54,586 nucleotides of DNA from IMG/VR virus record IMGVR_UViG_3300021376_000078, positions 1 to 54,586 of that record; one strand, given 5' to 3'. The stretch is from a virus. Of this stretch, positions 1 through 54,586 are shown one piece after another (position 1 is the stretch's first letter; each line of letters starts with the position of its first letter). The notes beneath the pieces were generated by a model that did not search any database, was not told the DNA's origin, and saw only the letters and a list, made by a program, of their open reading frames with translations. The translations under genes were made by a program, and so were the position numbers.

Positions 1-173
1 ACTTTCAAATCACCAGCAACTTCTACATCACCTGTTCCACTAAATGTGAGGGCAGTTGTGCCACCATTCATCTTAATATCATTACCGGTTACTTTCAAAT
101 CACCAGCAACTTCTACATCACCTGTTCCACTAAATGTGAGGGCAGTTGTGCCACCATTCATCTTAATATCATT
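1..173. repeat. 90-bp tandem direct repeat, two copies
   Basis: Bases 1-83 are identical to bases 91-173, a period of 90 bases or 30 codons. The repeat lies in the coding region of the left-edge fibre-like gene and probably continues beyond the window. Exact identity at DNA level suggests recent duplication or ongoing homogenisation. Confidence 0.95.
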
Positions 174-701
174 GCCACCAACAGTAATATCGCCTGTTAA
201 AGTTACATCAACAAATGTTGGACTGTCTCCTGTTTGTAGACCGGTATCAACATCTGTATTTACACCGTTAATTGTTGCACGAACCGTGCCTTGTGATGGT
301 GAACTAAATGATGAACCACTAACTGTTCCACTTGGAAAATTAACATTTAGTGTTTCACCACCAACTGCGGATAAACCATCACCCGCAATATCAGTTAATA
401 AATTTGATAATGTAATTTTCTTATTACCACTTGTTGCATCACCGGCATCATCATTTACAAAAAATTTGTCTGAACCTGCAAGTGTTGTTTTTGCAGTTGA
501 AGGAAATGTTGCAGTTGCAGTAACACCTGTTAAACCAGTACCATCGCCTGTGAATGAACCCGTGAAAGAACCAGTCAATCGGGTATTTGCGTGTGTTGGT
601 TGAATTTGTTGATTAGTACCGACTAACACACCAACCGAAGCGCTAACCGCTGCTAATTCGGCTACACTACCCGATACTATGATTTTTTTCCACGTTGCCA
701 T
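1..701 (-). CDS. Repeat-containing virion/tail fibre protein, 3' end cut by window edge
   Basis: The reading frame starts at an ATG (699-701) and runs off the left edge with no stop, so the C-terminus is missing. The N-terminus begins MATWKKIIVSGSVAELA and is followed by Gly/Ser/Thr-rich beta-type sequence such as GSFTGDGTGLTGV. Two copies of a roughly 30-residue unit centred on NDIKMNGGTTALTF sit at the truncated end. This style is typical of long phage tail fibre or structural proteins built from short beta repeats. It is the last gene visible in the minus-strand structural block and shares motif style with the 499-residue protein upstream. The antisense strand is also open here, but its product only mirrors the repeats. 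The exact role is not known; a fibre is an inference. Confidence 0.85.
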   Translation of the reverse strand, partial: MATWKKIIVSGSVAELAAVSASVGVLVGTNQQIQPTHANTRLTGSFTGSFTGDGTGLTGVTATATFPSTAKTTLAGSDKFFVNDDAGDATSGNKKITLSNLLTDIAGDGLSAVGGETLNVNFPSGTVSGSSFSSPSQGTVRATINGVNTDVDTGLQTGDSPTFVDVTLTGDITVGGNDIKMNGGTTALTFSGTGDVEVAGDLKVTGNDIKMNGGTTALTFSGTGDVEVAGDLK

Positions 702-725
702 TTAATTCTCCAAAAATTATATTGT

Positions 726-2225
726 TTATATGAATAAATATAGATTACTTCCTGAAATTATTAAACTTCCGGTTGAATATATTATGGGAAGTTCACTTAT
801 TGTGGGTAATATAAAATTACTATTTACGTTTATACTATCTATGTTTAGACTACCAGTTATATTCATAGATCCAGTTATTTGGTGAATATCATCTAAACTA
901 TCACCAAATTTTGTTGATCCAGATATTAAAAGTGTTTGATAATTAACTACGGATGATGATATTACATAAGTTCTTGCAGTTATTGTTCCGCCTACTAAAA
1001 GGTTTCCGTCAAAATTTGCATTTGTTGCATATAATGTTGAAAATCTAGGTGAATCACTTTCTGCCAAACCTAATACACCCCTTTGACCTGATCCAGAAAT
1101 AATGTTTGTTCCAAATAAATGTGAAAGTGTTTGTGTAGAAGATGATACTATACCACTTGGTTTATTGAGTATATTATCCCAATAAACGCTACCACCCAAT
1201 TCACCATCAGTAACAAATCCTAAATCTTGAATTTGTTGTGAAGATGAAATTACACCAGAAAATACACCACTAAAAAGTGGAGCAGTAATTGTTCCTTGTG
1301 ATGTAAGTGAACCACTTAAAAATAATGAACCAGTAAATTGGTGAGTATCATCTATTGTGTCACCGAATGCAGTTGAACCGGATGCCTTAATTGATTGTAT
1401 ATCAACGATTGATGACGATACCACATAAGTTCTAGCAGTAAGAGTTCCATCAATAAATGCATTACCATCTATTGTTAAATTACTACCAGATATATTTCCA
1501 AATACAACATTATCATTTGTTCCCAATCCAATAGAACTTCTTTGTGTAGAAGATGATACTATTCCAGTTCCACTCAATACTTGAACTGAACTTGATACAA
1601 TTCCACTTGGTTTATTTAGAATTTCATTCCATACACTTGAAGTAATAAATCCAAAGTTTTGTATTTGTTGTGAAGATGATATTGTGCCAGCAGCAACAAG
1701 ATTTGTCAATCCACTACCGTCACCAACAAATGTTCCATATACGGATCCTGATATAAATACCGAACCGGTAAATTGATGTGTGTCCAATATATCATTTCCG
1801 AATATATTTGAACCACTACTGAATGATTGGGTTACATTTATTACCGATGATGAAATAATTAACTGTCTAGCAGTTAAATCACCAGTTAGAGTTAAGTTAC
1901 TAAATGTTGGTGAGTCAGTTGTAGCAAGACCAAGCACTCCTCTTTGAGCAGAACCTGATATTACATTTGTCCCAACAAGGTGTGAAAGGGTTTGAACAGA
2001 TGATGATACTACACCATTAGGTAATGATGCCGCACCGATATTGGTTAATTGAGAACCGTCACCCTTAAAATAGTAAGCATCTACGGTTCCAGATACAGCC
2101 AATAAAGTAACAAGAGATCCAGTTCCGTCAAGAAGTGTTGAGTCATCAACAGGATCCGTTTGAAGTAATCTATAATAAGACTCGGAAACAAATAGATTGG
2201 TTAGGTCTCTTTGTGAACTTGGCAA
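726..2225 (-). CDS. Repeat-rich virion structural protein (fibre-like), 499 aa
   Basis: The start is TTG (2223-2225). An in-frame TAA lies directly upstream, and a GAGAGA-type ribosome binding site precedes the TTG. After a unique head (MPSSQRDLTNLFVSES) the protein consists of about three related modules of roughly 145 residues. Each carries a GIVSSS(V/T)Q stretch, an (S/G)QRGVLGLA-like stretch in two of them, then a TAR-x-(Y/L)-(V/I)-(V/I)-SSS stretch and a D-(T/I)-HQ-(F/I)-TGS stretch. The composition is Ser/Gly/Thr-rich with short beta strands and no predicted membrane segment. It lies between the collagen-like protein and the left-edge fibre gene, so a tail fibre or fibre-network component is likely. 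No enzymatic motif was seen. Confidence 0.9.
   Translation of the reverse strand: MPSSQRDLTNLFVSESYYRLLQTDPVDDSTLLDGTGSLVTLLAVSGTVDAYYFKGDGSQLTNIGAASLPNGVVSSSVQTLSHLVGTNVISGSAQRGVLGLATTDSPTFSNLTLTGDLTARQLIISSSVINVTQSFSSGSNIFGNDILDTHQFTGSVFISGSVYGTFVGDGSGLTNLVAAGTISSSQQIQNFGFITSSVWNEILNKPSGIVSSSVQVLSGTGIVSSSTQRSSIGLGTNDNVVFGNISGSNLTIDGNAFIDGTLTARTYVVSSSIVDIQSIKASGSTAFGDTIDDTHQFTGSLFLSGSLTSQGTITAPLFSGVFSGVISSSQQIQDLGFVTDGELGGSVYWDNILNKPSGIVSSSTQTLSHLFGTNIISGSGQRGVLGLAESDSPRFSTLYATNANFDGNLLVGGTITARTYVISSSVVNYQTLLISGSTKFGDSLDDIHQITGSMNITGSLNIDSINVNSNFILPTISELPIIYSTGSLIISGSNLYLFI
735..765 (-). promoter_or_regulatory. Putative promoter for the left-edge fibre gene
   Basis: On the minus strand a TATATTTA box (735-742) lies 19 bases downstream of TTTA (762-765) and 34 bases upstream of the ATG at 701. 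This fits the Bacteroidota layout with a weak upstream box. The element overlaps the last codons of the upstream gene, which ends at 726. Confidence 0.5.
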
Positions 2226-2270
2226 TTATTCTCTCTCATAGTGTGTGTATGTATTGATACATTCTCACTA

Positions 2271-2292
2271 TAAATATGTAAAAGATTTTTTA
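2271..2292 (-). promoter_or_regulatory. Possible late-type promoter element (CATATTTAT)
   Basis: The minus strand reads CATATTTATAG (box at 2271-2278), 46 bases upstream of the TTG start at 2225. No TTTG lies at the expected upstream distance; that region falls on the stop codon of the collagen-like gene. The call rests on similarity to other (T/C)ATATTTAT sites upstream of structural genes in this window. Confidence 0.35.
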
Positions 2293-5200
2293 TCCAATGA
2301 TAATTACTTTGTATTGGTTAACATCAACTGCTGCACCAAATACCAATTGAACTGTATCTGCATCTATTACGGTTGCCGTATAAGATGTAACATTTCCCGG
2401 AATTACTGCAGCCATTGGATATAATAATTGGTCTGTACCGATGTCTCTAACTGATACCATAATATCCGTACTGTTTACAGTATGAACAACATCATATGTA
2501 TCTAATATTCCATCACCGATTGTAATTGTATCTTTTGTAGTTCCACTTATTCCAGATGAACCTGCTGAACCAGATGATCCTGGAACTCCAGGAGATCCTT
2601 GAGCACCAGCACTACCTGAAGAGCCAGATGTACCAAATGTTTGACCGGATGATCCAGCAGTACCACCTTGACCGGATGATCCAGCAGTACCACCTTGACC
2701 GGAAGTTCCACCAGTACCTCCTGCTCCAGAAGTACCAGATGTTCCTCTTGTTCCAGAAGTACCAGATGTTCCAGATGTGCCTGTTGTTCCAGATGTACCT
2801 GTTGTTCCAGATGTACCTGAAGTGCCTGCTGTTCCTGAAACACCATTTGATCCAGAAGTTCCGTTTGTTCCACTCACTCCAGAAGATCCCGATGATCCGT
2901 CTGAACCAGCACTACCGGATGATCCGTCTGTACCATTTTTACCGTTTGAGCCAGAAGTTCCAGCAGTACCAGTATTGCCAGATGTACCGCCAGTTCCACC
3001 ATCACCTGACCGAGCAAATGTTATTATTATACTATCACTATTAGCAAATGTTCCAGAACTAACTACATGAGAAACATTTATTTTTTTATATCCCGTAGCA
3101 GTTATATTATTAGTTGTGATATTAAATACTACAAATGTAGATGAATCATATTCCTTAAATATACGAATTGTTCCTCTAATAGAATTAGTAGAATCATCTA
3201 ATGAGGCAATCCAAGTTGATGATATATCAACGCCAGAAGAATTTAAATCGTCTATAAAAATTTGTGTGACATTAGAATATGTTGCATTGTTAAATTTTAA
3301 ATTCCCATTAATAGTATCAGTATCATCAGTATTTGTATTAAAAATATATTTCTGACTGTTACCACCAAAAAGTCCAGAAGATCCACTTGTTCCAGCATTT
3401 CCACTAGTTCCATTTGTTCCAGAAGCACCAGCTGTTCCGGATGTTCCATTTGTTCCTGATGTTCCAAATGTACCATTTTCACCGGAAGAACCTGATGTTC
3501 CAGGATTACCAGTATCTCCTTTACCACCGGATGATCCAGATGATCCATCCGAACCCGCACTACCTGATGTTCCTGATGTTCCATCTGTTCCAGAAGTTGC
3601 AGATGTTCCCGATGTTCCAGGTATTCCCTGACCCCCACTAGTTCCATTTGTTCCAGAACTACCAGCAGTTCCAGTAGTCCCACTACTTCCAGAAGAACCA
3701 GAATCACCGGAAGATCCCGATGTTCCTGAAGGACCCATCACACCATTTGATCCGGATGAACCAGCAGTTCCTGAAGTTCCAGATGTTCCCGGAACACCAG
3801 TATCTCCCTTTACACCAGAAGATCCAGATGATCCATCCGAACCCGCACTACCTGATGTTCCTGATGTTCCATTTGTTCCAGAAGTTGCAGATGTTCCCGA
3901 TGATCCAGGCATTCCCTGAATCCCACTAGTTCCAGATGTGCCATTGGTTCCAGATAATCCCGATGTCCCAAATGTACCATCCGTACCGGATGAACCACCA
4001 CTTCCACTTGTACCATTAATACCGTTTATACCACTTGATCCGGATGTTCCACCGGTTCCAGATGATCCAGATGTACCACGATCTCCACTTGTTCCAGAAC
4101 TTCCATTTTCACCAGATGATCCAGACGTTCCATTTTCGCCGGATGTGCCTGTGGTTCCAGATGATCCAGACGTTCCATTTTCGCCGGATGATCCGGATGT
4201 GCCACCAGAACCGGTATCTCCTTTTATACCAGATGATCCAGCTGTTCCGGATGTTCCATTTGTTCCTGATGTTCCAAATGTACCATCTGAACCATCAATT
4301 CCAGATGATCCAGCAGTTCCAGATGTTCCATATGTTTGACCAGATGATCCAGCAGTTCCAGATGTACCGGATGTGCCCGCATCACCGGTATCTCCTTTTA
4401 CACCATTTGTTCCAGATGTACCATTTTGTCCGTTTGTTCCAGATGTACCATTTTGTCCGTTTGTTCCAGATGATCCATCTGTTCCTGATGATCCAGATGA
4501 ACCAGATAATCCAGAAGATCCTGAAGATCCTGAAGATCCAGATGAACCATTTACTCCAGCTAAAGATATTGACCACGTTGAATATGTGCCACTACCAACA
4601 CTTCCATCTATATTAACTACAAATTGACCATTTCCACTATTGTACGAAGTAACTACACCAAGCATTTTATTATTAGAATCATATGCAATAATAATAACTT
4701 GACCTACAATAAAAGACAAATTAGTTTCCACTGTAAATGTTTTTGATCCAGTTCCAATCGTATTACTAGTGCTTGATGATGTTGTATACTTATCACCAGA
4801 AAATCCAGATGAACCCGTACTACCACTTGTTCCAGATGTACCGGTTGTTCCAGATGTGCCTGTTGTTCCAGATGTACCGGTTGTTCCAGATGTGCCTGTT
4901 GTTCCAGATGTACCGGTTGTTCCAGATGTGCCTGTTGTTCCAGATGTACCTGTTGTTCCAGATGTACCAGATGATGCACTTGATCCTGATGTTCCAGAAG
5001 TTCCAGAGCTTCCACCACTTCCAGATGTCCCATATGTTTCACCGGATGTACCAGAAGTACCCGTTGTACCAGATGTACCGGTTGTTCCAGATGTACCGGT
5101 TGTTCCAGATGTGCCTGTTGTTCCCGATGTACCATCTATACCGGAAGAACCTGATGTACCGGTTGTTCCAGATGTACCATCTATACCGGAAGAACCTGAT

Positions 5201-7611
5201 GTACCGGTTGTTCCAGATGTACCGGTTGTTCCCGATGTACCAAATGTTTCACCGGATGTACCAGAAGTTCCTGAAGTTCCAGCTGAACCAGTAGAACCTT
5301 GAGAACCATTTTCTCCAGAACTACCGCTTGTTCCAGATGTGCCCGAAGTTCCAGATGTACCATATGTTTCACCAGATGATCCAGAAGATCCTGATGATCC
5401 AGAAGATCCTGATGATCCAGAAGATCCTGATGATCCAGAAGATCCAGATGTGCCACCAGAACCGGCAGTTCCAGATTGGCCAGATGAACCATCTGATCCG
5501 GATGATCCACTTGTTCCGGAAGAACCTCCGGATCCACTTTCACCAGAACTACCATTATTTCCAGATGAGCCACCTGTTCCGGATGATCCATCCGAACCGG
5601 ATGAACCGTTTGATCCATTAGCACCACCAGCACCGGGAGCACCTTGAGCACCGGATGATCCATTCGTTCCCGATGTACCATTTGCTCCAGGGGAACCAGA
5701 TTCACCTGATGATCCGTTGGTTCCATTTGAACCAGTAATAGTAGTAGCATTGTGTGCATAAGATGCAGATATTGCATATCCTGATGTTCCTGCTACTGAA
5801 CCTGTTAGATTTCCTGTAAATTGGCCATTGAATGAACCGGTAAATCTACCACCATTTATTGTGGTATCATTACCAGCTGCATATAGATTACCGCCAACAA
5901 AAGGAATTCCTGTTTTGATGAAACTTTTATCTGCGGGTTTAGATGTAAAATCAAAAAATTCAAATTTAAAATCTAAATATTCATTTCTATGAACATTTTT
6001 AATAGGAACGTATAGAATAGTATTACTAGGTGAAAACCCTAAATCTAATTTTTCTTTAATAGATATATCGGATATTGTTGCATTATCTCTCATTAAAAAT
6101 TTTAATACACCGTTACCGCCAAAATTTGGAACTATTGGAATTGAATAATTAAAAGCAACAGCACCATTTGATCCAGTTCCAGGTACATCACCCAAATACT
6201 TTCCGTGTGGTGAATTATTTACAAATGCACTTCCTTCAATATAAACTGCAATTTTTTGCGGTCTAGTATCTTGTTGCGGTGTACCTAATGAATAATTAAA
6301 TGACAGATTGTAAACAGAATTTGCAACAAAAGTTGTTGCATAACTGGATGTTTGTATTAGTAAATGTTCTTGATTTCCAGAAAGAGTAGATCCTATGGAT
6401 GGAACAAGTTGTATTCCATTTGGAATAAACCTTGAACTGGTTACTTTTGTAGCACCCGGAGCACCGTTTATTGCTTCAACTCTCCAATAATTAACAGGAT
6501 CAATTGAAGATGTGGTTGTTGATCCCGAAACTGTCAATATCAATTTATTATCAAAAACTCCCAAAGGATTTTCAATTATATTATTATTTGACTCAACTAA
6601 TGTATTTTTTGGATAAACCTCACCATCATAAGCCAATTCAAATTCACTTGATGGGCGGAATGAACTTTTCGTATGAACTTTTACCCTTGTTACCTTACCA
6701 GTATCTACATCTAAATTAGTAATATCTATTTTAGCATACGGTTTAAGATTTTCCGTTATTACCCTTTGTTTTGAACTATCATTATATTCAATCACATAGT
6801 GTTGCTGTTGTATAGAAGTGACTGGTTTTAATAAACCTCTATCTCTTCCGAAAGATGCGGTTACAAACATTCTATCTTCAAGAGTTATTCTTGCTGGAGC
6901 ACGGAATGCCGCAACAGAAGTTTTAAATGGTTGATCACCGTATGCTCTAGATCCAGATGGAAATGTTAGTTTTGATAGAAAAGGAAAGGATACAGTTCCA
7001 CCTTTCATTTCAGGTTTGAATTCATTTTTACCGTCAATTAATGAAACAGAATCTGCATTATACGAATAAGATCCAGTTCCACTTAATTTTTTTAATTTTT
7101 TGTCATCAAATTTTTCTTCAATAACATAAGAAGAAATTTCTTTTATATCAAATGAAGGGGTTTTTGAAAATATAATTTTTGAGTCATTTTTTTCAAAAGA
7201 ATTTAAATTCATCCTATGGATGTACTTAAAATTTCTACTAACTACGTCGTTCCTTGGAAGACTTTTTAATGATAAATCATGGGATGCCGTTCCAACAAAT
7301 ATAATACTAATTTCACCAATAAGGTTTATATCATATATGTATATTGATAAAATTCTAGATCCATCAACATCCAATTTATTTGTACTTTCATAATAAATTG
7401 TTCTACCATTACTAGCAACAATATCAATTTCAATTGGAAAGTTTGATGATAGATATTTAAAATTTGGCTTATATGTAAAATGATTTTTACCAGATTTTAT
7501 CAAATTTTGTTTTGAAGTTACATTGATAAAATTAGGAGAATTTGAAGTTTTATCTTCAAATCGTGTACGAACTCTGCCCAAATTTTTACTTTGTAATTCT
7601 CGTCTTATCAT
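2290..7611 (-). CDS. Giant collagen-like virion protein with Gly-Ser/Thr-Ser/Thr triplets, 1773 aa
   Basis: The first roughly 620 residues are non-repetitive beta-rich sequence that probably anchors the protein to the virion. From about residue 625 to 1690 the chain is dominated by G-x-y triplets, mostly GTS, GSS, GTT and GTN, as in collagen-like phage fibres, but with very little proline. The triplet tract is interrupted by two globular inserts. One lies near residues 940-1017 (begins DKYTTSSS) and the other near 1415-1535 (begins KYIFNTNTDD). A C-terminal cap of about 80 residues (TITIGDGILDTYDVVHTV) ends the protein, a common layout for trimeric fibres with a folding or binding tip. Long open frames on the opposite strand here encode Val-Pro-Asp repeats and are a by-product of the repeat. 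A host-contact fibre is inferred from architecture. Confidence 0.95.
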   Translation of the reverse strand: MIRRELQSKNLGRVRTRFEDKTSNSPNFINVTSKQNLIKSGKNHFTYKPNFKYLSSNFPIEIDIVASNGRTIYYESTNKLDVDGSRILSIYIYDINLIGEISIIFVGTASHDLSLKSLPRNDVVSRNFKYIHRMNLNSFEKNDSKIIFSKTPSFDIKEISSYVIEEKFDDKKLKKLSGTGSYSYNADSVSLIDGKNEFKPEMKGGTVSFPFLSKLTFPSGSRAYGDQPFKTSVAAFRAPARITLEDRMFVTASFGRDRGLLKPVTSIQQQHYVIEYNDSSKQRVITENLKPYAKIDITNLDVDTGKVTRVKVHTKSSFRPSSEFELAYDGEVYPKNTLVESNNNIIENPLGVFDNKLILTVSGSTTTSSIDPVNYWRVEAINGAPGATKVTSSRFIPNGIQLVPSIGSTLSGNQEHLLIQTSSYATTFVANSVYNLSFNYSLGTPQQDTRPQKIAVYIEGSAFVNNSPHGKYLGDVPGTGSNGAVAFNYSIPIVPNFGGNGVLKFLMRDNATISDISIKEKLDLGFSPSNTILYVPIKNVHRNEYLDFKFEFFDFTSKPADKSFIKTGIPFVGGNLYAAGNDTTINGGRFTGSFNGQFTGNLTGSVAGTSGYAISASYAHNATTITGSNGTNGSSGESGSPGANGTSGTNGSSGAQGAPGAGGANGSNGSSGSDGSSGTGGSSGNNGSSGESGSGGSSGTSGSSGSDGSSGQSGTAGSGGTSGSSGSSGSSGSSGSSGSSGSSGSSGETYGTSGTSGTSGTSGSSGENGSQGSTGSAGTSGTSGTSGETFGTSGTTGTSGTTGTSGSSGIDGTSGTTGTSGSSGIDGTSGTTGTSGTTGTSGTTGTSGTTGTSGTSGETYGTSGSGGSSGTSGTSGSSASSGTSGTTGTSGTTGTSGTTGTSGTTGTSGTTGTSGTTGTSGTTGTSGTSGSTGSSGFSGDKYTTSSSTSNTIGTGSKTFTVETNLSFIVGQVIIIAYDSNNKMLGVVTSYNSGNGQFVVNIDGSVGSGTYSTWSISLAGVNGSSGSSGSSGSSGLSGSSGSSGTDGSSGTNGQNGTSGTNGQNGTSGTNGVKGDTGDAGTSGTSGTAGSSGQTYGTSGTAGSSGIDGSDGTFGTSGTNGTSGTAGSSGIKGDTGSGGTSGSSGENGTSGSSGTTGTSGENGTSGSSGENGSSGTSGDRGTSGSSGTGGTSGSSGINGINGTSGSGGSSGTDGTFGTSGLSGTNGTSGTSGIQGMPGSSGTSATSGTNGTSGTSGSAGSDGSSGSSGVKGDTGVPGTSGTSGTAGSSGSNGVMGPSGTSGSSGDSGSSGSSGTTGTAGSSGTNGTSGGQGIPGTSGTSATSGTDGTSGTSGSAGSDGSSGSSGGKGDTGNPGTSGSSGENGTFGTSGTNGTSGTAGASGTNGTSGNAGTSGSSGLFGGNSQKYIFNTNTDDTDTINGNLKFNNATYSNVTQIFIDDLNSSGVDISSTWIASLDDSTNSIRGTIRIFKEYDSSTFVVFNITTNNITATGYKKINVSHVVSSGTFANSDSIIITFARSGDGGTGGTSGNTGTAGTSGSNGKNGTDGSSGSAGSDGSSGSSGVSGTNGTSGSNGVSGTAGTSGTSGTTGTSGTTGTSGTSGTSGTRGTSGTSGAGGTGGTSGQGGTAGSSGQGGTAGSSGQTFGTSGSSGSAGAQGSPGVPGSSGSAGSSGISGTTKDTITIGDGILDTYDVVHTVNSTDIMVSVRDIGTDQLLYPMAAVIPGNVTSYTATVIDADTVQLVFGAAVDVNQYKVIIIG
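4829..4969. repeat. 36-bp minisatellite inside the collagen-like gene
   Basis: Three perfect 36-base units occupy 4829-4936, each made of two 18-base halves differing at few positions. Another one and a half related 18-base units follow to 4969. The repeat encodes the hexapeptide GTTGTS on the minus strand. Similar but less perfect repeats occur at 5050-5260 and 5380-5450. Confidence 0.95.
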
Positions 7612-7622
7612 CTATTTCTCAA

Positions 7623-10600
7623 TTATGTCTCTATTTTAGAAAATCCGTTTTCTTTTTTAATCTCAATGTGATTGTCCACCATGTCACGAACACTATCTAT
7701 GTGTGATATAAGTATCACAAACTCAAATTGTGTTTTCAAATACTCCATGAACAGAGAGAAGTTTGCCATAACTGTTGGATCAAGAACACCCAATCCTTCA
7801 TCTATTGCAATAAAGTTTGGTCTTGGTAAAGACGAAACTTGTATCAATGCTGTTCTTATGGCAAGTGATGAAATAAATTTTTCCATACCACTTGACAATT
7901 CCAAATTCCAAAAACGGTCATCGTCATATACTATGTATGTGTTAATACTCTTTCCGTCTGTATCAAATAGGACTTGAAAATCAACCACATTTGCCAATAT
8001 ATTATTTGTTTCTTCTTGAATACTTGGCAAAGCATTACTTATCAATTCATACGGAACACCGTTTCTATTTACCGCCTTCAAATAATAATCGTATGCTTCA
8101 TATTCTTTTTCAAGGTCTTTCAACTTTTGTATAGATACTTCACATTCATCTATTACCTTTTCACTAACCTTTACATTTCCATTATACTCTAAAATACTTT
8201 CATCAATTTTCTTCAATTCAACTTTTAATAGAGTATTCTTTTCAGTTTCCAATTCATCAATTTCTGATTGAATTTTGTTATTCTGATTGATGGCATCTTC
8301 ATTTTCTTTATACTTTTCAATCTGAATATCTATGTTACCAATTTCATCATGTATTCTTTTCTGTTCTTCTTTTGCAGAAAAAATTTGTTTTTCTACCGAA
8401 TAAATTTGTTTCTCATATTTGAAAGCACTATTTTCGAGAGAATGTAATTTTTCTAATTCAGAATAAACGGGTGAATTTTTTGTAAATTCCTCGTTCAAAT
8501 TACGCAATTCAAAATTCAATTCATCTCTGTCTTGTTCAAATCCCCAAATCTGTGATTTTGCTCTTTCTGCATCCTTAACAAAAACATTATTTACACAAAA
8601 CTCACAGTTTGGATCATACTCATGGTCTTTCAAATTATCAATTTTATCTTGACAATGTTGGACTTTTAACTTTACACTACGCAAATCAGCTTCAAGTTCT
8701 GTTATTCGGTTACGAACAATGTCAATCCTTTCTTTCTTTTCCATAAGAGTTTCTTTATCAAACTCTTTTGATAAACCAATATACTTTTCATGTGATGTTT
8801 TTGCATCACCCAATTCATCCTCTAATGACTTTATTTCATTTATTAAATCATTACTCTTTCTATCTAATAAATATCTCTTATCTAATAATGATTGGACAGA
8901 TTTGGAAGAAAAATTGTCTGCAATCGGTATTAGTTTTTTATTTAATTCGGAAATGAAAACGGTTAATTTTTCTATTTTTTTCTCAATATAACCCTTCTGA
9001 TCAGTTGTTTCTTCCAAAAGTATTGTATTTGCTTTATGAATACCAATGGCATCTGCTAATTTTGTTGAATGGTCTTGTTTCTTAAATTCCTTGACCAATG
9101 CCTGTAATCCCTTCACTTCATCCGTAGCAATAGAATTTAGTTCCTCAAATAAATTTAAGTCAAAGAATTGTGCCAACAAATCCTTTCTATCCTTTTGTGC
9201 TTTATCTACGAAGTTTGTATTATTACCTTGCAATGACATTGCCGTTAGGACAAAATCATCATAAGTTCCGATATACTTCCGTATGGCGTAATTAGTCCCA
9301 TCACGGTCTTCGCCGTTGAGTGATACCAAATCACCGTTTTCTTCATACCAAAAATCTACATTAACTTTTACATTTCCTTTCTTTTCTTTCGTGGCAACTC
9401 TCTTTATGTAAAAGTTTTTCTCACCAATCATAAAATGTAGTTTACATTGAAAGTTATCTTTTTTATTATTGAGAACTTGTGCTGCTTTGAATGTTCTCGA
9501 GCATTTATCAAATAGACAGAACATAATTGCATCAAGAATGGAAGACTTACCACTTGCATTTGGTGCAAACAATCCGTATATTCCATTCATCCCATCTAAT
9601 TGTATTCTATTACCCTTACCGTATGAAAACATATTTTCAAATTCAAATGAAATTGGTTTCCATATAAGATTACGAACAACATCACTTTCTGATAATTTGG
9701 TATTTACATTTCTATTTATACCCCTAATCTTTTCAAGTATATCGTCTGTTACTGAAAACTTATCGTTTACATAATTAGTAATAAGTTTGTTTTGGTATTC
9801 AACATCACGAATTTTACCAATTGGATTTACTTTTGTTTGAACATTACCATTACTTGAACCAACAAGATGTTGTGTCCTAATATCTATAACATTTGTCAAT
9901 GATTTTAGTTCAGTCATTATTTGATTAACTTCTGAATGTTGTGTGTTTGATATTCTCAAACGAATAGAATTATACTTTGTCCACTTTGTTGGCAACTTTT
10001 TAATTTTACCGTTTTCAACATCAATAGTGTGATATGACCAATCGTTTTCAATTTCAATAAACTTTGATTTTTTATTCTTAATATCCCATTCAATGATACC
10101 GTGAACTAAACCTTCACCATAATTTTGTTGTATGAGTGAACCCGCATAAGCAAACTTACCATCAACATCAAGATATTGAAACTTATGAATATCTCCAAAC
10201 ATACCATAGTCGAACCCATCAAACATTTCAATCTTTACATCATTGTGTTTCATAAGAACACCGGCATCGGTTGCTGCTCTATCAACTGGTCCATGATACA
10301 ATACTATTTTTGCTCTATCACTTTGAACATCATTTGCTAAAATAAAGTCTTTTGGATTTTCGTAAACAGAATTAAGAAAAAAATCAACATTCTCCAATGA
10401 GTATACACCGGTTTGTTTTAGATAAAATAATTCATTCATTTCACCATTTATCATAGAAACAATCGGTGAAAGTGCATCCATTCTACTCATGTTATTCAAG
10501 TTACAGTCGTGATTACCTGCAATCAAAATTGTTGGTGCAATTCTTGAAAGAGTATCAAGAAATTCAGTAACCATATTAACAAGTTCAGGTGTCATGTCTG

Positions 10601-10802
10601 TTTTTGCATGAACGATGTCACCGGCAAGATATATTATTGTGTTAGGATTTTCTTTTACTTTACTTTCACAAATATCATAAAGTTTTTTGAACACACTTCT
10701 ATATTCATCGTGTCTTTTTAGATTACGAATGTGAACATCAGCAATATGTAATATGGTATCAACACGGGAAAGTCCGCCTGACCACAATGTTTCTTTAAGC
10801 AT
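7623..10802 (-). CDS. Fused Mre11-Rad50 (SbcD-SbcC; gp47-gp46-like) recombination nuclease, 1059 aa
   Basis: One uninterrupted frame joins a calcineurin-type nuclease to a Rad50-type ATPase. The nuclease part shows DVH (D22, H24), GDxxH (61-65), GNHD (96-99), an HG pair at 170-171 and GDIH (203-206), the metal-binding set of Mre11/SbcD. The ATPase part begins near residue 381. It has a P-loop NASGKSS (415-421), a coiled-coil arm with a CEFC zinc hook (C733, C736), the ABC signature LSSGMEK (969-975), Walker B FIAIDEG (997-1003) and an H-loop histidine at 1034. In T4 and in bacteria these are two proteins that form a complex for DNA end processing and recombination. Here they are covalently joined, nuclease first. 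The gene starts 8 bases inside the primase gene, so the two are translationally coupled. Confidence 0.96.
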   Translation of the reverse strand: MLKETLWSGGLSRVDTILHIADVHIRNLKRHDEYRSVFKKLYDICESKVKENPNTIIYLAGDIVHAKTDMTPELVNMVTEFLDTLSRIAPTILIAGNHDCNLNNMSRMDALSPIVSMINGEMNELFYLKQTGVYSLENVDFFLNSVYENPKDFILANDVQSDRAKIVLYHGPVDRAATDAGVLMKHNDVKIEMFDGFDYGMFGDIHKFQYLDVDGKFAYAGSLIQQNYGEGLVHGIIEWDIKNKKSKFIEIENDWSYHTIDVENGKIKKLPTKWTKYNSIRLRISNTQHSEVNQIMTELKSLTNVIDIRTQHLVGSSNGNVQTKVNPIGKIRDVEYQNKLITNYVNDKFSVTDDILEKIRGINRNVNTKLSESDVVRNLIWKPISFEFENMFSYGKGNRIQLDGMNGIYGLFAPNASGKSSILDAIMFCLFDKCSRTFKAAQVLNNKKDNFQCKLHFMIGEKNFYIKRVATKEKKGNVKVNVDFWYEENGDLVSLNGEDRDGTNYAIRKYIGTYDDFVLTAMSLQGNNTNFVDKAQKDRKDLLAQFFDLNLFEELNSIATDEVKGLQALVKEFKKQDHSTKLADAIGIHKANTILLEETTDQKGYIEKKIEKLTVFISELNKKLIPIADNFSSKSVQSLLDKRYLLDRKSNDLINEIKSLEDELGDAKTSHEKYIGLSKEFDKETLMEKKERIDIVRNRITELEADLRSVKLKVQHCQDKIDNLKDHEYDPNCEFCVNNVFVKDAERAKSQIWGFEQDRDELNFELRNLNEEFTKNSPVYSELEKLHSLENSAFKYEKQIYSVEKQIFSAKEEQKRIHDEIGNIDIQIEKYKENEDAINQNNKIQSEIDELETEKNTLLKVELKKIDESILEYNGNVKVSEKVIDECEVSIQKLKDLEKEYEAYDYYLKAVNRNGVPYELISNALPSIQEETNNILANVVDFQVLFDTDGKSINTYIVYDDDRFWNLELSSGMEKFISSLAIRTALIQVSSLPRPNFIAIDEGLGVLDPTVMANFSLFMEYLKTQFEFVILISHIDSVRDMVDNHIEIKKENGFSKIET

Positions 10803-11748
10803 ATAATATCCTTTGTTTAATTATATCATAACTGTCTGTTGGTGGTGTAACTGATTTCAAACTTGAAAAATCCTTGAAACCCATTTCATTTATATCTTTA
10901 CTTTGCATTTGAACTATTGAAACATTTATACCTTCTGATAGAAGCGATGAAGATATTTTTATGGCATCCGAATAAGCATCATTATCAAGTGCAACAATTA
11001 TTTTTGGTGGTTTGCGAAGTAAAATTCTTTCTCGAAGTTTTGGTTGAATAATTTTGCCGAAGAGTGGAACTGCATTATATCGTGCAGTAATTGCATCGAA
11101 TACACCTTCAACAAGTGTAACCGGTTCATCCCAATCAATAAAACAATCAAATCCAATAACATCTTTACTCCATTTTGGATTTTTATATTTTAATGTGTCT
11201 TCTTCAAAAATAGAACGAGAAACAAAAAAGTTTAGATTGAAGTTTTCATCATAAGATGGAACAATAATTCTGCCAGAATAATTACCATTAGGACAATAAC
11301 CAATCCCATAACGCAATATATCCGTTCTACCAATTCCTCTTGATTTCAAATAATTTAATGCTTGTTTCATTTGCATTTTTACTTGAATGTCTTTTATCTT
11401 TGGGTATTCGTATAAACGGATAAATTCTTTTGGTAAAACCAATTCTTCTTTTGTTTCGGATTTATCTTTAATGTATAGATTTTTTGTTTTGAGTATTTTA
11501 TTTAAGTCATCTAGGTATTGTTTACCTGCTTTTACTTTTTTGAATAGTGAAACTATACTTCTACCTTTAGCATTACTAACCCAACAATGCCATGGATTTT
11601 CACCGTTATTGTTTACAGTTAAATCAATTTCAAGTTTTGGTTTGTAATGACTGATGAAAGGTGAAAAGAATGAATAATTGTTGCCAGATGTTCTTCTACC
11701 TTTACCAAGAACTTTCTCAACAAGAGATAACAAATCGTAATTTATCAT
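10795..11748 (-). CDS. DnaG/gp61-type DNA primase with degenerate zinc-binding domain
   Basis: The TOPRIM motifs are clear: VEGVFDA (glutamate near residue 214) and ALDND (aspartates near 255 and 257). Between them and the N-terminus lies the primase core around GRIIVPSYDE. The N-terminal region resembles the CHC2-type zinc finger of T4-like primases in spacing and flanking residues (SPFISHYKPKLEI and WHCWVSNAKG). However, only one of the four expected cysteines remains (near residue 55); the others are Ser, Ile and Ser. I chose the ATG at 11748; a GTG two codons upstream (11754) is an alternative. The gene overlaps the Mre11-Rad50 fusion by 8 bases and is driven by the promoter at 11780-11811. 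Role: RNA primer synthesis at the phage fork, probably with a helicase encoded elsewhere. Confidence 0.93.
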   Translation of the reverse strand: MINYDLLSLVEKVLGKGRRTSGNNYSFFSPFISHYKPKLEIDLTVNNNGENPWHCWVSNAKGRSIVSLFKKVKAGKQYLDDLNKILKTKNLYIKDKSETKEELVLPKEFIRLYEYPKIKDIQVKMQMKQALNYLKSRGIGRTDILRYGIGYCPNGNYSGRIIVPSYDENFNLNFFVSRSIFEEDTLKYKNPKWSKDVIGFDCFIDWDEPVTLVEGVFDAITARYNAVPLFGKIIQPKLRERILLRKPPKIIVALDNDAYSDAIKISSSLLSEGINVSIVQMQSKDINEMGFKDFSSLKSVTPPTDSYDIIKQRILYA

Positions 11749-11779
11749 AACCACACTTTACGGAAAATAATACTTGTAA

Positions 11780-11811
11780 CAAATATAAGAAAAATTTGTT
11801 ACAATTACAAG
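11780..11811 (-). promoter_or_regulatory. Bacteroidota-type promoter for primase / Mre11-Rad50
   Basis: On the minus strand CTTG (11808-11811) is followed by 20 bases and TATATTTG (11780-11787), 32 bases from the primase ATG. The upstream box overlaps the stop codon of the 51-residue gene. The sequence is almost identical to the promoter at 12313-12344. Confidence 0.75.
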
Positions 11812-11833
11812 CATTCTTTTAACCATTCTTCTG
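11781..11833. repeat. 53-bp promoter-plus-gene-end repeat, copy A
   Basis: This segment matches 12314-12366 with three mismatches in 53 bases. It contains the promoter and the last codons of the upstream gene (residues EEWLKECL and stop). The paired copy lies about 530 bases away in the same orientation. Confidence 0.92.
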
Positions 11834-11960
11834 CCAACCGCTCCGTGAAAGGTTCCACCGTATTTCTTTCATACTCCCGTATTTTATTCCAATATTCATT
11901 GCTGAATGATGTAATTTTGTTGATAGCATTCGGAAGATTTTGGTCTATGGTTAGCTCCAT
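11805..11960 (-). CDS. Small protein, 51 aa, with a C-terminal tail shared with endonuclease I
   Basis: A frame from ATG (11958-11960) to TAA (11805-11807) encodes MELTIDQNLPNAINKITSF and continues to EEWLKECL. It starts 18 bases after the stop of the 99-residue gene and has an AAGAAG-like sequence just upstream, so it is probably the second gene of that small operon. Its last eight residues equal the C-terminus of the endonuclease I encoded at 12338-12745, and the DNA there is part of the 53-bp repeat. It could be a genuine small protein or a remnant produced by recombination between the repeats. No function recognised. Confidence 0.6.
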   Translation of the reverse strand: MELTIDQNLPNAINKITSFSNEYWNKIREYERNTVEPFTERLAEEWLKECL

Positions 11961-11978
11961 GGCTTCTTTAAGAAGATT

Positions 11979-12278
11979 TTACTTTTTCATTTTACGTTGA
12001 ACTATTGCATCTTGAAGTTCGTATTGTAAACTCATTACTAACCACCCTGTATCGTCTGAAATAGCGTCTGCAATTTCATCTTCGTCATCAACTTGATACG
12101 TTTTACCTATTACAGAAGCAACAAATTTTTTCTGTTCTGCTGGAGATACATCCCCATAATCGTCATCTGATTCAAAATCAAATTCAACAGCTGTAATTTT
12201 CGCATTGATTTTACCACTGGCTTCATTGATGTTTTCCTTCAAAAGACCAGCAAGTTTTTGCATTCTTTGTTTATTCAT
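11979..12278 (-). CDS. Small acidic phage protein with QRMQKLAGLLKE-type N-terminus, 99 aa
   Basis: The start ATG (12276-12278) follows GGAG by about seven bases. The protein begins MNKQRMQKLAGLLKEN, a short helical leader that I recall on otherwise unrelated proteins of large environmental phages. It then has an acidic central part (FESDDDYGD) and ends QRKMKK. No enzyme motif is visible. A Bacteroidota-type promoter lies 35 bases upstream and the 51-residue gene follows, forming a two-gene unit between endonuclease I and primase. The function is unknown. Confidence 0.85.
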   Translation of the reverse strand: MNKQRMQKLAGLLKENINEASGKINAKITAVEFDFESDDDYGDVSPAEQKKFVASVIGKTYQVDDEDEIADAISDDTGWLVMSLQYELQDAIVQRKMKK

Positions 12279-12312
12279 TCATAATCTCCAAAAAAAATAC
12301 TTGGTATAGCAA

Positions 12313-12344
12313 TAAATATAAGAAAAATTTGTTACAATTACAAA
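12313..12344 (-). promoter_or_regulatory. Bacteroidota-type promoter upstream of the 99-aa gene
   Basis: The minus strand shows TTTG (12341-12344), 20 bases, then TATATTTA (12313-12320), with the gene start 35 bases further on. The TTTG box overlaps the final codons and stop of endonuclease I. Confidence 0.75.
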
Positions 12345-12366
12345 CATTCTTTCAACCATTCCTCTG
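12314..12366. repeat. 53-bp promoter-plus-gene-end repeat, copy B
   Basis: This copy has 50 of 53 positions identical to 11781-11833 and the same orientation. It covers the promoter and the last codons of the endonuclease I gene. Confidence 0.92.
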
Positions 12367-12745
12367 GTATTTCTTTTTTTGCCCAATGCCACCCTTTCTT
12401 ATCACAGTATTGAGCATAGGTTGTTTTACTTCCTTTGTATAATTTTGCATTTGGATTTTGGAATACAAAACGAATGTCTATTTCTGGATATTGATCGAAT
12501 ATCAAATCAAATTTTAATCTGTCTGTTTTTACCCATCTACCCTTTGTTTCAATATACATTTTGTTGCCATCCGTTTTGTTTAGGACAAAATCTGGCGTAT
12601 AATTGTGTTTAGTTTCCGGTTGGATGTAGGATATTTTTTCACTTTCGTAGGAGAATGATTTACCATTTTCTTTAAGCATATCATTTACTATATCTTCTAA
12701 CCCACTACGAAATCCATGTTTTATTGCAACTTGATTTCTACGCAT
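12338..12745 (-). CDS. T7 gp3-type endonuclease I (Holliday junction resolvase), 135 aa
   Basis: The sequence follows phage T7 endonuclease I along its length: GFRSGLED, NYTPDFVL, YIETKGRW, DIRFVFQNPNAKLYKGSKTTY and a C-terminal IPEEWL. The catalytic set is preserved as E17, D52, E66 and K68 (E20, D55, E65 and K67 in T7). The family cleaves four-way junctions and branched DNA. T4-like phages normally use the unrelated gp49 (endonuclease VII), so this is an alternative resolvase in a T4-like background. It abuts the upstream structural gene (stop and start overlap in TAATG) and precedes the replication cassette. Confidence 0.95.
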   Translation of the reverse strand: MRRNQVAIKHGFRSGLEDIVNDMLKENGKSFSYESEKISYIQPETKHNYTPDFVLNKTDGNKMYIETKGRWVKTDRLKFDLIFDQYPEIDIRFVFQNPNAKLYKGSKTTYAQYCDKKGWHWAKKEIPEEWLKECL

Positions 12746-14619
12746 TAAATATCAAACCTTACAATAAAATTCATATCTACATCATCTCGTTTTGCTGTTG
12801 GATTTGCTAACTTTGCAATAGCAACTAATTCTTGATTATCATTATACAAACCAATTGTTGTTACATAAGGATTAAAATATGAACCAGTTACATAATCTTC
12901 TATTAAATGTGAATCACTATCTTTATCTTTTCGTATACTTGGATTTTGTGTAAAATTAAATTCATGTCTACGAATTTTACAAATAATTTCATGTTCATAA
13001 AATGTTACTTGTGATTTAAACTTACCTTCAAATCCATAATCTGTTGTATGATAATCAAAATTACCGTTTCTTCCAAGCAAAGCATTATTATATTTTGGTC
13101 TTGGATCAGCTATCGTTATTATACCTTCATTGTAAAACACATTACCAACACGTCTTGATTGATATGCATAACCATATTGATAATCATTATCATATAAATT
13201 TGCAATGTCATTTGAATTTAAAAATTTATTGTAAATTCTTACTTCATCCAAAACTCCGTGATAAGATGAAATATCTGTTCCATTTCCTGCAATATAAAAA
13301 TTACTATCATTTCTTGTTCCAGAAAGTGTTGGCAAATCTTGACTAATATCAAGATTTCCGTCTACCCATATTTGTAAACAACTTGCGGATTTTTGACAAA
13401 CAATATGATGCCAAGTTTGTGTAGATAATGCACTTGAACTAACTTCATTTATTCTATTTATTGATTTTTGTTTAAATAGTATTTTGTTTGGTTCTTCATG
13501 TGTATAATTTGTTAATGTTATATCAAATGGATATTGATTAATTGATTTTTTAGTTTCAACCGTTTCTATTTTATTTTTTACATTAACACCATCAACAGTA
13601 ATTTCAAATATATCAAAAGGATTATCTGATTTACTTCCTTGCACTAAATAATCTTTATATGTTACATAATTTTTTGTAAAAAGATTATTATATGTGTTTG
13701 TTGTATCTGATTGAGATACTGGAACATTTAACCAAAAACTAAATGCAAAATTTTCATTTCTTCCAAAATTAAATCTATTTTTTTCTTGAACATGAAAATA
13801 TGATCCGGTTAAATTTACAGAAATTCCAGAAGAGGCACTTACATCATTTAATGGTATTCCAGAGCTATATGATATTTTTTTAAAACTACTACTTACAATT
13901 TTTACATTATTTTCTCTAATAGAATAGTCAATTACATAGTCACTTCTTTTTTTACGAAAATCTCTTTCACGATATTTTTCGTTAAATCCAACATACAATA
14001 CTAAATTATTTTTGTCAATAATTTTTGTAGGATTAATAGATGTGTCTAATATATTACCATAACCATCATCTACTAATGTATAATTCAATGAAGACGTTGT
14101 TATATTAAAATGTTTTATTTCAATACTTTTTTTGTAAATACCTTCACCTATACATGATCTTGGTATAACAAGCATTGAACCGGACTCGGACAAAGATTTT
14201 TCTAAAGTATAATCCATAACATACGATGAAACTTTATCATTTTTATTATAGTCCGTATAGTAGTTATGATCTAAATAATACCATAATAATTTTGGATCTA
14301 AACTTTGAGATAAAAAAGGTCTTTGATATAATGATGATGAAATGTTTACAATGTTTCCAAAATACTTATGATTTTCTGGATATAAAAATCTATAAGGTTC
14401 AATTTTATTATTTGCATAATAATTTATACTGGAAGTATTTGTTGTAAATTCCCAAGTTTTTTTTACAGTAATAGGTCTAATTGTATAATCACCTGATTTT
14501 AGTCTTTTGAATACATAATTTGAACCGGCGCCATCAACCATAAATGGTTTATAGCCACTTCCAATTACAGGATTTAATGGAGGATTTTGGCGTTGGGGTG
14601 ATATATCAAGAGTTTCCAT
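12745..14619 (-). CDS. Virion protein with LamG-like lectin domain and shared C-terminal module, 624 aa
   Basis: Residues of about 270-490 form a concanavalin/LamG-type domain: FAFSFWLN near its start, TWHHIVCQKSASCLQIWVDG and LDEVRIYNKFLNSNDI near its end. The final roughly 100 residues carry the ending found in four neighbouring proteins (EFNFTQNPS, then TTIGLYNDNQELVAIAKL). The N-terminus (about 270 residues) is unique. It is the last member of the five-gene paralogue array in transcription order and lies 3 bases after the 977-residue gene. A carbohydrate-binding role at the tail tip or fibre is likely from the lectin fold, but the ligand cannot be read from sequence. Confidence 0.93.
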   Translation of the reverse strand: METLDISPQRQNPPLNPVIGSGYKPFMVDGAGSNYVFKRLKSGDYTIRPITVKKTWEFTTNTSSINYYANNKIEPYRFLYPENHKYFGNIVNISSSLYQRPFLSQSLDPKLLWYYLDHNYYTDYNKNDKVSSYVMDYTLEKSLSESGSMLVIPRSCIGEGIYKKSIEIKHFNITTSSLNYTLVDDGYGNILDTSINPTKIIDKNNLVLYVGFNEKYRERDFRKKRSDYVIDYSIRENNVKIVSSSFKKISYSSGIPLNDVSASSGISVNLTGSYFHVQEKNRFNFGRNENFAFSFWLNVPVSQSDTTNTYNNLFTKNYVTYKDYLVQGSKSDNPFDIFEITVDGVNVKNKIETVETKKSINQYPFDITLTNYTHEEPNKILFKQKSINRINEVSSSALSTQTWHHIVCQKSASCLQIWVDGNLDISQDLPTLSGTRNDSNFYIAGNGTDISSYHGVLDEVRIYNKFLNSNDIANLYDNDYQYGYAYQSRRVGNVFYNEGIITIADPRPKYNNALLGRNGNFDYHTTDYGFEGKFKSQVTFYEHEIICKIRRHEFNFTQNPSIRKDKDSDSHLIEDYVTGSYFNPYVTTIGLYNDNQELVAIAKLANPTAKRDDVDMNFIVRFDI

Positions 14620-14622
14620 TTT

Positions 14623-17556
14623 TTAAATTAACCTAACTCTAACTTGAAAAATATATTCAGTATTTCTATCTTTTCTTAATGGTCTATGTGTGTTTCCAAC
14701 GGCAACCAAATCCCCATTTCTATTGTATAATCCAACAGATGTTATGTATGTAAATGGTGTAAGTATTTGAAAATTCTTTAAAGAACCACTATCATTTGTA
14801 TATGTATAATTATTTGTATAATTAAATTCATTACCTTGAACACGGCAAACATAAGTCTCTCTCATGTATTCTTCGGTAGACCTACCAAACCATGAACCAC
14901 TTGTTGTTCTCATTGGATTAGGAGAACATGAACCACTAATAGATAATAATAATTTTCTACTGTTATCACCATCAATTGATGCAGTAACAGTATTAAATGA
15001 ACATGATTGATCCATCATTGTTCCATCTAATACTATAACGCCATTTTTTGGAAAAACTATACCCCATGCTTCTTTGTTATTATCATCATATGCACCTTCT
15101 TGAATTGATCCTGATATTAAATAATAATGGTCTTGTATGTAATTTACAATACTTTCACTTTCATCAACATCATTACTATCATCAATTAGAGTATAGATTT
15201 GACCACTTGTATAATCTACTTGGAAGTTACTTCCCGTGTTTATTAATTGATTTGAACTTGATGAAAGTGGACAAAATGTAATTTGTATATTACCTGGATC
15301 AATTCTATCTTTAATATCGTCTCTATTAAATTCAATAACATAAATATAATCGGATGTTTTACCATCTTTAAACTTAAATTTACCTTCGGTTGTTCCCATA
15401 TATTCTAGCATATATTTTCGATAAATACTTTTTGATGGCAGAATGTCTATGTCATCTACAATATAACTTGATCCAGAACCATCGGTATGACCAAATGCTA
15501 AATCAAATCTATGGTATGCATTTGAGTTTGTTGGTGGTGTATCGTAAACGGGAATAAAATATTTTGAATGACTAACACTCGTAGAACCAGTATAAAATGT
15601 AGATATTTTTTCTCCACTACATCTAAACAATCCTCTTGTTTTTAATAGTTTTATTGATTTAAAATAATCATTTGCTTTTGATATTCCTTTAAAAATATAA
15701 GGAGGATCTGGAAACCAATCTTCTGCTATATCCAAATCAATAAATGGATCAGGTTGTACAATAGGTGGTTTTGACGAGTTTGTTCCAACATCATTGATTT
15801 GATCACCACCGTATCTAAATCCTTCAATTATACCAAATCTATCATAATCCGCCATAAACCCAATAGGAAAACCAACTATTGGCGGATAACCTCTAAATTT
15901 TGTAAAATCTATGTATCTTTTTAATAAATTTAATATCAGTATGTTTATTGTTTTCCAATCAACATCTAATTTTTCTAATCCCGTCAATGCATTTTCTATC
16001 AAAATAGACATTGCAGAATGTTCTTCATCGTTTGTTACAATTTCTATATTATTTCTTCTAAAATTTATATCCCATATTTGTGTAAACATTTGTGAAGAAA
16101 CGATATTATTTACTAATACTTGATCAGTTATGTTTGGTCTATTTCTATAAACTTGTCTTGAGGCCAATGCGGGTATAACAGTAAGTCTTAACCAACTTAA
16201 TAAATCTATTCTGTTTGCTGTACCGGTTGGATTTTCTTTTTGATAATCAAAATCAACCAACTGACCATAGGTTTGTATTGCATTTCTGTTGTCAATAAAT
16301 GTTGTTGGATCAAATGTATTTGCACCAGATGTTATTACGTCTAATGAAAATCTTTGATCAACTACTGATGGTCTTGTTGCACCTGCCGGTAAAATTGCCA
16401 AATTATATTTAAATTCTGTATCTATTACTGGCATAAATGGAACAGAATTTGGAGTTGCATTTGAGAAAAATTCAATTATATTATCAAGTATTTCGTCTTT
16501 TACTAAAAATACAAATCTTGCATGTATTTGACTTTTCCATAAATCTTCATAATATTCATCAACAACATCCTTGTAAGATCCATCTACATTTTTTGGCCAA
16601 CCAGAAAATAAAGGAACATGACTTAATGCCAATTCATTTGGATAATTTTCCTGTTCTATCCATAAACATTCTAAATCATACAAAAAATCTTTTGAAATTT
16701 TTGTTTCTTTTTCAAGAAATGATAAACTTTCTGCATTCAAAAAACCAATCTTATATGTAAAATTTTGATATTTTCTATCAGTACCATCTAATTTTAACTT
16801 TGGAGAAAATGGCATTAAATGATATATGTTTACAAGTTCTTGTGGTGGAGTGTTTTTTGCAATACCTGCATTGTATTGTTCTGACATTTGGTTTAATACA
16901 ATTTTTGTATCATCTGCATTTGCCGTTAGTATATTTTTTGACGAAGCAAAAAATACTTCAATGTTAGTGGGTACATTAACTGTTAATTTATCAAGTTTTC
17001 CATCTATTCGATTTACATTAAAAGTAAACGTTCTTGTGGTTGATAATGCAAACTGATTTGCAGTTCTGTGAATGTTTAATACTCTAACAGTTCTACCAAG
17101 CAAAACAAGATTATCACCATTTTTGATTGCACCAATATATCCAACATCCATAGCTTCAAATTCACTTGGAGTTGGTTTAGTTTGTGCTGCACTTAATGTC
17201 CATTGTCCAATAGTTGTACTTGCTATACCAGGACTAATTATCAATATCAATGACCTAAAATTTTCAAATAAAGGATTTTTTTTGTAAAGGTCATTCCATT
17301 CAGTTACATATGTGGGAATTGTTGATCTTAACCATTTTTCAAAAGGATCCTTTCCACCTTTTTTGATATAATTGTTGATATAATCTTTTACAGTAAGAGC
17401 AATTTTACTTATTAAAGTAAATTCATCTAATGCAAGAGGATTTGTAATTCTACCACTTATATTATTACCAGAAATCAATATACTGGTTGCTTCTTTATTA
17501 TTCAATGCAACTTTGTAGGCATTTACTATAATTTGTTGTTGAGAACTTAATGCCAT
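14623..17556 (-). CDS. Large virion/baseplate-associated protein with shared C-terminal module, 977 aa
   Basis: The N-terminal roughly 640 residues look like a structural assembly protein, with helical stretches such as LISKIALTVKDYINNY and a proline-rich linker around residues 615-645. The C-terminal roughly 330 residues match the module that makes up almost all of the 361- and 372-residue neighbours. Shared landmarks are YVIEFNRDDIKDRIDPGN, YYLISGS, WGIVFPKNGVIVLDG, EFNYTNN and TSVGLYNRNGDLVAVG. It lies in a tight operon (gaps of 3 and 17 bases). No enzymatic motif was recognised. A large baseplate-periphery or fibre-attachment protein is the best inference. Confidence 0.93.
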   Translation of the reverse strand: MALSSQQQIIVNAYKVALNNKEATSILISGNNISGRITNPLALDEFTLISKIALTVKDYINNYIKKGGKDPFEKWLRSTIPTYVTEWNDLYKKNPLFENFRSLILIISPGIASTTIGQWTLSAAQTKPTPSEFEAMDVGYIGAIKNGDNLVLLGRTVRVLNIHRTANQFALSTTRTFTFNVNRIDGKLDKLTVNVPTNIEVFFASSKNILTANADDTKIVLNQMSEQYNAGIAKNTPPQELVNIYHLMPFSPKLKLDGTDRKYQNFTYKIGFLNAESLSFLEKETKISKDFLYDLECLWIEQENYPNELALSHVPLFSGWPKNVDGSYKDVVDEYYEDLWKSQIHARFVFLVKDEILDNIIEFFSNATPNSVPFMPVIDTEFKYNLAILPAGATRPSVVDQRFSLDVITSGANTFDPTTFIDNRNAIQTYGQLVDFDYQKENPTGTANRIDLLSWLRLTVIPALASRQVYRNRPNITDQVLVNNIVSSQMFTQIWDINFRRNNIEIVTNDEEHSAMSILIENALTGLEKLDVDWKTINILILNLLKRYIDFTKFRGYPPIVGFPIGFMADYDRFGIIEGFRYGGDQINDVGTNSSKPPIVQPDPFIDLDIAEDWFPDPPYIFKGISKANDYFKSIKLLKTRGLFRCSGEKISTFYTGSTSVSHSKYFIPVYDTPPTNSNAYHRFDLAFGHTDGSGSSYIVDDIDILPSKSIYRKYMLEYMGTTEGKFKFKDGKTSDYIYVIEFNRDDIKDRIDPGNIQITFCPLSSSSNQLINTGSNFQVDYTSGQIYTLIDDSNDVDESESIVNYIQDHYYLISGSIQEGAYDDNNKEAWGIVFPKNGVIVLDGTMMDQSCSFNTVTASIDGDNSRKLLLSISGSCSPNPMRTTSGSWFGRSTEEYMRETYVCRVQGNEFNYTNNYTYTNDSGSLKNFQILTPFTYITSVGLYNRNGDLVAVGNTHRPLRKDRNTEYIFQVRVRLI

Positions 17557-17573
17557 AACTTCACTTTATATTA

Positions 17574-20411
17574 TTACCAATGTAGACGTATTTTTATCAA
17601 TAAATCAACATTTGGTGTTTTCATTAAAGGTTTACTTAATTTTGCAATAGCAAGCAATTCTCTACTGTTATTATACAATCCAATAGTTGTAATAAATGTA
17701 ATAGGATCATTTTTAAAACAATCATAACGAATAAGTCCAGTTGTTTGATTTGTTGGATTTTCTAATACAAATGTAGGATTATTACTGTAATTTGCCATAT
17801 TAGCAGAAACACGAATAAAATAATGATTTGTTGTTTTATTGTTTATATTTCTTGCTTTCATTGGATAATTTAAATCCGATGCACCAACAATAGATTTATA
17901 CAACTTGAATGCATTATCACCGGCTATATTACTACCAGTTACACTATTAAATGAAAGTTCTTCATTTAATTTTTTTGCATCCAAAATAATTAAACCAGAA
18001 TTTGGATAAACAATACCATATGTTTTAAATGTTGCATTTGTTTCTTCCGTTCCAAGTCCTGTTGAATGAGCACCATCTGCAAGACTACCACTTATTAAAT
18101 AATAATAAACATCACCATATTCATTTGTACAACTAATTTCTTCGGTTAAATCATTTGAATTATCAATAAATGTTAAAACTTTATTGGATGAACTTACTTG
18201 TACATTACTACCAGTATGGATATTATTGGCATAAGAATTTCCACTTAATTCACTTAATCCTATTTCAAAATTACCTGGATCAAGTTTATTTACAATTGCA
18301 TCTCTATTGAAATTAATAATATAAATTTCATCCGATAATGATACAGTAGCATTTGTATAAAAACTAAATTGTTTTTCTGGTGGATCCAAAGAAATTAATC
18401 TTGCCTGTGAATATATTGCTCTTGTTGGTGAGTCATTTGATTCATATCCAGACATTTTTGAACCAGAACCGTTGTAATGACCATAAGCAACACCAAAATA
18501 ATTTATTAAATCACATTCTTCACAATCAGTTATTTGATAATAGTATTCTTTTGATGAGGTAGATTGTAATGAACTTGTTGCATAACAAGTTAATGATTGT
18601 TTGTCATTGAACAAACCTCGTATAACTTTTGTTTCTCTACCAGTTAATACATCTTTTGTATCAATTAATCCATTGTATACTCTAATTGGATTGTCTAAAC
18701 AATGTGCAGATTTATTTCTTCTTTTAACTTTTATTCCTGGACCTAATCCACTAAAATTTTCTTTGGATAAAATTCTTAATCCAGGAAGTTTATATCCACC
18801 AGGAGTAGTATAATCTGGATATTTTATGTAACATTTTGAAGCATGAATTTCAAAACAACCACATGGATCACTTGGATCAACATATGGTTCTTCATCATTA
18901 CATTCTTCTTTTCCTATACATCCAGGAAATAGTGGTTTACCTGTACTATCAAATGCAGGACGTACATCAAGAAAATCTATTTCTACTACACTGGCTTGTG
19001 AACTTTCTGGTATAAAATTATCATCAACCCATTTTTCATAACGAACTGGATCTTTTCCAGGACAATTTTTTGTTACAATAATTTTTCTTTCATTAGCAAT
19101 AAACCTTAATCTTCTTCTAATTCTACCCTCATAACAAGGTTGATCTGGAACTATTGTATACATATTTTCAGTTGAATATTCATCAACATAAATAAGATCA
19201 CCATTTGATCCTACTTTTTGACGCCTTTCTACTGTTGGTTGTTCAACTTCAACGCAATCATTGATGTCATCTCCACCACAAATACATTCGCCTTTACCTC
19301 TACATCCAGATGGATATGCATTTTCAATTCTTCTAGCTTGAGCATCATCATCGGTATTTATATTGTAATTAAACTCTGCACTATTTTGTATACCAGATTT
19401 ACTTAATCTTTGAATTTGACCGGCAAGACCACTATAAACAGAAACACTTTCGTATAATCTAAAATTTTTACCACTTGAATCTTTTGTTCGCATCATTATT
19501 TTATCAATGTACGAACCTCTACTATTATCAAATGGATTATCTACACCACTTCCTATTGGAATACAGGGTTGATCTGAAAATGCAAATCTAACATTTACTT
19601 TTGCATTAATACCAGTTCCAACACCAGACATTATTAATTCTATTATTCCCTTTCCAGAAATTGTTTGAGACCATGGAATTAAATTTCCATTTCCGTCTAA
19701 CGTTTTCCATTCTTGATATGCTCCTATATCAGACATATCATACCATGATTGCCAAACTGGTCTTCTACAAGTTGCTAATTGTGTTTTTTCATCAAGAGGT
19801 CCACAATCTTCATAGTAATATGATAATATAGACTCAGCAAGAACTATTCCAGAATAAGCAATTCCAGTTTTTGTTTCCCTTCTTCCACTTCCAGCACGTG
19901 TTAAATCACCACCAAAATCTGCAATACAACAATAATATAAGTCCGCAACTAATCTACATCTTTTTACACCTGGCTCACGTAAAAATGAAAAATCTTCATT
20001 TGTTACATCACCATATTTTATATCAACTTGTTCTTCTCGTATATTACCCAAAGATAATATAATAGATCCACCTAGAGTATTAGCACAATCAGTTAAAAAC
20101 AAATTAGTTGTGGTTGGTAAATCCCCTCTTGTTGTTGGGGTATTATCTTTTAAATTTTTTAAAAGTGTAAGATCTCCAGTTATCAGTTTATTATTTAATT
20201 GTAAATAATCTTTAATGCCGGTTACAAATGCACCTGGATCTGATAATAATGTACTTTTTTGAAGTATACCATTTAATATAGAATATATTGTTTGTGCAGC
20301 AGTTGAATTACCATTTCTTTCATAATAATCTATTGCATCAAAATATCCTCTTAAATCAGCAAGTGTAAGCGATCTATAATCATCATCGGTAACTGGTGTT
20401 TTTAAACTCAT
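17574..20411 (-). CDS. Large virion protein with Cys-rich centre and shared C-terminal module, 945 aa
   Basis: The protein has about two dozen cysteines, many in the middle third (for example GECICGG, CIGKEEC and CGCFEIHASKC). This suggests disulphides or bound metal and is unusual for its neighbours. The last roughly 330 residues belong to the shared module: FGVAYGHYNGSGSKM, IINFNRDAIVNKLDPGNFEI, YYLISGSLADG, TTIGLYNNSRELLAIAKLSK. The N-terminal part is helical (LADLRGYFDAIDYYE). It sits between two other members of the family with short gaps. A virion surface protein is likely; the function of the Cys-rich part is unknown. Confidence 0.93.
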   Translation of the reverse strand: MSLKTPVTDDDYRSLTLADLRGYFDAIDYYERNGNSTAAQTIYSILNGILQKSTLLSDPGAFVTGIKDYLQLNNKLITGDLTLLKNLKDNTPTTRGDLPTTTNLFLTDCANTLGGSIILSLGNIREEQVDIKYGDVTNEDFSFLREPGVKRCRLVADLYYCCIADFGGDLTRAGSGRRETKTGIAYSGIVLAESILSYYYEDCGPLDEKTQLATCRRPVWQSWYDMSDIGAYQEWKTLDGNGNLIPWSQTISGKGIIELIMSGVGTGINAKVNVRFAFSDQPCIPIGSGVDNPFDNSRGSYIDKIMMRTKDSSGKNFRLYESVSVYSGLAGQIQRLSKSGIQNSAEFNYNINTDDDAQARRIENAYPSGCRGKGECICGGDDINDCVEVEQPTVERRQKVGSNGDLIYVDEYSTENMYTIVPDQPCYEGRIRRRLRFIANERKIIVTKNCPGKDPVRYEKWVDDNFIPESSQASVVEIDFLDVRPAFDSTGKPLFPGCIGKEECNDEEPYVDPSDPCGCFEIHASKCYIKYPDYTTPGGYKLPGLRILSKENFSGLGPGIKVKRRNKSAHCLDNPIRVYNGLIDTKDVLTGRETKVIRGLFNDKQSLTCYATSSLQSTSSKEYYYQITDCEECDLINYFGVAYGHYNGSGSKMSGYESNDSPTRAIYSQARLISLDPPEKQFSFYTNATVSLSDEIYIINFNRDAIVNKLDPGNFEIGLSELSGNSYANNIHTGSNVQVSSSNKVLTFIDNSNDLTEEISCTNEYGDVYYYLISGSLADGAHSTGLGTEETNATFKTYGIVYPNSGLIILDAKKLNEELSFNSVTGSNIAGDNAFKLYKSIVGASDLNYPMKARNINNKTTNHYFIRVSANMANYSNNPTFVLENPTNQTTGLIRYDCFKNDPITFITTIGLYNNSRELLAIAKLSKPLMKTPNVDLLIKIRLHW

Positions 20412-20425
20412 TTAAATAACTCTTA

Positions 20426-21511
20426 TTAGTAATCTAACTTAATTTTGAAAATCGATTCATGGTCAAACGTATTTTTAATCGGTTGACTCAATTTAGCAAC
20501 AGCAAGTAAATTTTCTGCATCATCATACATACCAATTGTTGTAATAAATGTTTCTGGATTACCAGCTGTTCCCATTGATGGACCCATTGTAGGATGTTTT
20601 AATTGACCGTAATTGAGAGTATTTCCTGCATAAAAACTTGGATTATTACTATAATTGTATTCATTCCAACGAACTCTTGCGAAATAATATAAAGAAGAAA
20701 TTACTTCGTTTGTTCTTCCTTGAAAGTATAAACCGTTTGATGTAGCTCCCTGCATAGACGTAACTAATCTTTTATGATTAAATGTTCCACTTCCGGTATC
20801 TGGTGCTCTATTTGTATCAAAAGAACAAGAAACATCTAATGCTTTACCATTTAATACAAATATTCCATTGTCTGGATAAAATAATCCCCATGGAGTTTGA
20901 TCCTCTGAATAAATACCATCAATTATACTACCACTTACTATTCTATATTGTCTGCCACCTTGACCATTTAATTCCGTAGTAGTTCCAGAGGAATTGTCAA
21001 TCAATGTGGTCATACTGGCAGTTGGGTTTACTGAACCGGTGTGATCCAATGAAGCCAATGAGAATTGCCAATTTCCCGTGTCAATTCTATCCTTAAATCT
21101 TGCGGTGTTTACATTTATTACATAAACATAATTGGAACTTTCTTCTGTTGGTTCACCATCATTGAATGTAAAAATATCTATACCAACAGGCAATAGTAAT
21201 TGTGCATATTGGGAATAATTTGTTTTTGTTGGTCTAATATAAAGATCTGTTCCCAAAGATCCAGTTGATGATCCACTTGAGTCATAATCACAATAAGCAA
21301 TAGAAAATTGACTTTCTGCACCTTCAACATTGGATTGACTATTGAAACATTCAATATAATATTCTTGTTGTGTTATATTTTGAGTAGAACTTGTATGAAT
21401 AGCTGTTAATGCCGCCTGTCCATTGGACCAAAGAGGAGCAGTAACTACTTCTCTTTGATCCGGATGAATGTCAGTATCTTCATTAAATTGTTTGTAGATA
21501 TAATTTGTCAT
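20426..21511 (-). CDS. Virion protein consisting almost only of the shared module, 361 aa
   Basis: After a short head (TNYIYKQFNEDT) the protein has the module landmarks in order: QFSIAYCDYDSSGSSTG, YVINVNTARFKDRIDTGNW, RIVSGSIIDGIYS, WGLFYPDNGIFVLNG, EYNYSNNPSF and TTIGMYDDAENLLAVAKLSQP. It is close in length and order of motifs to the adjacent 372-residue protein, so the two are tandem duplicates that have diverged. No catalytic residues are evident. It probably forms a repeated part of the baseplate or fibre array. Confidence 0.93.
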   Translation of the reverse strand: MTNYIYKQFNEDTDIHPDQREVVTAPLWSNGQAALTAIHTSSTQNITQQEYYIECFNSQSNVEGAESQFSIAYCDYDSSGSSTGSLGTDLYIRPTKTNYSQYAQLLLPVGIDIFTFNDGEPTEESSNYVYVINVNTARFKDRIDTGNWQFSLASLDHTGSVNPTASMTTLIDNSSGTTTELNGQGGRQYRIVSGSIIDGIYSEDQTPWGLFYPDNGIFVLNGKALDVSCSFDTNRAPDTGSGTFNHKRLVTSMQGATSNGLYFQGRTNEVISSLYYFARVRWNEYNYSNNPSFYAGNTLNYGQLKHPTMGPSMGTAGNPETFITTIGMYDDAENLLAVAKLSQPIKNTFDHESIFKIKLDY

Positions 21512-21528
21512 AACTTAATACTCTTATT

Positions 21529-22647
21529 TTAATATACTAATCTTACTGTGATTATCAATTCCGAATTTGGTGATTTAATTATTGGTTGACTCAATTTGCC
21601 AACAGCAATTAATTCCGCAGGTTGTTGATTATTATACAAACCAATTGATGTTATGTATGTATACGGAGATTCTACAAACATTTGATGTCTAATTTTTCCT
21701 TTGGATGATTGATCTTGTGATCCTGTAACATACGTTGGGTTATTAGAGTAATTAAATTCTGTATTACGAACACGAATAAACACATAATGTGTATTTCTTA
21801 CATCAACTGCTCTAGCAGTAAAACCAACTGTTTTATTTGAAGCGGCACCACTTATTGATGTAAATATTTTATATGAATTATCACCATATAATGAGCTACT
21901 ACCAACTGTATTAAATGAAGCAGAAACATCTAATGCGTCTGCATCCAAAAGAATAACACCTCTATCAGGATAAACTACACCATAATAATGTGGATCATCA
22001 CTATTGTGAATACCATTTAATAGAGTTCCACTAACTATATTTTTTGGAACAGATGTAGTATCACTAAATTCCAAAAAATTAGAAGAATCATTTGAGTCAT
22101 CAATTAAAGATATTACTTTTTTAGACGAACTTACTTGAACATTACTACCAGTAAATACATTGTTGGCATAAGCACCGCCATTTAATTCTGCCAAATTTAT
22201 TTCAAAATTACCTGGATCAAGTTTATCACCAAATTTATCTTGGTTAATGTTTATTACGTAAAAATGTTTTATTTCTTTTTTGAAACCATTTAATCCACTA
22301 ATATAAATCCCTTCTTCATCACCATCAAGACATGATAATTTGTATTGAGAATATATTGCCCGTGAAGGTGTATCGTTTATTTCACCACCTTCATTTTTTG
22401 ATCCAGAGCCAGCAATATGACCATATGCTACAGAAAACATACGTTCATCATCACATTCAAGTGATGCAGAAGACCATACTTCATAATAGTATCTTTTAGA
22501 CGAAGTTCCTTGTAAAGAACTTGTATAAAAATTTAACAATTCTGCAACACCATTTTCACTATTCCACAAACCTCTTGTATAAATTGATTTGAGGTTTGTA
22601 CCGAGAGTATCTGTTATTGCGGTATTTTCAACCTGACTAAATATCAT
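21529..22647 (-). CDS. Virion protein consisting almost only of the shared module, 372 aa
   Basis: The landmarks FSVAYGHIAGSGSKNEG, FYVININQDKFGDKLDPGNF, GVVYPDRGVILLDADALDVS, EFNYSNNPTY and TSIGLYNNQQPAELIAVGKL are present in order. It is the most upstream member of the five-protein family and follows the 213-residue protein. The 945-residue neighbour shares the longest stretches with it, including PGNFEI and YANN-x-(F/I)-HTGSNVQVSSS-like sequence. The role is inferred to be structural; no enzyme motif was seen. Confidence 0.93.
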   Translation of the reverse strand: MIFSQVENTAITDTLGTNLKSIYTRGLWNSENGVAELLNFYTSSLQGTSSKRYYYEVWSSASLECDDERMFSVAYGHIAGSGSKNEGGEINDTPSRAIYSQYKLSCLDGDEEGIYISGLNGFKKEIKHFYVININQDKFGDKLDPGNFEINLAELNGGAYANNVFTGSNVQVSSSKKVISLIDDSNDSSNFLEFSDTTSVPKNIVSGTLLNGIHNSDDPHYYGVVYPDRGVILLDADALDVSASFNTVGSSSLYGDNSYKIFTSISGAASNKTVGFTARAVDVRNTHYVFIRVRNTEFNYSNNPTYVTGSQDQSSKGKIRHQMFVESPYTYITSIGLYNNQQPAELIAVGKLSQPIIKSPNSELIITVRLVY

Positions 22648-22694
22648 AGCTATATCCTAATTAAATTCATAAAACAAATTATCAAAATAATACA

Positions 22695-23336
22695 TTATGT
22701 AGCTGGTATAATGGTAACTGGAACTACTAATCTTGCACCAGTATCATTACCAGAAATAATTAATTTTGTTCTTTTTGTAGAACTAAAAACAACTGGTGTT
22801 CGTGGAATAATTACAGTATTTGTTCCAGAAAATGTTACCGATTTTCCTATACCAGGATCAGCAACATTTGAAAATCTAACATAAGTGTTATCTAATAATG
22901 TAAAAGTATATGATGAATTTAATTGAGTTTCTTTTACACCAGCATTTCCAACTTGCAAAGTTTGTGGATTTATTGCCTGTTGGATTGATGTACCAACTGT
23001 TTGTCCAGAAGCAATTTCAAATGTAATTTCTTCTTTATTTTCCAACAATTTAAGATATGGAATTGAAATTTGTCCTCTATCCATTGTTACCAATTTATAT
23101 TTTAGTGCCTGTGTTTCATCAGTAATTGCTTCCGTAACTGGCATATTTTCTATGACTGTACCAAAGTAATCAATACCGAGTGGGTGAGAAACATTCCACA
23201 AATCATAATCAACTTCATCATCTGCAAGTGCAAATTGTGTAATGTTGAACTGACTTCTACCTTTTGCTAACAATTCACGACCTTTTTTTGTTAATTTTGC
23301 ATCAATCGTAACTGTTTGATTATTCAAATAACCCAT
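22695..23336 (-). CDS. Conserved phage structural protein, 213 aa
   Basis: The ATG follows AGGAGT by a standard distance. The N-terminus (MGYLNNQTVTIDAKLTKKG, RELLAKG, NITQFALADDEVDYDLW) is a pattern I recall as widely conserved in tail/baseplate loci of environmental T4-like phages. The C-terminal half is beta-rich (SVTFSGTNTVIIPRTPVVF). It begins the paralogue-array operon and has its own putative promoter at 23376-23407. It may be a connector between the large upstream tail protein and the module proteins; the precise function is unknown. Confidence 0.92.
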   Translation of the reverse strand: MGYLNNQTVTIDAKLTKKGRELLAKGRSQFNITQFALADDEVDYDLWNVSHPLGIDYFGTVIENMPVTEAITDETQALKYKLVTMDRGQISIPYLKLLENKEEITFEIASGQTVGTSIQQAINPQTLQVGNAGVKETQLNSSYTFTLLDNTYVRFSNVADPGIGKSVTFSGTNTVIIPRTPVVFSSTKRTKLIISGNDTGARLVVPVTIIPAT

Positions 23337-23375
23337 TGTTGTACTCCTTTTTAAAACTAAACATTTTTACTACTA

Positions 23376-23407
23376 TAAATATACTAATTTTACATTTTAT
23401 TTACAAA
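23376..23407 (-). promoter_or_regulatory. Putative promoter of the paralogue-array operon
   Basis: On the minus strand TTTG (23404-23407), a 20-base spacer and TATATTTA (23376-23383) lie 40 bases upstream of the ATG at 23336. It fits the Bacteroidota layout and lies in the only gap of about 100 bases within the structural block. Confidence 0.65.
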
Positions 23408-23432
23408 TAATTGTATTTTTAATACAATTATT
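23406..23432 (-). terminator. AT-rich perfect hairpin after the 1366-residue gene
   Basis: An 11-bp perfect stem (23406-23416 with 23422-23432) and a 5-base loop lie immediately after the stop codon of the minus-strand gene ending at 23434. The stem is AT-rich and not followed by a long T run, so it may be a weak terminator or a processing/stability element. It touches the TTTG box of the next promoter. Confidence 0.45.
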
Positions 23433-23433
23433 A

Positions 23434-26400
23434 TTAATCGTCCCTATTCAGTGTCAAATGCGGCAAATTAAATAAATCAGGTGGACAAGGCCTTTCAGCA
23501 CAAATTGCCGTGTTTATTATTGCCGGTTGTGATATAAATGGTTTTGATGCATCAACAAAATTTAATGCCTCAGATTGATTTTTTGATCCTTCAAAATTTC
23601 TACGTCTAGTTCCAGCCGGTAAATTTGCAGGATTTGTATATGGTGCACTTTTAATAATAAATTGTGAAAACATATTTTCACTTGCACTTATTGCTGTAGA
23701 ATAAATTGGAGCAAAAATTTTGTAATAATCATCACGTCTTGATGATGTAATTGGAACAATAAGTGCTTGTCTTATTGGTTTTATACTATTTCTATAATTC
23801 CATTTAGGACCATATCCAAGATTTTGTTGTAATGTTGCATCTGGATAAATACTTATTTTATTATACGAAACTACAAATGAAGCCGATGGTAATGAACCTG
23901 CGTAAATTTTATTTAATGTTGAAACAAATTTTAATTTTTCAAAAATACTTGTATTTAATTGATTGTATTTTGATAACAATTTTATTTTTGTTTCATCAAG
24001 TAAAGATAAGTATTGTCTGTAATCTATTTTTGTTTCTGGTTTTAAATTCAAATCATCAACTTTTTGAATTTTACTACTATTATTTAATATGTAGGCAAAT
24101 GTTTTTATATCGTGTTCACCCAACAAATCATCTTTATTTCCTTCCAAATCAAAATTTAAATCAATATCATTGTTTGATAAACCAACATTAATATCTTGTG
24201 ATTTACGCACTACTGTATCAAATCCAATGTATATTGTTGTTACTTTTTTTTCTAAATTTGCACTTGGATCAGGTAATGTGTCTAAATCTGGAGTTTCTTT
24301 TACAAATTTATCTCTACTTTCACCTTCAATTCCACGCAAAGCAGCAACTTTTGAACGTTCCAATACATTTGGTTCAACAACTAAACCCAGTATTGGATTT
24401 GCCCTTGCGGGTAAAGTTTGCCGTATTTGTTCAAATAAACTAAAATCATATATGGATATTAAATTTATGTAAGCAGTAAAATCGTTTTTATTTGGATATT
24501 TTTGCCAATACTCACTAGCAAACCATTTTAATTTTGGGTATTCATTTTTGTACATATCATCATAATACCCAAAATAATCGTCTATTGTTGTATAACCTAT
24601 TGCCTCATATATGTCTTCATTTATTATATGTTGTGGTGAAAATGCAACCATTAATTTATTTGAATCAACGGGTGATTCATCAAACATTGAAATTTCAGTA
24701 GAAACATATGGGTGTATACCTGCATACAAAGAACCCGAATCAATCCTTGTTTTTTGTGCATAAGGTGTATCACCAGCAGTTGAAGGAACTTCCATAGAAT
24801 ATACTTCATATATTGGTTCCCATGAAGATGAATTAAATCCATGAAAAGTTGCTTTTTTGGAAGAACTATAAAAAGTATTTTTCTTTTGATCAGGATGGCT
24901 ACTATCTAAACTTTTTGTAACACTAGCATCAAATTTCTGCCAAAATTTCCATTGAGCTTGTAAATCATAAAATGAAGAAGTTGGAGTGTTACCATTATAT
25001 GACCTAGCAGAAAGAACATGATTATTAAAAGATCCAGTTGATAATGGTCTTGACCAATATCTTAACTCAAATACAGATCCAGATAAAATATCTGTGGTTT
25101 CTGAATTAGATCCTGATCCTATAAATAAAACTCCGTCTCTTGTCCATCGTTCATTGTAACTTCCACTAATACTACCACTAACTACAATTGAAGCGGATGC
25201 TTCAACAGCAATTTTTCCATATTTATTTGTTTTTAATACTAAATCATACACTTGATTTGAAGATGTTTGATCATTTCTCAAACTTCGTCTAATCATCAAA
25301 TTTAATGGTATGTTGTCATACAAATATTGATCGGTTATGGAAGCAGTTGCATATCCAGTGCCATTTCCTAAATAAAAATAAACACTACCTCTTTCACTTT
25401 CAGTTGAGTCTTTACTTACAACAACAAACCAATCAACATTACTTCCAGAATTTTTTTGCAATAATGTTTGAGTTGGACTTAAACCATATCCATAACTTTT
25501 TTCAGGTTCCATTCTCCAACGAAATGTTAGTGTATCAGGATATGTCCATTCACCAACATCATTATTTACACGTTCCCAAGGAACACTTACATGATGTTGT
25601 CTTGTTGGGAGTGGATAAGTACCGGCAAAATTTAAAAAATATGTTGATTTTTCAAAATCAGCTCTAGGGATTATTCCAAAATCTGCAATATCAGGACCGC
25701 CAAACTCACGTATACTTAACATTGTTTGTGGTATACCATAAGCAGAAAGCAATGCTTTTATTCCTCTAGCAGTTCCTTTTGTTTTGTAAATATATGGAAG
25801 ATTATTAAGTATTCTACGCCATACTTCTTTTGTTCTTTCTTCATCACTTAATGTGTCATATCTATTTGTTAATGTTTTTCCAGTCCAAATTGGTTCACCA
25901 CTTCCACTTAATCCTAATGCATATTCCCAAAGGTCTTTTGCTTGAGTACCATGTGTTAATGTCCAACCTAAATTTTGTGTTACATTATACACTAAATCTT
26001 GTGATAATCCGTCTTTTGGATTTTCTATTCTTGTATTTTTCTTTGTTATGTGATCGGTATACAAATACATTATATCAAAATGTTGTCCAATCATATTAAC
26101 AAAAGAAACATATGCAGAATTTTCATTATCAATTGAAATTTCTTCTGGTATAGTTCTATTCAATGAATTAAAGTTTTTCATGTCAAAATCGGTTGCTTTA
26201 TCTAACAAATCTTCATACCAATCTATGAATACGTTAGATTTTACATCGTATAATTTATACTTTCCGAATTTTGTATTAATATCAAAATTACTACTACTTA
26301 CTTCATATTTTGGATATGGTGTAATTGAAGCAGTTGTTTGAAATGTATAATTGTAACTACCGCTTAAATCATAATACAACCATTTTTCAAATTCATCAAA

Positions 26401-27534
26401 ACCACCTAAAACTTTATTTTTTAAATTTCGTATATTAACTTTATTATTCACAAATGATGCAGAAAAAGAACCTGTTATATTAAAACTAGGATTCCAAGCG
26501 CCATGAGAAAGAGATCCAGTAAATGATCCACTATAACTTTCTATTATTGATAATTGTGTATCATACGTTTGAATTAAATTTACTTTATATGCAAAGTTTT
26601 TAACTCTTTCTTCAGCAGATGAATAAAATATAAAATTTGTAAATTCTGTAAAATCTAAATTTAATTTTACAGTAGAACCAGAATCAAAAATGTATCTGTT
26701 TAGTATTTCTTGTGATGTTGCTACATTTGTAGATAATAAGTCTGTCCAAGATTTATAGTCTGTTTCCGATATTGTCCAATAATTTGTTTCAACATCAAAA
26801 TTTGGTCCCGCTATTTTATTTGTTGGTAATACAACTTCTGGCTGTTCAACTGAAATTATTTCTAAATATGGTTTTATTATTTCACTACCAACCCAACATT
26901 CGTAGAATAATTCTATTGTGTCTGGTAATTCTTCATACAATTTAACATAAAAACTAGTTGTACTTCCGTCTGATGTTAGATTTATGACGCTAACAATTTG
27001 ATTTTCACCAAAGTTTAAAATAATAGGTGGTAAATATTTTTTTGGAGATAGATAATCTAGAACAAATGTTTTTAATTGTTCTAGCATAATTGGATTTTCT
27101 GGTTCAGATAATGATAATTTTAATTCTGTTCTATCCGAAGAAATTTCAGAAATAAACATTTTTGATCCATAAGCGGATCCTATAAAATTTCTAAAGAAAT
27201 TGTATACTACTCTGTATGTTGATGGACTTAAATCTAATACTTCAAGATCTTTATGTATATCAAGTTGTATTTGTAAATTATTTGTTTCTGGTGTATTATC
27301 TATTGTCCATGTATCTATGTCATATATTGATAACAAATGCACTGTATTGATATTAAATACATGCATTTCTATTGATTCAAAACCACCGGTAATTCTATCC
27401 GTAGTATTTGGATTTATTTTATCAAAACGCGGAATAATTCTACGAGTTTGGGCTGTATCAAGTAATCTAATCCCTCTCGTAAAACCTTTTGTTGATAAAA
27501 TTTCGTTTATATTTTTGTAACCAAATTTTGACAT
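23434..27534 (-). CDS. Giant tail/baseplate protein with P2 gpI-like segment and lectin-like domain, 1366 aa
   Basis: A segment near residues 560-630 (EVWRRILNNLPYIYKTKG, TARGIKALLSAYGIP) resembles the core of P2-type tail protein I and related baseplate proteins. It is followed by a concanavalin-like domain (about residues 650-870) with GVLFIGSGS and SVFELRYWSRPLSTGSFNNH. The N-terminal roughly 550 residues are beta-rich. The C-terminal tail ends with a short Cys/Pro motif (CAERPCPP). Its position after the gp6- and gp25-like genes supports a baseplate-periphery role, possibly linking the wedge to fibres. It is the third-largest virion gene here. Confidence 0.93.
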   Translation of the reverse strand: MSKFGYKNINEILSTKGFTRGIRLLDTAQTRRIIPRFDKINPNTTDRITGGFESIEMHVFNINTVHLLSIYDIDTWTIDNTPETNNLQIQLDIHKDLEVLDLSPSTYRVVYNFFRNFIGSAYGSKMFISEISSDRTELKLSLSEPENPIMLEQLKTFVLDYLSPKKYLPPIILNFGENQIVSVINLTSDGSTTSFYVKLYEELPDTIELFYECWVGSEIIKPYLEIISVEQPEVVLPTNKIAGPNFDVETNYWTISETDYKSWTDLLSTNVATSQEILNRYIFDSGSTVKLNLDFTEFTNFIFYSSAEERVKNFAYKVNLIQTYDTQLSIIESYSGSFTGSLSHGAWNPSFNITGSFSASFVNNKVNIRNLKNKVLGGFDEFEKWLYYDLSGSYNYTFQTTASITPYPKYEVSSSNFDINTKFGKYKLYDVKSNVFIDWYEDLLDKATDFDMKNFNSLNRTIPEEISIDNENSAYVSFVNMIGQHFDIMYLYTDHITKKNTRIENPKDGLSQDLVYNVTQNLGWTLTHGTQAKDLWEYALGLSGSGEPIWTGKTLTNRYDTLSDEERTKEVWRRILNNLPYIYKTKGTARGIKALLSAYGIPQTMLSIREFGGPDIADFGIIPRADFEKSTYFLNFAGTYPLPTRQHHVSVPWERVNNDVGEWTYPDTLTFRWRMEPEKSYGYGLSPTQTLLQKNSGSNVDWFVVVSKDSTESERGSVYFYLGNGTGYATASITDQYLYDNIPLNLMIRRSLRNDQTSSNQVYDLVLKTNKYGKIAVEASASIVVSGSISGSYNERWTRDGVLFIGSGSNSETTDILSGSVFELRYWSRPLSTGSFNNHVLSARSYNGNTPTSSFYDLQAQWKFWQKFDASVTKSLDSSHPDQKKNTFYSSSKKATFHGFNSSSWEPIYEVYSMEVPSTAGDTPYAQKTRIDSGSLYAGIHPYVSTEISMFDESPVDSNKLMVAFSPQHIINEDIYEAIGYTTIDDYFGYYDDMYKNEYPKLKWFASEYWQKYPNKNDFTAYINLISIYDFSLFEQIRQTLPARANPILGLVVEPNVLERSKVAALRGIEGESRDKFVKETPDLDTLPDPSANLEKKVTTIYIGFDTVVRKSQDINVGLSNNDIDLNFDLEGNKDDLLGEHDIKTFAYILNNSSKIQKVDDLNLKPETKIDYRQYLSLLDETKIKLLSKYNQLNTSIFEKLKFVSTLNKIYAGSLPSASFVVSYNKISIYPDATLQQNLGYGPKWNYRNSIKPIRQALIVPITSSRRDDYYKIFAPIYSTAISASENMFSQFIIKSAPYTNPANLPAGTRRRNFEGSKNQSEALNFVDASKPFISQPAIINTAICAERPCPPDLFNLPHLTLNRDD

Positions 27535-27548
27535 TTTTTAATAAAACC

Positions 27549-27989
27549 TTATATTGAATTATTTAGTGTATCTTTTAATACACTTGACTCCCATCTCAAT
27601 GCATTTATTCTTCGTTCTAATTTCTTATTAGCAATACCTGCTGATTTGTAAAGACTTTGATATGTTTGTACATCAGCTTCTAATCTTTCTATTTTTGCAC
27701 GTAATGCTTGTTGTGAATTGGAATTTACATTTACCAAATTTTTAAGATTAGAAATATATCGAGAACCAACTTCTGTGCTAGTAAATGCATCGGTTGCAGC
27801 CAATGTTAATATATGTATTTCAGAAGTAATAGCATCTTCAATTTTTGTAAAAGATCTATTTGAAACATAATCATAGCTATCTATCAAAAATCTATCATCA
27901 GAAACATCAACTTCAATTTTTCCAGAATTTGTTTGTGTTCGTATGTGTCTAATTGCTCCAACTGAATTTCTTACAATTTCGTGGCTCAT
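27549..27989 (-). CDS. Coiled-coil structural protein, 146 aa
   Basis: The N-terminal third is polar (HIRTQTNSGKIEVDVSDD). Residues of about 85-140 form a predicted coiled coil (ALRAKIERLEADVQTYQSLY, KKLERRINALRWE). The gene overlaps the upstream 390-residue gene by 4 bases and sits in the baseplate operon. No family was recognised with confidence. A small trimeric or dimeric connector in the baseplate is an inference from its size, coiled coil and location. Confidence 0.88.
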   Translation of the reverse strand: MSHEIVRNSVGAIRHIRTQTNSGKIEVDVSDDRFLIDSYDYVSNRSFTKIEDAITSEIHILTLAATDAFTSTEVGSRYISNLKNLVNVNSNSQQALRAKIERLEADVQTYQSLYKSAGIANKKLERRINALRWESSVLKDTLNNSI

Positions 27990-29158
27990 CTTGTTACCTT
28001 AAAATAATAATTGTTATCAAAAATTTTTACAACGTCACCACCGTTTTCTTCAACTTTTACAACTATTCTATAAAATCTTTCTGGTTGAAATGAGTTCATC
28101 CATATGTTAAAATAATTACCTTCTGAATCACAACTAATTTTTGATCCTGTTACATCAAATGGTAGTATTACTTCATCTGTATATGCATCTCTTACTTCAT
28201 AATATGAAGAAGATGGTAAATAATAATTTACTATGTGGTATGATTGTGTTGTATAATTTTTTTCTGGATATCTTTTATTTGCATATATTCTTATTTTTGC
28301 TTTTTCTTTTTCTGCATAAAATTTTTTTAATTTTACATTTATTGATAAATTATCAAAGTTTGCAGATAATAAACTTCCAGTGGTAAATGATTGGTCGTCC
28401 CAAACTACATTAAGTCTTGGAACATAAATTGTATTACTATCTGTACCAAAAAATTTTAAACTATTTAATGGATCCAATGATGTTTCTTGTTCTGCACTAA
28501 ATTTTAATATAAATCCATCATTTACTATTTTTCCAGATCCAGTTACCCATTTTTTTACAATATCGGTAACATCCATGTATAAATCTGCAGTTTCAAAACT
28601 GTAATTTTGTACACATTCCAAGTTATCGTAATCCCACCATGTTCCACCGCCTTTTTTATTGTAATATGATGATGTAACATTTGCAGATAAATTTGAACCA
28701 AATAATACGGCAGCATCAACCCATGTTTGTGAAATATTATCCCATTCAAATGAAGATGTTGCAGGTGGTATTTCCCATTCAGTACCCGTATTCATTGATG
28801 TTCTATATTTCCAAGAAGCACCATCTTTTGTTATGGGAACATGATTATATTTTCCAGTACCATTTATCCAAGAACTGCTTAAAGGATACGCATATATTGA
28901 GTATTCTTGTGGAATTTCTCTTGCATCTGCTGAACGTAAAGATAAATAATATTTAGCATTTTGTGAAATTTTACCAGCATTTATGTTTTGTTCAATTTCA
29001 GTTACATCAAATTTAATCAATATCCGGCTATTATACAATGATCCAGTTATATTTTTGTATTCATGTTTTAGTTCAAGTATTGAATCAATACCGCTATTTA
29101 AATTTACACTTTCTTCGTATAATGTTGTATCTTTAACTGGATATATTGAGTATATCAT
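27986..29158 (-). CDS. Virion protein with DNRLRE-like N-terminal domain, 390 aa
   Basis: The N-terminus (KDTTLYEESVNLNSGIDSIL, then SRILIKFDVTEI) resembles the DNRLRE beta-sandwich found in secreted bacterial proteins, where a short DT-x-(L/V) head precedes a (L/I)-x-F-D strand. Around residues 190-215 a second landmark (LYMDVTDIVKKWVTGSGK) is also typical of that family. The rest is beta-rich with no catalytic motif. It directly follows the gp6-like gene, so it is probably a baseplate or fibre-attachment protein. The DNRLRE relation is tentative. Confidence 0.9.
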   Translation of the reverse strand: MIYSIYPVKDTTLYEESVNLNSGIDSILELKHEYKNITGSLYNSRILIKFDVTEIEQNINAGKISQNAKYYLSLRSADAREIPQEYSIYAYPLSSSWINGTGKYNHVPITKDGASWKYRTSMNTGTEWEIPPATSSFEWDNISQTWVDAAVLFGSNLSANVTSSYYNKKGGGTWWDYDNLECVQNYSFETADLYMDVTDIVKKWVTGSGKIVNDGFILKFSAEQETSLDPLNSLKFFGTDSNTIYVPRLNVVWDDQSFTTGSLLSANFDNLSINVKLKKFYAEKEKAKIRIYANKRYPEKNYTTQSYHIVNYYLPSSSYYEVRDAYTDEVILPFDVTGSKISCDSEGNYFNIWMNSFQPERFYRIVVKVEENGGDVVKIFDNNYYFKVTR

Positions 29159-31074
29159 TAGAACGCCCTCACTCTACCAAGAATATCATTATCTGGATAT
29201 TTGATTTCAAATATAGATGGATCAAGCGATGGGAATATTATACCATTTTTTGTTGCACTATCTAAATCATAAACATTTTTTGAATAACCCAATGCCTGAT
29301 CATACAAATTTTTAAATTTTACATTTACAACAGTTTGAACTCCCTCAACTCTGTCCAATTCTGTAAATACATTACTAATAACAATAGGTTGATTAATTTG
29401 CCATCTTTTTATATCAAAATATTGTTTTAATTTATCTATACATTTTAATATAACTTCATTTCCATTTTGATTTGGCAAAGTTATTATGTCAAATTCAATT
29501 CCAATGTTTATTACATATGCATCTTTTATTTCAATAGCATCGGTAAGTATTCTATATTCGCTAAGATATGTTTTTATATTTTCTTTTGTAGCAGTATTTA
29601 CTTTTGCTAATTTATGGTTTGAATCATAACCTAAAACATAAAATCCTAATGCTAAATTATTTTGTCTTCTATCGCTGTAAAATACATCGTCATAAGTTAA
29701 TTGTGTATTTCTTGTTACATAAGCTTTTGCAATAGAACCGTATTTTTGTGGCATACTATAAGCACGTATTATGTAATCTTCTTTTGTTACTGCTCGATTT
29801 TGTGATGCAAAATAAGAAAGTGCATTTTGTCTTATTTCATTTATATCTTCCTCATTTTTACCGCCATTTGCAGGTTCAGGATTTGTTACAGCAAGACTAC
29901 CTATAACTTGGTTGTAAAGAGTTTGATCTAAACCAGTTTTATCAAGTATTATTTTTCTTTGTCCAATTTGTGTAATTGTATCAGCAGGAACATTATCATT
30001 AATACCACCACCAGATGTGTAACATATTGTTAATTGAGTATTACTTGGTGCTAATCCATAAGTTTTTGTTCTTAAAAAATTTGAAGGATCTATATCCAAA
30101 GAAGGAGATGTTTCTATACCGGTTACAGAATTTCCAACTAAATCGGGATTAGGTATAAATTCTTCATCAACAACATTTGCCAATCCAGGACCAAACATTA
30201 TTTCATGCCTACCATTTGAACCAAATTTTACAGTAAATTTTCTTGTTATTTTTTTTAATTTTAACAAATAAGGAGTTTCATTTCTAAATGTACTTAATTC
30301 TTTATCATTTCTTGGTATATTTGGAACTGCCTCATATATTGTATCTTGTGCAAGATAAGGAACATAATGCCATGTATTACCTTCTTTATCAGTTGCATAT
30401 AAAAATTCTATAGCATTTGGATCTTCTATTACAACTTTATCATATTTTTTTGGTTCAAGAAAATTAAATTCTTGTTTTACAATTTTTCCAGAAACGGCAT
30501 TAACTTGTTTTTTTAATAACCAAAAAGTAATTTCACCGGTTATATCATCAATTTCAAATGGTGTAATTTCTGTTGGACTGAAACTACCACTATACTTAAA
30601 ATCTAAATACTCCGTTGTTCTAAAAACTGCGTTTTCAGTAATGTTACTATTTGATCCATCGGTTGGCAGATCTGAAATAAGTATCATTCCGGGTTCTATT
30701 GCAAATGCGTATGACATATCTGGAACAATTTCTGTACCAGATGTTTTTGATGGAACTAACTGAAATACATCTATTTTTGCATTAGCCGATGAATTTAATT
30801 TTGGCATATACCCAAGAGACTGTGCTAAGTTAAATATATTTCTTTTTTCTGATGCATGTAATATCATTGATTCTTGTAAATTCACATCAGTATAAAAAGA
30901 AAGTACATCACCAACATAAGCAGCCATTTCCATAAACATCATACCAGGAGATGCTTCATTAAAATCTTGGTAAGTATCTGGAAAATAATTTTTTGCAAAA
31001 TCAATAAGATTTGTTTTTAATGAATTAAAATCTCTTGAAAGATAACGAACATCCTTTTTAATCAAATCTGCCAT
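29158..31074 (-). CDS. 6: Baseplate wedge protein, T4 gp6-like (baseplate J family), 638 aa
   Basis: The N-terminus KDVRYLSRDFNSLKTNLIDF, followed by FPDTYQDFNEASPGMMFMEM and YVGDVLSFYTDVNLQES, is a hallmark of T4-type gp6. The central region has the REHY-like assembly part (AVTKEDYIIRAYSMPQKYGS). The C-terminus (INQPIVISNVFTELDRVEGV) matches the wedge-dimer region. In T4, gp6 forms the continuous ring of the baseplate inner part with gp7 and gp53 and drives sheath contraction. It overlaps the gp25-like start by 1 base, the usual gp25-gp6 order. Confidence 0.96.
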   Translation of the reverse strand: MADLIKKDVRYLSRDFNSLKTNLIDFAKNYFPDTYQDFNEASPGMMFMEMAAYVGDVLSFYTDVNLQESMILHASEKRNIFNLAQSLGYMPKLNSSANAKIDVFQLVPSKTSGTEIVPDMSYAFAIEPGMILISDLPTDGSNSNITENAVFRTTEYLDFKYSGSFSPTEITPFEIDDITGEITFWLLKKQVNAVSGKIVKQEFNFLEPKKYDKVVIEDPNAIEFLYATDKEGNTWHYVPYLAQDTIYEAVPNIPRNDKELSTFRNETPYLLKLKKITRKFTVKFGSNGRHEIMFGPGLANVVDEEFIPNPDLVGNSVTGIETSPSLDIDPSNFLRTKTYGLAPSNTQLTICYTSGGGINDNVPADTITQIGQRKIILDKTGLDQTLYNQVIGSLAVTNPEPANGGKNEEDINEIRQNALSYFASQNRAVTKEDYIIRAYSMPQKYGSIAKAYVTRNTQLTYDDVFYSDRRQNNLALGFYVLGYDSNHKLAKVNTATKENIKTYLSEYRILTDAIEIKDAYVINIGIEFDIITLPNQNGNEVILKCIDKLKQYFDIKRWQINQPIVISNVFTELDRVEGVQTVVNVKFKNLYDQALGYSKNVYDLDSATKNGIIFPSLDPSIFEIKYPDNDILGRVRAF

Positions 31075-31604
31075 TAGTAACTACTCTTCGTATTTGGATA
31101 AATTGCACTTTCTAACCTTAAAGCACCGGTATCAGAAATAAATATACGAATCGGTAGATTTATAGGTGTTCCAACTATATTTACCTCCAATTCTATATTA
31201 ATAGTATTAGCAGCATCTTTTATATCACCACTTTCGTCAAGATTAAAATTAACTTTACATTTTATTACATTTAAATAAAATAACCAACGGCTTATTGCAG
31301 ACGTTATTGTACCAGTAATTTTTTCCTTAAATTCTTCTTCATTTGCAATGTTTTCAAAAAGTAAACGTTTTAAATCTGTGCCAAATTCTGGTTGTAAATA
31401 ACGTTCACCTTTTGTTGTCAATAATAACATTTTTAAGTTAGTTAATACTTGTTCATAATTTGTATAAGATTTGTAAAATATTCCATTATTATTGTTAAAC
31501 GGATATGTTACGCCAATTGGGTTGTTTATTTTTTTTTCATTTTTAATATATTGTAAATCACCAATACCACCACTTGGCCTTCTTGTAAAATTAATCATTG
31601 CCAT
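31074..31604 (-). CDS. 25: Baseplate wedge protein, T4 gp25-like (GPW/gp25 family), 176 aa
   Basis: The family signature is visible as LLLTTKGERYLQPEFGTDLK, followed by LLFENI and a C-terminal beta part (VNIVGTPINLPIRIFIS). Length is somewhat above T4 gp25 because of a short N-terminal extension. The first ATG follows GGGAGA by six bases, so I prefer it over the second Met two codons on. This wedge protein nucleates sheath assembly with gp53 and gp6. It precedes the gp6-like gene and follows the 142-residue gene by only 3 bases. Confidence 0.96.
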   Translation of the reverse strand: MAMINFTRRPSGGIGDLQYIKNEKKINNPIGVTYPFNNNNGIFYKSYTNYEQVLTNLKMLLLTTKGERYLQPEFGTDLKRLLFENIANEEEFKEKITGTITSAISRWLFYLNVIKCKVNFNLDESGDIKDAANTINIELEVNIVGTPINLPIRIFISDTGALRLESAIYPNTKSSY

Positions 31605-31607
31605 TTT

Positions 31608-32036
31608 TTATCTCCCTTTTTTTTCATCAATTTTTTTCATAAGATCAGAATAATCTCTTGTTAATGCAGACATAACTTCGTTTGGAATTTCTTGTTGTGA
31701 AAAACCTTGTGGTATTGCAGCACCGTTTCTTTCATACCCAAATCCTTCTGCCATGTCCGCAGTAAAATTAAATTCATTTTCCATATCAGAACTTTCTTGT
31801 AAACTTCTTCTTGTTTCTGCAAGAAGTTCTTGTATAGAACCAAATTCAGTTTTTTGTGTTTTTGGTTTAACAACTTTTTTTGGATTATGTTGTTCTTTGT
31901 ATATTGTCATTCCGTGTTTAAGAGTAGAAACTTCATCCTTTTTTGATTGTTTTTGGGACAATTTTTTATCAAGTGCATAATCTATTTCTTCTCTTATTAT
32001 TGACCGTATTTCTTGTAAAAATTTTTTTGTATCCAC
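31608..32036 (-). CDS. Small charged structural-locus protein, 142 aa (GTG start)
   Basis: The frame remains open into the upstream gene. A GTG at 32034-32036, preceded by TGAGG at six to ten bases, gives a protein starting (M)DTKKFLQEIRSIIREEIDY that no longer overlaps the upstream stop at 32045. This N-terminus is a familiar pattern of small proteins encoded near gp25 in environmental T4-like phages. The body is polar, with KKVVKPKTQKTEFGSIQELL and an acidic C-terminal region. No function is known; an assembly cofactor or minor baseplate protein is possible. Confidence 0.85.
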   Translation of the reverse strand: MDTKKFLQEIRSIIREEIDYALDKKLSQKQSKKDEVSTLKHGMTIYKEQHNPKKVVKPKTQKTEFGSIQELLAETRRSLQESSDMENEFNFTADMAEGFGYERNGAAIPQGFSQQEIPNEVMSALTRDYSDLMKKIDEKKGR

Positions 32037-32044
32037 GATATACC

Positions 32045-35000
32045 TCAAAGGTTTTTTGATTGAAAAACAGTATTTATAGTGTTGATTCTTTGCCAATAAG
32101 TATTGTAAACTGGATATTCTGGATCAGGATTTAATTCAACAAAATCAAAATAGGTTTGCATAACTGGAGTTATTATCCAAGGTGCAGCAATACCAGCTTT
32201 AGTTCTTGCTTTTATTACGTGGTCATTCTTATATCCTTCTGGTCTTCCAATTACAACAAAACCACCTCTATCTGCAGATGGTGGATATCCTGAAAAATCT
32301 GCTAGGTTGGTTAAAAATAAACCCATGGTGTTATTTGAAGTTCCTCTTTTACCATCTGTACTCGTATTTCCACCTAATCGCATTACCTCACCATCCACAT
32401 CCATGCCCGCAACAGACTCAACATGGCCTGTATGAGATATTGTTGCTGCAGGCCAATCTATTATATCAGGATTTAATACTTTTCTTATTAAATCATAACC
32501 AAGTTGTGTTAATTTACCACTTTGTCCTTTTCCATCTTTTTGAAAGTGTATATTTTCAATAAACCAAATTGAATTTATTTTATCTTTGTATTCATTTAAA
32601 TATTCGGGTGTTATTGGGTGTTCAAAATTTTCTCTACCATGTTTTACGTATGCCCTTCGATATACTTCTCGTATAGTAGTACCAACTCCACCTAATAATT
32701 CCCATTTACTTGATTGCCAAGTTTCTTCTATCGTTTCTTCCAATCGTGGTCTATTTAATGGAAAACCACCATTTATTAGTGCCGATTCATTTGATTTAAC
32801 ACTTGTTGTACCTTGTCTATCAAAACCACCTTTTCTTAAAAAGAAATCAGTAGATATTCCACACCAATGTGGTTCGTGAGCCCAGTTTAAATTTATCCTT
32901 GATTTTCTATTAAATGTTCCAACCATTGGATCAATTCTGATTCTACCTTTAACCCAATCTGGTGTAACGGTGTGCACCATCATTAAATGGTGTTCTGTTC
33001 CCGATGATGCAAGTGGTGGAAAATTACCGCTTCCTGGTAATTTATATCTATTTACATATCCAGATTGAAAAAAATTCATAATTATACCAACATCCAATAA
33101 AGAACATTTGTAATCTAGTGGTAATGGTCCTCCGTATTCTGGTATTGGTTTTGTGTCTTTGTTTTTTTTGTTTTTATTATTTAAATTTGTATTATCAAGC
33201 GGTTTAGCATTAGGATCAACATATTCTGGATCAACTTTTTTAGAAAGTCTAAACTTGCTAAGGAGTGTATTCCAATCAGCATTAAATGCTCTTGGAATAT
33301 ATTGACGTATTAAACCTTTACCGGCAACCATATATGGATGTCTAAAACCATATGGATATTGTGTTCCTGGAAGCGCAGAACGGCTGTACTGCCATTCACC
33401 AAACATATCTTCTTGGTTGTTAAAGGTAATATTACCTTGATTGATTCCAGTTCTCCAAATTCGGTATGTATAATTAATTGGTGGTTTTACCCAATCATCA
33501 ACTTTCCCCAATTTTGGATTACCCTTTACATCACTCTCTGATAATTGCATTTTTTTGAGGCTCTGATTATATCTTTTCATGCTAAAAGGAGCGTATTGTT
33601 CATCAAACATGATAAATCTACCAATTCTATCAAAGAATACTGTAACATCACCACCGGTCCATTCACCGCCCACATTTCCCGTAGATCCATATGCAGGTTC
33701 GTTACGATTCCAATTTGATAAATACTCCCACCAAGGACCTCCAGAATCAGACGGTCTGCTGTTACCTGCTACCCAAGTTTCAGCTGGACCATTAGGAGGA
33801 CCTGGATTGAATTTTGAACTCATAGGCCAAAGCCATTGCCAATCGGCAAAAGTGTTAGTATTATGCCACCGTCTGGAATGACCAACACCTTGCAACACAC
33901 CTTTTCCAACAAAATCCTTGGGCATTCCGTTTCCTGGCGCTTTTGGAATATCTCTACCTTTTGATATATTAATAGCAGCTTCTCCAGCTCCTATATCTGT
34001 AACAGGAAGTGTATTATACCAGGCCTTTTTTGCTTCAGCTTCTAGTGCTTTTTGAAGTTTATCCTTCCCACCTTTCTTTTTTGGTTTTTCTTTTTTCTCT
34101 TTACCTTTTCCTTTACGATCACCTTTTCCATTTTTTTCACCTTTTCCTTTACCACCAATATTATCTTGTGCTTTTGGCGGAGGAACTGTTATTTGTTCCT
34201 TTGGTTTTGGTGGTTCTTCTTGAACAATTATGTTATTTTCACTTACTACTTCTTTTTTTTCTAATTTTTCAAATGGTACAGGTATTTTTTCTGCATCTTT
34301 TTGAGCTGTTCCACCATTTTCTAATATAATAGGAATTTCAATATTGTTAATTGTTATTTTTGGTAATCTATCTATTGATTCTTGTGGAAGATTGTCAAAT
34401 TTTTCAAAATTTTTTGATACAATATCTTTTAAATCCAAGGTAATGTCTGATATATTTATTACTTCTTCTTTATCTGGAATAAGAGTAGTTGTATTATCTG
34501 GATTTTGTGCATTTGTTAATTCTGATTCGCCTTCAGGACACTTGTCATCGCCTATGTATACTCCAATGGTTCCAGCTATTACATCTCTATCTGTTCTTTT
34601 AAAGTATTTTTTATTCAATGAACCACCTTGCAATATACCCAATCTAGCATTGGCTCTTTGATATGATGTTTCACCGGTATCTCCACTACATTTACAGTAT
34701 TCAAACTCATTTTTTACGGGAGTTTTATCTCTATATGGTTGGTTTACACCATAATAGATAGTAGATCCATCATCATCATCAAAGTAAACATCACCAACTG
34801 GTGGCACAGTTTTTCCTGTCATTGTATAAATAATATATTTATCCTTTAATTTTTCCGTTGGTTGTGGTTCATCTGGTACATATTTTATTAAATTATGGTT
34901 TAATAATAATTTTGATGTTATCAACTTTTCAACATTTTGCGTTGGTTTTGGTGATATTGGTATCATTACATTTGGAATTTTTACTATTAACTGTTCATTT

Positions 35001-36421
35001 TTTTCGTCTTCAAGTTTTATTTCTGGTTTATCAACCATTACTTTCCAAAATTTTAATGAAGTTGTTTTATCTTTAATTGGAACTTTTAACTCTACATTCT
35101 TTAATAAAATAGTTTCACCTTTAACATCTGCGTTACTATCACTTGTTGTGATTTCACTTGGTTGAAAATCTGCAAATGAATATTCTTTTTCAGGTAAATA
35201 TATTACTTCATCTGATGCTACAATTGGTGGAAGTTGAGCATTTTCAGGCAATGGTTTTGGAAATTCCAATGAATCTATTATTACGGCAGGCATTGTTACT
35301 GATCTAAAAGTTATTGGTAAATTATCCTTTATTTTAATAAATTCATCACCAATAAATTTCATTGGTTCTATCCTAACATCATCTATAATTTCTTTTGGTG
35401 GATCACCAGAAATTGATTGAGGTTCAACAATAAATGGTTCTTTTATTATTTCAAGATCAGGTAATGTAACTTTACCTTCTGATCCACTCGGTATAGTTAT
35501 ACTATCAATTATTATGGGTGGATATTTTATACTTTCTATTTTTGGTCCTTTCGCTCCATTTAAAAAAACATCTGCACCTTTTAATTCAATTCTTTGAATT
35601 TCAACTTTTTCATAAGTAATAGTATCTTTTTTATCTTCTGGTTTTGGATCAGGTATAGGTTCAGTAATATTATCTTCTTTTCCCAGTTGAACATTATCTG
35701 CAGTGTATCTTTTTCTACCTTCAGGACATTTATCATCACCAATATATTGAACTTCATTCCTTTGATTCAATATCCATAGTGGTTCAGTAAAATCAGGAGC
35801 ATATGAAGAATTAGGATTGTTAGGATCTGCATTTTCGGGAAATTTTACATAATATCCCGCTTCTCGTATTACTCGGGCTCTATCCGATCCACCTCTTGGA
35901 GCAAAACCCATTCTTGCATTTGCTCTAATTTCAGCAACATTATCTGGATCACCTTCACATCTACAAAATCTATAACGATGTCTTACTGCGTTTTCATCTA
36001 ATTGTTCATCTCTTGGTAAACTAGCAATTAATGCACCTTCATTTGTATAATACATTTTTGGTTTATGTGGTGTTAAATCTTCATACGGCGATATACCTTT
36101 TTTTAACCAAATATCATAATATAAATACGATGTTTGATCAACAGGAGGATCTACAGGTCTTTGTGGGGGTGGAGTAGTGTCCATACCTGATAAATTATTA
36201 CTAGTATTTGGATTAGTTGGATCTGAATTAGCAAGTGTTGATACATTACCAGTTGATGATTCAGTTGTTTGTGGAGCAGGTGAAGTATTATTTGAATCTT
36301 GCCATTTGCCAGTTAAAATACGCACTCTATCGGCACTAGTTAATGATCTACCTTCACGTATTAATCGAGTTAATGTTTCTTGTGGAGTTTCTTCACGTTC
36401 TATGTCATCTATACCAGCCAT
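32045..36421 (-). CDS. Giant tail protein with duplicated Cys modules and probable C-terminal cell-wall peptidase, 1458 aa
   Basis: The N-terminal half contains two related modules, near residues 98-240 and 530-640. Both contain Y-x-x-C-x-C-x-GD, an ANAR-(M/L)-G stretch and (Y)IGDDKCPEG. A beta-repeat region lies between them and a very Lys/Gly-rich linker near residue 780. The C-terminal part has HWCGISTDFFLRKGG (Cys near 1185) and, later, SHTGHVESV followed by RLGGNTS (His near 1330). This arrangement recalls CHAP/NlpC-P60-like amidases and related Cys peptidases. T4 carries a lysozyme in gp5; here the cell-wall activity would sit in this protein. The Cys-to-His distance is long, so an insertion is implied. 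Function is inferred. Confidence 0.9.
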   Translation of the reverse strand: MAGIDDIEREETPQETLTRLIREGRSLTSADRVRILTGKWQDSNNTSPAPQTTESSTGNVSTLANSDPTNPNTSNNLSGMDTTPPPQRPVDPPVDQTSYLYYDIWLKKGISPYEDLTPHKPKMYYTNEGALIASLPRDEQLDENAVRHRYRFCRCEGDPDNVAEIRANARMGFAPRGGSDRARVIREAGYYVKFPENADPNNPNSSYAPDFTEPLWILNQRNEVQYIGDDKCPEGRKRYTADNVQLGKEDNITEPIPDPKPEDKKDTITYEKVEIQRIELKGADVFLNGAKGPKIESIKYPPIIIDSITIPSGSEGKVTLPDLEIIKEPFIVEPQSISGDPPKEIIDDVRIEPMKFIGDEFIKIKDNLPITFRSVTMPAVIIDSLEFPKPLPENAQLPPIVASDEVIYLPEKEYSFADFQPSEITTSDSNADVKGETILLKNVELKVPIKDKTTSLKFWKVMVDKPEIKLEDEKNEQLIVKIPNVMIPISPKPTQNVEKLITSKLLLNHNLIKYVPDEPQPTEKLKDKYIIYTMTGKTVPPVGDVYFDDDDGSTIYYGVNQPYRDKTPVKNEFEYCKCSGDTGETSYQRANARLGILQGGSLNKKYFKRTDRDVIAGTIGVYIGDDKCPEGESELTNAQNPDNTTTLIPDKEEVINISDITLDLKDIVSKNFEKFDNLPQESIDRLPKITINNIEIPIILENGGTAQKDAEKIPVPFEKLEKKEVVSENNIIVQEEPPKPKEQITVPPPKAQDNIGGKGKGEKNGKGDRKGKGKEKKEKPKKKGGKDKLQKALEAEAKKAWYNTLPVTDIGAGEAAINISKGRDIPKAPGNGMPKDFVGKGVLQGVGHSRRWHNTNTFADWQWLWPMSSKFNPGPPNGPAETWVAGNSRPSDSGGPWWEYLSNWNRNEPAYGSTGNVGGEWTGGDVTVFFDRIGRFIMFDEQYAPFSMKRYNQSLKKMQLSESDVKGNPKLGKVDDWVKPPINYTYRIWRTGINQGNITFNNQEDMFGEWQYSRSALPGTQYPYGFRHPYMVAGKGLIRQYIPRAFNADWNTLLSKFRLSKKVDPEYVDPNAKPLDNTNLNNKNKKNKDTKPIPEYGGPLPLDYKCSLLDVGIIMNFFQSGYVNRYKLPGSGNFPPLASSGTEHHLMMVHTVTPDWVKGRIRIDPMVGTFNRKSRINLNWAHEPHWCGISTDFFLRKGGFDRQGTTSVKSNESALINGGFPLNRPRLEETIEETWQSSKWELLGGVGTTIREVYRRAYVKHGRENFEHPITPEYLNEYKDKINSIWFIENIHFQKDGKGQSGKLTQLGYDLIRKVLNPDIIDWPAATISHTGHVESVAGMDVDGEVMRLGGNTSTDGKRGTSNNTMGLFLTNLADFSGYPPSADRGGFVVIGRPEGYKNDHVIKARTKAGIAAPWIITPVMQTYFDFVELNPDPEYPVYNTYWQRINTINTVFQSKNL

Positions 36422-36432
36422 TACATATCCTA

Positions 36433-37881
36433 TTATGGAACAATATTATCTTCAACTTCATCATCACCTAAAATTGCATCGTCATTTTTAGCAAGGTATT
36501 CATCTTCAGGAGTTAATTCTTTTCTTTCTCCCCATTCATTTGTTTCTTCAGTATCGGTATCTGTTGGAGCCATTTCACCATCATATGATTCATATGTTCC
36601 AACTTGTTCATTTCTTCTTGCACCCGATTGAGCTTCTTCACTTGGACCACCTGAGTTTTCATTTAAGAAAACAAGATTACTTTTTAATGTATCTATTTTA
36701 TCTTTTATTGTATCAACTTCTGAAGATATGCTTAGAAATTTAGACATATTGAGTGGTGGTCCAGTTGTTGGTCCAAGTGCCGTTGGATATGTTGCATTAA
36801 CAATAGTATCTATTAAATCTGTTAATAATGTACATAATTGATTCAACCAAACCATTGTTTTATCACCCAATAAAGCAGGTGAAACAGCATTTACTCCCAA
36901 ATGTATTCTTTTTGCTTCAGCTTCTACAAAATTTTTACCATCAAGGGATATTGATCCTTCAGATGAAAACCCAACTCCTCTTTTTGAAAATCCAATAATT
37001 TCATTTTCTCTTGCATTTAAAATTATTCTTTCGGATGCAAGTAATATCTGATTTCCAGCATATTGTGTATTTCTATATGAATTTATTTTTTTAGAACGAA
37101 TGGATGGGTATGTTCTTGATGCAGGGTTAAACCTTACGGATTGTCCCGATGTTAGCCATATTGACGAATCATCTTTATCTGGATTTTCTATTGTAAAACT
37201 ATTCATTCCTTTTGGTGAAGGATTAGTACCGTTTGAAATTATAGTTATTGGGTTTCCAGATGCACCTTGTCCTGCAGACCAAAGAGGATATACATTGAAA
37301 ATATTTCTTGTATCAATAGTAGATCCAAATCTTATAGATTGTCCCCATCTTCCTTCAAAAATTATATCGCCAGGATATGGTTGTATTGGATAAACGTCTG
37401 TTCTTTCTGGAAAAAAGGGATCAATTTCTTCGCCCGTTTGTAATCTATCTTTTGGTGTATTTGTTATACCATCAGTTGCATTATCTCTATTTTCTTTTGA
37501 ATTTACTCTTTGTCTCAAACTTATTGGAATTTTTGTTACTCCAGGAACACCGTTATGATGAACATGGCTTTGAATTGATATGGGTGCCGTGTAGTAATAA
37601 TCTTGTGAAGGTGATATTGCGTTTGCATATGCACCTGTTGATTTTGTTATTAAAACTACTTCACCTATTATAGGCAAATGTTTTATATTAGAATTAAGTG
37701 GTCTTGCTTCCATCAATGCACCATTTGCCATAGATCCAAATGCTCCTATTAAGGTACATTTAATTTTATACAACCTTTGAGGATCACGATCGGTATAATC
37801 TACGTCCTTAACTTCCGCAGGAAAATACTCATATTCATTTCCATCAAGTATCAGTTTTTGGGTATTGAACAGAACTGCCAA
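36433..37881 (-). CDS. Baseplate hub/spike protein, gp5-like OB-fold (tentative), 482 aa
   Basis: The start is TTG (37879-37881) with AAGGAAG upstream. The first roughly 100 residues (KIKCTLIGAFGSMANGALME, then IGEVVLITKS) look like an OB-fold of the gp5/gpV type. The middle has PGDIIFEGRWGQSIRFGST, a stretch characteristic of hub proteins in environmental T4-like phages. This is followed by IILNARENEIIGFSKRGVGF and ISLDGKNFVEAEAKRIHLG, which fit beta-helical spike strands. There is no lysozyme domain. It precedes the giant tail protein with a probable peptidase domain, which could supply that activity. The gene overlaps the upstream gene by 38 bases. Confidence 0.88.
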   Translation of the reverse strand: MAVLFNTQKLILDGNEYEYFPAEVKDVDYTDRDPQRLYKIKCTLIGAFGSMANGALMEARPLNSNIKHLPIIGEVVLITKSTGAYANAISPSQDYYYTAPISIQSHVHHNGVPGVTKIPISLRQRVNSKENRDNATDGITNTPKDRLQTGEEIDPFFPERTDVYPIQPYPGDIIFEGRWGQSIRFGSTIDTRNIFNVYPLWSAGQGASGNPITIISNGTNPSPKGMNSFTIENPDKDDSSIWLTSGQSVRFNPASRTYPSIRSKKINSYRNTQYAGNQILLASERIILNARENEIIGFSKRGVGFSSEGSISLDGKNFVEAEAKRIHLGVNAVSPALLGDKTMVWLNQLCTLLTDLIDTIVNATYPTALGPTTGPPLNMSKFLSISSEVDTIKDKIDTLKSNLVFLNENSGGPSEEAQSGARRNEQVGTYESYDGEMAPTDTDTEETNEWGERKELTPEDEYLAKNDDAILGDDEVEDNIVP

Positions 37882-38224
37882 TGTTTTCTTCCTTTTGTTC
37901 TTCTTTAATTTCTTCTATGCTTTTTAATAAAGCTTCTTTTTCTTCGTCTGTTAAAAATGAAGACGTTTCATCTCCCTTGTTTGTCATAGCACGTTGTATA
38001 ACTGCTGCCAATTTTACCAAGTGTTCATCATTCTTTACACCTACTTCCATGAAGTCCTTAATTGCTGGTACTAAAATAGCAGCATCACTTATGTTGTTCA
38101 ACATAGGTTTTAAGTCAGCAATAAGAAGGTTTATCTGACGGTCTTTTTTCTTCTGATTATCATATATGTCTTTTAACAAATCAGAAAATTTTTTATTTCC
38201 AAAAAGTTCTTGATCAAAGTTCAT
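37844..38224 (-). CDS. Conserved small tail-locus protein, 126 aa
   Basis: The protein is helical and charged: MNFDQELFGNKKFSDLLKDI at the start, LVKLAAVIQRAM in the middle and a Glu/Lys-rich end (EIKEEQKEEN). I recall related sequences beside gp5-like genes in environmental phages, without an assigned function. It lies between the sigma factor and the hub gene, with a 38-base overlap on the latter. A chaperone-like or assembly role is possible but not shown. Confidence 0.88.
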   Translation of the reverse strand: MNFDQELFGNKKFSDLLKDIYDNQKKKDRQINLLIADLKPMLNNISDAAILVPAIKDFMEVGVKNDEHLVKLAAVIQRAMTNKGDETSSFLTDEEKEALLKSIEEIKEEQKEENIGSSVQYPKTDT

Positions 38225-38237
38225 ATAAATAAATATC

Positions 38238-38972
38238 TCATTTGTTAATAATGTTTTGTAATTGATACCATGTCAATTTATCAATTCTTATCCCATTCGT
38301 GTATTCTTTATACAATACAAAGTATATTTGTTTTATTTTTGTTATTACACTTGTTATATGTTGTGAACTAACACCAGTTCTTTCTCTAACAAGTATGTAT
38401 ATTGCTTTCTTGTTGTAATTTTCTATGTTATCTCTTGTCTTAAATAGGTATAAAATAGTATCTGCAACTTGAATATCACGTTGTTTTGAGAAAAATAACC
38501 CCAAATTTTTTTCAATTATTGTAATAAATATATCTATAAAGTCTCTTTTTTCTTCAATGAAATCATGTCTAACTTTTTCATTTACAACATTTCTCTCCAA
38601 ATCAATAGCACCAATATCTTGACTACGCTTAAAATGATAATAGTTTTTATTATTTTCGGCAATCAAATAGTTCTTAGCAACAATAGAAAAATATGAAAAT
38701 GCTTTACCGTTTTCAGCTTTATATTTGTGTATTTTTTCGTGAAGAAAAGATATGACTTCATGTTTAACATCTTCGTGTCCTACATCAAAATTGTAAAACT
38801 TAAAACGATGTATCATAATTTCTGCTAACTTGTAAAATGCAGGATGTATTTTTTTAGTATAAATGATATTTCTTTGTATATCATCTTCCATTGAATTATA
38901 CAATACTATTGCATCTTCCGTTTCTTGTGTAAAGTAAATATTAGGTTTTTTAGGACTTCGTTTTTGTTTCAT
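38238..38972 (-). CDS. 55: T4 gp55-like late transcription sigma factor, 244 aa
   Basis: The protein resembles the short sigma-70-family factors of T4-like phages. A conserved region-2-like part runs from about residue 55 to 115 (HPAFYKLAEIMIHRFKFYNF, KAENGKAFSYFSIVAKNYLI), with the FSYFSIVAKN core. A C-terminal part has weak region-4 character (AIYILVRERTGVSSQHITSV). It would direct host RNA polymerase to late phage promoters, probably together with a sliding clamp as in T4. It lies at the head of the structural block and overlaps the next upstream gene by 4 bases. Confidence 0.85.
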   Translation of the reverse strand: MKQKRSPKKPNIYFTQETEDAIVLYNSMEDDIQRNIIYTKKIHPAFYKLAEIMIHRFKFYNFDVGHEDVKHEVISFLHEKIHKYKAENGKAFSYFSIVAKNYLIAENNKNYYHFKRSQDIGAIDLERNVVNEKVRHDFIEEKRDFIDIFITIIEKNLGLFFSKQRDIQVADTILYLFKTRDNIENYNKKAIYILVRERTGVSSQHITSVITKIKQIYFVLYKEYTNGIRIDKLTWYQLQNIINK

Positions 38973-39334
38973 AAATAATCCTTTTCAAATCTTGCATCAA
39001 ATTTTGGTTTTTCAAGAATAGAACTTCTTTGGTCATCCAACGGTGCTTCACCAAAATAAACTGCAATATCATTTACAATATCTTTCATTTCTTTGAAAAA
39101 ATATCCAGTTTCATCATCAGCTTCAAACGAACCAATCCTATCTAATTGTCTTAAATAAGATTGTTGTGATAAAACTCTATTTTTTAATTCGGTTAGGAAC
39201 CTTTCATTTTCTAAAAGCGTATCAACATTATCTTCTGCCATTTCTTCTAATTTATCAAACTTTTTATACAAGTTTATATTCACATATACCGATGCCGTTA
39301 ATAAAACGGATAAAACAATTATTCCAATTATCAT
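38969..39334 (-). CDS. Single-pass membrane protein, 121 aa
   Basis: The N-terminus (IIGIIVLSVLLTASVYVNI) forms one transmembrane helix or uncleaved signal anchor. It is followed by a helical charged part (KKFDKLEEMAEDNVDTLLEN) that may form a coiled coil. The rest would probably lie in the cytoplasm or periplasm, depending on insertion. It sits between the ClpP-like protease and the gp55-like sigma factor with near-zero spacing. No family recognised. Confidence 0.85.
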   Translation of the reverse strand: MIIGIIVLSVLLTASVYVNINLYKKFDKLEEMAEDNVDTLLENERFLTELKNRVLSQQSYLRQLDRIGSFEADDETGYFFKEMKDIVNDIAVYFGEAPLDDQRSSILEKPKFDARFEKDYL

Positions 39335-39335
39335 A

Positions 39336-39995
39336 TCAACCTCTCTTATGTTTTGGTGGAATTATTGCATCAATTACACCCATATCTAATGCATCTTTAG
39401 GTGTGATATAATAATCCTTGATTGTTACATTTTTCCAATACTCTTTTTCTTTGTTTGAATTTGATTTAAGTATTTCCAAAAGTATTTCTTCCAATTTTTC
39501 CATGTGTTGAACATTGGCTTTCATATCAGAAGATTTACCGTAAATATCTGAACTTATTTCATGGAACATGATTGTGCTGTATTGAGAAGCAGCACGAATA
39601 CCGGTTCCTGCACAAAGAATAAGAGCAGCAGCAGACATTGCTCTACCCCTACAAATTGTGTTTACCTTAACATCAAGACTTTGAACATAATCAATAATAC
39701 CGAGTGCTTCATATACAGAACCACCATCGGAATTGATAATCATGTTAATAGGATCATTTTTATTTTCGTCTTTTCTCATGTGTAGTATTGCACGAATACG
39801 AGTAATAATATCATACAAACTACCATCCATTATCTCACCGAACAACAATACAGAGGATGCCTCAACATCAATACCATAATCCATTTGTGTAGTTGCTTCT
39901 TTCCACCTAACTGGAATATCGTTTTCACTTTCTTTTGATTTATTATTTGCTAATTTTTCTTCAGCGGTATCTTCACCATCATAAAAATCGTTCAT
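39336..39995 (-). CDS. ClpP-like serine protease, 219 aa
   Basis: The ClpP fold is evident from LLFGEIMDG, INMIINSDGGSVYEALGIID, the nucleophile region GRAMSAAALILCAG (S121), MFHE (H145) and ITPKDALDMGVIDAI. A plausible third catalytic residue is D194 in the IKDYY segment, so the triad appears intact. The N-terminal roughly 40 residues are polar and divergent from bacterial ClpP. Such proteins in phages can act as prohead maturation proteases or as substitutes for host ClpP. No scaffold or capsid gene is nearby, so the substrate is open. The ATG follows AAGGAG. Confidence 0.93.
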   Translation of the reverse strand: MNDFYDGEDTAEEKLANNKSKESENDIPVRWKEATTQMDYGIDVEASSVLLFGEIMDGSLYDIITRIRAILHMRKDENKNDPINMIINSDGGSVYEALGIIDYVQSLDVKVNTICRGRAMSAAALILCAGTGIRAASQYSTIMFHEISSDIYGKSSDMKANVQHMEKLEEILLEILKSNSNKEKEYWKNVTIKDYYITPKDALDMGVIDAIIPPKHKRG

Positions 39996-40030
39996 AGTAG
40001 AACTCCTTATTAAAATATGATAATGACATT

Positions 40031-41074
40031 CTAAAAAGATATTCCCCTCCTATAACCTAAATCTGGTCTAGGTGGTTCTTCATAGAATGCCCTTTGTTCT
40101 TCTTGTTCGTCTAATATACCAATTTCTTCTTTAACTGCCAAATCTTTTTTTATTTTTTGCTTTTTGTGTGTAACAATTTTTTTTTCTTTTGTGGGTTCCA
40201 CAACATCTACAACGGTTTCCACAACTTTTTTATTTTTTGGTGGTGGTGGACTTTCATCATCTTCCGGTGGTATCTTCTTTTCCTTATGACGAAGATGATT
40301 TGCTGCTATTACCAAACTAACTGCAAGGGGATCAAATACTGATACAAGAACGAGTATAAACCAATTAACTATTATGTCCATTGGTGCACCAGTTAATCTA
40401 CTCAAATACAATAATGGTCCTATTTCTGATGTAAATGTAGAATTTTCTAATATCAATTTTTCTTGTTCCAATTTAGCAAGACTATCAGATAAACCAATAG
40501 ATTTTTGATTTAGTTCCGATATTTCTTTATTTAGTGTTTGAGTTGAATTATCTACGGATTGAATATTTCTCTGCAATCCCTTTGTTCCTTTCTTTGATGA
40601 TAGTTGTGCGTTCAAAGATGTTTCTTGGGTAAATCTCAATTGGTCATAAGATGATATTCTTTGTGATTTTTGTTTTACAAGAGTATCTATTTGGTTTTTT
40701 TGTTCAACAAAGATTTCTTTTTTCTTATCAATTAGTGCAATTTTATTCTGTGTTTCATATATTGACTTTGCAGTTTCTTGGTAAGAATTGGTTAAATATC
40801 CATAAACACCAACCGATGTCAATATCATAAGGACAGCGGCTGCACTAATAAGGTAAACTTTGAAGGTAGTTTTTAGGGTTTTATAGTGGTCATGTAGGAA
40901 TGTGATAACCACTAATTTTGAAAATTCCAACATCCCAGCCATCCCCACGATTGACCAAGATCCACCAGAAAATAATTTGGATATGCCGTAAACAGAATAA
41001 TATCCCGAAAATACTGCCAATCCGATAGCACAAAACCAGATTAGATTTTTCAGAGAAAGTAATTTACTTGACAT
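40031..41074 (-). CDS. Multi-pass membrane protein with long coiled coil, 347 aa
   Basis: Hydrophobic segments occur near residues 10-30, 38-58, 72-93 and 235-260 (for example LIWFCAIGLAVFSGYYSVYG and VYLISAAAVLMILTSVGVYG). A coiled coil of about 120 residues separates the third and fourth. The C-terminal roughly 85 residues are Lys/Glu/Pro-rich and probably cytoplasmic. Related proteins occur in large phages without known function. It opens the minus-strand late block, downstream of the CATATTTAT element at 41110-41117. A role in the host envelope during infection is possible. Confidence 0.88.
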   Translation of the reverse strand: MSSKLLSLKNLIWFCAIGLAVFSGYYSVYGISKLFSGGSWSIVGMAGMLEFSKLVVITFLHDHYKTLKTTFKVYLISAAAVLMILTSVGVYGYLTNSYQETAKSIYETQNKIALIDKKKEIFVEQKNQIDTLVKQKSQRISSYDQLRFTQETSLNAQLSSKKGTKGLQRNIQSVDNSTQTLNKEISELNQKSIGLSDSLAKLEQEKLILENSTFTSEIGPLLYLSRLTGAPMDIIVNWFILVLVSVFDPLAVSLVIAANHLRHKEKKIPPEDDESPPPPKNKKVVETVVDVVEPTKEKKIVTHKKQKIKKDLAVKEEIGILDEQEEQRAFYEEPPRPDLGYRRGISF

Positions 41075-41109
41075 TTATATCCCATTTTTTGTTCATAATC
41101 ATGTAATCA

Positions 41110-41117
41110 TAAATATG
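41110..41117 (-). promoter_or_regulatory. Possible late-type promoter element (CATATTTAT)
   Basis: The minus strand reads CATATTTATG 36 bases upstream of the membrane-protein ATG at 41074. No TTTG box lies at the usual distance. It matches similar elements at 735, 2271, 12313 and 23376 in sequence and distance, so it is listed with low confidence. Confidence 0.35.
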
Positions 41118-41136
41118 AACTTTTGGAATTTATAGG

Positions 41137-42042
41137 TTAGATACCATATTCGGTTAGGTATTGTTTGAGGGCTAATTCTTTGGCTTTACATTCCAACATA
41201 ATATCAACATTATGTCCGTATGTGTTGATTTTTTCTAATATGTAATCAGCGTGTGCCTGTGGTTTTTCTTTGGAATTACCTGTTTCTTTCAGTCGTGATG
41301 ATGAATAATGGACAACTGGTGTAATACCGTCTGGCCAAGTAGATATGGCAAGTTCAAGAGCTTGTTGTTCTGATAAGTCACCTGTGCAGAATTGGTGGTG
41401 GTGATAGTCAAATACAATTGGAATACCAACACATTCGTGAATACGCATAAGGTCTTTGACTGAATACATACTGGCTTTGTCATCATTTTCAATAGTCATT
41501 CTTGAACGAACACTATGGGATAATAAGTTGAAGTTACGGCACCAACGGTCAAGTGACGCAATCTTGTCACCATAAACACCGTTGCAATGTATATTGATTT
41601 TGTTGTATGGTGTATGTGATAATCCCATCATATCGAATACTTTACCGTGTAATTCCAAATCAACGATTGTATTCTTTACAACATTTTCGTTTGGTGAACA
41701 AAGAACATTGAAAGGTCCAGGATGACATGATAAACGAATACCGTGTTCATTTGCATAGTCACCAATTCTTTTGAGAACAGTTTTGATTTCTTCAATGTCT
41801 GGTAGTGTTTTCAAGTCATATTCAGAACCCCAAGGAAATACATTTGATGATGTTCGGAAGAAATAGATACCATTCTCAACATTCCATTTGAGTATAGTTT
41901 CCATATCAATAACATTTAGGAGAGCAAGTTCGGAACAATAATTGATACCTTTTTGTAGAAAGGTTTTTTTAATCATTGAACGATTTGTAGTAATCTTATC
42001 TTTTGATAAGGTCATATTGATACAGGCATAGCCGAGTTTCAT
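41137..42042 (-). CDS. uvdE: UvdE-type UV damage endonuclease, 301 aa
   Basis: The family pattern is clear: LGYACINMTL at the N-terminus, RTSSNVFPWG, RLSCHPGPFNVLCSP, INIHCNGVYGDK, MTIENDDK, IPIVFDYHHHQF and a late AHADYI. These segments contain the His, Glu and Asp ligands of the metal centre on a TIM barrel. UvdE nicks DNA 5' of UV photoproducts and some other lesions, starting an alternative excision repair. Length (301) is typical. It is the last gene before the late block and has its own promoter. A phage copy would protect or repair incoming DNA. Confidence 0.96.
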   Translation of the reverse strand: MKLGYACINMTLSKDKITTNRSMIKKTFLQKGINYCSELALLNVIDMETILKWNVENGIYFFRTSSNVFPWGSEYDLKTLPDIEEIKTVLKRIGDYANEHGIRLSCHPGPFNVLCSPNENVVKNTIVDLELHGKVFDMMGLSHTPYNKINIHCNGVYGDKIASLDRWCRNFNLLSHSVRSRMTIENDDKASMYSVKDLMRIHECVGIPIVFDYHHHQFCTGDLSEQQALELAISTWPDGITPVVHYSSSRLKETGNSKEKPQAHADYILEKINTYGHNVDIMLECKAKELALKQYLTEYGI

Positions 42043-42078
42043 AGTAGTTGGCTTTAATGTATAATGTTTAATTCAACA

Positions 42079-42109
42079 CCAATATACGGATCTTTTTTGT
42101 AAGATCAAA
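42079..42109 (-). promoter_or_regulatory. Bacteroidota-type promoter of uvdE
   Basis: The minus strand has TTTG (42106-42109), 19 bases, then TATATTGG (42079-42086), 37 bases upstream of the ATG. The stretch TTTTGATCTTACAAAAAA also matches the plus-strand promoter at 47355-47385, beyond the core boxes. Confidence 0.75.
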
Positions 42110-42111
42110 AT

Positions 42112-42155
42112 AAAAAAAAATCCCGTTAGTTTGCATTACTGCACTACTAACGGGA
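42112..42155 (-). terminator. Intrinsic terminator after the lipoprotein gene
   Basis: A perfect 10-bp stem (42146-42155 with 42121-42130) with a 15-base loop is followed on the minus strand by nine consecutive T (42112-42120). It lies 27 bases after the stop of the 175-residue gene and directly before the uvdE promoter, insulating the two units. Confidence 0.9.
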
Positions 42156-42181
42156 CTAAACCCATTCCGAACAATAGGTAA

Positions 42182-42709
42182 TTACGGTTTAACTCTATCA
42201 CATGGAATTTTACCAGTTGCCTTCCATAAATTCCAAAGAGTAAGTTGGTCAAGTCTTAAAATTGCTTCAATGTAAATAAATGTATTTTTTACACATTGTT
42301 CCATTTTAAGTCTATATTCTTTTAACAAGTCTCGATGTAATTGACGAAATTCAAAATTTATTATTTCAATTTCTTTTTTTATTTCATCTGTTTTACGAAC
42401 ACCACGATACTTTTCTAATTTTGCCTTATGTTGTTCTTGTAATGTTTTAATGGCATCATTAAATTCTTTTTTACATTCCATTGTGCAAATTCGTTCTTCA
42501 CGAATTATACTATCAATCACCAATCTTTGTTCTCTTGTCAAATTAAGACATTCTAATGCTCTTTGAAGTGGAACACGATTTTTTACACTATCATGATTTG
42601 TGACAGGTGTTCTTTTTTCAAACATAGTAATGTCTTGTGGTTGATTGATATTCGCATTACAACCAACAAAAAACAAAGTTACAAACAATAAACTGATAAA
42701 ACTTTTCAT
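42182..42709 (-). CDS. Predicted lipoprotein, 175 aa
   Basis: A short signal sequence (KSFISLLFVTLFFVGC) ends in a lipobox with C17, so the mature protein would be lipid-anchored. The rest is strongly helical, with LNLTREQRLVIDSIIREERI and a Lys/Glu-rich middle reminiscent of Spy-like (LTxxQ) periplasmic proteins. Further cysteines occur in CLNLTREQ, RICTMEC, MEQCVK and PCDRV. The ATG follows AGGAG. A membrane- or surface-exposed phage lipoprotein could act in superinfection exclusion, but the sequence does not show this. Confidence 0.87.
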   Translation of the reverse strand: MKSFISLLFVTLFFVGCNANINQPQDITMFEKRTPVTNHDSVKNRVPLQRALECLNLTREQRLVIDSIIREERICTMECKKEFNDAIKTLQEQHKAKLEKYRGVRKTDEIKKEIEIINFEFRQLHRDLLKEYRLKMEQCVKNTFIYIEAILRLDQLTLWNLWKATGKIPCDRVKP

Positions 42710-42746
42710 GTTATACTCCTAAATTGTAAAAACACTATAACAATAA

Positions 42747-43019
42747 TTATTGTTTAGCGGATTTTTTGTATTTTCTTTTTGGTGATGATGTTGATTTTTC
42801 AATCTTTTCCTTTTTAGCAACTTTAGCATTATGTTCTTTCGCAAACTGTTTTACATTTGCACGTTCAATTTCATCAGCGTGTTGATGAATTGTTTTGATA
42901 ATAACTTTTTTGTCTTCCAGTTCGGTTAGAACTTCGGTAAACTTTTCGCGGTAATAGAGCCAAATTGAAACTGATCCTAAAACCAAACCACCAACGGCGG
43001 TTAAAATAATTTCTAACAT
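42747..43019 (-). CDS. Small single-pass membrane protein, 90 aa
   Basis: The first roughly 22 residues (LEIILTAVGGLVLGSVSIWL) form a transmembrane helix. They are followed by a helical charged region and a very Lys-rich tail (KRKYKKSAKQ), which should stay on the cytoplasmic side. AAGGAG precedes the ATG. It is encoded between the lipoprotein and the 176-residue gene in the same operon. No family recognised. Confidence 0.83.
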   Translation of the reverse strand: MLEIILTAVGGLVLGSVSIWLYYREKFTEVLTELEDKKVIIKTIHQHADEIERANVKQFAKEHNAKVAKKEKIEKSTSSPKRKYKKSAKQ

Positions 43020-43029
43020 AAGAAACTCC

Positions 43030-43560
43030 TTAATTATTAATACAGAAAATAAATTTCGTCTCTGTTATCTTTTTAACAGTTATTTTTGCATACTTTGATA
43101 TAAAGTGTAAAATCAAAAACCCTGCATTGTATTGGAATGTTGGGGTTTCTTTTATATCTATTGTTATTATTAAATTATCTGAAAACTTTAAACAATTTTT
43201 TACAACCTCGTCAATAAATACATATTGTCTATTTGTGTAAATTGGTTTGTCAAATATACCAGATATTAGTGTCCAATTATATCTTTCATCTGTTATATTA
43301 TCTATAAATTCTTGCATACTTTCTTGTACAGAAACCCATGGATGTGTTCTCTCATACGGTTGATAATCACTAAAAAAAGTTTTTACATTATCGTGGACAT
43401 CAACAGCAGTATACTCAATATCTAATTCAAATTCGTCAAGAGTTTTCATAAAATCGGTATCAAAATAACAAGCACCAAAATGTAACACACTTTCGTTGCT
43501 ACCTATACCGCAATAGATTATTTCATCTAATAAATTTTTTCTAATTTCCGTTTCTTCCAT
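43030..43560 (-). CDS. Protein with possible class I methyltransferase-like fold, 176 aa
   Basis: The stretch VLHFGACYFDTDFMKTLDEF followed by IEYTAVDVHDN resembles the SAM-binding loop and acidic end of strand 2 in class I methyltransferases. NWTLISGIFD resembles the strand-4 region. The glycine-rich loop is poor, however, and no catalytic motif can be assigned. Mature parts have no signal peptide or membrane helix. It is 1 base from the thyX stop. The methyltransferase relation is a weak inference. Confidence 0.83.
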   Translation of the reverse strand: MEETEIRKNLLDEIIYCGIGSNESVLHFGACYFDTDFMKTLDEFELDIEYTAVDVHDNVKTFFSDYQPYERTHPWVSVQESMQEFIDNITDERYNWTLISGIFDKPIYTNRQYVFIDEVVKNCLKFSDNLIITIDIKETPTFQYNAGFLILHFISKYAKITVKKITETKFIFCINN

Positions 43561-43561
43561 A

Positions 43562-44227
43562 TTATTTCCATCCTATTGCTTCCGAAATGTTCGGGAATTG
43601 ATTAACAAAAATTGATTTTATACCTTCCGCAATTAGTCTATGTTCCTTCTGTGTATCAGGCGCACATCGTAGTTCAAGGTAGTGGATCCAACTTCTAACC
43701 GAACCTTTCATATACATGGTTGTTTCTGTTGAAAGTGGAAGCACATCACGAGCAGTTTCTCTTGATATTCCTGACTTTATTAACTTATCATATAACATTT
43801 TTGAATTTGCAAAGTGTTGCTCAACATCCCGTTCTAGCATAAAATTCGGTATTAGTTCTTCACTACTTTGTCTATTTGTTTTTCCTTGTTTTCTCAATTC
43901 AATTGGTTGTATTTCCGTTGCAGTTGAATATCGTTGAGAAAATTCTTGGAATGAAAAAGATTTGTGACGAAGAATTTGAGCTGCAATACTTCTACGAGTA
44001 ACTATCTCAAAGGTAACATCTACAAATTCAAATGGAGACCAGTGTTTATGCTTAATCAAATAGTTTATCAATTTTGGAGCAGTTTCCATATTGATTTGAT
44101 TTGACGGATTACTAACTCTTGCAATATAAACTATCAATTCTTCGGGAGATAATTGATTGATAATACCATCTAAATTTACTTGCAGTGTTGATGTTGGTTC
44201 TGTAAACGAAACTAATTTTACGGACAT
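43562..44227 (-). CDS. thyX: Flavin-dependent thymidylate synthase ThyX, 221 aa
   Basis: The ThyX motif region is visible as LRHKSFSFQEFSQRY (RHR-x7-S type, with Lys in the third position), together with HWSPFEFVDVTFEI and a late SWIHYLELRCAPDTQKEHR. These positions bind dUMP and FAD. The enzyme makes dTMP from dUMP using methylene-tetrahydrofolate and NADPH and is common in large phages, where it boosts thymidine supply for an AT-rich genome. Length is typical. Neighbouring genes are tightly packed. Confidence 0.96.
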   Translation of the reverse strand: MSVKLVSFTEPTSTLQVNLDGIINQLSPEELIVYIARVSNPSNQINMETAPKLINYLIKHKHWSPFEFVDVTFEIVTRRSIAAQILRHKSFSFQEFSQRYSTATEIQPIELRKQGKTNRQSSEELIPNFMLERDVEQHFANSKMLYDKLIKSGISRETARDVLPLSTETTMYMKGSVRSWIHYLELRCAPDTQKEHRLIAEGIKSIFVNQFPNISEAIGWK

Positions 44228-44230
44228 AAC

Positions 44231-44707
44231 TTAATTTTTGCCTTTATTTATTTTTACCAATTTTATGTTGATACCATTTCTATCTTCTGTAATAATAACT
44301 GAATGGTCACCTGTATAAAGTATCATCGTAAGCCATTTCAGAAATTTATTTATATCGGTATCTATTGGATCATTAAAGTTTTTATCTTTACCTTTCAAAT
44401 TATTTTTACCAAAAAAATCTTCAGGATTTTTCATCATTTCTTTTTCAAATGTATCTTCATCCATGTTTGGTAATTCTTTTGGTGGCATCATAAAGTCTTT
44501 TTCTTCATCATCATCATCTATTTCTTCTCTGCGTTTTTCTTTAATTTTACTCATTATTTCTTCAAGAGTATAAAAGTCATAAATTTTATTAAAGTCATCA
44601 AGAAATTTACTTAATGTTTTCTTTGACATCTTTTCATCCTTTTTTCCACCTAAATTAACTTCATAGTAATTTAACATGGATTTTAATTTATGTTCTTGTT
44701 TTGTCAT
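44231..44707 (-). CDS. Acidic/charged protein of unknown function, 158 aa
   Basis: The protein has no signal or membrane segment. It is rich in Lys/Glu/Asp with an acidic patch (EEIDDDDEEKDF) and a more ordered C-terminus (FLKWLTMILYTGDHSVIITE). It follows the small membrane protein with a 20-base overlap and precedes thyX by 3 bases, so it belongs to the same operon. No family recognised. Confidence 0.83.
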   Translation of the reverse strand: MTKQEHKLKSMLNYYEVNLGGKKDEKMSKKTLSKFLDDFNKIYDFYTLEEIMSKIKEKRREEIDDDDEEKDFMMPPKELPNMDEDTFEKEMMKNPEDFFGKNNLKGKDKNFNDPIDTDINKFLKWLTMILYTGDHSVIITEDRNGINIKLVKINKGKN

Positions 44708-44939
44708 TATTTTGCCTTTTAATTATATCTATGACTTCTACATATTCATAATTTCCATTCTTTATTTGTTTGATGGAATAATCTTTTAACTCTTTACAGA
44801 TTTTTTGATTACCGCCATATTGTGTTGCCATTTCAATCATTGTATTTTTAATTTGAACTTTACTTGGTTTCATTATATCAAGTTTAAGCACAAGCCACAT
44901 CGATACAAACCCTAATAAAAATGATGTTAGTATTTCCAT
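44688..44939 (-). CDS. Small membrane-anchored protein, 83 aa
   Basis: The ATG at 44937-44939 follows AAGGAG at a good distance; a TTG one codon upstream is less likely. The N-terminus (MEILTSFLLGFVSMWLVLKL) is a single transmembrane helix, and the remainder is a soluble helical domain (MIEMATQYGGNQKICKELKD). It overlaps the next gene by 20 bases. Function unknown. Confidence 0.8.
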   Translation of the reverse strand: MEILTSFLLGFVSMWLVLKLDIMKPSKVQIKNTMIEMATQYGGNQKICKELKDYSIKQIKNGNYEYVEVIDIIKRQNNDKTRT

Positions 44940-44986
44940 CAATAACTCCTTATATGGATAACTGTTTATAGATAAATAGAAACTTT

Positions 44987-45025
44987 ACGAGAGAAAAATG
45001 GTCGGTATGTAAAAAAATCTCTCGT
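44987..45025 (-). terminator. Hairpin between the transglycosylase and the small membrane gene
   Basis: A perfect 8-bp stem (ACGAGAGA at 44987-44994 with TCTCTCGT at 45018-45025) encloses a 23-base loop. The loop contains a T run on the minus strand, but none follows the stem. It may act as a weak terminator or RNA stability element for the upstream transglycosylase gene. Confidence 0.35.
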
Positions 45026-45042
45026 TTATGATAAAACTTTGA

Positions 45043-45546
45043 TTATACCTTAACTCCCCTTTCTTTCAGGTCTTTATAGACCATCTTTGAAACTTTATTC
45101 CAATAGTGCTTAGTAGCACCTTTTTTATGTCCATTAGGACCTCCATTCCACTTTCGTGCAATGATCTCCATCTCACTCATTGTGATGGTTTCCCAGTTAA
45201 TGTTGGGATTGTAGAAATTCTGAAAAATCCAAAACATTTGTTCTGACTTTTCAGGATTTAGCCTATCTTGTAAAGTAAAAGTTTTATTGATACCTTTCAT
45301 TTTACAGATACGGTTCACTTCCTTCACCATTACTGGTAAAATTTGAACTATTCCAAGTGAACCATCCTTTGATCGTGCGGTTGCATTGCCTTTTGACTCA
45401 ACCCAAACGATAGATGAATATAGCACTTTTTTCATTGTTACCGATTTTATTTCAGCACTTCTGTTTAGAGTAGTAGTCATTGCTACTAAAGGAAAACAGA
45501 AACCAATGAAAAACAATGATATAACCCGTTTACATTTGTTAGTCAT
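45043..45546 (-). CDS. Secreted SLT-type lytic transglycosylase/lysozyme-like protein, 167 aa
   Basis: A hydrophobic N-terminus (VISLFFIGFCFPLVAM) would direct export. The catalytic region reads VWVESKGNATARSKDGSLG (E50) followed by IVQILP, the E-S and G-x-x-Q-I pattern of soluble lytic transglycosylases. A later RKWNGGPNG fits the conserved substrate-binding segment of the family. It would cleave the glycan strands of peptidoglycan, either for lysis or localised wall opening. The ATG follows GAGG. The gene stands alone between two intergenic regions. Confidence 0.9.
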   Translation of the reverse strand: MTNKCKRVISLFFIGFCFPLVAMTTTLNRSAEIKSVTMKKVLYSSIVWVESKGNATARSKDGSLGIVQILPVMVKEVNRICKMKGINKTFTLQDRLNPEKSEQMFWIFQNFYNPNINWETITMSEMEIIARKWNGGPNGHKKGATKHYWNKVSKMVYKDLKERGVKV

Positions 45547-45676
45547 AATCTTGTCCTCATTTATGGATAATATATTTAACGAACCATTCCGTTGAAATTA
45601 ACGATATGGTTAAAACATATACCGACCATGTTTTCAAAGAACTTACTTTGAGTATCTATCAAAGATACGAAAAATA

Positions 45677-45684
45677 TAAATATG
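45677..45684 (-). promoter_or_regulatory. Possible promoter element far upstream of the transglycosylase
   Basis: The minus strand has CATATTTATATTTTTCG, like the late-type boxes elsewhere. It lies 130 bases from the ATG, with a small inverted repeat (GTATCT/AGATAC) in the leader. No clear TTTG box is present. Confidence 0.3.
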
Positions 45685-45707
45685 TAGCAAGCACTTTTTT
45701 ACTTCTT

Positions 45708-45743
45708 AGATCTATAGATCTATATTAGATCTAGATCTGATCA
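45708..45743. repeat. Cluster of AGATCT palindromes
   Basis: Four AGATCT hexamers (45708, 45716, 45727, 45733) and one TGATCA (45738-45743) fall within 36 bases of the 274-base gap between the transglycosylase and phosphodiester-glycosidase-like genes. Two GTGTTCAC copies follow directly (about 45751-45776). No gene is evident in this gap. Confidence 0.9.
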
Positions 45744-45820
45744 CTTTCTTTGTGTTCACACTTTCTCCGTGTTCACTGGCAAGATAATACATTTTACCTA
45801 TATGATCAAAGCAATTATTA

Positions 45821-46474
45821 TTACCAAGCAAGAACATTTGGATATTTCCTCATTTTTTTAATTGGCGTTTGAACATAATCATATTTGTTACCACGATATA
45901 GGAATGTTGAACCACCACCATCCATATTGATGGCATCCTTACACCCTAATTCCAATAGTCTTTTGGGTAAATCCACTACACTAATACCACTATTGATATA
46001 AATAAATACACTATCTTGATGATGACTGCCAAACACCGTCCTCGGCCGTCTGGCTGTTGTAAAACTGTTTTTACCTATCTTTTGTGGTAAACTGTCCTTA
46101 ACGAGTAGTGGCGTTCCTGCAAAGATGTATTTTGACCATATAGCAGGTACACCAAACCGGTCGCTGAAGTGTAAATGTGGTCTTAAATTTGGAACACCAA
46201 AATCATGTGGATCATCAATAGATACAAATGGCCAACCATGTGGGTTGTTTGGTTTGATATAATCATGGTTCTTGAACGGTGGAACTACCGCCTTTGTAGT
46301 AAAGAACGATAGATTTATCATATTCCTCAATTTATACTTTACAGAATACCATGATGGGTGGCGTAGTGTATCAGATGAATACACACGAACTTTTTTGAGT
46401 GGCAACTTAATAACCCATTCCTTTCCCCAAGTAATAGATGATGCCAACAATAATACTAAAATAAACCTTAACAT
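45821..46474 (-). CDS. Secreted phosphodiester glycosidase-like protein (NAGPA/DUF2233 type), 217 aa
   Basis: A signal peptide (LRFILVLLLASSITWG) is followed by a domain whose C-terminal third carries the family mark GCKDAINMDGGGSTFLYRG (D185, G186-G188, S189). The segment ARRPRTVFGSHHQDSVFIYI comes before it. The family includes the enzyme that uncovers mannose-6-phosphate and bacterial exopolysaccharide-related hydrolases, all acting on sugar-phosphodiester links. The protein is shorter than many relatives. A role in degrading phosphodiester-linked envelope or capsule sugars is inferred. It is the last minus-strand gene before the divergent region. Confidence 0.88.
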   Translation of the reverse strand: MLRFILVLLLASSITWGKEWVIKLPLKKVRVYSSDTLRHPSWYSVKYKLRNMINLSFFTTKAVVPPFKNHDYIKPNNPHGWPFVSIDDPHDFGVPNLRPHLHFSDRFGVPAIWSKYIFAGTPLLVKDSLPQKIGKNSFTTARRPRTVFGSHHQDSVFIYINSGISVVDLPKRLLELGCKDAINMDGGGSTFLYRGNKYDYVQTPIKKMRKYPNVLAW

Positions 46475-46524
46475 TGTTTTCCCTTGTTGAAAATAATAAC
46501 TATAATAAAAAATTTCAAAAATTG

Positions 46525-46556
46525 CTTGCTTCGTATCAAACTATTTCTTATATTCG
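46525..46556 (+). promoter_or_regulatory. Bacteroidota-type promoter of the first plus-strand operon
   Basis: CTTG (46525-46528), 20 bases, then TATATTCG (46549-46556) lie 44 bases upstream of the ATG at 46601. The flanking TTTCAAAAATTGCTT also occurs at the promoter at 47451-47481. Confidence 0.7.
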
Positions 46557-46600
46557 TATCAAATATAATCATTTTATTTCACATTTCCAAAGGAATTGTT

Positions 46601-46807
46601 ATGGCGTTCTACCTCGCAAAAGTTCAATTTGAAATCACAAATGAACAAGGTAAAGTAAAAAAACACAACCGCACCTATCTAGTTAGTGCAGTTTCAGTAA
46701 CCGATGCAGAAGTTTTGGTGAATAAGTATCTAAAAGATAGCACCGAACCATTTGAAGTCAAAACTATTGCAGAATCAAAAATTGTGGATTGTATCTATGA
46801 GCAATGA
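46601..46807 (+). CDS. Small conserved protein, DUF4494-like (tentative), 68 aa
   Basis: I chose the ATG at 46601, which follows AAAGGAA and lies downstream of the promoter; a longer frame upstream would start before the likely transcription start. The sequence MAFYLAKVQFEITNEQGKVK, then YLVSAVSVTDAEV and a closing AESKIVDCIYE, resembles the small DUF4494-type proteins I recall from Bacteroidota and their phages. The function is unknown. It overlaps the next gene by 11 bases. Confidence 0.85.
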   Translation: MAFYLAKVQFEITNEQGKVKKHNRTYLVSAVSVTDAEVLVNKYLKDSTEPFEVKTIAESKIVDCIYEQ

Positions 46808-47234
46808 AAAATTTAATCAACTACTTGATGAATTTAAGAAGAATTTTGAGTTGGTTTCAAATTCAAATGATTTACAAGACTTAAAAGAAAAGTATAGTGC
46901 TCTTGAAATCAGTCGTGAAAATATCTTTGAATGGATTATGTCATCCATTCAACATGATGAACAAAAAGGTGAATACATGAACAAGTTTGGTAAATTTGAA
47001 AATTCATTGTGGTATAATGACAATGAAGATAGTGGAATACCTATTTTTGATTTAGACATAAGTTTTGATGAAATTGATGAAATGTTTGAAGAATATGGTT
47101 CATATTTTCAAAGATACGGATGTCTTACACCGGATCAAATTGTATCATGGGATAAAGAGAATGTTCTTTTCGATGATGAATTTGGGAATGTAGAAATAGT
47201 AAAAAGACCAGATGTTTTGCTGAATATTCAGTAA
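46797..47234 (+). CDS. Acidic protein of unknown function, 145 aa
   Basis: The likely ATG (46797-46799) gives MSNEKFNQLLDEFKKNFEL; the frame is open further upstream, but that would overlap the previous gene much more. The protein is acidic, helical in its first half, and has a Glu/Asp-rich segment (DLDISFDEIDEMFEEYG). It ends before the terminator at 47257. No family recognised. It forms a two-gene operon with the DUF4494-like gene. Confidence 0.83.
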   Translation: MSNEKFNQLLDEFKKNFELVSNSNDLQDLKEKYSALEISRENIFEWIMSSIQHDEQKGEYMNKFGKFENSLWYNDNEDSGIPIFDLDISFDEIDEMFEEYGSYFQRYGCLTPDQIVSWDKENVLFDDEFGNVEIVKRPDVLLNIQ

Positions 47235-47256
47235 AAATCGGTTAAGTCTTTATATT

Positions 47257-47297
47257 TCAAGGATTTACGTCATTTCCGGCGTAAGTCCTTGATTTTT
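47257..47297 (+). terminator. Intrinsic terminator of the 46601-47234 operon
   Basis: A 13-bp stem with one G:U pair (47257-47269 with 47280-47292) and a 10-base loop is followed by TTTTTA. Outer arms (AAGTCT/AGACTT) extend the symmetry, so it may also function in the opposite direction. Confidence 0.9.
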
Positions 47298-47354
47298 ATA
47301 GACTTAGCGTAACTCCTTAAAAATCAACGGTTTACAAATTATTTTCATTATTGC

Positions 47355-47385
47355 TTTGATCTTACAAAAAAATGCCTTATATTTG
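47355..47385 (+). promoter_or_regulatory. Bacteroidota-type promoter, tandem copy 1
   Basis: TTTG (47355-47358), 19 bases, then TATATTTG (47378-47385). Conservation with copy 2 extends to GCTTTGATCTTA and AATGCCTTATATTTGTA. It lies 34 bases from the ATG of a possible 35-residue gene. Confidence 0.85.
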
Positions 47386-47418
47386 TAATATGCAATGATG
47401 ACAACCAAACAAACAAAT

Positions 47419-47526
47419 ATGAACATTGTTACAATTATTTCAAAAATTGCTTTGATCTTAGTTGGCAATGCCTTATATTTGTATTGTAAACTGATAACAA
47501 CCACATATTCAAGGATCTCAAAATGA
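47419..47526 (+). CDS. Possible 35-residue hydrophobic leader or small membrane protein
   Basis: An ATG (47419-47421) at the usual distance below promoter copy 1 opens a frame that ends in TGA at 47524-47526, overlapping the next start in ATGA. The product begins MNIVTIISKIALILVG and is hydrophobic enough for one membrane helix. However, promoter copy 2 lies inside it and no ribosome binding site is visible. It could be a real small protein, a translated leader, or chance. Confidence 0.35.
   Translation: MNIVTIISKIALILVGNALYLYCKLITTTYSRISK
47451..47481 (+). promoter_or_regulatory. Bacteroidota-type promoter, tandem copy 2
   Basis: TTTG (47451-47454), 19 bases, then TATATTTG (47474-47481), 42 bases above the ATG at 47523. 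It is nearly identical to copy 1 96 bases upstream, and both are followed by an ACAACCA-containing leader. Confidence 0.85.
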
Positions 47527-47855
47527 GACAAGTAACACAGCTCGCCGTATCAAATTGGTTGATGCGTAAAAAATTCCGCAGAGACAATACCCAAACAGAC
47601 GGCACAACCTTATACCTACATGGCCATGCCATTGCAAAGATTGACGATACTGACGGAATTATTTATGTTCGTTCTGCCGGTTGGGAAACCAACACCACCA
47701 AAGAAAGATTGAACGGTATTCCTGGTGTTCGTATTCACCAAAAAAATTGGATGTGGTTCTTGAACAATCAACCTTGGCCTCATAGCCAAAATTGGACACC
47801 TATCGGTAGATATTCTTCTGAAAATGGTGGTATGGTAATCACAAACCATATTTAA
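47523..47855 (+). CDS. Conserved small phage protein, 110 aa
   Basis: The ATG follows AAGGATC. The protein starts MRQVTQLAVSNWLMRKKFRR and has TDGTTLYLHGHAIAKIDD, GWETNTTKERLNGIPGVRIH and a Trp-rich end. I recall this arrangement from early-region genes of many large phages, always without an assigned function. It has no signal or membrane segment. It is strongly driven by the tandem promoters above it, which suggests high early expression. Confidence 0.9.
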   Translation: MRQVTQLAVSNWLMRKKFRRDNTQTDGTTLYLHGHAIAKIDDTDGIIYVRSAGWETNTTKERLNGIPGVRIHQKNWMWFLNNQPWPHSQNWTPIGRYSSENGGMVITNHI

Positions 47856-47908
47856 TCCACCACAACAACGGTATTAAGAAATAATTTATTATGATAAGGA
47901 AACAAAAT

Positions 47909-48469
47909 ATGAAACGCAAAGGAACAACCAAGAAACAAACAAGAAATCTTGAAAATATGAAGATGCGAACCGTAACTTGTGAAGGTGGAAATCCCGCAAG
48001 TAAATGGTATTCTGGTCGTGACTGTAACGAAAAACTGCGTGTCATGGAAGGTGTTGTCTCTGCCACTTGTTGGCGATGTGTTGCTGGAAAGATTCCAGGT
48101 CCTACTCTCAATGAGAAAACAGTTTCGACTGGCTTTCCTCGCGGTTGGAAATTTTTTAAGGAATTTGTACATGAGAACGGCAAGGTATATCATAAGGGCG
48201 TAGAAAAACCAGAATTGTTCGGTAGTTTACCGGCAACAGAAATCAAACCCGCAACACCAAACAAGAAAAAGAAAGTCACGCTTGATGATAAAATTTCCGC
48301 AGAGATAACCAAAAAGTTGAAGAAGAAAAAGACACCTGCAAAGGCGGCTACGAGAACTACGAAGAAGAAAACTGCCAAACCGAAGACTGCGAAGACAACG
48401 AAGAAAACTACAAAGAAAACGATAACTAAATCTATTAAACCAACCAAAACAACCAGGAGAAAGAAATGA
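47909..48469 (+). CDS. Phage protein with zinc-ribbon-like N-terminus and histone H1-like Lys-rich tail, 186 aa
   Basis: The ATG (47909-47911) follows AAGGA; an ATG six codons upstream lacks this. The N-terminal half has paired cysteines (VTCEGG, RDCNEKL, CWRC) and a conserved GFPRGWKFFKEFVHENGKVY stretch known to me from other phages. The last roughly 65 residues are almost only Lys, Thr, Ala and Pro, as in histone H1 or Hc1-type nucleoid proteins. A nucleic-acid-binding role is inferred from composition. The stop overlaps the next gene's ATG (ATGA). Confidence 0.88.
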   Translation: MKRKGTTKKQTRNLENMKMRTVTCEGGNPASKWYSGRDCNEKLRVMEGVVSATCWRCVAGKIPGPTLNEKTVSTGFPRGWKFFKEFVHENGKVYHKGVEKPELFGSLPATEIKPATPNKKKKVTLDDKISAEITKKLKKKKTPAKAATRTTKKKTAKPKTAKTTKKTTKKTITKSIKPTKTTRRKK

Positions 48470-48756
48470 TTGACACCCCACAAGGAAAATGGTACACAGT
48501 ACCAGAAGTTGCAAAAATTCTCGGATGTTCATTCCAATATGTTCGCCGTCTTACAAATGGAAGAACCCGAAAATATCAAAGTTACAAAATACAAGAGAAA
48601 CCCGTAGTTGATCAAACTCTTGTTATGAAAATTCAGAAAGAGAACCAAAAGAAAGTAAAATATATGGTTCACGAAGATGCAGTTAAGTTTTTGGTAGATA
48701 AGAAATTATCTAAAATTAACAAAAAAAATCAAAATAATGCTTTGATCTCTCAATAA
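48466..48756 (+). CDS. Helix-turn-helix DNA-binding protein, 96 aa
   Basis: Residues of about 9-33 (WYTVPEVAKILGCSFQYVRR) form a MerR/excisionase-type helix-turn-helix. The remainder is Lys-rich and may contact DNA backbone. The ATG overlaps the previous stop. Its last codons contain the promoter of the MoxR gene, so the regulator and the next unit are physically interlocked. Its operator sites cannot be read from sequence. A role in early regulation is inferred. Confidence 0.88.
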   Translation: MIDTPQGKWYTVPEVAKILGCSFQYVRRLTNGRTRKYQSYKIQEKPVVDQTLVMKIQKENQKKVKYMVHEDAVKFLVDKKLSKINKKNQNNALISQ

Positions 48757-48771
48757 AATGCCTTATATTCG
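48741..48771 (+). promoter_or_regulatory. Bacteroidota-type promoter of the MoxR/VWA module
   Basis: TTTG (48741-48744), 19 bases, then TATATTCG (48764-48771), 47 bases upstream of the ATG at 48818. The TTTG box lies inside the last codons of the HTH gene. The extended sequence GCTTTGATCT and AATGCCTTATATT matches the tandem promoters. Confidence 0.85.
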
Positions 48772-48817
48772 TATATGTTAAAAAACAACCTTATTCATTT
48801 CTTACAGGAATTGTTCT

Positions 48818-49765
48818 ATGTCTAGAACCAAAACAACCAAAACCAAAACACAAAATTTGTCTGTTGCAGATATTGTTGCTACAGCTCCATCATTCCGCCC
48901 GGAGTCTTTAATTCTTTCGGACATAAAATGGAAATATCTTGTCCGTAGTGTTCTCCGTGGTCAAAATCTTATGATAACTGGTCCTGCAGGTTCCGGTAAA
49001 ACACTTGCCGTCAGAACGGTTGCAGACGCAATGGATAGACCGTTCTTTTATTTCAATTTGGGTTCAACGCAGGATCCAAGAACGGCTCTCATTGGCACCA
49101 CACATTTTGACAAATCAACAGGAACATATTTCAATCAATCAACCTTTATCAAGGCAATTCAGATTGAGGATGCTGTTATCCTGCTCGATGAATTATCCCG
49201 TGCCCATCCAGAGGCATGGAATATCTTGATGACCGTTCTTGATGACGGACAAAGATATGTGCGTGTAGATGAAAGTCCTGATGCAGAAGTTATCAAGGTT
49301 GCACCCGGTGTTTCTTTCCTTGCTACCGCCAATATCGGTGTGGAATATACCTCAACCCGTGTAATTGACCGTGCTATCCAAGACCGTTTTCTCCTTCTTG
49401 AAATGGATTTGTTGGACAAAACACAACAAGGTAAACTTATCAATTATGTTTGTCCAAACCTTGACGAAAAAACAGTAGATATTTTGTCCTCAATCTATAC
49501 ACAAGTTTACACCGAAGTTCTTTCCGGTCACGGTAAAGTTTCAACCACAATATCAACCAGAACCATCCTCCGTGCTGCTGCTCTTATATGTGACGGCTTT
49601 ACTATCGGTGAGGCACTTGAAGTGTGTGTATTCCCATATTTCACCGAAGAAGGTGGTGCTGATAGTGAGAGAACTTATGTTCGCCAGATTGTTCAAAAGT
49701 TTATTCCTATTGACAGTCTTGATAATGACAATATGTTCGATGAAGGCGATACTGCTAAATCTTGA
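48818..49765 (+). CDS. MoxR/CobS-type AAA+ ATPase, 315 aa
   Basis: Motifs are complete: Walker A GPAGSGKT (55-62), Walker B ILLDE (D124, E125), sensor 1 ATAN (N172) and arginine-finger region DRAIQDRF (184-191). The insertion patterns match MoxR/CobS-type ATPases, which remodel or activate a partner with a VWA domain. The next gene encodes exactly such a VWA protein, so the two probably form a chaperone-type complex. The N-terminal 15 residues are Lys/Thr-rich. The substrate is unknown. Confidence 0.95.
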   Translation: MSRTKTTKTKTQNLSVADIVATAPSFRPESLILSDIKWKYLVRSVLRGQNLMITGPAGSGKTLAVRTVADAMDRPFFYFNLGSTQDPRTALIGTTHFDKSTGTYFNQSTFIKAIQIEDAVILLDELSRAHPEAWNILMTVLDDGQRYVRVDESPDAEVIKVAPGVSFLATANIGVEYTSTRVIDRAIQDRFLLLEMDLLDKTQQGKLINYVCPNLDEKTVDILSSIYTQVYTEVLSGHGKVSTTISTRTILRAAALICDGFTIGEALEVCVFPYFTEEGGADSERTYVRQIVQKFIPIDSLDNDNMFDEGDTAKS

Positions 49766-49785
49766 AATGAACCACTTTTCTAAAA

Positions 49786-49813
49786 ATAGTGTGGGGGTTC
49801 GCTTCCACACTAT
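49786..49813 (+). terminator. Hairpin between MoxR and VWA genes
   Basis: A perfect 9-bp stem (49786-49794 with 49805-49813) with a 10-base loop lies 20 bases after the MoxR stop. No T run follows, so it may attenuate or stabilise rather than terminate. A TATATTTA box (49816-49823) follows, without a clear TTTG upstream. Confidence 0.5.
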
Positions 49814-49858
49814 GTTATATTTATACAAACAACCAATAACAACCATAAGGGATATGTA

Positions 49859-51979
49859 ATGAGTATTTTCAAAAAGTCCGTAAAAGGTATGCTTGCAGAA
49901 GCAAGTGCTAGAACAAACCAATTTTGGAACAAATATGCGTCTAATTATCAGGACGAGTATTCAGCCGGAACCAATTACTGGCTCAAAGGTAGCTTGTTTG
50001 ATAAGAAACAATCCATGTTTGAACATGAATATGGCTTCAAAGAAGAAAAATATGACTACTTTGCCCTCGCACAATACCAACGAGCCGTTGCAAACTTTGT
50101 TCATATTATGACCGGTGATCCAAACATTCATGTCCAATACAACAACAATGGTCAAAATATGACCGATGGACAAACCGTTCACCTTTCTGCATCCATAAAT
50201 GAAAAAGACTTTGACTCAAATGTTGGCCTTGCCCTACATGAAAGTAGCCACATTCTTTATACGGATATGGGAAAGTTTCGTGATGCAGTATCTAATCTGG
50301 TATATCATGCCCATCAACATTTGAGGGATGAAAACGGTAATTATCTGTTTCAAGAACAAGGTGATATAGAAAAATTGTTTGAAGGTTATACCGATAAACA
50401 AGAGTTTTTCAAATCTATTGTCAATATCATTGAAGACTTGTATATTGATGCGATGACATATTCGGCTGCTCCCGGATATCGTATCTATTACAAATCTCTT
50501 TACAATAAGTTTTTCGGTGACGAGAAAGTAACCCGTGCTTTCTATGATGAAGAATTTATGAAACCTACTGCACACAATTATCTTTTTCACTTGTGTAATT
50601 TCCGCAGTCCATACCGTAATCTGAATGCCCTACCTGCATTGCAATTAGTTTGGGACACGCTTGACTTGCAGAACATTCGTAGATTGAAAACTGATGAAGA
50701 CCGTATCAAACTTGCTTATACGCTTGCCGGTATCATTCTGAAACAATTAAGTGAGATTGAAAAAGATGACCAACCAGATGACCAAGACGGTTATGGTGAC
50801 GGTGAAGGTGACGATATGGAACCAATCACTGGTAGACCAAATCCTATTCCAGACGGCGTTAGTGACAAACCACTAACAGACAAACAAAGAGAACAAGTTG
50901 AAAAGTTGTTTCAGAAACAAAGAGACCTTATCAACGGTGATACCAAAAAAACAAAGTTGTCCAAAGCTGATGCTCAGAAGGTTGATGCGGTATCTTCTGT
51001 GGATCTTGACGAACAAATTGTTGCCAAAAATTTTGAGGATGACTACGGTAGATTTAATCCACGCGGTATCAAAACTTTTATTGTCCGTAATATCAACCGT
51101 AAATTTATGGAAAGTGATGTGTCTGCACCATTCGGTGTTCGTAAATCCGGCTGGAGAAGACGCGATGTATCCAGATACATTGCTTTAGGTAAAGTGCTCG
51201 CCAAGAAGTTGCAAATTCGTAACGAAGAAAGAGTAACTACTTCTACCCGTCTCAAATCTGGCAGAATTGATGCAAGATTGTTACATGAAATTGGTAGTAG
51301 TAATTATGAAATCTTCAAACAAATTACTATCCACGAATACCAACCATCATTCATTCACTTATCAATTGACCAATCAGGTTCAATGTCTGGTGACAAGTTT
51401 GAAGAATCAGTCAAACTTGCTGTGATGTTTGCGGTTGCTGCTAAACAAATTAAGAACCTTCATGTTGTAGTTAGTGCTCGTTCTGTATATTCAGATAATT
51501 ATAGTGGTGGTAGAGGTAAATCATCAATGCACGATACTCCTTATCTTATTTACCTATATGATTCAAACAAACATAACATTGCTCACATTCGTGATGTTTT
51601 TGAGACAATCTATGTCACTAATACAACACCAGAAGGACTTTGTTTTGAGGCAATCATGGGTGAAATCATCAAACAATCTGCTAATACGGATGCTTACTTT
51701 ATCAACCTATGTGACGGCGAACCATTTATGACACATGATAAACAACATTTTTCATATCGTGGACAGACCGCTCAGACACACTCCAGAAAACAAGTTGAGC
51801 GTATGCGTGCTCGCGGTATCAATGTCCTCACATACTTCATTGGTGGTGCCCATGATTTCCGTAAAGTTGTTGAAACATATAAAACAAATTGTGTTCACTT
51901 GCGTCGTGCTGATGAAATTCCAAAAGTTGTTAAGGCCATGAACGATGAGTTATTATCGGCGAGTAAAAAGAATGGTTAA
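49859..51979 (+). CDS. VWA-domain protein with HExxH metallopeptidase motif, CobT-like, 706 aa
   Basis: Two functional regions are visible. The N-terminal part contains LALHESSHILYTD (HExxH at 127-131) and, 60 residues later, NIIEDLYIDAM, which may supply the third metal ligand. An acidic linker follows near residues 300-320. The C-terminal part is a von Willebrand A domain with a MIDAS motif DQSGSMS (D504, S506, S508), a Thr-rich TNTTPEG and a late aspartate in NLCDGEP. VWA partners of MoxR/CobS ATPases occur in cobaltochelatase and other chaperone pairs; the HExxH implies proteolysis. A TATATTTA box and an AAGGGATATGTA leader precede the ATG. Confidence 0.93.
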   Translation: MSIFKKSVKGMLAEASARTNQFWNKYASNYQDEYSAGTNYWLKGSLFDKKQSMFEHEYGFKEEKYDYFALAQYQRAVANFVHIMTGDPNIHVQYNNNGQNMTDGQTVHLSASINEKDFDSNVGLALHESSHILYTDMGKFRDAVSNLVYHAHQHLRDENGNYLFQEQGDIEKLFEGYTDKQEFFKSIVNIIEDLYIDAMTYSAAPGYRIYYKSLYNKFFGDEKVTRAFYDEEFMKPTAHNYLFHLCNFRSPYRNLNALPALQLVWDTLDLQNIRRLKTDEDRIKLAYTLAGIILKQLSEIEKDDQPDDQDGYGDGEGDDMEPITGRPNPIPDGVSDKPLTDKQREQVEKLFQKQRDLINGDTKKTKLSKADAQKVDAVSSVDLDEQIVAKNFEDDYGRFNPRGIKTFIVRNINRKFMESDVSAPFGVRKSGWRRRDVSRYIALGKVLAKKLQIRNEERVTTSTRLKSGRIDARLLHEIGSSNYEIFKQITIHEYQPSFIHLSIDQSGSMSGDKFEESVKLAVMFAVAAKQIKNLHVVVSARSVYSDNYSGGRGKSSMHDTPYLIYLYDSNKHNIAHIRDVFETIYVTNTTPEGLCFEAIMGEIIKQSANTDAYFINLCDGEPFMTHDKQHFSYRGQTAQTHSRKQVERMRARGINVLTYFIGGAHDFRKVVETYKTNCVHLRRADEIPKVVKAMNDELLSASKKNG

Positions 51980-52451
51980 GACAAAATCACTTAAACGATT
52001 TGCAATGGCTCCGCCGGTAAAACCAATACCGGCGGAAACTATGTATCTGTCTCGCAAGAATGTTTCCGATGATATTATTTCATCTATAATTGACCATACT
52101 ATTGACTGGTGTATTGATACCTTTGGTATGAACACCAATAGAGAACATCCGTATATTTCTTGGGAATGGAATACTCTTGATAGTGATGACAATGACAAAC
52201 AATCTATTGCAAGATATGATCCAGATACCAATACAATATCGCTTAAGGTTCGTGGCCATAGAACTGCTAAAGTCTTTATCAAGACTATCATACATGAATA
52301 CATACATTACCTACAACCCACAAAGGGCGGTTGGTATGAACGATGGAACAAAGAACATGGTTACTATAAAAATCCTTATGAAATTGAAGCATACTATTTA
52401 AGTGATATGTATGCACAAACTGCAACTAATTTTGTTATGGAGAAATTATGA
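51972..52451 (+). CDS. Small HExxH metallopeptidase-like protein, 159 aa
   Basis: The sequence IIHEYIHYLQPTKGG (H108, E109, H112) followed by NPYEIEA (E139) forms a zinc-peptidase HExxH plus downstream Glu pattern, as in SprT-like and gluzincin-type small peptidases. I chose the ATG at 51972, which overlaps the VWA stop by 8 bases; an ATG at 51945 is possible. No signal peptide is visible, so it should act in the cytoplasm. With the MoxR and VWA genes it forms a three-gene unit with two separate metallopeptidase motifs. Confidence 0.88.
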   Translation: MVKTKSLKRFAMAPPVKPIPAETMYLSRKNVSDDIISSIIDHTIDWCIDTFGMNTNREHPYISWEWNTLDSDDNDKQSIARYDPDTNTISLKVRGHRTAKVFIKTIIHEYIHYLQPTKGGWYERWNKEHGYYKNPYEIEAYYLSDMYAQTATNFVMEKL

Positions 52452-52969
52452 AAAAGATTATTTTTTGCTTGTTTATATTGTGTAATTTTAGTATATTTGG
52501 TAAAGATACAACAAACATAAAAAGAATTTTACCGAATGCTTTAATAAAAAACATTGATGGTGAAACGGTAAATGCTTCAACAATCAATAACGGTGATAAC
52601 CTTACTTATGTTACATTTTGGGCAACCTGGTGTAAACCATGTATTCGAGAATTGAATGAGTTAAGTGTAGTTTATGATATATGGCGTGATGAATTTGATG
52701 TAAAGATAGTTGTAGTTTCTGTTGATGATATACGAACATCACCGAAGGTAAAACCTTTTGTGAATGGAAAAAGATGGGACTTTGAAGTATATCTCGATCC
52801 CAATGGTGATTTGAGAAGAATGATGAATGTCAATAATGTTCCTCATTCATTCCTTATCAATCATAAAGGTGAAATCATTTGGCAACAAAATTCACATACC
52901 GCTGGTGATGAAAATAGAATATATGAAATCATCCGTAGGTATGAATTGAATGGAGGACAAAGTGAGTAA
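52448..52969 (+). CDS. Secreted TlpA/thioredoxin-like protein, 173 aa
   Basis: A signal peptide (KKIIFCLFILCNFSIFG) is followed by a thioredoxin fold with WCKPC (61-65) and the cis-proline region NNVPHSFLIN (P132). The arrangement VTFWATWCKPCIRELNEL is typical of TlpA-like periplasmic disulphide reductases, common in Bacteroidota. It could reduce or isomerise disulphides in Cys-rich phage or host proteins outside the cytoplasm. The ATG overlaps the upstream stop. Phage-encoded secreted thioredoxins are not rare but are seldom next to peptidases. Confidence 0.93.
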   Translation: MKKIIFCLFILCNFSIFGKDTTNIKRILPNALIKNIDGETVNASTINNGDNLTYVTFWATWCKPCIRELNELSVVYDIWRDEFDVKIVVVSVDDIRTSPKVKPFVNGKRWDFEVYLDPNGDLRRMMNVNNVPHSFLINHKGEIIWQQNSHTAGDENRIYEIIRRYELNGGQSE

Positions 52970-53246
52970 CAAAGAAGAATATAAAGTGAACATGGGATGT
53001 CTGTCAGTCTTATGGACGGGTCTCAAAGGTTTCGTGGTTGTTTCCGTTTTTGTTATATTGATATTCGTTGCTTTACTTTTTCTTATATGGTTTTTCTTTT
53101 GGTATATGAATCTCATGCTTGCTGTTCCGTTGTGGATGACTATGATATTACTTGCACTACCAATTGTGGTTTTCATAGGACTATATCTCAAACTCCTGCA
53201 ATGGTGCATGATAAAGTATGTAGAGACACAAGAAACAAAAGAATAA
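52962..53246 (+). CDS. Two-pass small membrane protein, 94 aa (GTG start)
   Basis: A GTG (52962-52964) preceded by GGAGG at five bases is the likely start; the in-frame ATG at 52950 contains that site and lies within the upstream gene. The protein has two hydrophobic helices (VVVSVFVILIFVALLFLIWF and LWMTMILLALPIVVFIGLYL) with a short polar head and tail. It overlaps the TlpA-like stop by 8 bases. Its role is unknown. Confidence 0.85.
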   Translation: MSNKEEYKVNMGCLSVLWTGLKGFVVVSVFVILIFVALLFLIWFFFWYMNLMLAVPLWMTMILLALPIVVFIGLYLKLLQWCMIKYVETQETKE

Positions 53247-53251
53247 CGGTT

Positions 53252-53323
53252 GGTCCCATCGTTTAATGGTTAGGACACCGCCCTTTCACGGCGATAATAG
53301 GGGTTCGAGTCCCCTTGGGATCA
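53252..53323 (+). tRNA. tRNA-Glu (TTC)
   Basis: The cloverleaf is complete: acceptor GGTCCCA pairs with TGGGATC, the D-arm contains GGTTAGGAC, the anticodon loop is CTTTCAC (anticodon TTC) and the T-arm is GGGGTTCGAGTCCCC. The CCA end is not encoded. Confidence 0.95.
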
Positions 53324-53329
53324 CAATAA

Positions 53330-53403
53330 GGGCTTATAGCTCAATCGGTTAGAGCAAACGACTCATAATCGTTAGGTTGCAGGTTCAAGTCCTGCTGGGC
53401 CCA
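53330..53403 (+). tRNA. tRNA with CAT anticodon (Met or lysidine-modified Ile)
   Basis: Acceptor GGGCTTA pairs with TGGGCCC (two G:U pairs), the anticodon loop is CTCATAA, and the T-arm GCAGGTTCAAGTCCTGC is regular. Anticodon CAT fits elongator Met or Ile2. The anticodon arm and the following GTTAGGT resemble Ile2, but the identity cannot be settled by eye. CCA is not encoded. Confidence 0.93.
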
Positions 53404-53417
53404 CATAGGAGAATAAA

Positions 53418-53564
53418 ATGAATAATAAAGAAAAATTAGAACAAATGATTGAAGTTGCTAAACAAGTTCTTAAAGAAAACCCAAACGATACATGGGTTCA
53501 AAAAGGACTGGTTGAAATGCAAAAGGAAGTTGATAGACTGAATAAATTAGAAAAAGATAAATGA
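53418..53564 (+). CDS. Small helical protein, 48 aa
   Basis: An ATG with AGGAG upstream opens 49 codons immediately after the tRNA. The product begins MNNKEKLEQMIEVAKQVLKE and ends with a Lys-rich helix. It is amphipathic and without signal or cysteine. It could be a real small phage protein; the function is unknown. Confidence 0.65.
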   Translation: MNNKEKLEQMIEVAKQVLKENPNDTWVQKGLVEMQKEVDRLNKLEKDK

Positions 53565-53680
53565 CCAAAGAAAGACTTTACATATACCGTATGTTTTTAC
53601 TATCTGTTTGGAATTGAGTAGTAGATAAGATAACAAATAGATAATTATTCCCTACACACTCCTCCCCGGAGTTTGCAATC

Positions 53681-53721
53681 GGGGCGCCGTTTTCGTGGTT
53701 GTTTTCGGTGCCCCACTTTTT
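53681..53721 (+). terminator. GC-rich terminator with possible alternative hairpin
   Basis: A 9-bp stem (53681-53689 with 53706-53714, one G:U) is followed by ACTTTTTA. An upstream CCCCG (53664-53668) can pair with the CGGGG at 53680-53684, which would block the terminator stem. This suggests attenuation or simply a strong terminator. Confidence 0.8.
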
Positions 53722-53741
53722 ATTAACTAACCGAATAAACC

Positions 53742-53894
53742 ATGATTAAAGGAAAAGATCTAACTCTTGTTGAGGAATCATATAACGAAGGATATGAGAC
53801 CGGAATAATGGACTTTATTGCCAGATTGAAAACAGTATTCCCTATTGATGAAGAACACTTTGTTACTATCGCCAGAGACTTACTTGACGATTGA
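53742..53894 (+). CDS. Small protein, 50 aa
   Basis: An ATG opens a frame of 51 codons with product beginning MIKGKDLTLVEESYNEGYET and ending ARDLLDD. It overlaps the convergent minus-strand gene at its 3' end by 15 bases. No strong ribosome binding site precedes it. Its composition is protein-like rather than repeat-like. No function is recognised. Confidence 0.6.
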   Translation: MIKGKDLTLVEESYNEGYETGIMDFIARLKTVFPIDEEHFVTIARDLLDD

Positions 53895-54458
53895 TTGCAT
53901 GAATAGTTTATATCCATCAACATCCCTTACTTCGATACCATTGTATTGTTGTGACCACTTTTCTCTACTTGGAAATAGGAATGTTGGAACACCTGCACCT
54001 ATTGATGTTTTTATTAACTTTGCAGTATCATATCCCGTACATTTTCTACTGACATCCACATCAATTCTCTTGATATAATTTAATGCATTAGGAATATACA
54101 TATCTTTTGAATAGATACGGTCTTCGTATTCTTCGTATTCATCATTACCGTGCATGCCATGATAATAATTGTAAGCACCACCTTTATATTTGTTTCCTAA
54201 TTTTGTCCCATCCAATTCAAATCTAACAAAGTGACATGCATACCGGAATGACTTTGTATACCCTTCTATCTTTGTTCTTGCAACGGACATATAATACCCA
54301 TCGTCATACTTTCTGCCAGGATCAACATTGGGTTCAACCGGCACATCAGTCAATCTAAAACGGTTTGTTTCTATTATATTATTTGCCGCTTCCGTAGTAG
54401 TAAAGTGATATACTATGTCGGATATGCGTTCCATCAATATGTCTTTTAATTTAATCAT
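53880..54458 (-). CDS. Possible ADP-ribosyltransferase-fold protein, 192 aa
   Basis: After a short leader (MIKLKDILMERI) the protein has VYHFTTTEAANNIIETNRFR (Y17, H18), followed by YYMSVARTK and VRFELDGTKLG. Farther on it has YEDRIYS (E112). The H-then-S/T-then-E spacing is suggestive of ADP-ribosyltransferase folds such as DarT-like or RNA phosphotransferase relatives. Similar proteins are common in environmental phages without assignment. The start overlaps the stop of the gene at the right edge. The fold relation is tentative, and no substrate can be named. Confidence 0.85.
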   Translation of the reverse strand: MIKLKDILMERISDIVYHFTTTEAANNIIETNRFRLTDVPVEPNVDPGRKYDDGYYMSVARTKIEGYTKSFRYACHFVRFELDGTKLGNKYKGGAYNYYHGMHGNDEYEEYEDRIYSKDMYIPNALNYIKRIDVDVSRKCTGYDTAKLIKTSIGAGVPTFLFPSREKWSQQYNGIEVRDVDGYKLFMQSIVK

Positions 54459-54586
54459 ACCATGTTTACCTTATTTGTTATTTTGTATAAATTCAATGCC
54501 CTACCACTACCAACCTTAACAGGATTTTGTTTAATCAAATATCCGTCTCTCACAAGGGTATTGAAAAATTTTTCACCATCATCATA
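54455..54586 (-). CDS. C-terminal fragment of a gene cut by the right window edge
   Basis: A frame of 43 codons plus stop (TGA at 54455-54457) enters from the right edge and ends within the ATG of the next gene. The fragment reads YDDGEKFFNTLVRDGYLIKQ and then GSGRALNLYKIT, with a winged-helix look. Nothing more can be said without the N-terminus. Confidence 0.65.
   Translation of the reverse strand, partial: YDDGEKFFNTLVRDGYLIKQNPVKVGSGRALNLYKITNKVNMV

Follow-up and report, generated by a model that had tools for sequence, protein, structure and literature searches.

A tandem array of five paralogous phage genes, probably encoding tail-tip proteins copied from one ancestral protein module

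Tail fibres usually attach through their N-terminus and usually carry their tip at the C-terminus, and in bacteriophage P2 the N-terminal domain of the tail fibre gpH attaches to the baseplate. According to PMC3004832, gp10, gp11 and gp12 of bacteriophage T4 are encoded by consecutive genes and possess a common primordial fold. These neighbouring late genes of the baseplate periphery, with one ancestral fold bearing inserted loops (PMC3004832), are among the described systems closest to the locus presented here. The likeness among the three T4 proteins is visible in structures alone, whereas the paralogy of the array is plain in sequence; the array also differs in having five copies (up to seven in relatives) and a nested lectin.

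The array occupies positions 12745-22647 of the window, by which we mean the whole 54,586-base IMG/VR record analysed here, and consists of five minus-strand open reading frames whose coordinates and lengths are exactly those given in a preliminary description of this DNA. In slots 1 to 5, respectively, these are A372 (21529..22647, 372 aa), B361 (20426..21511, 361 aa), C945 (17574-20411, 945 aa), D977 (14623-17556, 977 aa) and E624 (12745-14619, 624 aa), and all are paralogues. The shared element is a beta-rich module of about 360 aa (~300-360 aa). A372 is a bare module comprising the whole protein and B361 is likewise a bare module, in agreement with the earlier view that two of the proteins are almost module only. 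Searches with A372 and with a profile placed the module of C945 at residues 578-945 (17577..18680, minus strand), behind a fast-evolving, Cys-rich N-terminal domain (residues 1-577, 18681..20411, minus strand; 19 Cys within the 572 aa analysed), and that of D977 at residues 619-977 (14626..15702, minus strand), behind an N-terminal domain (residues 1-618, 15703..17556, minus strand) whose length ranges from 61 to 619 aa among slot-4 relatives. Neither N-terminal domain matched any Pfam, PHROG or NCBIfam model, and profile comparison gave no support for homology between the two (P 0.92).

The assertion that one module is common to all five proteins is borne out far beyond chance. A search of this record with A372 retrieved C945 (1.7e-84), D977 (2.1e-51), B361 (1.7e-44) and, limited to its last ~85 residues, E624 (1.5e-8); a profile built from the four full modules retrieved E624 at 3e-15; and the C-halves of F-type modules (the A372/B361/C945/D977 kind) and E-type modules (the E624 kind) matched in a profile-profile comparison with a P of 1e-24. 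The F-type model contained 98 rows (4 from the window and 94 of 135 listed) and the E-type model 54 rows (1 from the window and 53 of 58 listed). Sequence identity to A372 is 34-44% for the modules of B361, C945 and D977 and lies between 33 and 55% across 16 modules compared. Together these comparisons show common descent of the five proteins, and the paralogy seen in sequence and profile searches upholds tandem duplication as the origin of the array. The ordered landmarks that had been reported (DPGN/DTGN, SG(S/T), (Y/W)G..(Y/F)P and the GLYN..AVAK type) are found in order in A372, B361, C945 and D977. E624 clearly has the GLYN..AIAKL and EFNFTQNPS landmarks, but DPGN and YYLISGS are absent as written, their places being taken by the diverged equivalents GEGIYKKSI and LVDDGYGN. 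The end of the F-type module lies at most 14 aa from the end of the protein in 161/161 cases, and 8/77 complete C-type (E624-like) proteins have 16-93 residues beyond the module. No Pfam, PHROG or NCBIfam model covers the module, and a PDB sequence search with it returned nothing real; a caspase-3 stretch at E 0.09 in that search was taken as a chance match.

All three longer proteins had been described as carrying the module behind an unrelated N-terminal domain; this holds for C945 and D977, but in E624 the LamG-like lectin is internal. The profiles place the lectin within a single module loop, flanked by an N-half at residues 34-197 (14029..14520, minus strand; profile and landmark evidence) and a C-half at residues 487-624 (12748..13161, minus strand; matching the F-type C-half at P 1e-24 in hhalign). 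Likeness to Laminin_G_3/ConA-like lectins (PF13385) is confined to E624 residues about 198-486 (13162..14028, minus strand), where it is supported by a Pfam match (5.5e-13; 49.8 bits against a curated cut-off of 27.6) and by a jelly-roll fold that aligns over 206 residues with ConA-like domains of known structure (Z 22.2, 2.5 A); the lectin of E624 differs from the known PF13385 domain in being a guest within another domain. The E-type N-half profile matches 77/78 C-type and 0/161 F-type proteins, LamG is found in 70/78 and 0/161, respectively, and the order N-half, LamG, C-half holds in 69/69. Eight C-type relatives (285-407 aa) possess no LamG; these align end to end with the LamG-bearing profile (P 1e-52) and over columns 118-357 with the F-type profile (P 1.3e-25). 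The half-module profiles and the LamG-free relatives exclude an N-terminal position for the lectin. All eight were included in a LamG tree of 41 rows, together with the window and roughly one in two of the remaining rows. B361 and E624, the two proteins modelled, share their strand order both before and after the LamG insert, an agreement read from predicted strand order and profile alignments rather than from superposition, and the differing folds that would contradict a shared module were not seen.

Domain swapping, which the preliminary description had invoked after duplication, finds no support in a tree built from 108 of the 148 modules of F-type (every third two-copy locus kept; L010, L013 and duplicate module sequences left out). 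Each array slot forms a separate lineage across 14-17 rows: slot 1 is a clade of 17 rows (support 99), the slot-2 lineage has support of 98, and slots 3 and 4 lie within clades of 17 rows (100) and 15 rows (99), respectively. Slots keep their own module lineages, on which ground exchange between them was rejected, and the lone F-type protein of two-gene loci falls together with the B361 lineage (50-row group, 97). Within slot 3, modules are 62-91% identical and N-terminal domains 27-52% in 8/9 pairs, as in L014/L023 (82% versus 29%) and L018/L020 (85% versus 52%); in the window/L011 pair the values are 91% and 81%. The contrast is small in L021/L022 (62 versus 45 in slot 3, 57 versus 44 in slot 4), and in slot 5 LamG identity is not below that of the N-half in 2/7 pairs compared (L021/L022, 52 versus 45; L026/L030, 50 versus 47). 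As far as sequence comparison can tell, the history of the array is one of duplication and rapid divergence of N-terminal domains within slots, not of swapping between them.

The module is present in 7/50,697 phage records and in at least 583 IMG/VR stretches; E-values of the related loci refer to candidate stretches only. Complete genomes carry 1, 2 or 5 copies and contigs up to 7, copy numbers of loci being lower bounds because contig ends truncate many of them. Microcystis phage Mel-JY01 has the same five-gene order as the window (WWT39513-WWT39517), Flavobacterium phage immuto has two copies (immuto35A_164 and _165) and Rhodothermus phage RM378 has one (Rm378p128); all of these family members are annotated as hypothetical proteins, and LR756508 carries no annotation. 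The capsid gene gp23 is present in 7/10 module-carrier records, and these seven lie opposite T4, ValKK3, P-SSM2 and S-ShM2 across a branch with support of 100/100. The gp23-bearing carriers group with RM378, in the Far-T4 lineage, and apart from T4 and the cyanophages. The window, which may be a fragment, gave 0 matches to gp23. Our literature searches found no paper containing both 'Far-T4' and 'baseplate', none for Mel-JY01 and no title on the module, and 'immuto' is absent from the accessible part of the Flavobacterium phage paper PMC7077304.

The array is syntenic with baseplate genes. In loci that are long enough the order is gp25, gp6, p390, p1366, p213, the array, and then endonuclease, primase and SbcCD. 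In the window, all on the minus strand, p213 (22695..23336) adjoins the array upstream, followed by the large conserved gene p1366 (23434..27534) and by genes for gp6-like (29158..31074; PHROG 5.9e-22, T4 gp6 profile 4e-10) and gp25-like (31074..31604; PHROG 5.2e-11) baseplate wedge proteins. A homologue of p213 is found in 91 of the 96 loci listed (its tree comprised 86 rows), and RM378 has two genes similar to it. Comparison of T4 gp6, gp7, gp9-gp12 and wac with the module and with the genes upstream of it yielded a single match, that of gp6 with gp6, and gp10, gp11 and gp12 against whole, N-half and C-half module profiles gave P values of 0.027 or worse.

The reading that we favour, and consider rather probable, is that the array encodes paralogous anchors of the baseplate rim that bear variable adhesins in a contractile phage of the Far-T4 type. 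The module would be a conserved assembly end that folds and associates with its paralogues or with the gp6/gp25 wedge, holding each protein on the rim. Outward parts would have been added at its N-terminus in slots 3 and 4, where the fast-diverging domains are probably further adhesins, and inserted into one of its loops in slot 5, where the LamG copy probably binds a host surface glycan; the bare copies of slots 1 and 2 may be adaptors filling equivalent positions. The label of virion proteins, used in the preliminary description, draws on synteny, from which we infer a place in the virion and at the baseplate. The shared docking end proposed there would fit a module that lies near the C-terminus and is conserved while N-terminal domains diverge. 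A module serving for trimerisation or as a folding core would also be expected to be conserved. Counted in favour of the reading, too, are the weak structural likeness of B361 to T4 gp8 (Z 5.3; see below) and a short GLYDD..LIAVAN hairpin in the N-terminal domain of P2 gpH, which resembles the module C-half over 22-25 columns only. Against each of the two C-half profiles (P 6.9e-4 and 1.7e-4) it ranked first among 120 non-module ORFs; it is N-terminal in gpH and C-terminal in the module, the remainder is not alignable, and gpH relatives from viral contigs were too alike for a useful profile.

Anchoring through a C-terminal module would reverse the usual attachment of fibres, which counts against our proposal, and the module might instead be the host-facing end, a receptor-binding or trimerising tip, with the N-terminal domains docking as in most fibres. 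Its C-terminal position in all F-type proteins and the insertion of a lectin at the module end in 70/78 C-type proteins would suit such an arrangement. We regard it as unlikely, however: a conserved module with diverging N-terminal domains is the opposite of what a receptor-binding tip predicts, and A372 and B361, being module only, would be left with no anchor.

Somewhat less probable still is that the F-type modules form an expanded family remotely orthologous to gp8, a wedge protein of T4. The AlphaFold2 model of B361 (pLDDT 87.5, pTM 0.80) gave no match at E <= 0.001 in a Foldseek search of the PDB (best E 0.36). Its top structural neighbour is T4 gp8, a protein of similar size with a weakly similar C-terminal beta-sandwich core (Z 5.3, 3.3 A, 81/361 residues), and its fourth is a KP1 baseplate chain, 9f4a_A4 (Z 4.1), both aligned C-terminus to C-terminus. 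We take this chain to be KP1 gp8, the title of the entry naming just the baseplate cup and tail. T4 core genes include gp8, according to PMC2993671. Against orthology, structural Z values below 8 may, according to the tool, reflect just a common arrangement, gp8 is a single gene in T4, and profile comparisons of the module with gp8 (43 and then 129 gp8 rows) gave P values of 0.11 or worse, whereas the same approach recovered gp6 against T4 gp6 at 4e-10; with both gp8 profile tests empty, membership of the gp8 family was rejected. That the array proteins are assembly factors or otherwise non-structural, encoded among baseplate genes and absent from the virion, would accord with a literature in which proteomic evidence was found for no member, but the LamG and Cys-rich domains, the protein lengths and the gene position between wedge and replication genes fit tail-tip proteins and make it very improbable.

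In the reading that we favour, copy number would have grown by tandem duplication from one (as in RM378) or from a pair (F-type and C-type) to three, five and seven. The copy-number series, the slot lineages and the unequal conservation of modules and N-terminal domains are direct observations; that the series led from one copy to two, and not the other way, is presumed. More tentatively, Far-T4 phages may have exchanged the entire T4 peripheral baseplate (gp7-gp12) for an independent rim built from copies of one module, with gene number (1, 2, 3, 5 or 7) setting how many sorts of adhesin are displayed and new adhesins arising by insertion into, or fusion to, a spare module, a possibility that we hold to be doubtful. 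The array lies at the position of the T4 peripheral-baseplate genes and is therefore a concrete candidate for missing baseplate machinery, in a widespread aquatic lineage whose module protein is represented by no model in Pfam, PHROGs or NCBIfam. With copy numbers graded in this way, it can be tested whether a baseplate grows by duplication, and the relatives that lack LamG show how a structural domain gained or lost an internal lectin.

The five consecutive ORFs of the array all lie on the minus strand, at exactly the coordinates given in the preliminary description, and are flanked by a conserved 213-aa gene on one side and an endonuclease/primase/SbcCD block on the other. Their products, in the order of slots 1 to 5, are A372, B361, C945, D977 and E624, each number giving the length in residues. 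With A372 as the query against the window record, the other four array proteins were matched at E-values of 1.7e-84, 2.1e-51, 1.7e-44 and 1.5e-8; the end that these proteins had been said to share is therefore real and far from chance. This module spans approximately 360 residues; in an alignment of 16 copies, identity to A372 ranges over 33-55%. AlphaFold2 modelled it well in B361 (pLDDT 87.5, pTM 0.80). No Pfam or PHROG model covers it in 98 scanned proteins with the form found in slots 1-4 (F-type), and no NCBIfam model covers it in the five window proteins. Solved structures yielded no match to the module by sequence at E < 0.05 or by Foldseek at E <= 0.001. The BFVD predicted-virus library gave 11 matches at E <= 0.001, the named functions among them being LamG/ConA-like only.

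An unrelated N-terminal domain had been assigned to three of the proteins; this applies to two of them but not to E624, in which LamG sits inside the module. An initial sequence search confined the homology of E624 to its last ~85 residues. In the E624 model (pLDDT 84.6), LamG occupies about residues 197-481, and the order of strands before and after it is that of the B361 model. The F-type N-half and a profile of E-type (slot 5) residues 33-205 align in colinear order (P 2.8e-4); three mismatched comparisons gave P 0.14-0.55. Among 78 proteins of the loci set with the slot 5 form of the module (C-type), 77 possess the N-half and 70 possess LamG, and the order N-half, LamG, C-half is found in 69 of the 69 having both; neither the E-type N-half profile nor the LamG profile matched any of 161 F-type proteins. 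The eight C-type proteins that lack LamG measure 285-407 aa, as expected of a module that is bare or almost so. Their alignment covers columns 118-357 of the F-type profile (P 1.3e-25) and the whole length of the LamG-bearing profile (P 1e-52). Strand order, N-half profile, domain order and these LamG-free proteins identify E624 as a further copy of the module with a LamG guest inside. Our reading of the landmarks assigns the insertion to a single loop, which corresponds to the interval from residue 196 to residue 207 of B361, and the bare and LamG-bearing labels on a 41-row tree require two changes.

Matches were present in 7 of 50,697 phage records (Microcystis phage Mel-JY01, four Flavobacterium phage immuto records, LR756508 and Rhodothermus phage RM378). 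At least 583 IMG/VR stretches encode a relative (583 of 600 among the pattern matches listed), and one scan across genomes of bacteria and archaea found five loci, each of them in a metagenome-assembled or uncultured-bacterium record. Whole genomes encode five module proteins in Mel-JY01, two in immuto, one in RM378 and two in LR756508, whose F-type match is broken into two pieces; neither T4 nor P-SSM2 gave a match at E <= 1. Of the 96 loci, many of them truncated by contig ends, 64 carry two module ORFs, 14 carry five, 10 carry one, 4 carry three, 2 carry four and 2 carry seven. The 'two' of L012, L013 and L024 are the beginning of a longer array, and some loci are near-copies, such as L010, which agrees with the window in lengths and scores.

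A tree was built from 108 of the 148 F-type modules. In it, slots 1 and 2 are single clades (support 99 and 98), slot 3 falls within a 17-row clade together with L087 and L074 copy 1 (100), and slot 4 within a 15-row clade together with L074 copy 2 (99). Domain swapping, which had been proposed to follow duplication, is not borne out, as no row had a module moved between slots. The F-type module of two-gene loci groups with slot 2 (50 rows, 97), and in almost every two-gene locus the C-type protein is matched by the N-terminal part of slot 5; slots 2 and 5 are thus the counterparts of the two-gene form, and the other three slots (1, 3 and 4) are further copies. Further expansions outside slot clades 1-4 occur in three-copy loci L025, L027 and L057 and in seven-copy loci L060 and L061. 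The latter two (IMG/VR 3300046010_009507 and 3300046009_006318) have seven consecutive F-type modules on long branches; the L060 contig stops just past the seventh, and a C-type gene may lie beyond.

Slot 3 N-domains (275-1009 aa, 9-19 Cys) are 27-52% identical in eight of nine array pairs and 81% in the ninth, window/L011, versus 62-91% for the module across all nine. The contrast is clearest for L014/L023 (29% versus 82%) and small for L021/L022 (45 versus 62 in slot 3, 44 versus 57 in slot 4); slot 4, with N-domains of 61-619 aa, has a contrast in the same direction. Slot 3 N-domains of L021 and L022 have Ig-like matches (Cep192/ASH/HYDIN-type) below the Pfam cut-off. For slot 5, seven pairs were compared: in five of them LamG identity is below that of both flanks, the exceptions being L021/L022 and L026/L030, where it is no lower than the N-half.

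Directly upstream of the array lies the 213-aa gene, p213 (LTKKGRELLAKG...FALADDEVDY; window 22695-23336, minus strand), which has homologues in 91 of the 96 loci and no PHROG or NCBIfam match. Two p213-like genes flank the single module gene of RM378, and in the p213 tree the 17 array-bearing rows are separated from the others by a branch whose support is only 80. The module may have p213 as a partner. Also on the minus strand are a 1773-aa protein with many collagen-like and tail-fibre PHROG matches, up to 15 stretches per family (window 2290-7611); a 1059-aa SbcD-like/SbcC-like fusion (7623-10802; PHROG matches at 16-346 and 266-1058), homologues of which, of about 1046-1074 aa, recur downstream of the array in many relatives; an endonuclease (41137-42042; PHROG 8420, 4.8e-56), which we take to be of the UV-damage type; and the FAD-dependent thymidylate synthase ThyX (43562-44227; TIGR02170, 3e-48). 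On the plus strand, window 48818-51979 encodes an AAA ATPase that matches GvpN and CobS models and, after it, a 706-aa protein, which we read as its possible partner.

The capsid gene gp23 is present in 7 of 10 carrier records, and a tree that also contains T4, ValKK3, P-SSM2 and S-ShM2 puts all seven carriers together with RM378 on the same side of a 100/100 branch. In PMC4360716 the Far-T4 group has RM378 as its reference phage. The window, probably a fragment, gave no gp23 match, so its own assignment to this lineage rests on synteny.

Because of synteny with gp25 and with gp6, the latter confirmed by a match to T4 gp6 (4e-10), we infer that the array products belong to the tail tip. The module is conserved and C-terminal, and two slots consist of it alone; its most likely role is that of a common anchor, on which the N-domains and LamG would be the displayed parts. 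The N-terminal domain of P2 tail-fibre gpH attaches the fibre to the baseplate; it shares a short GLYDD..LIAVAN hairpin with the module, and gpH ranked best of 120 non-module ORFs with both C-half profiles. This likeness points the same way, but covers only 22-25 columns. T4 gp8 is a structural neighbour of the module at Z 5.3, under the level the tool advises trusting, and profile tests against T4 gp8, gp10, gp11 and gp12 gave no support for a relationship. PMC3004832 describes gp10, gp11 and gp12 as products of consecutive genes with a common primordial fold; enlargement of the baseplate periphery by duplication has its nearest precedent in them. Within one literature library, no paper combining 'Far-T4' and 'baseplate' was found. 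The module proteins make up a Far-T4 family that no model of the searched libraries covers, with a nested lectin and a lineage-specific expansion.
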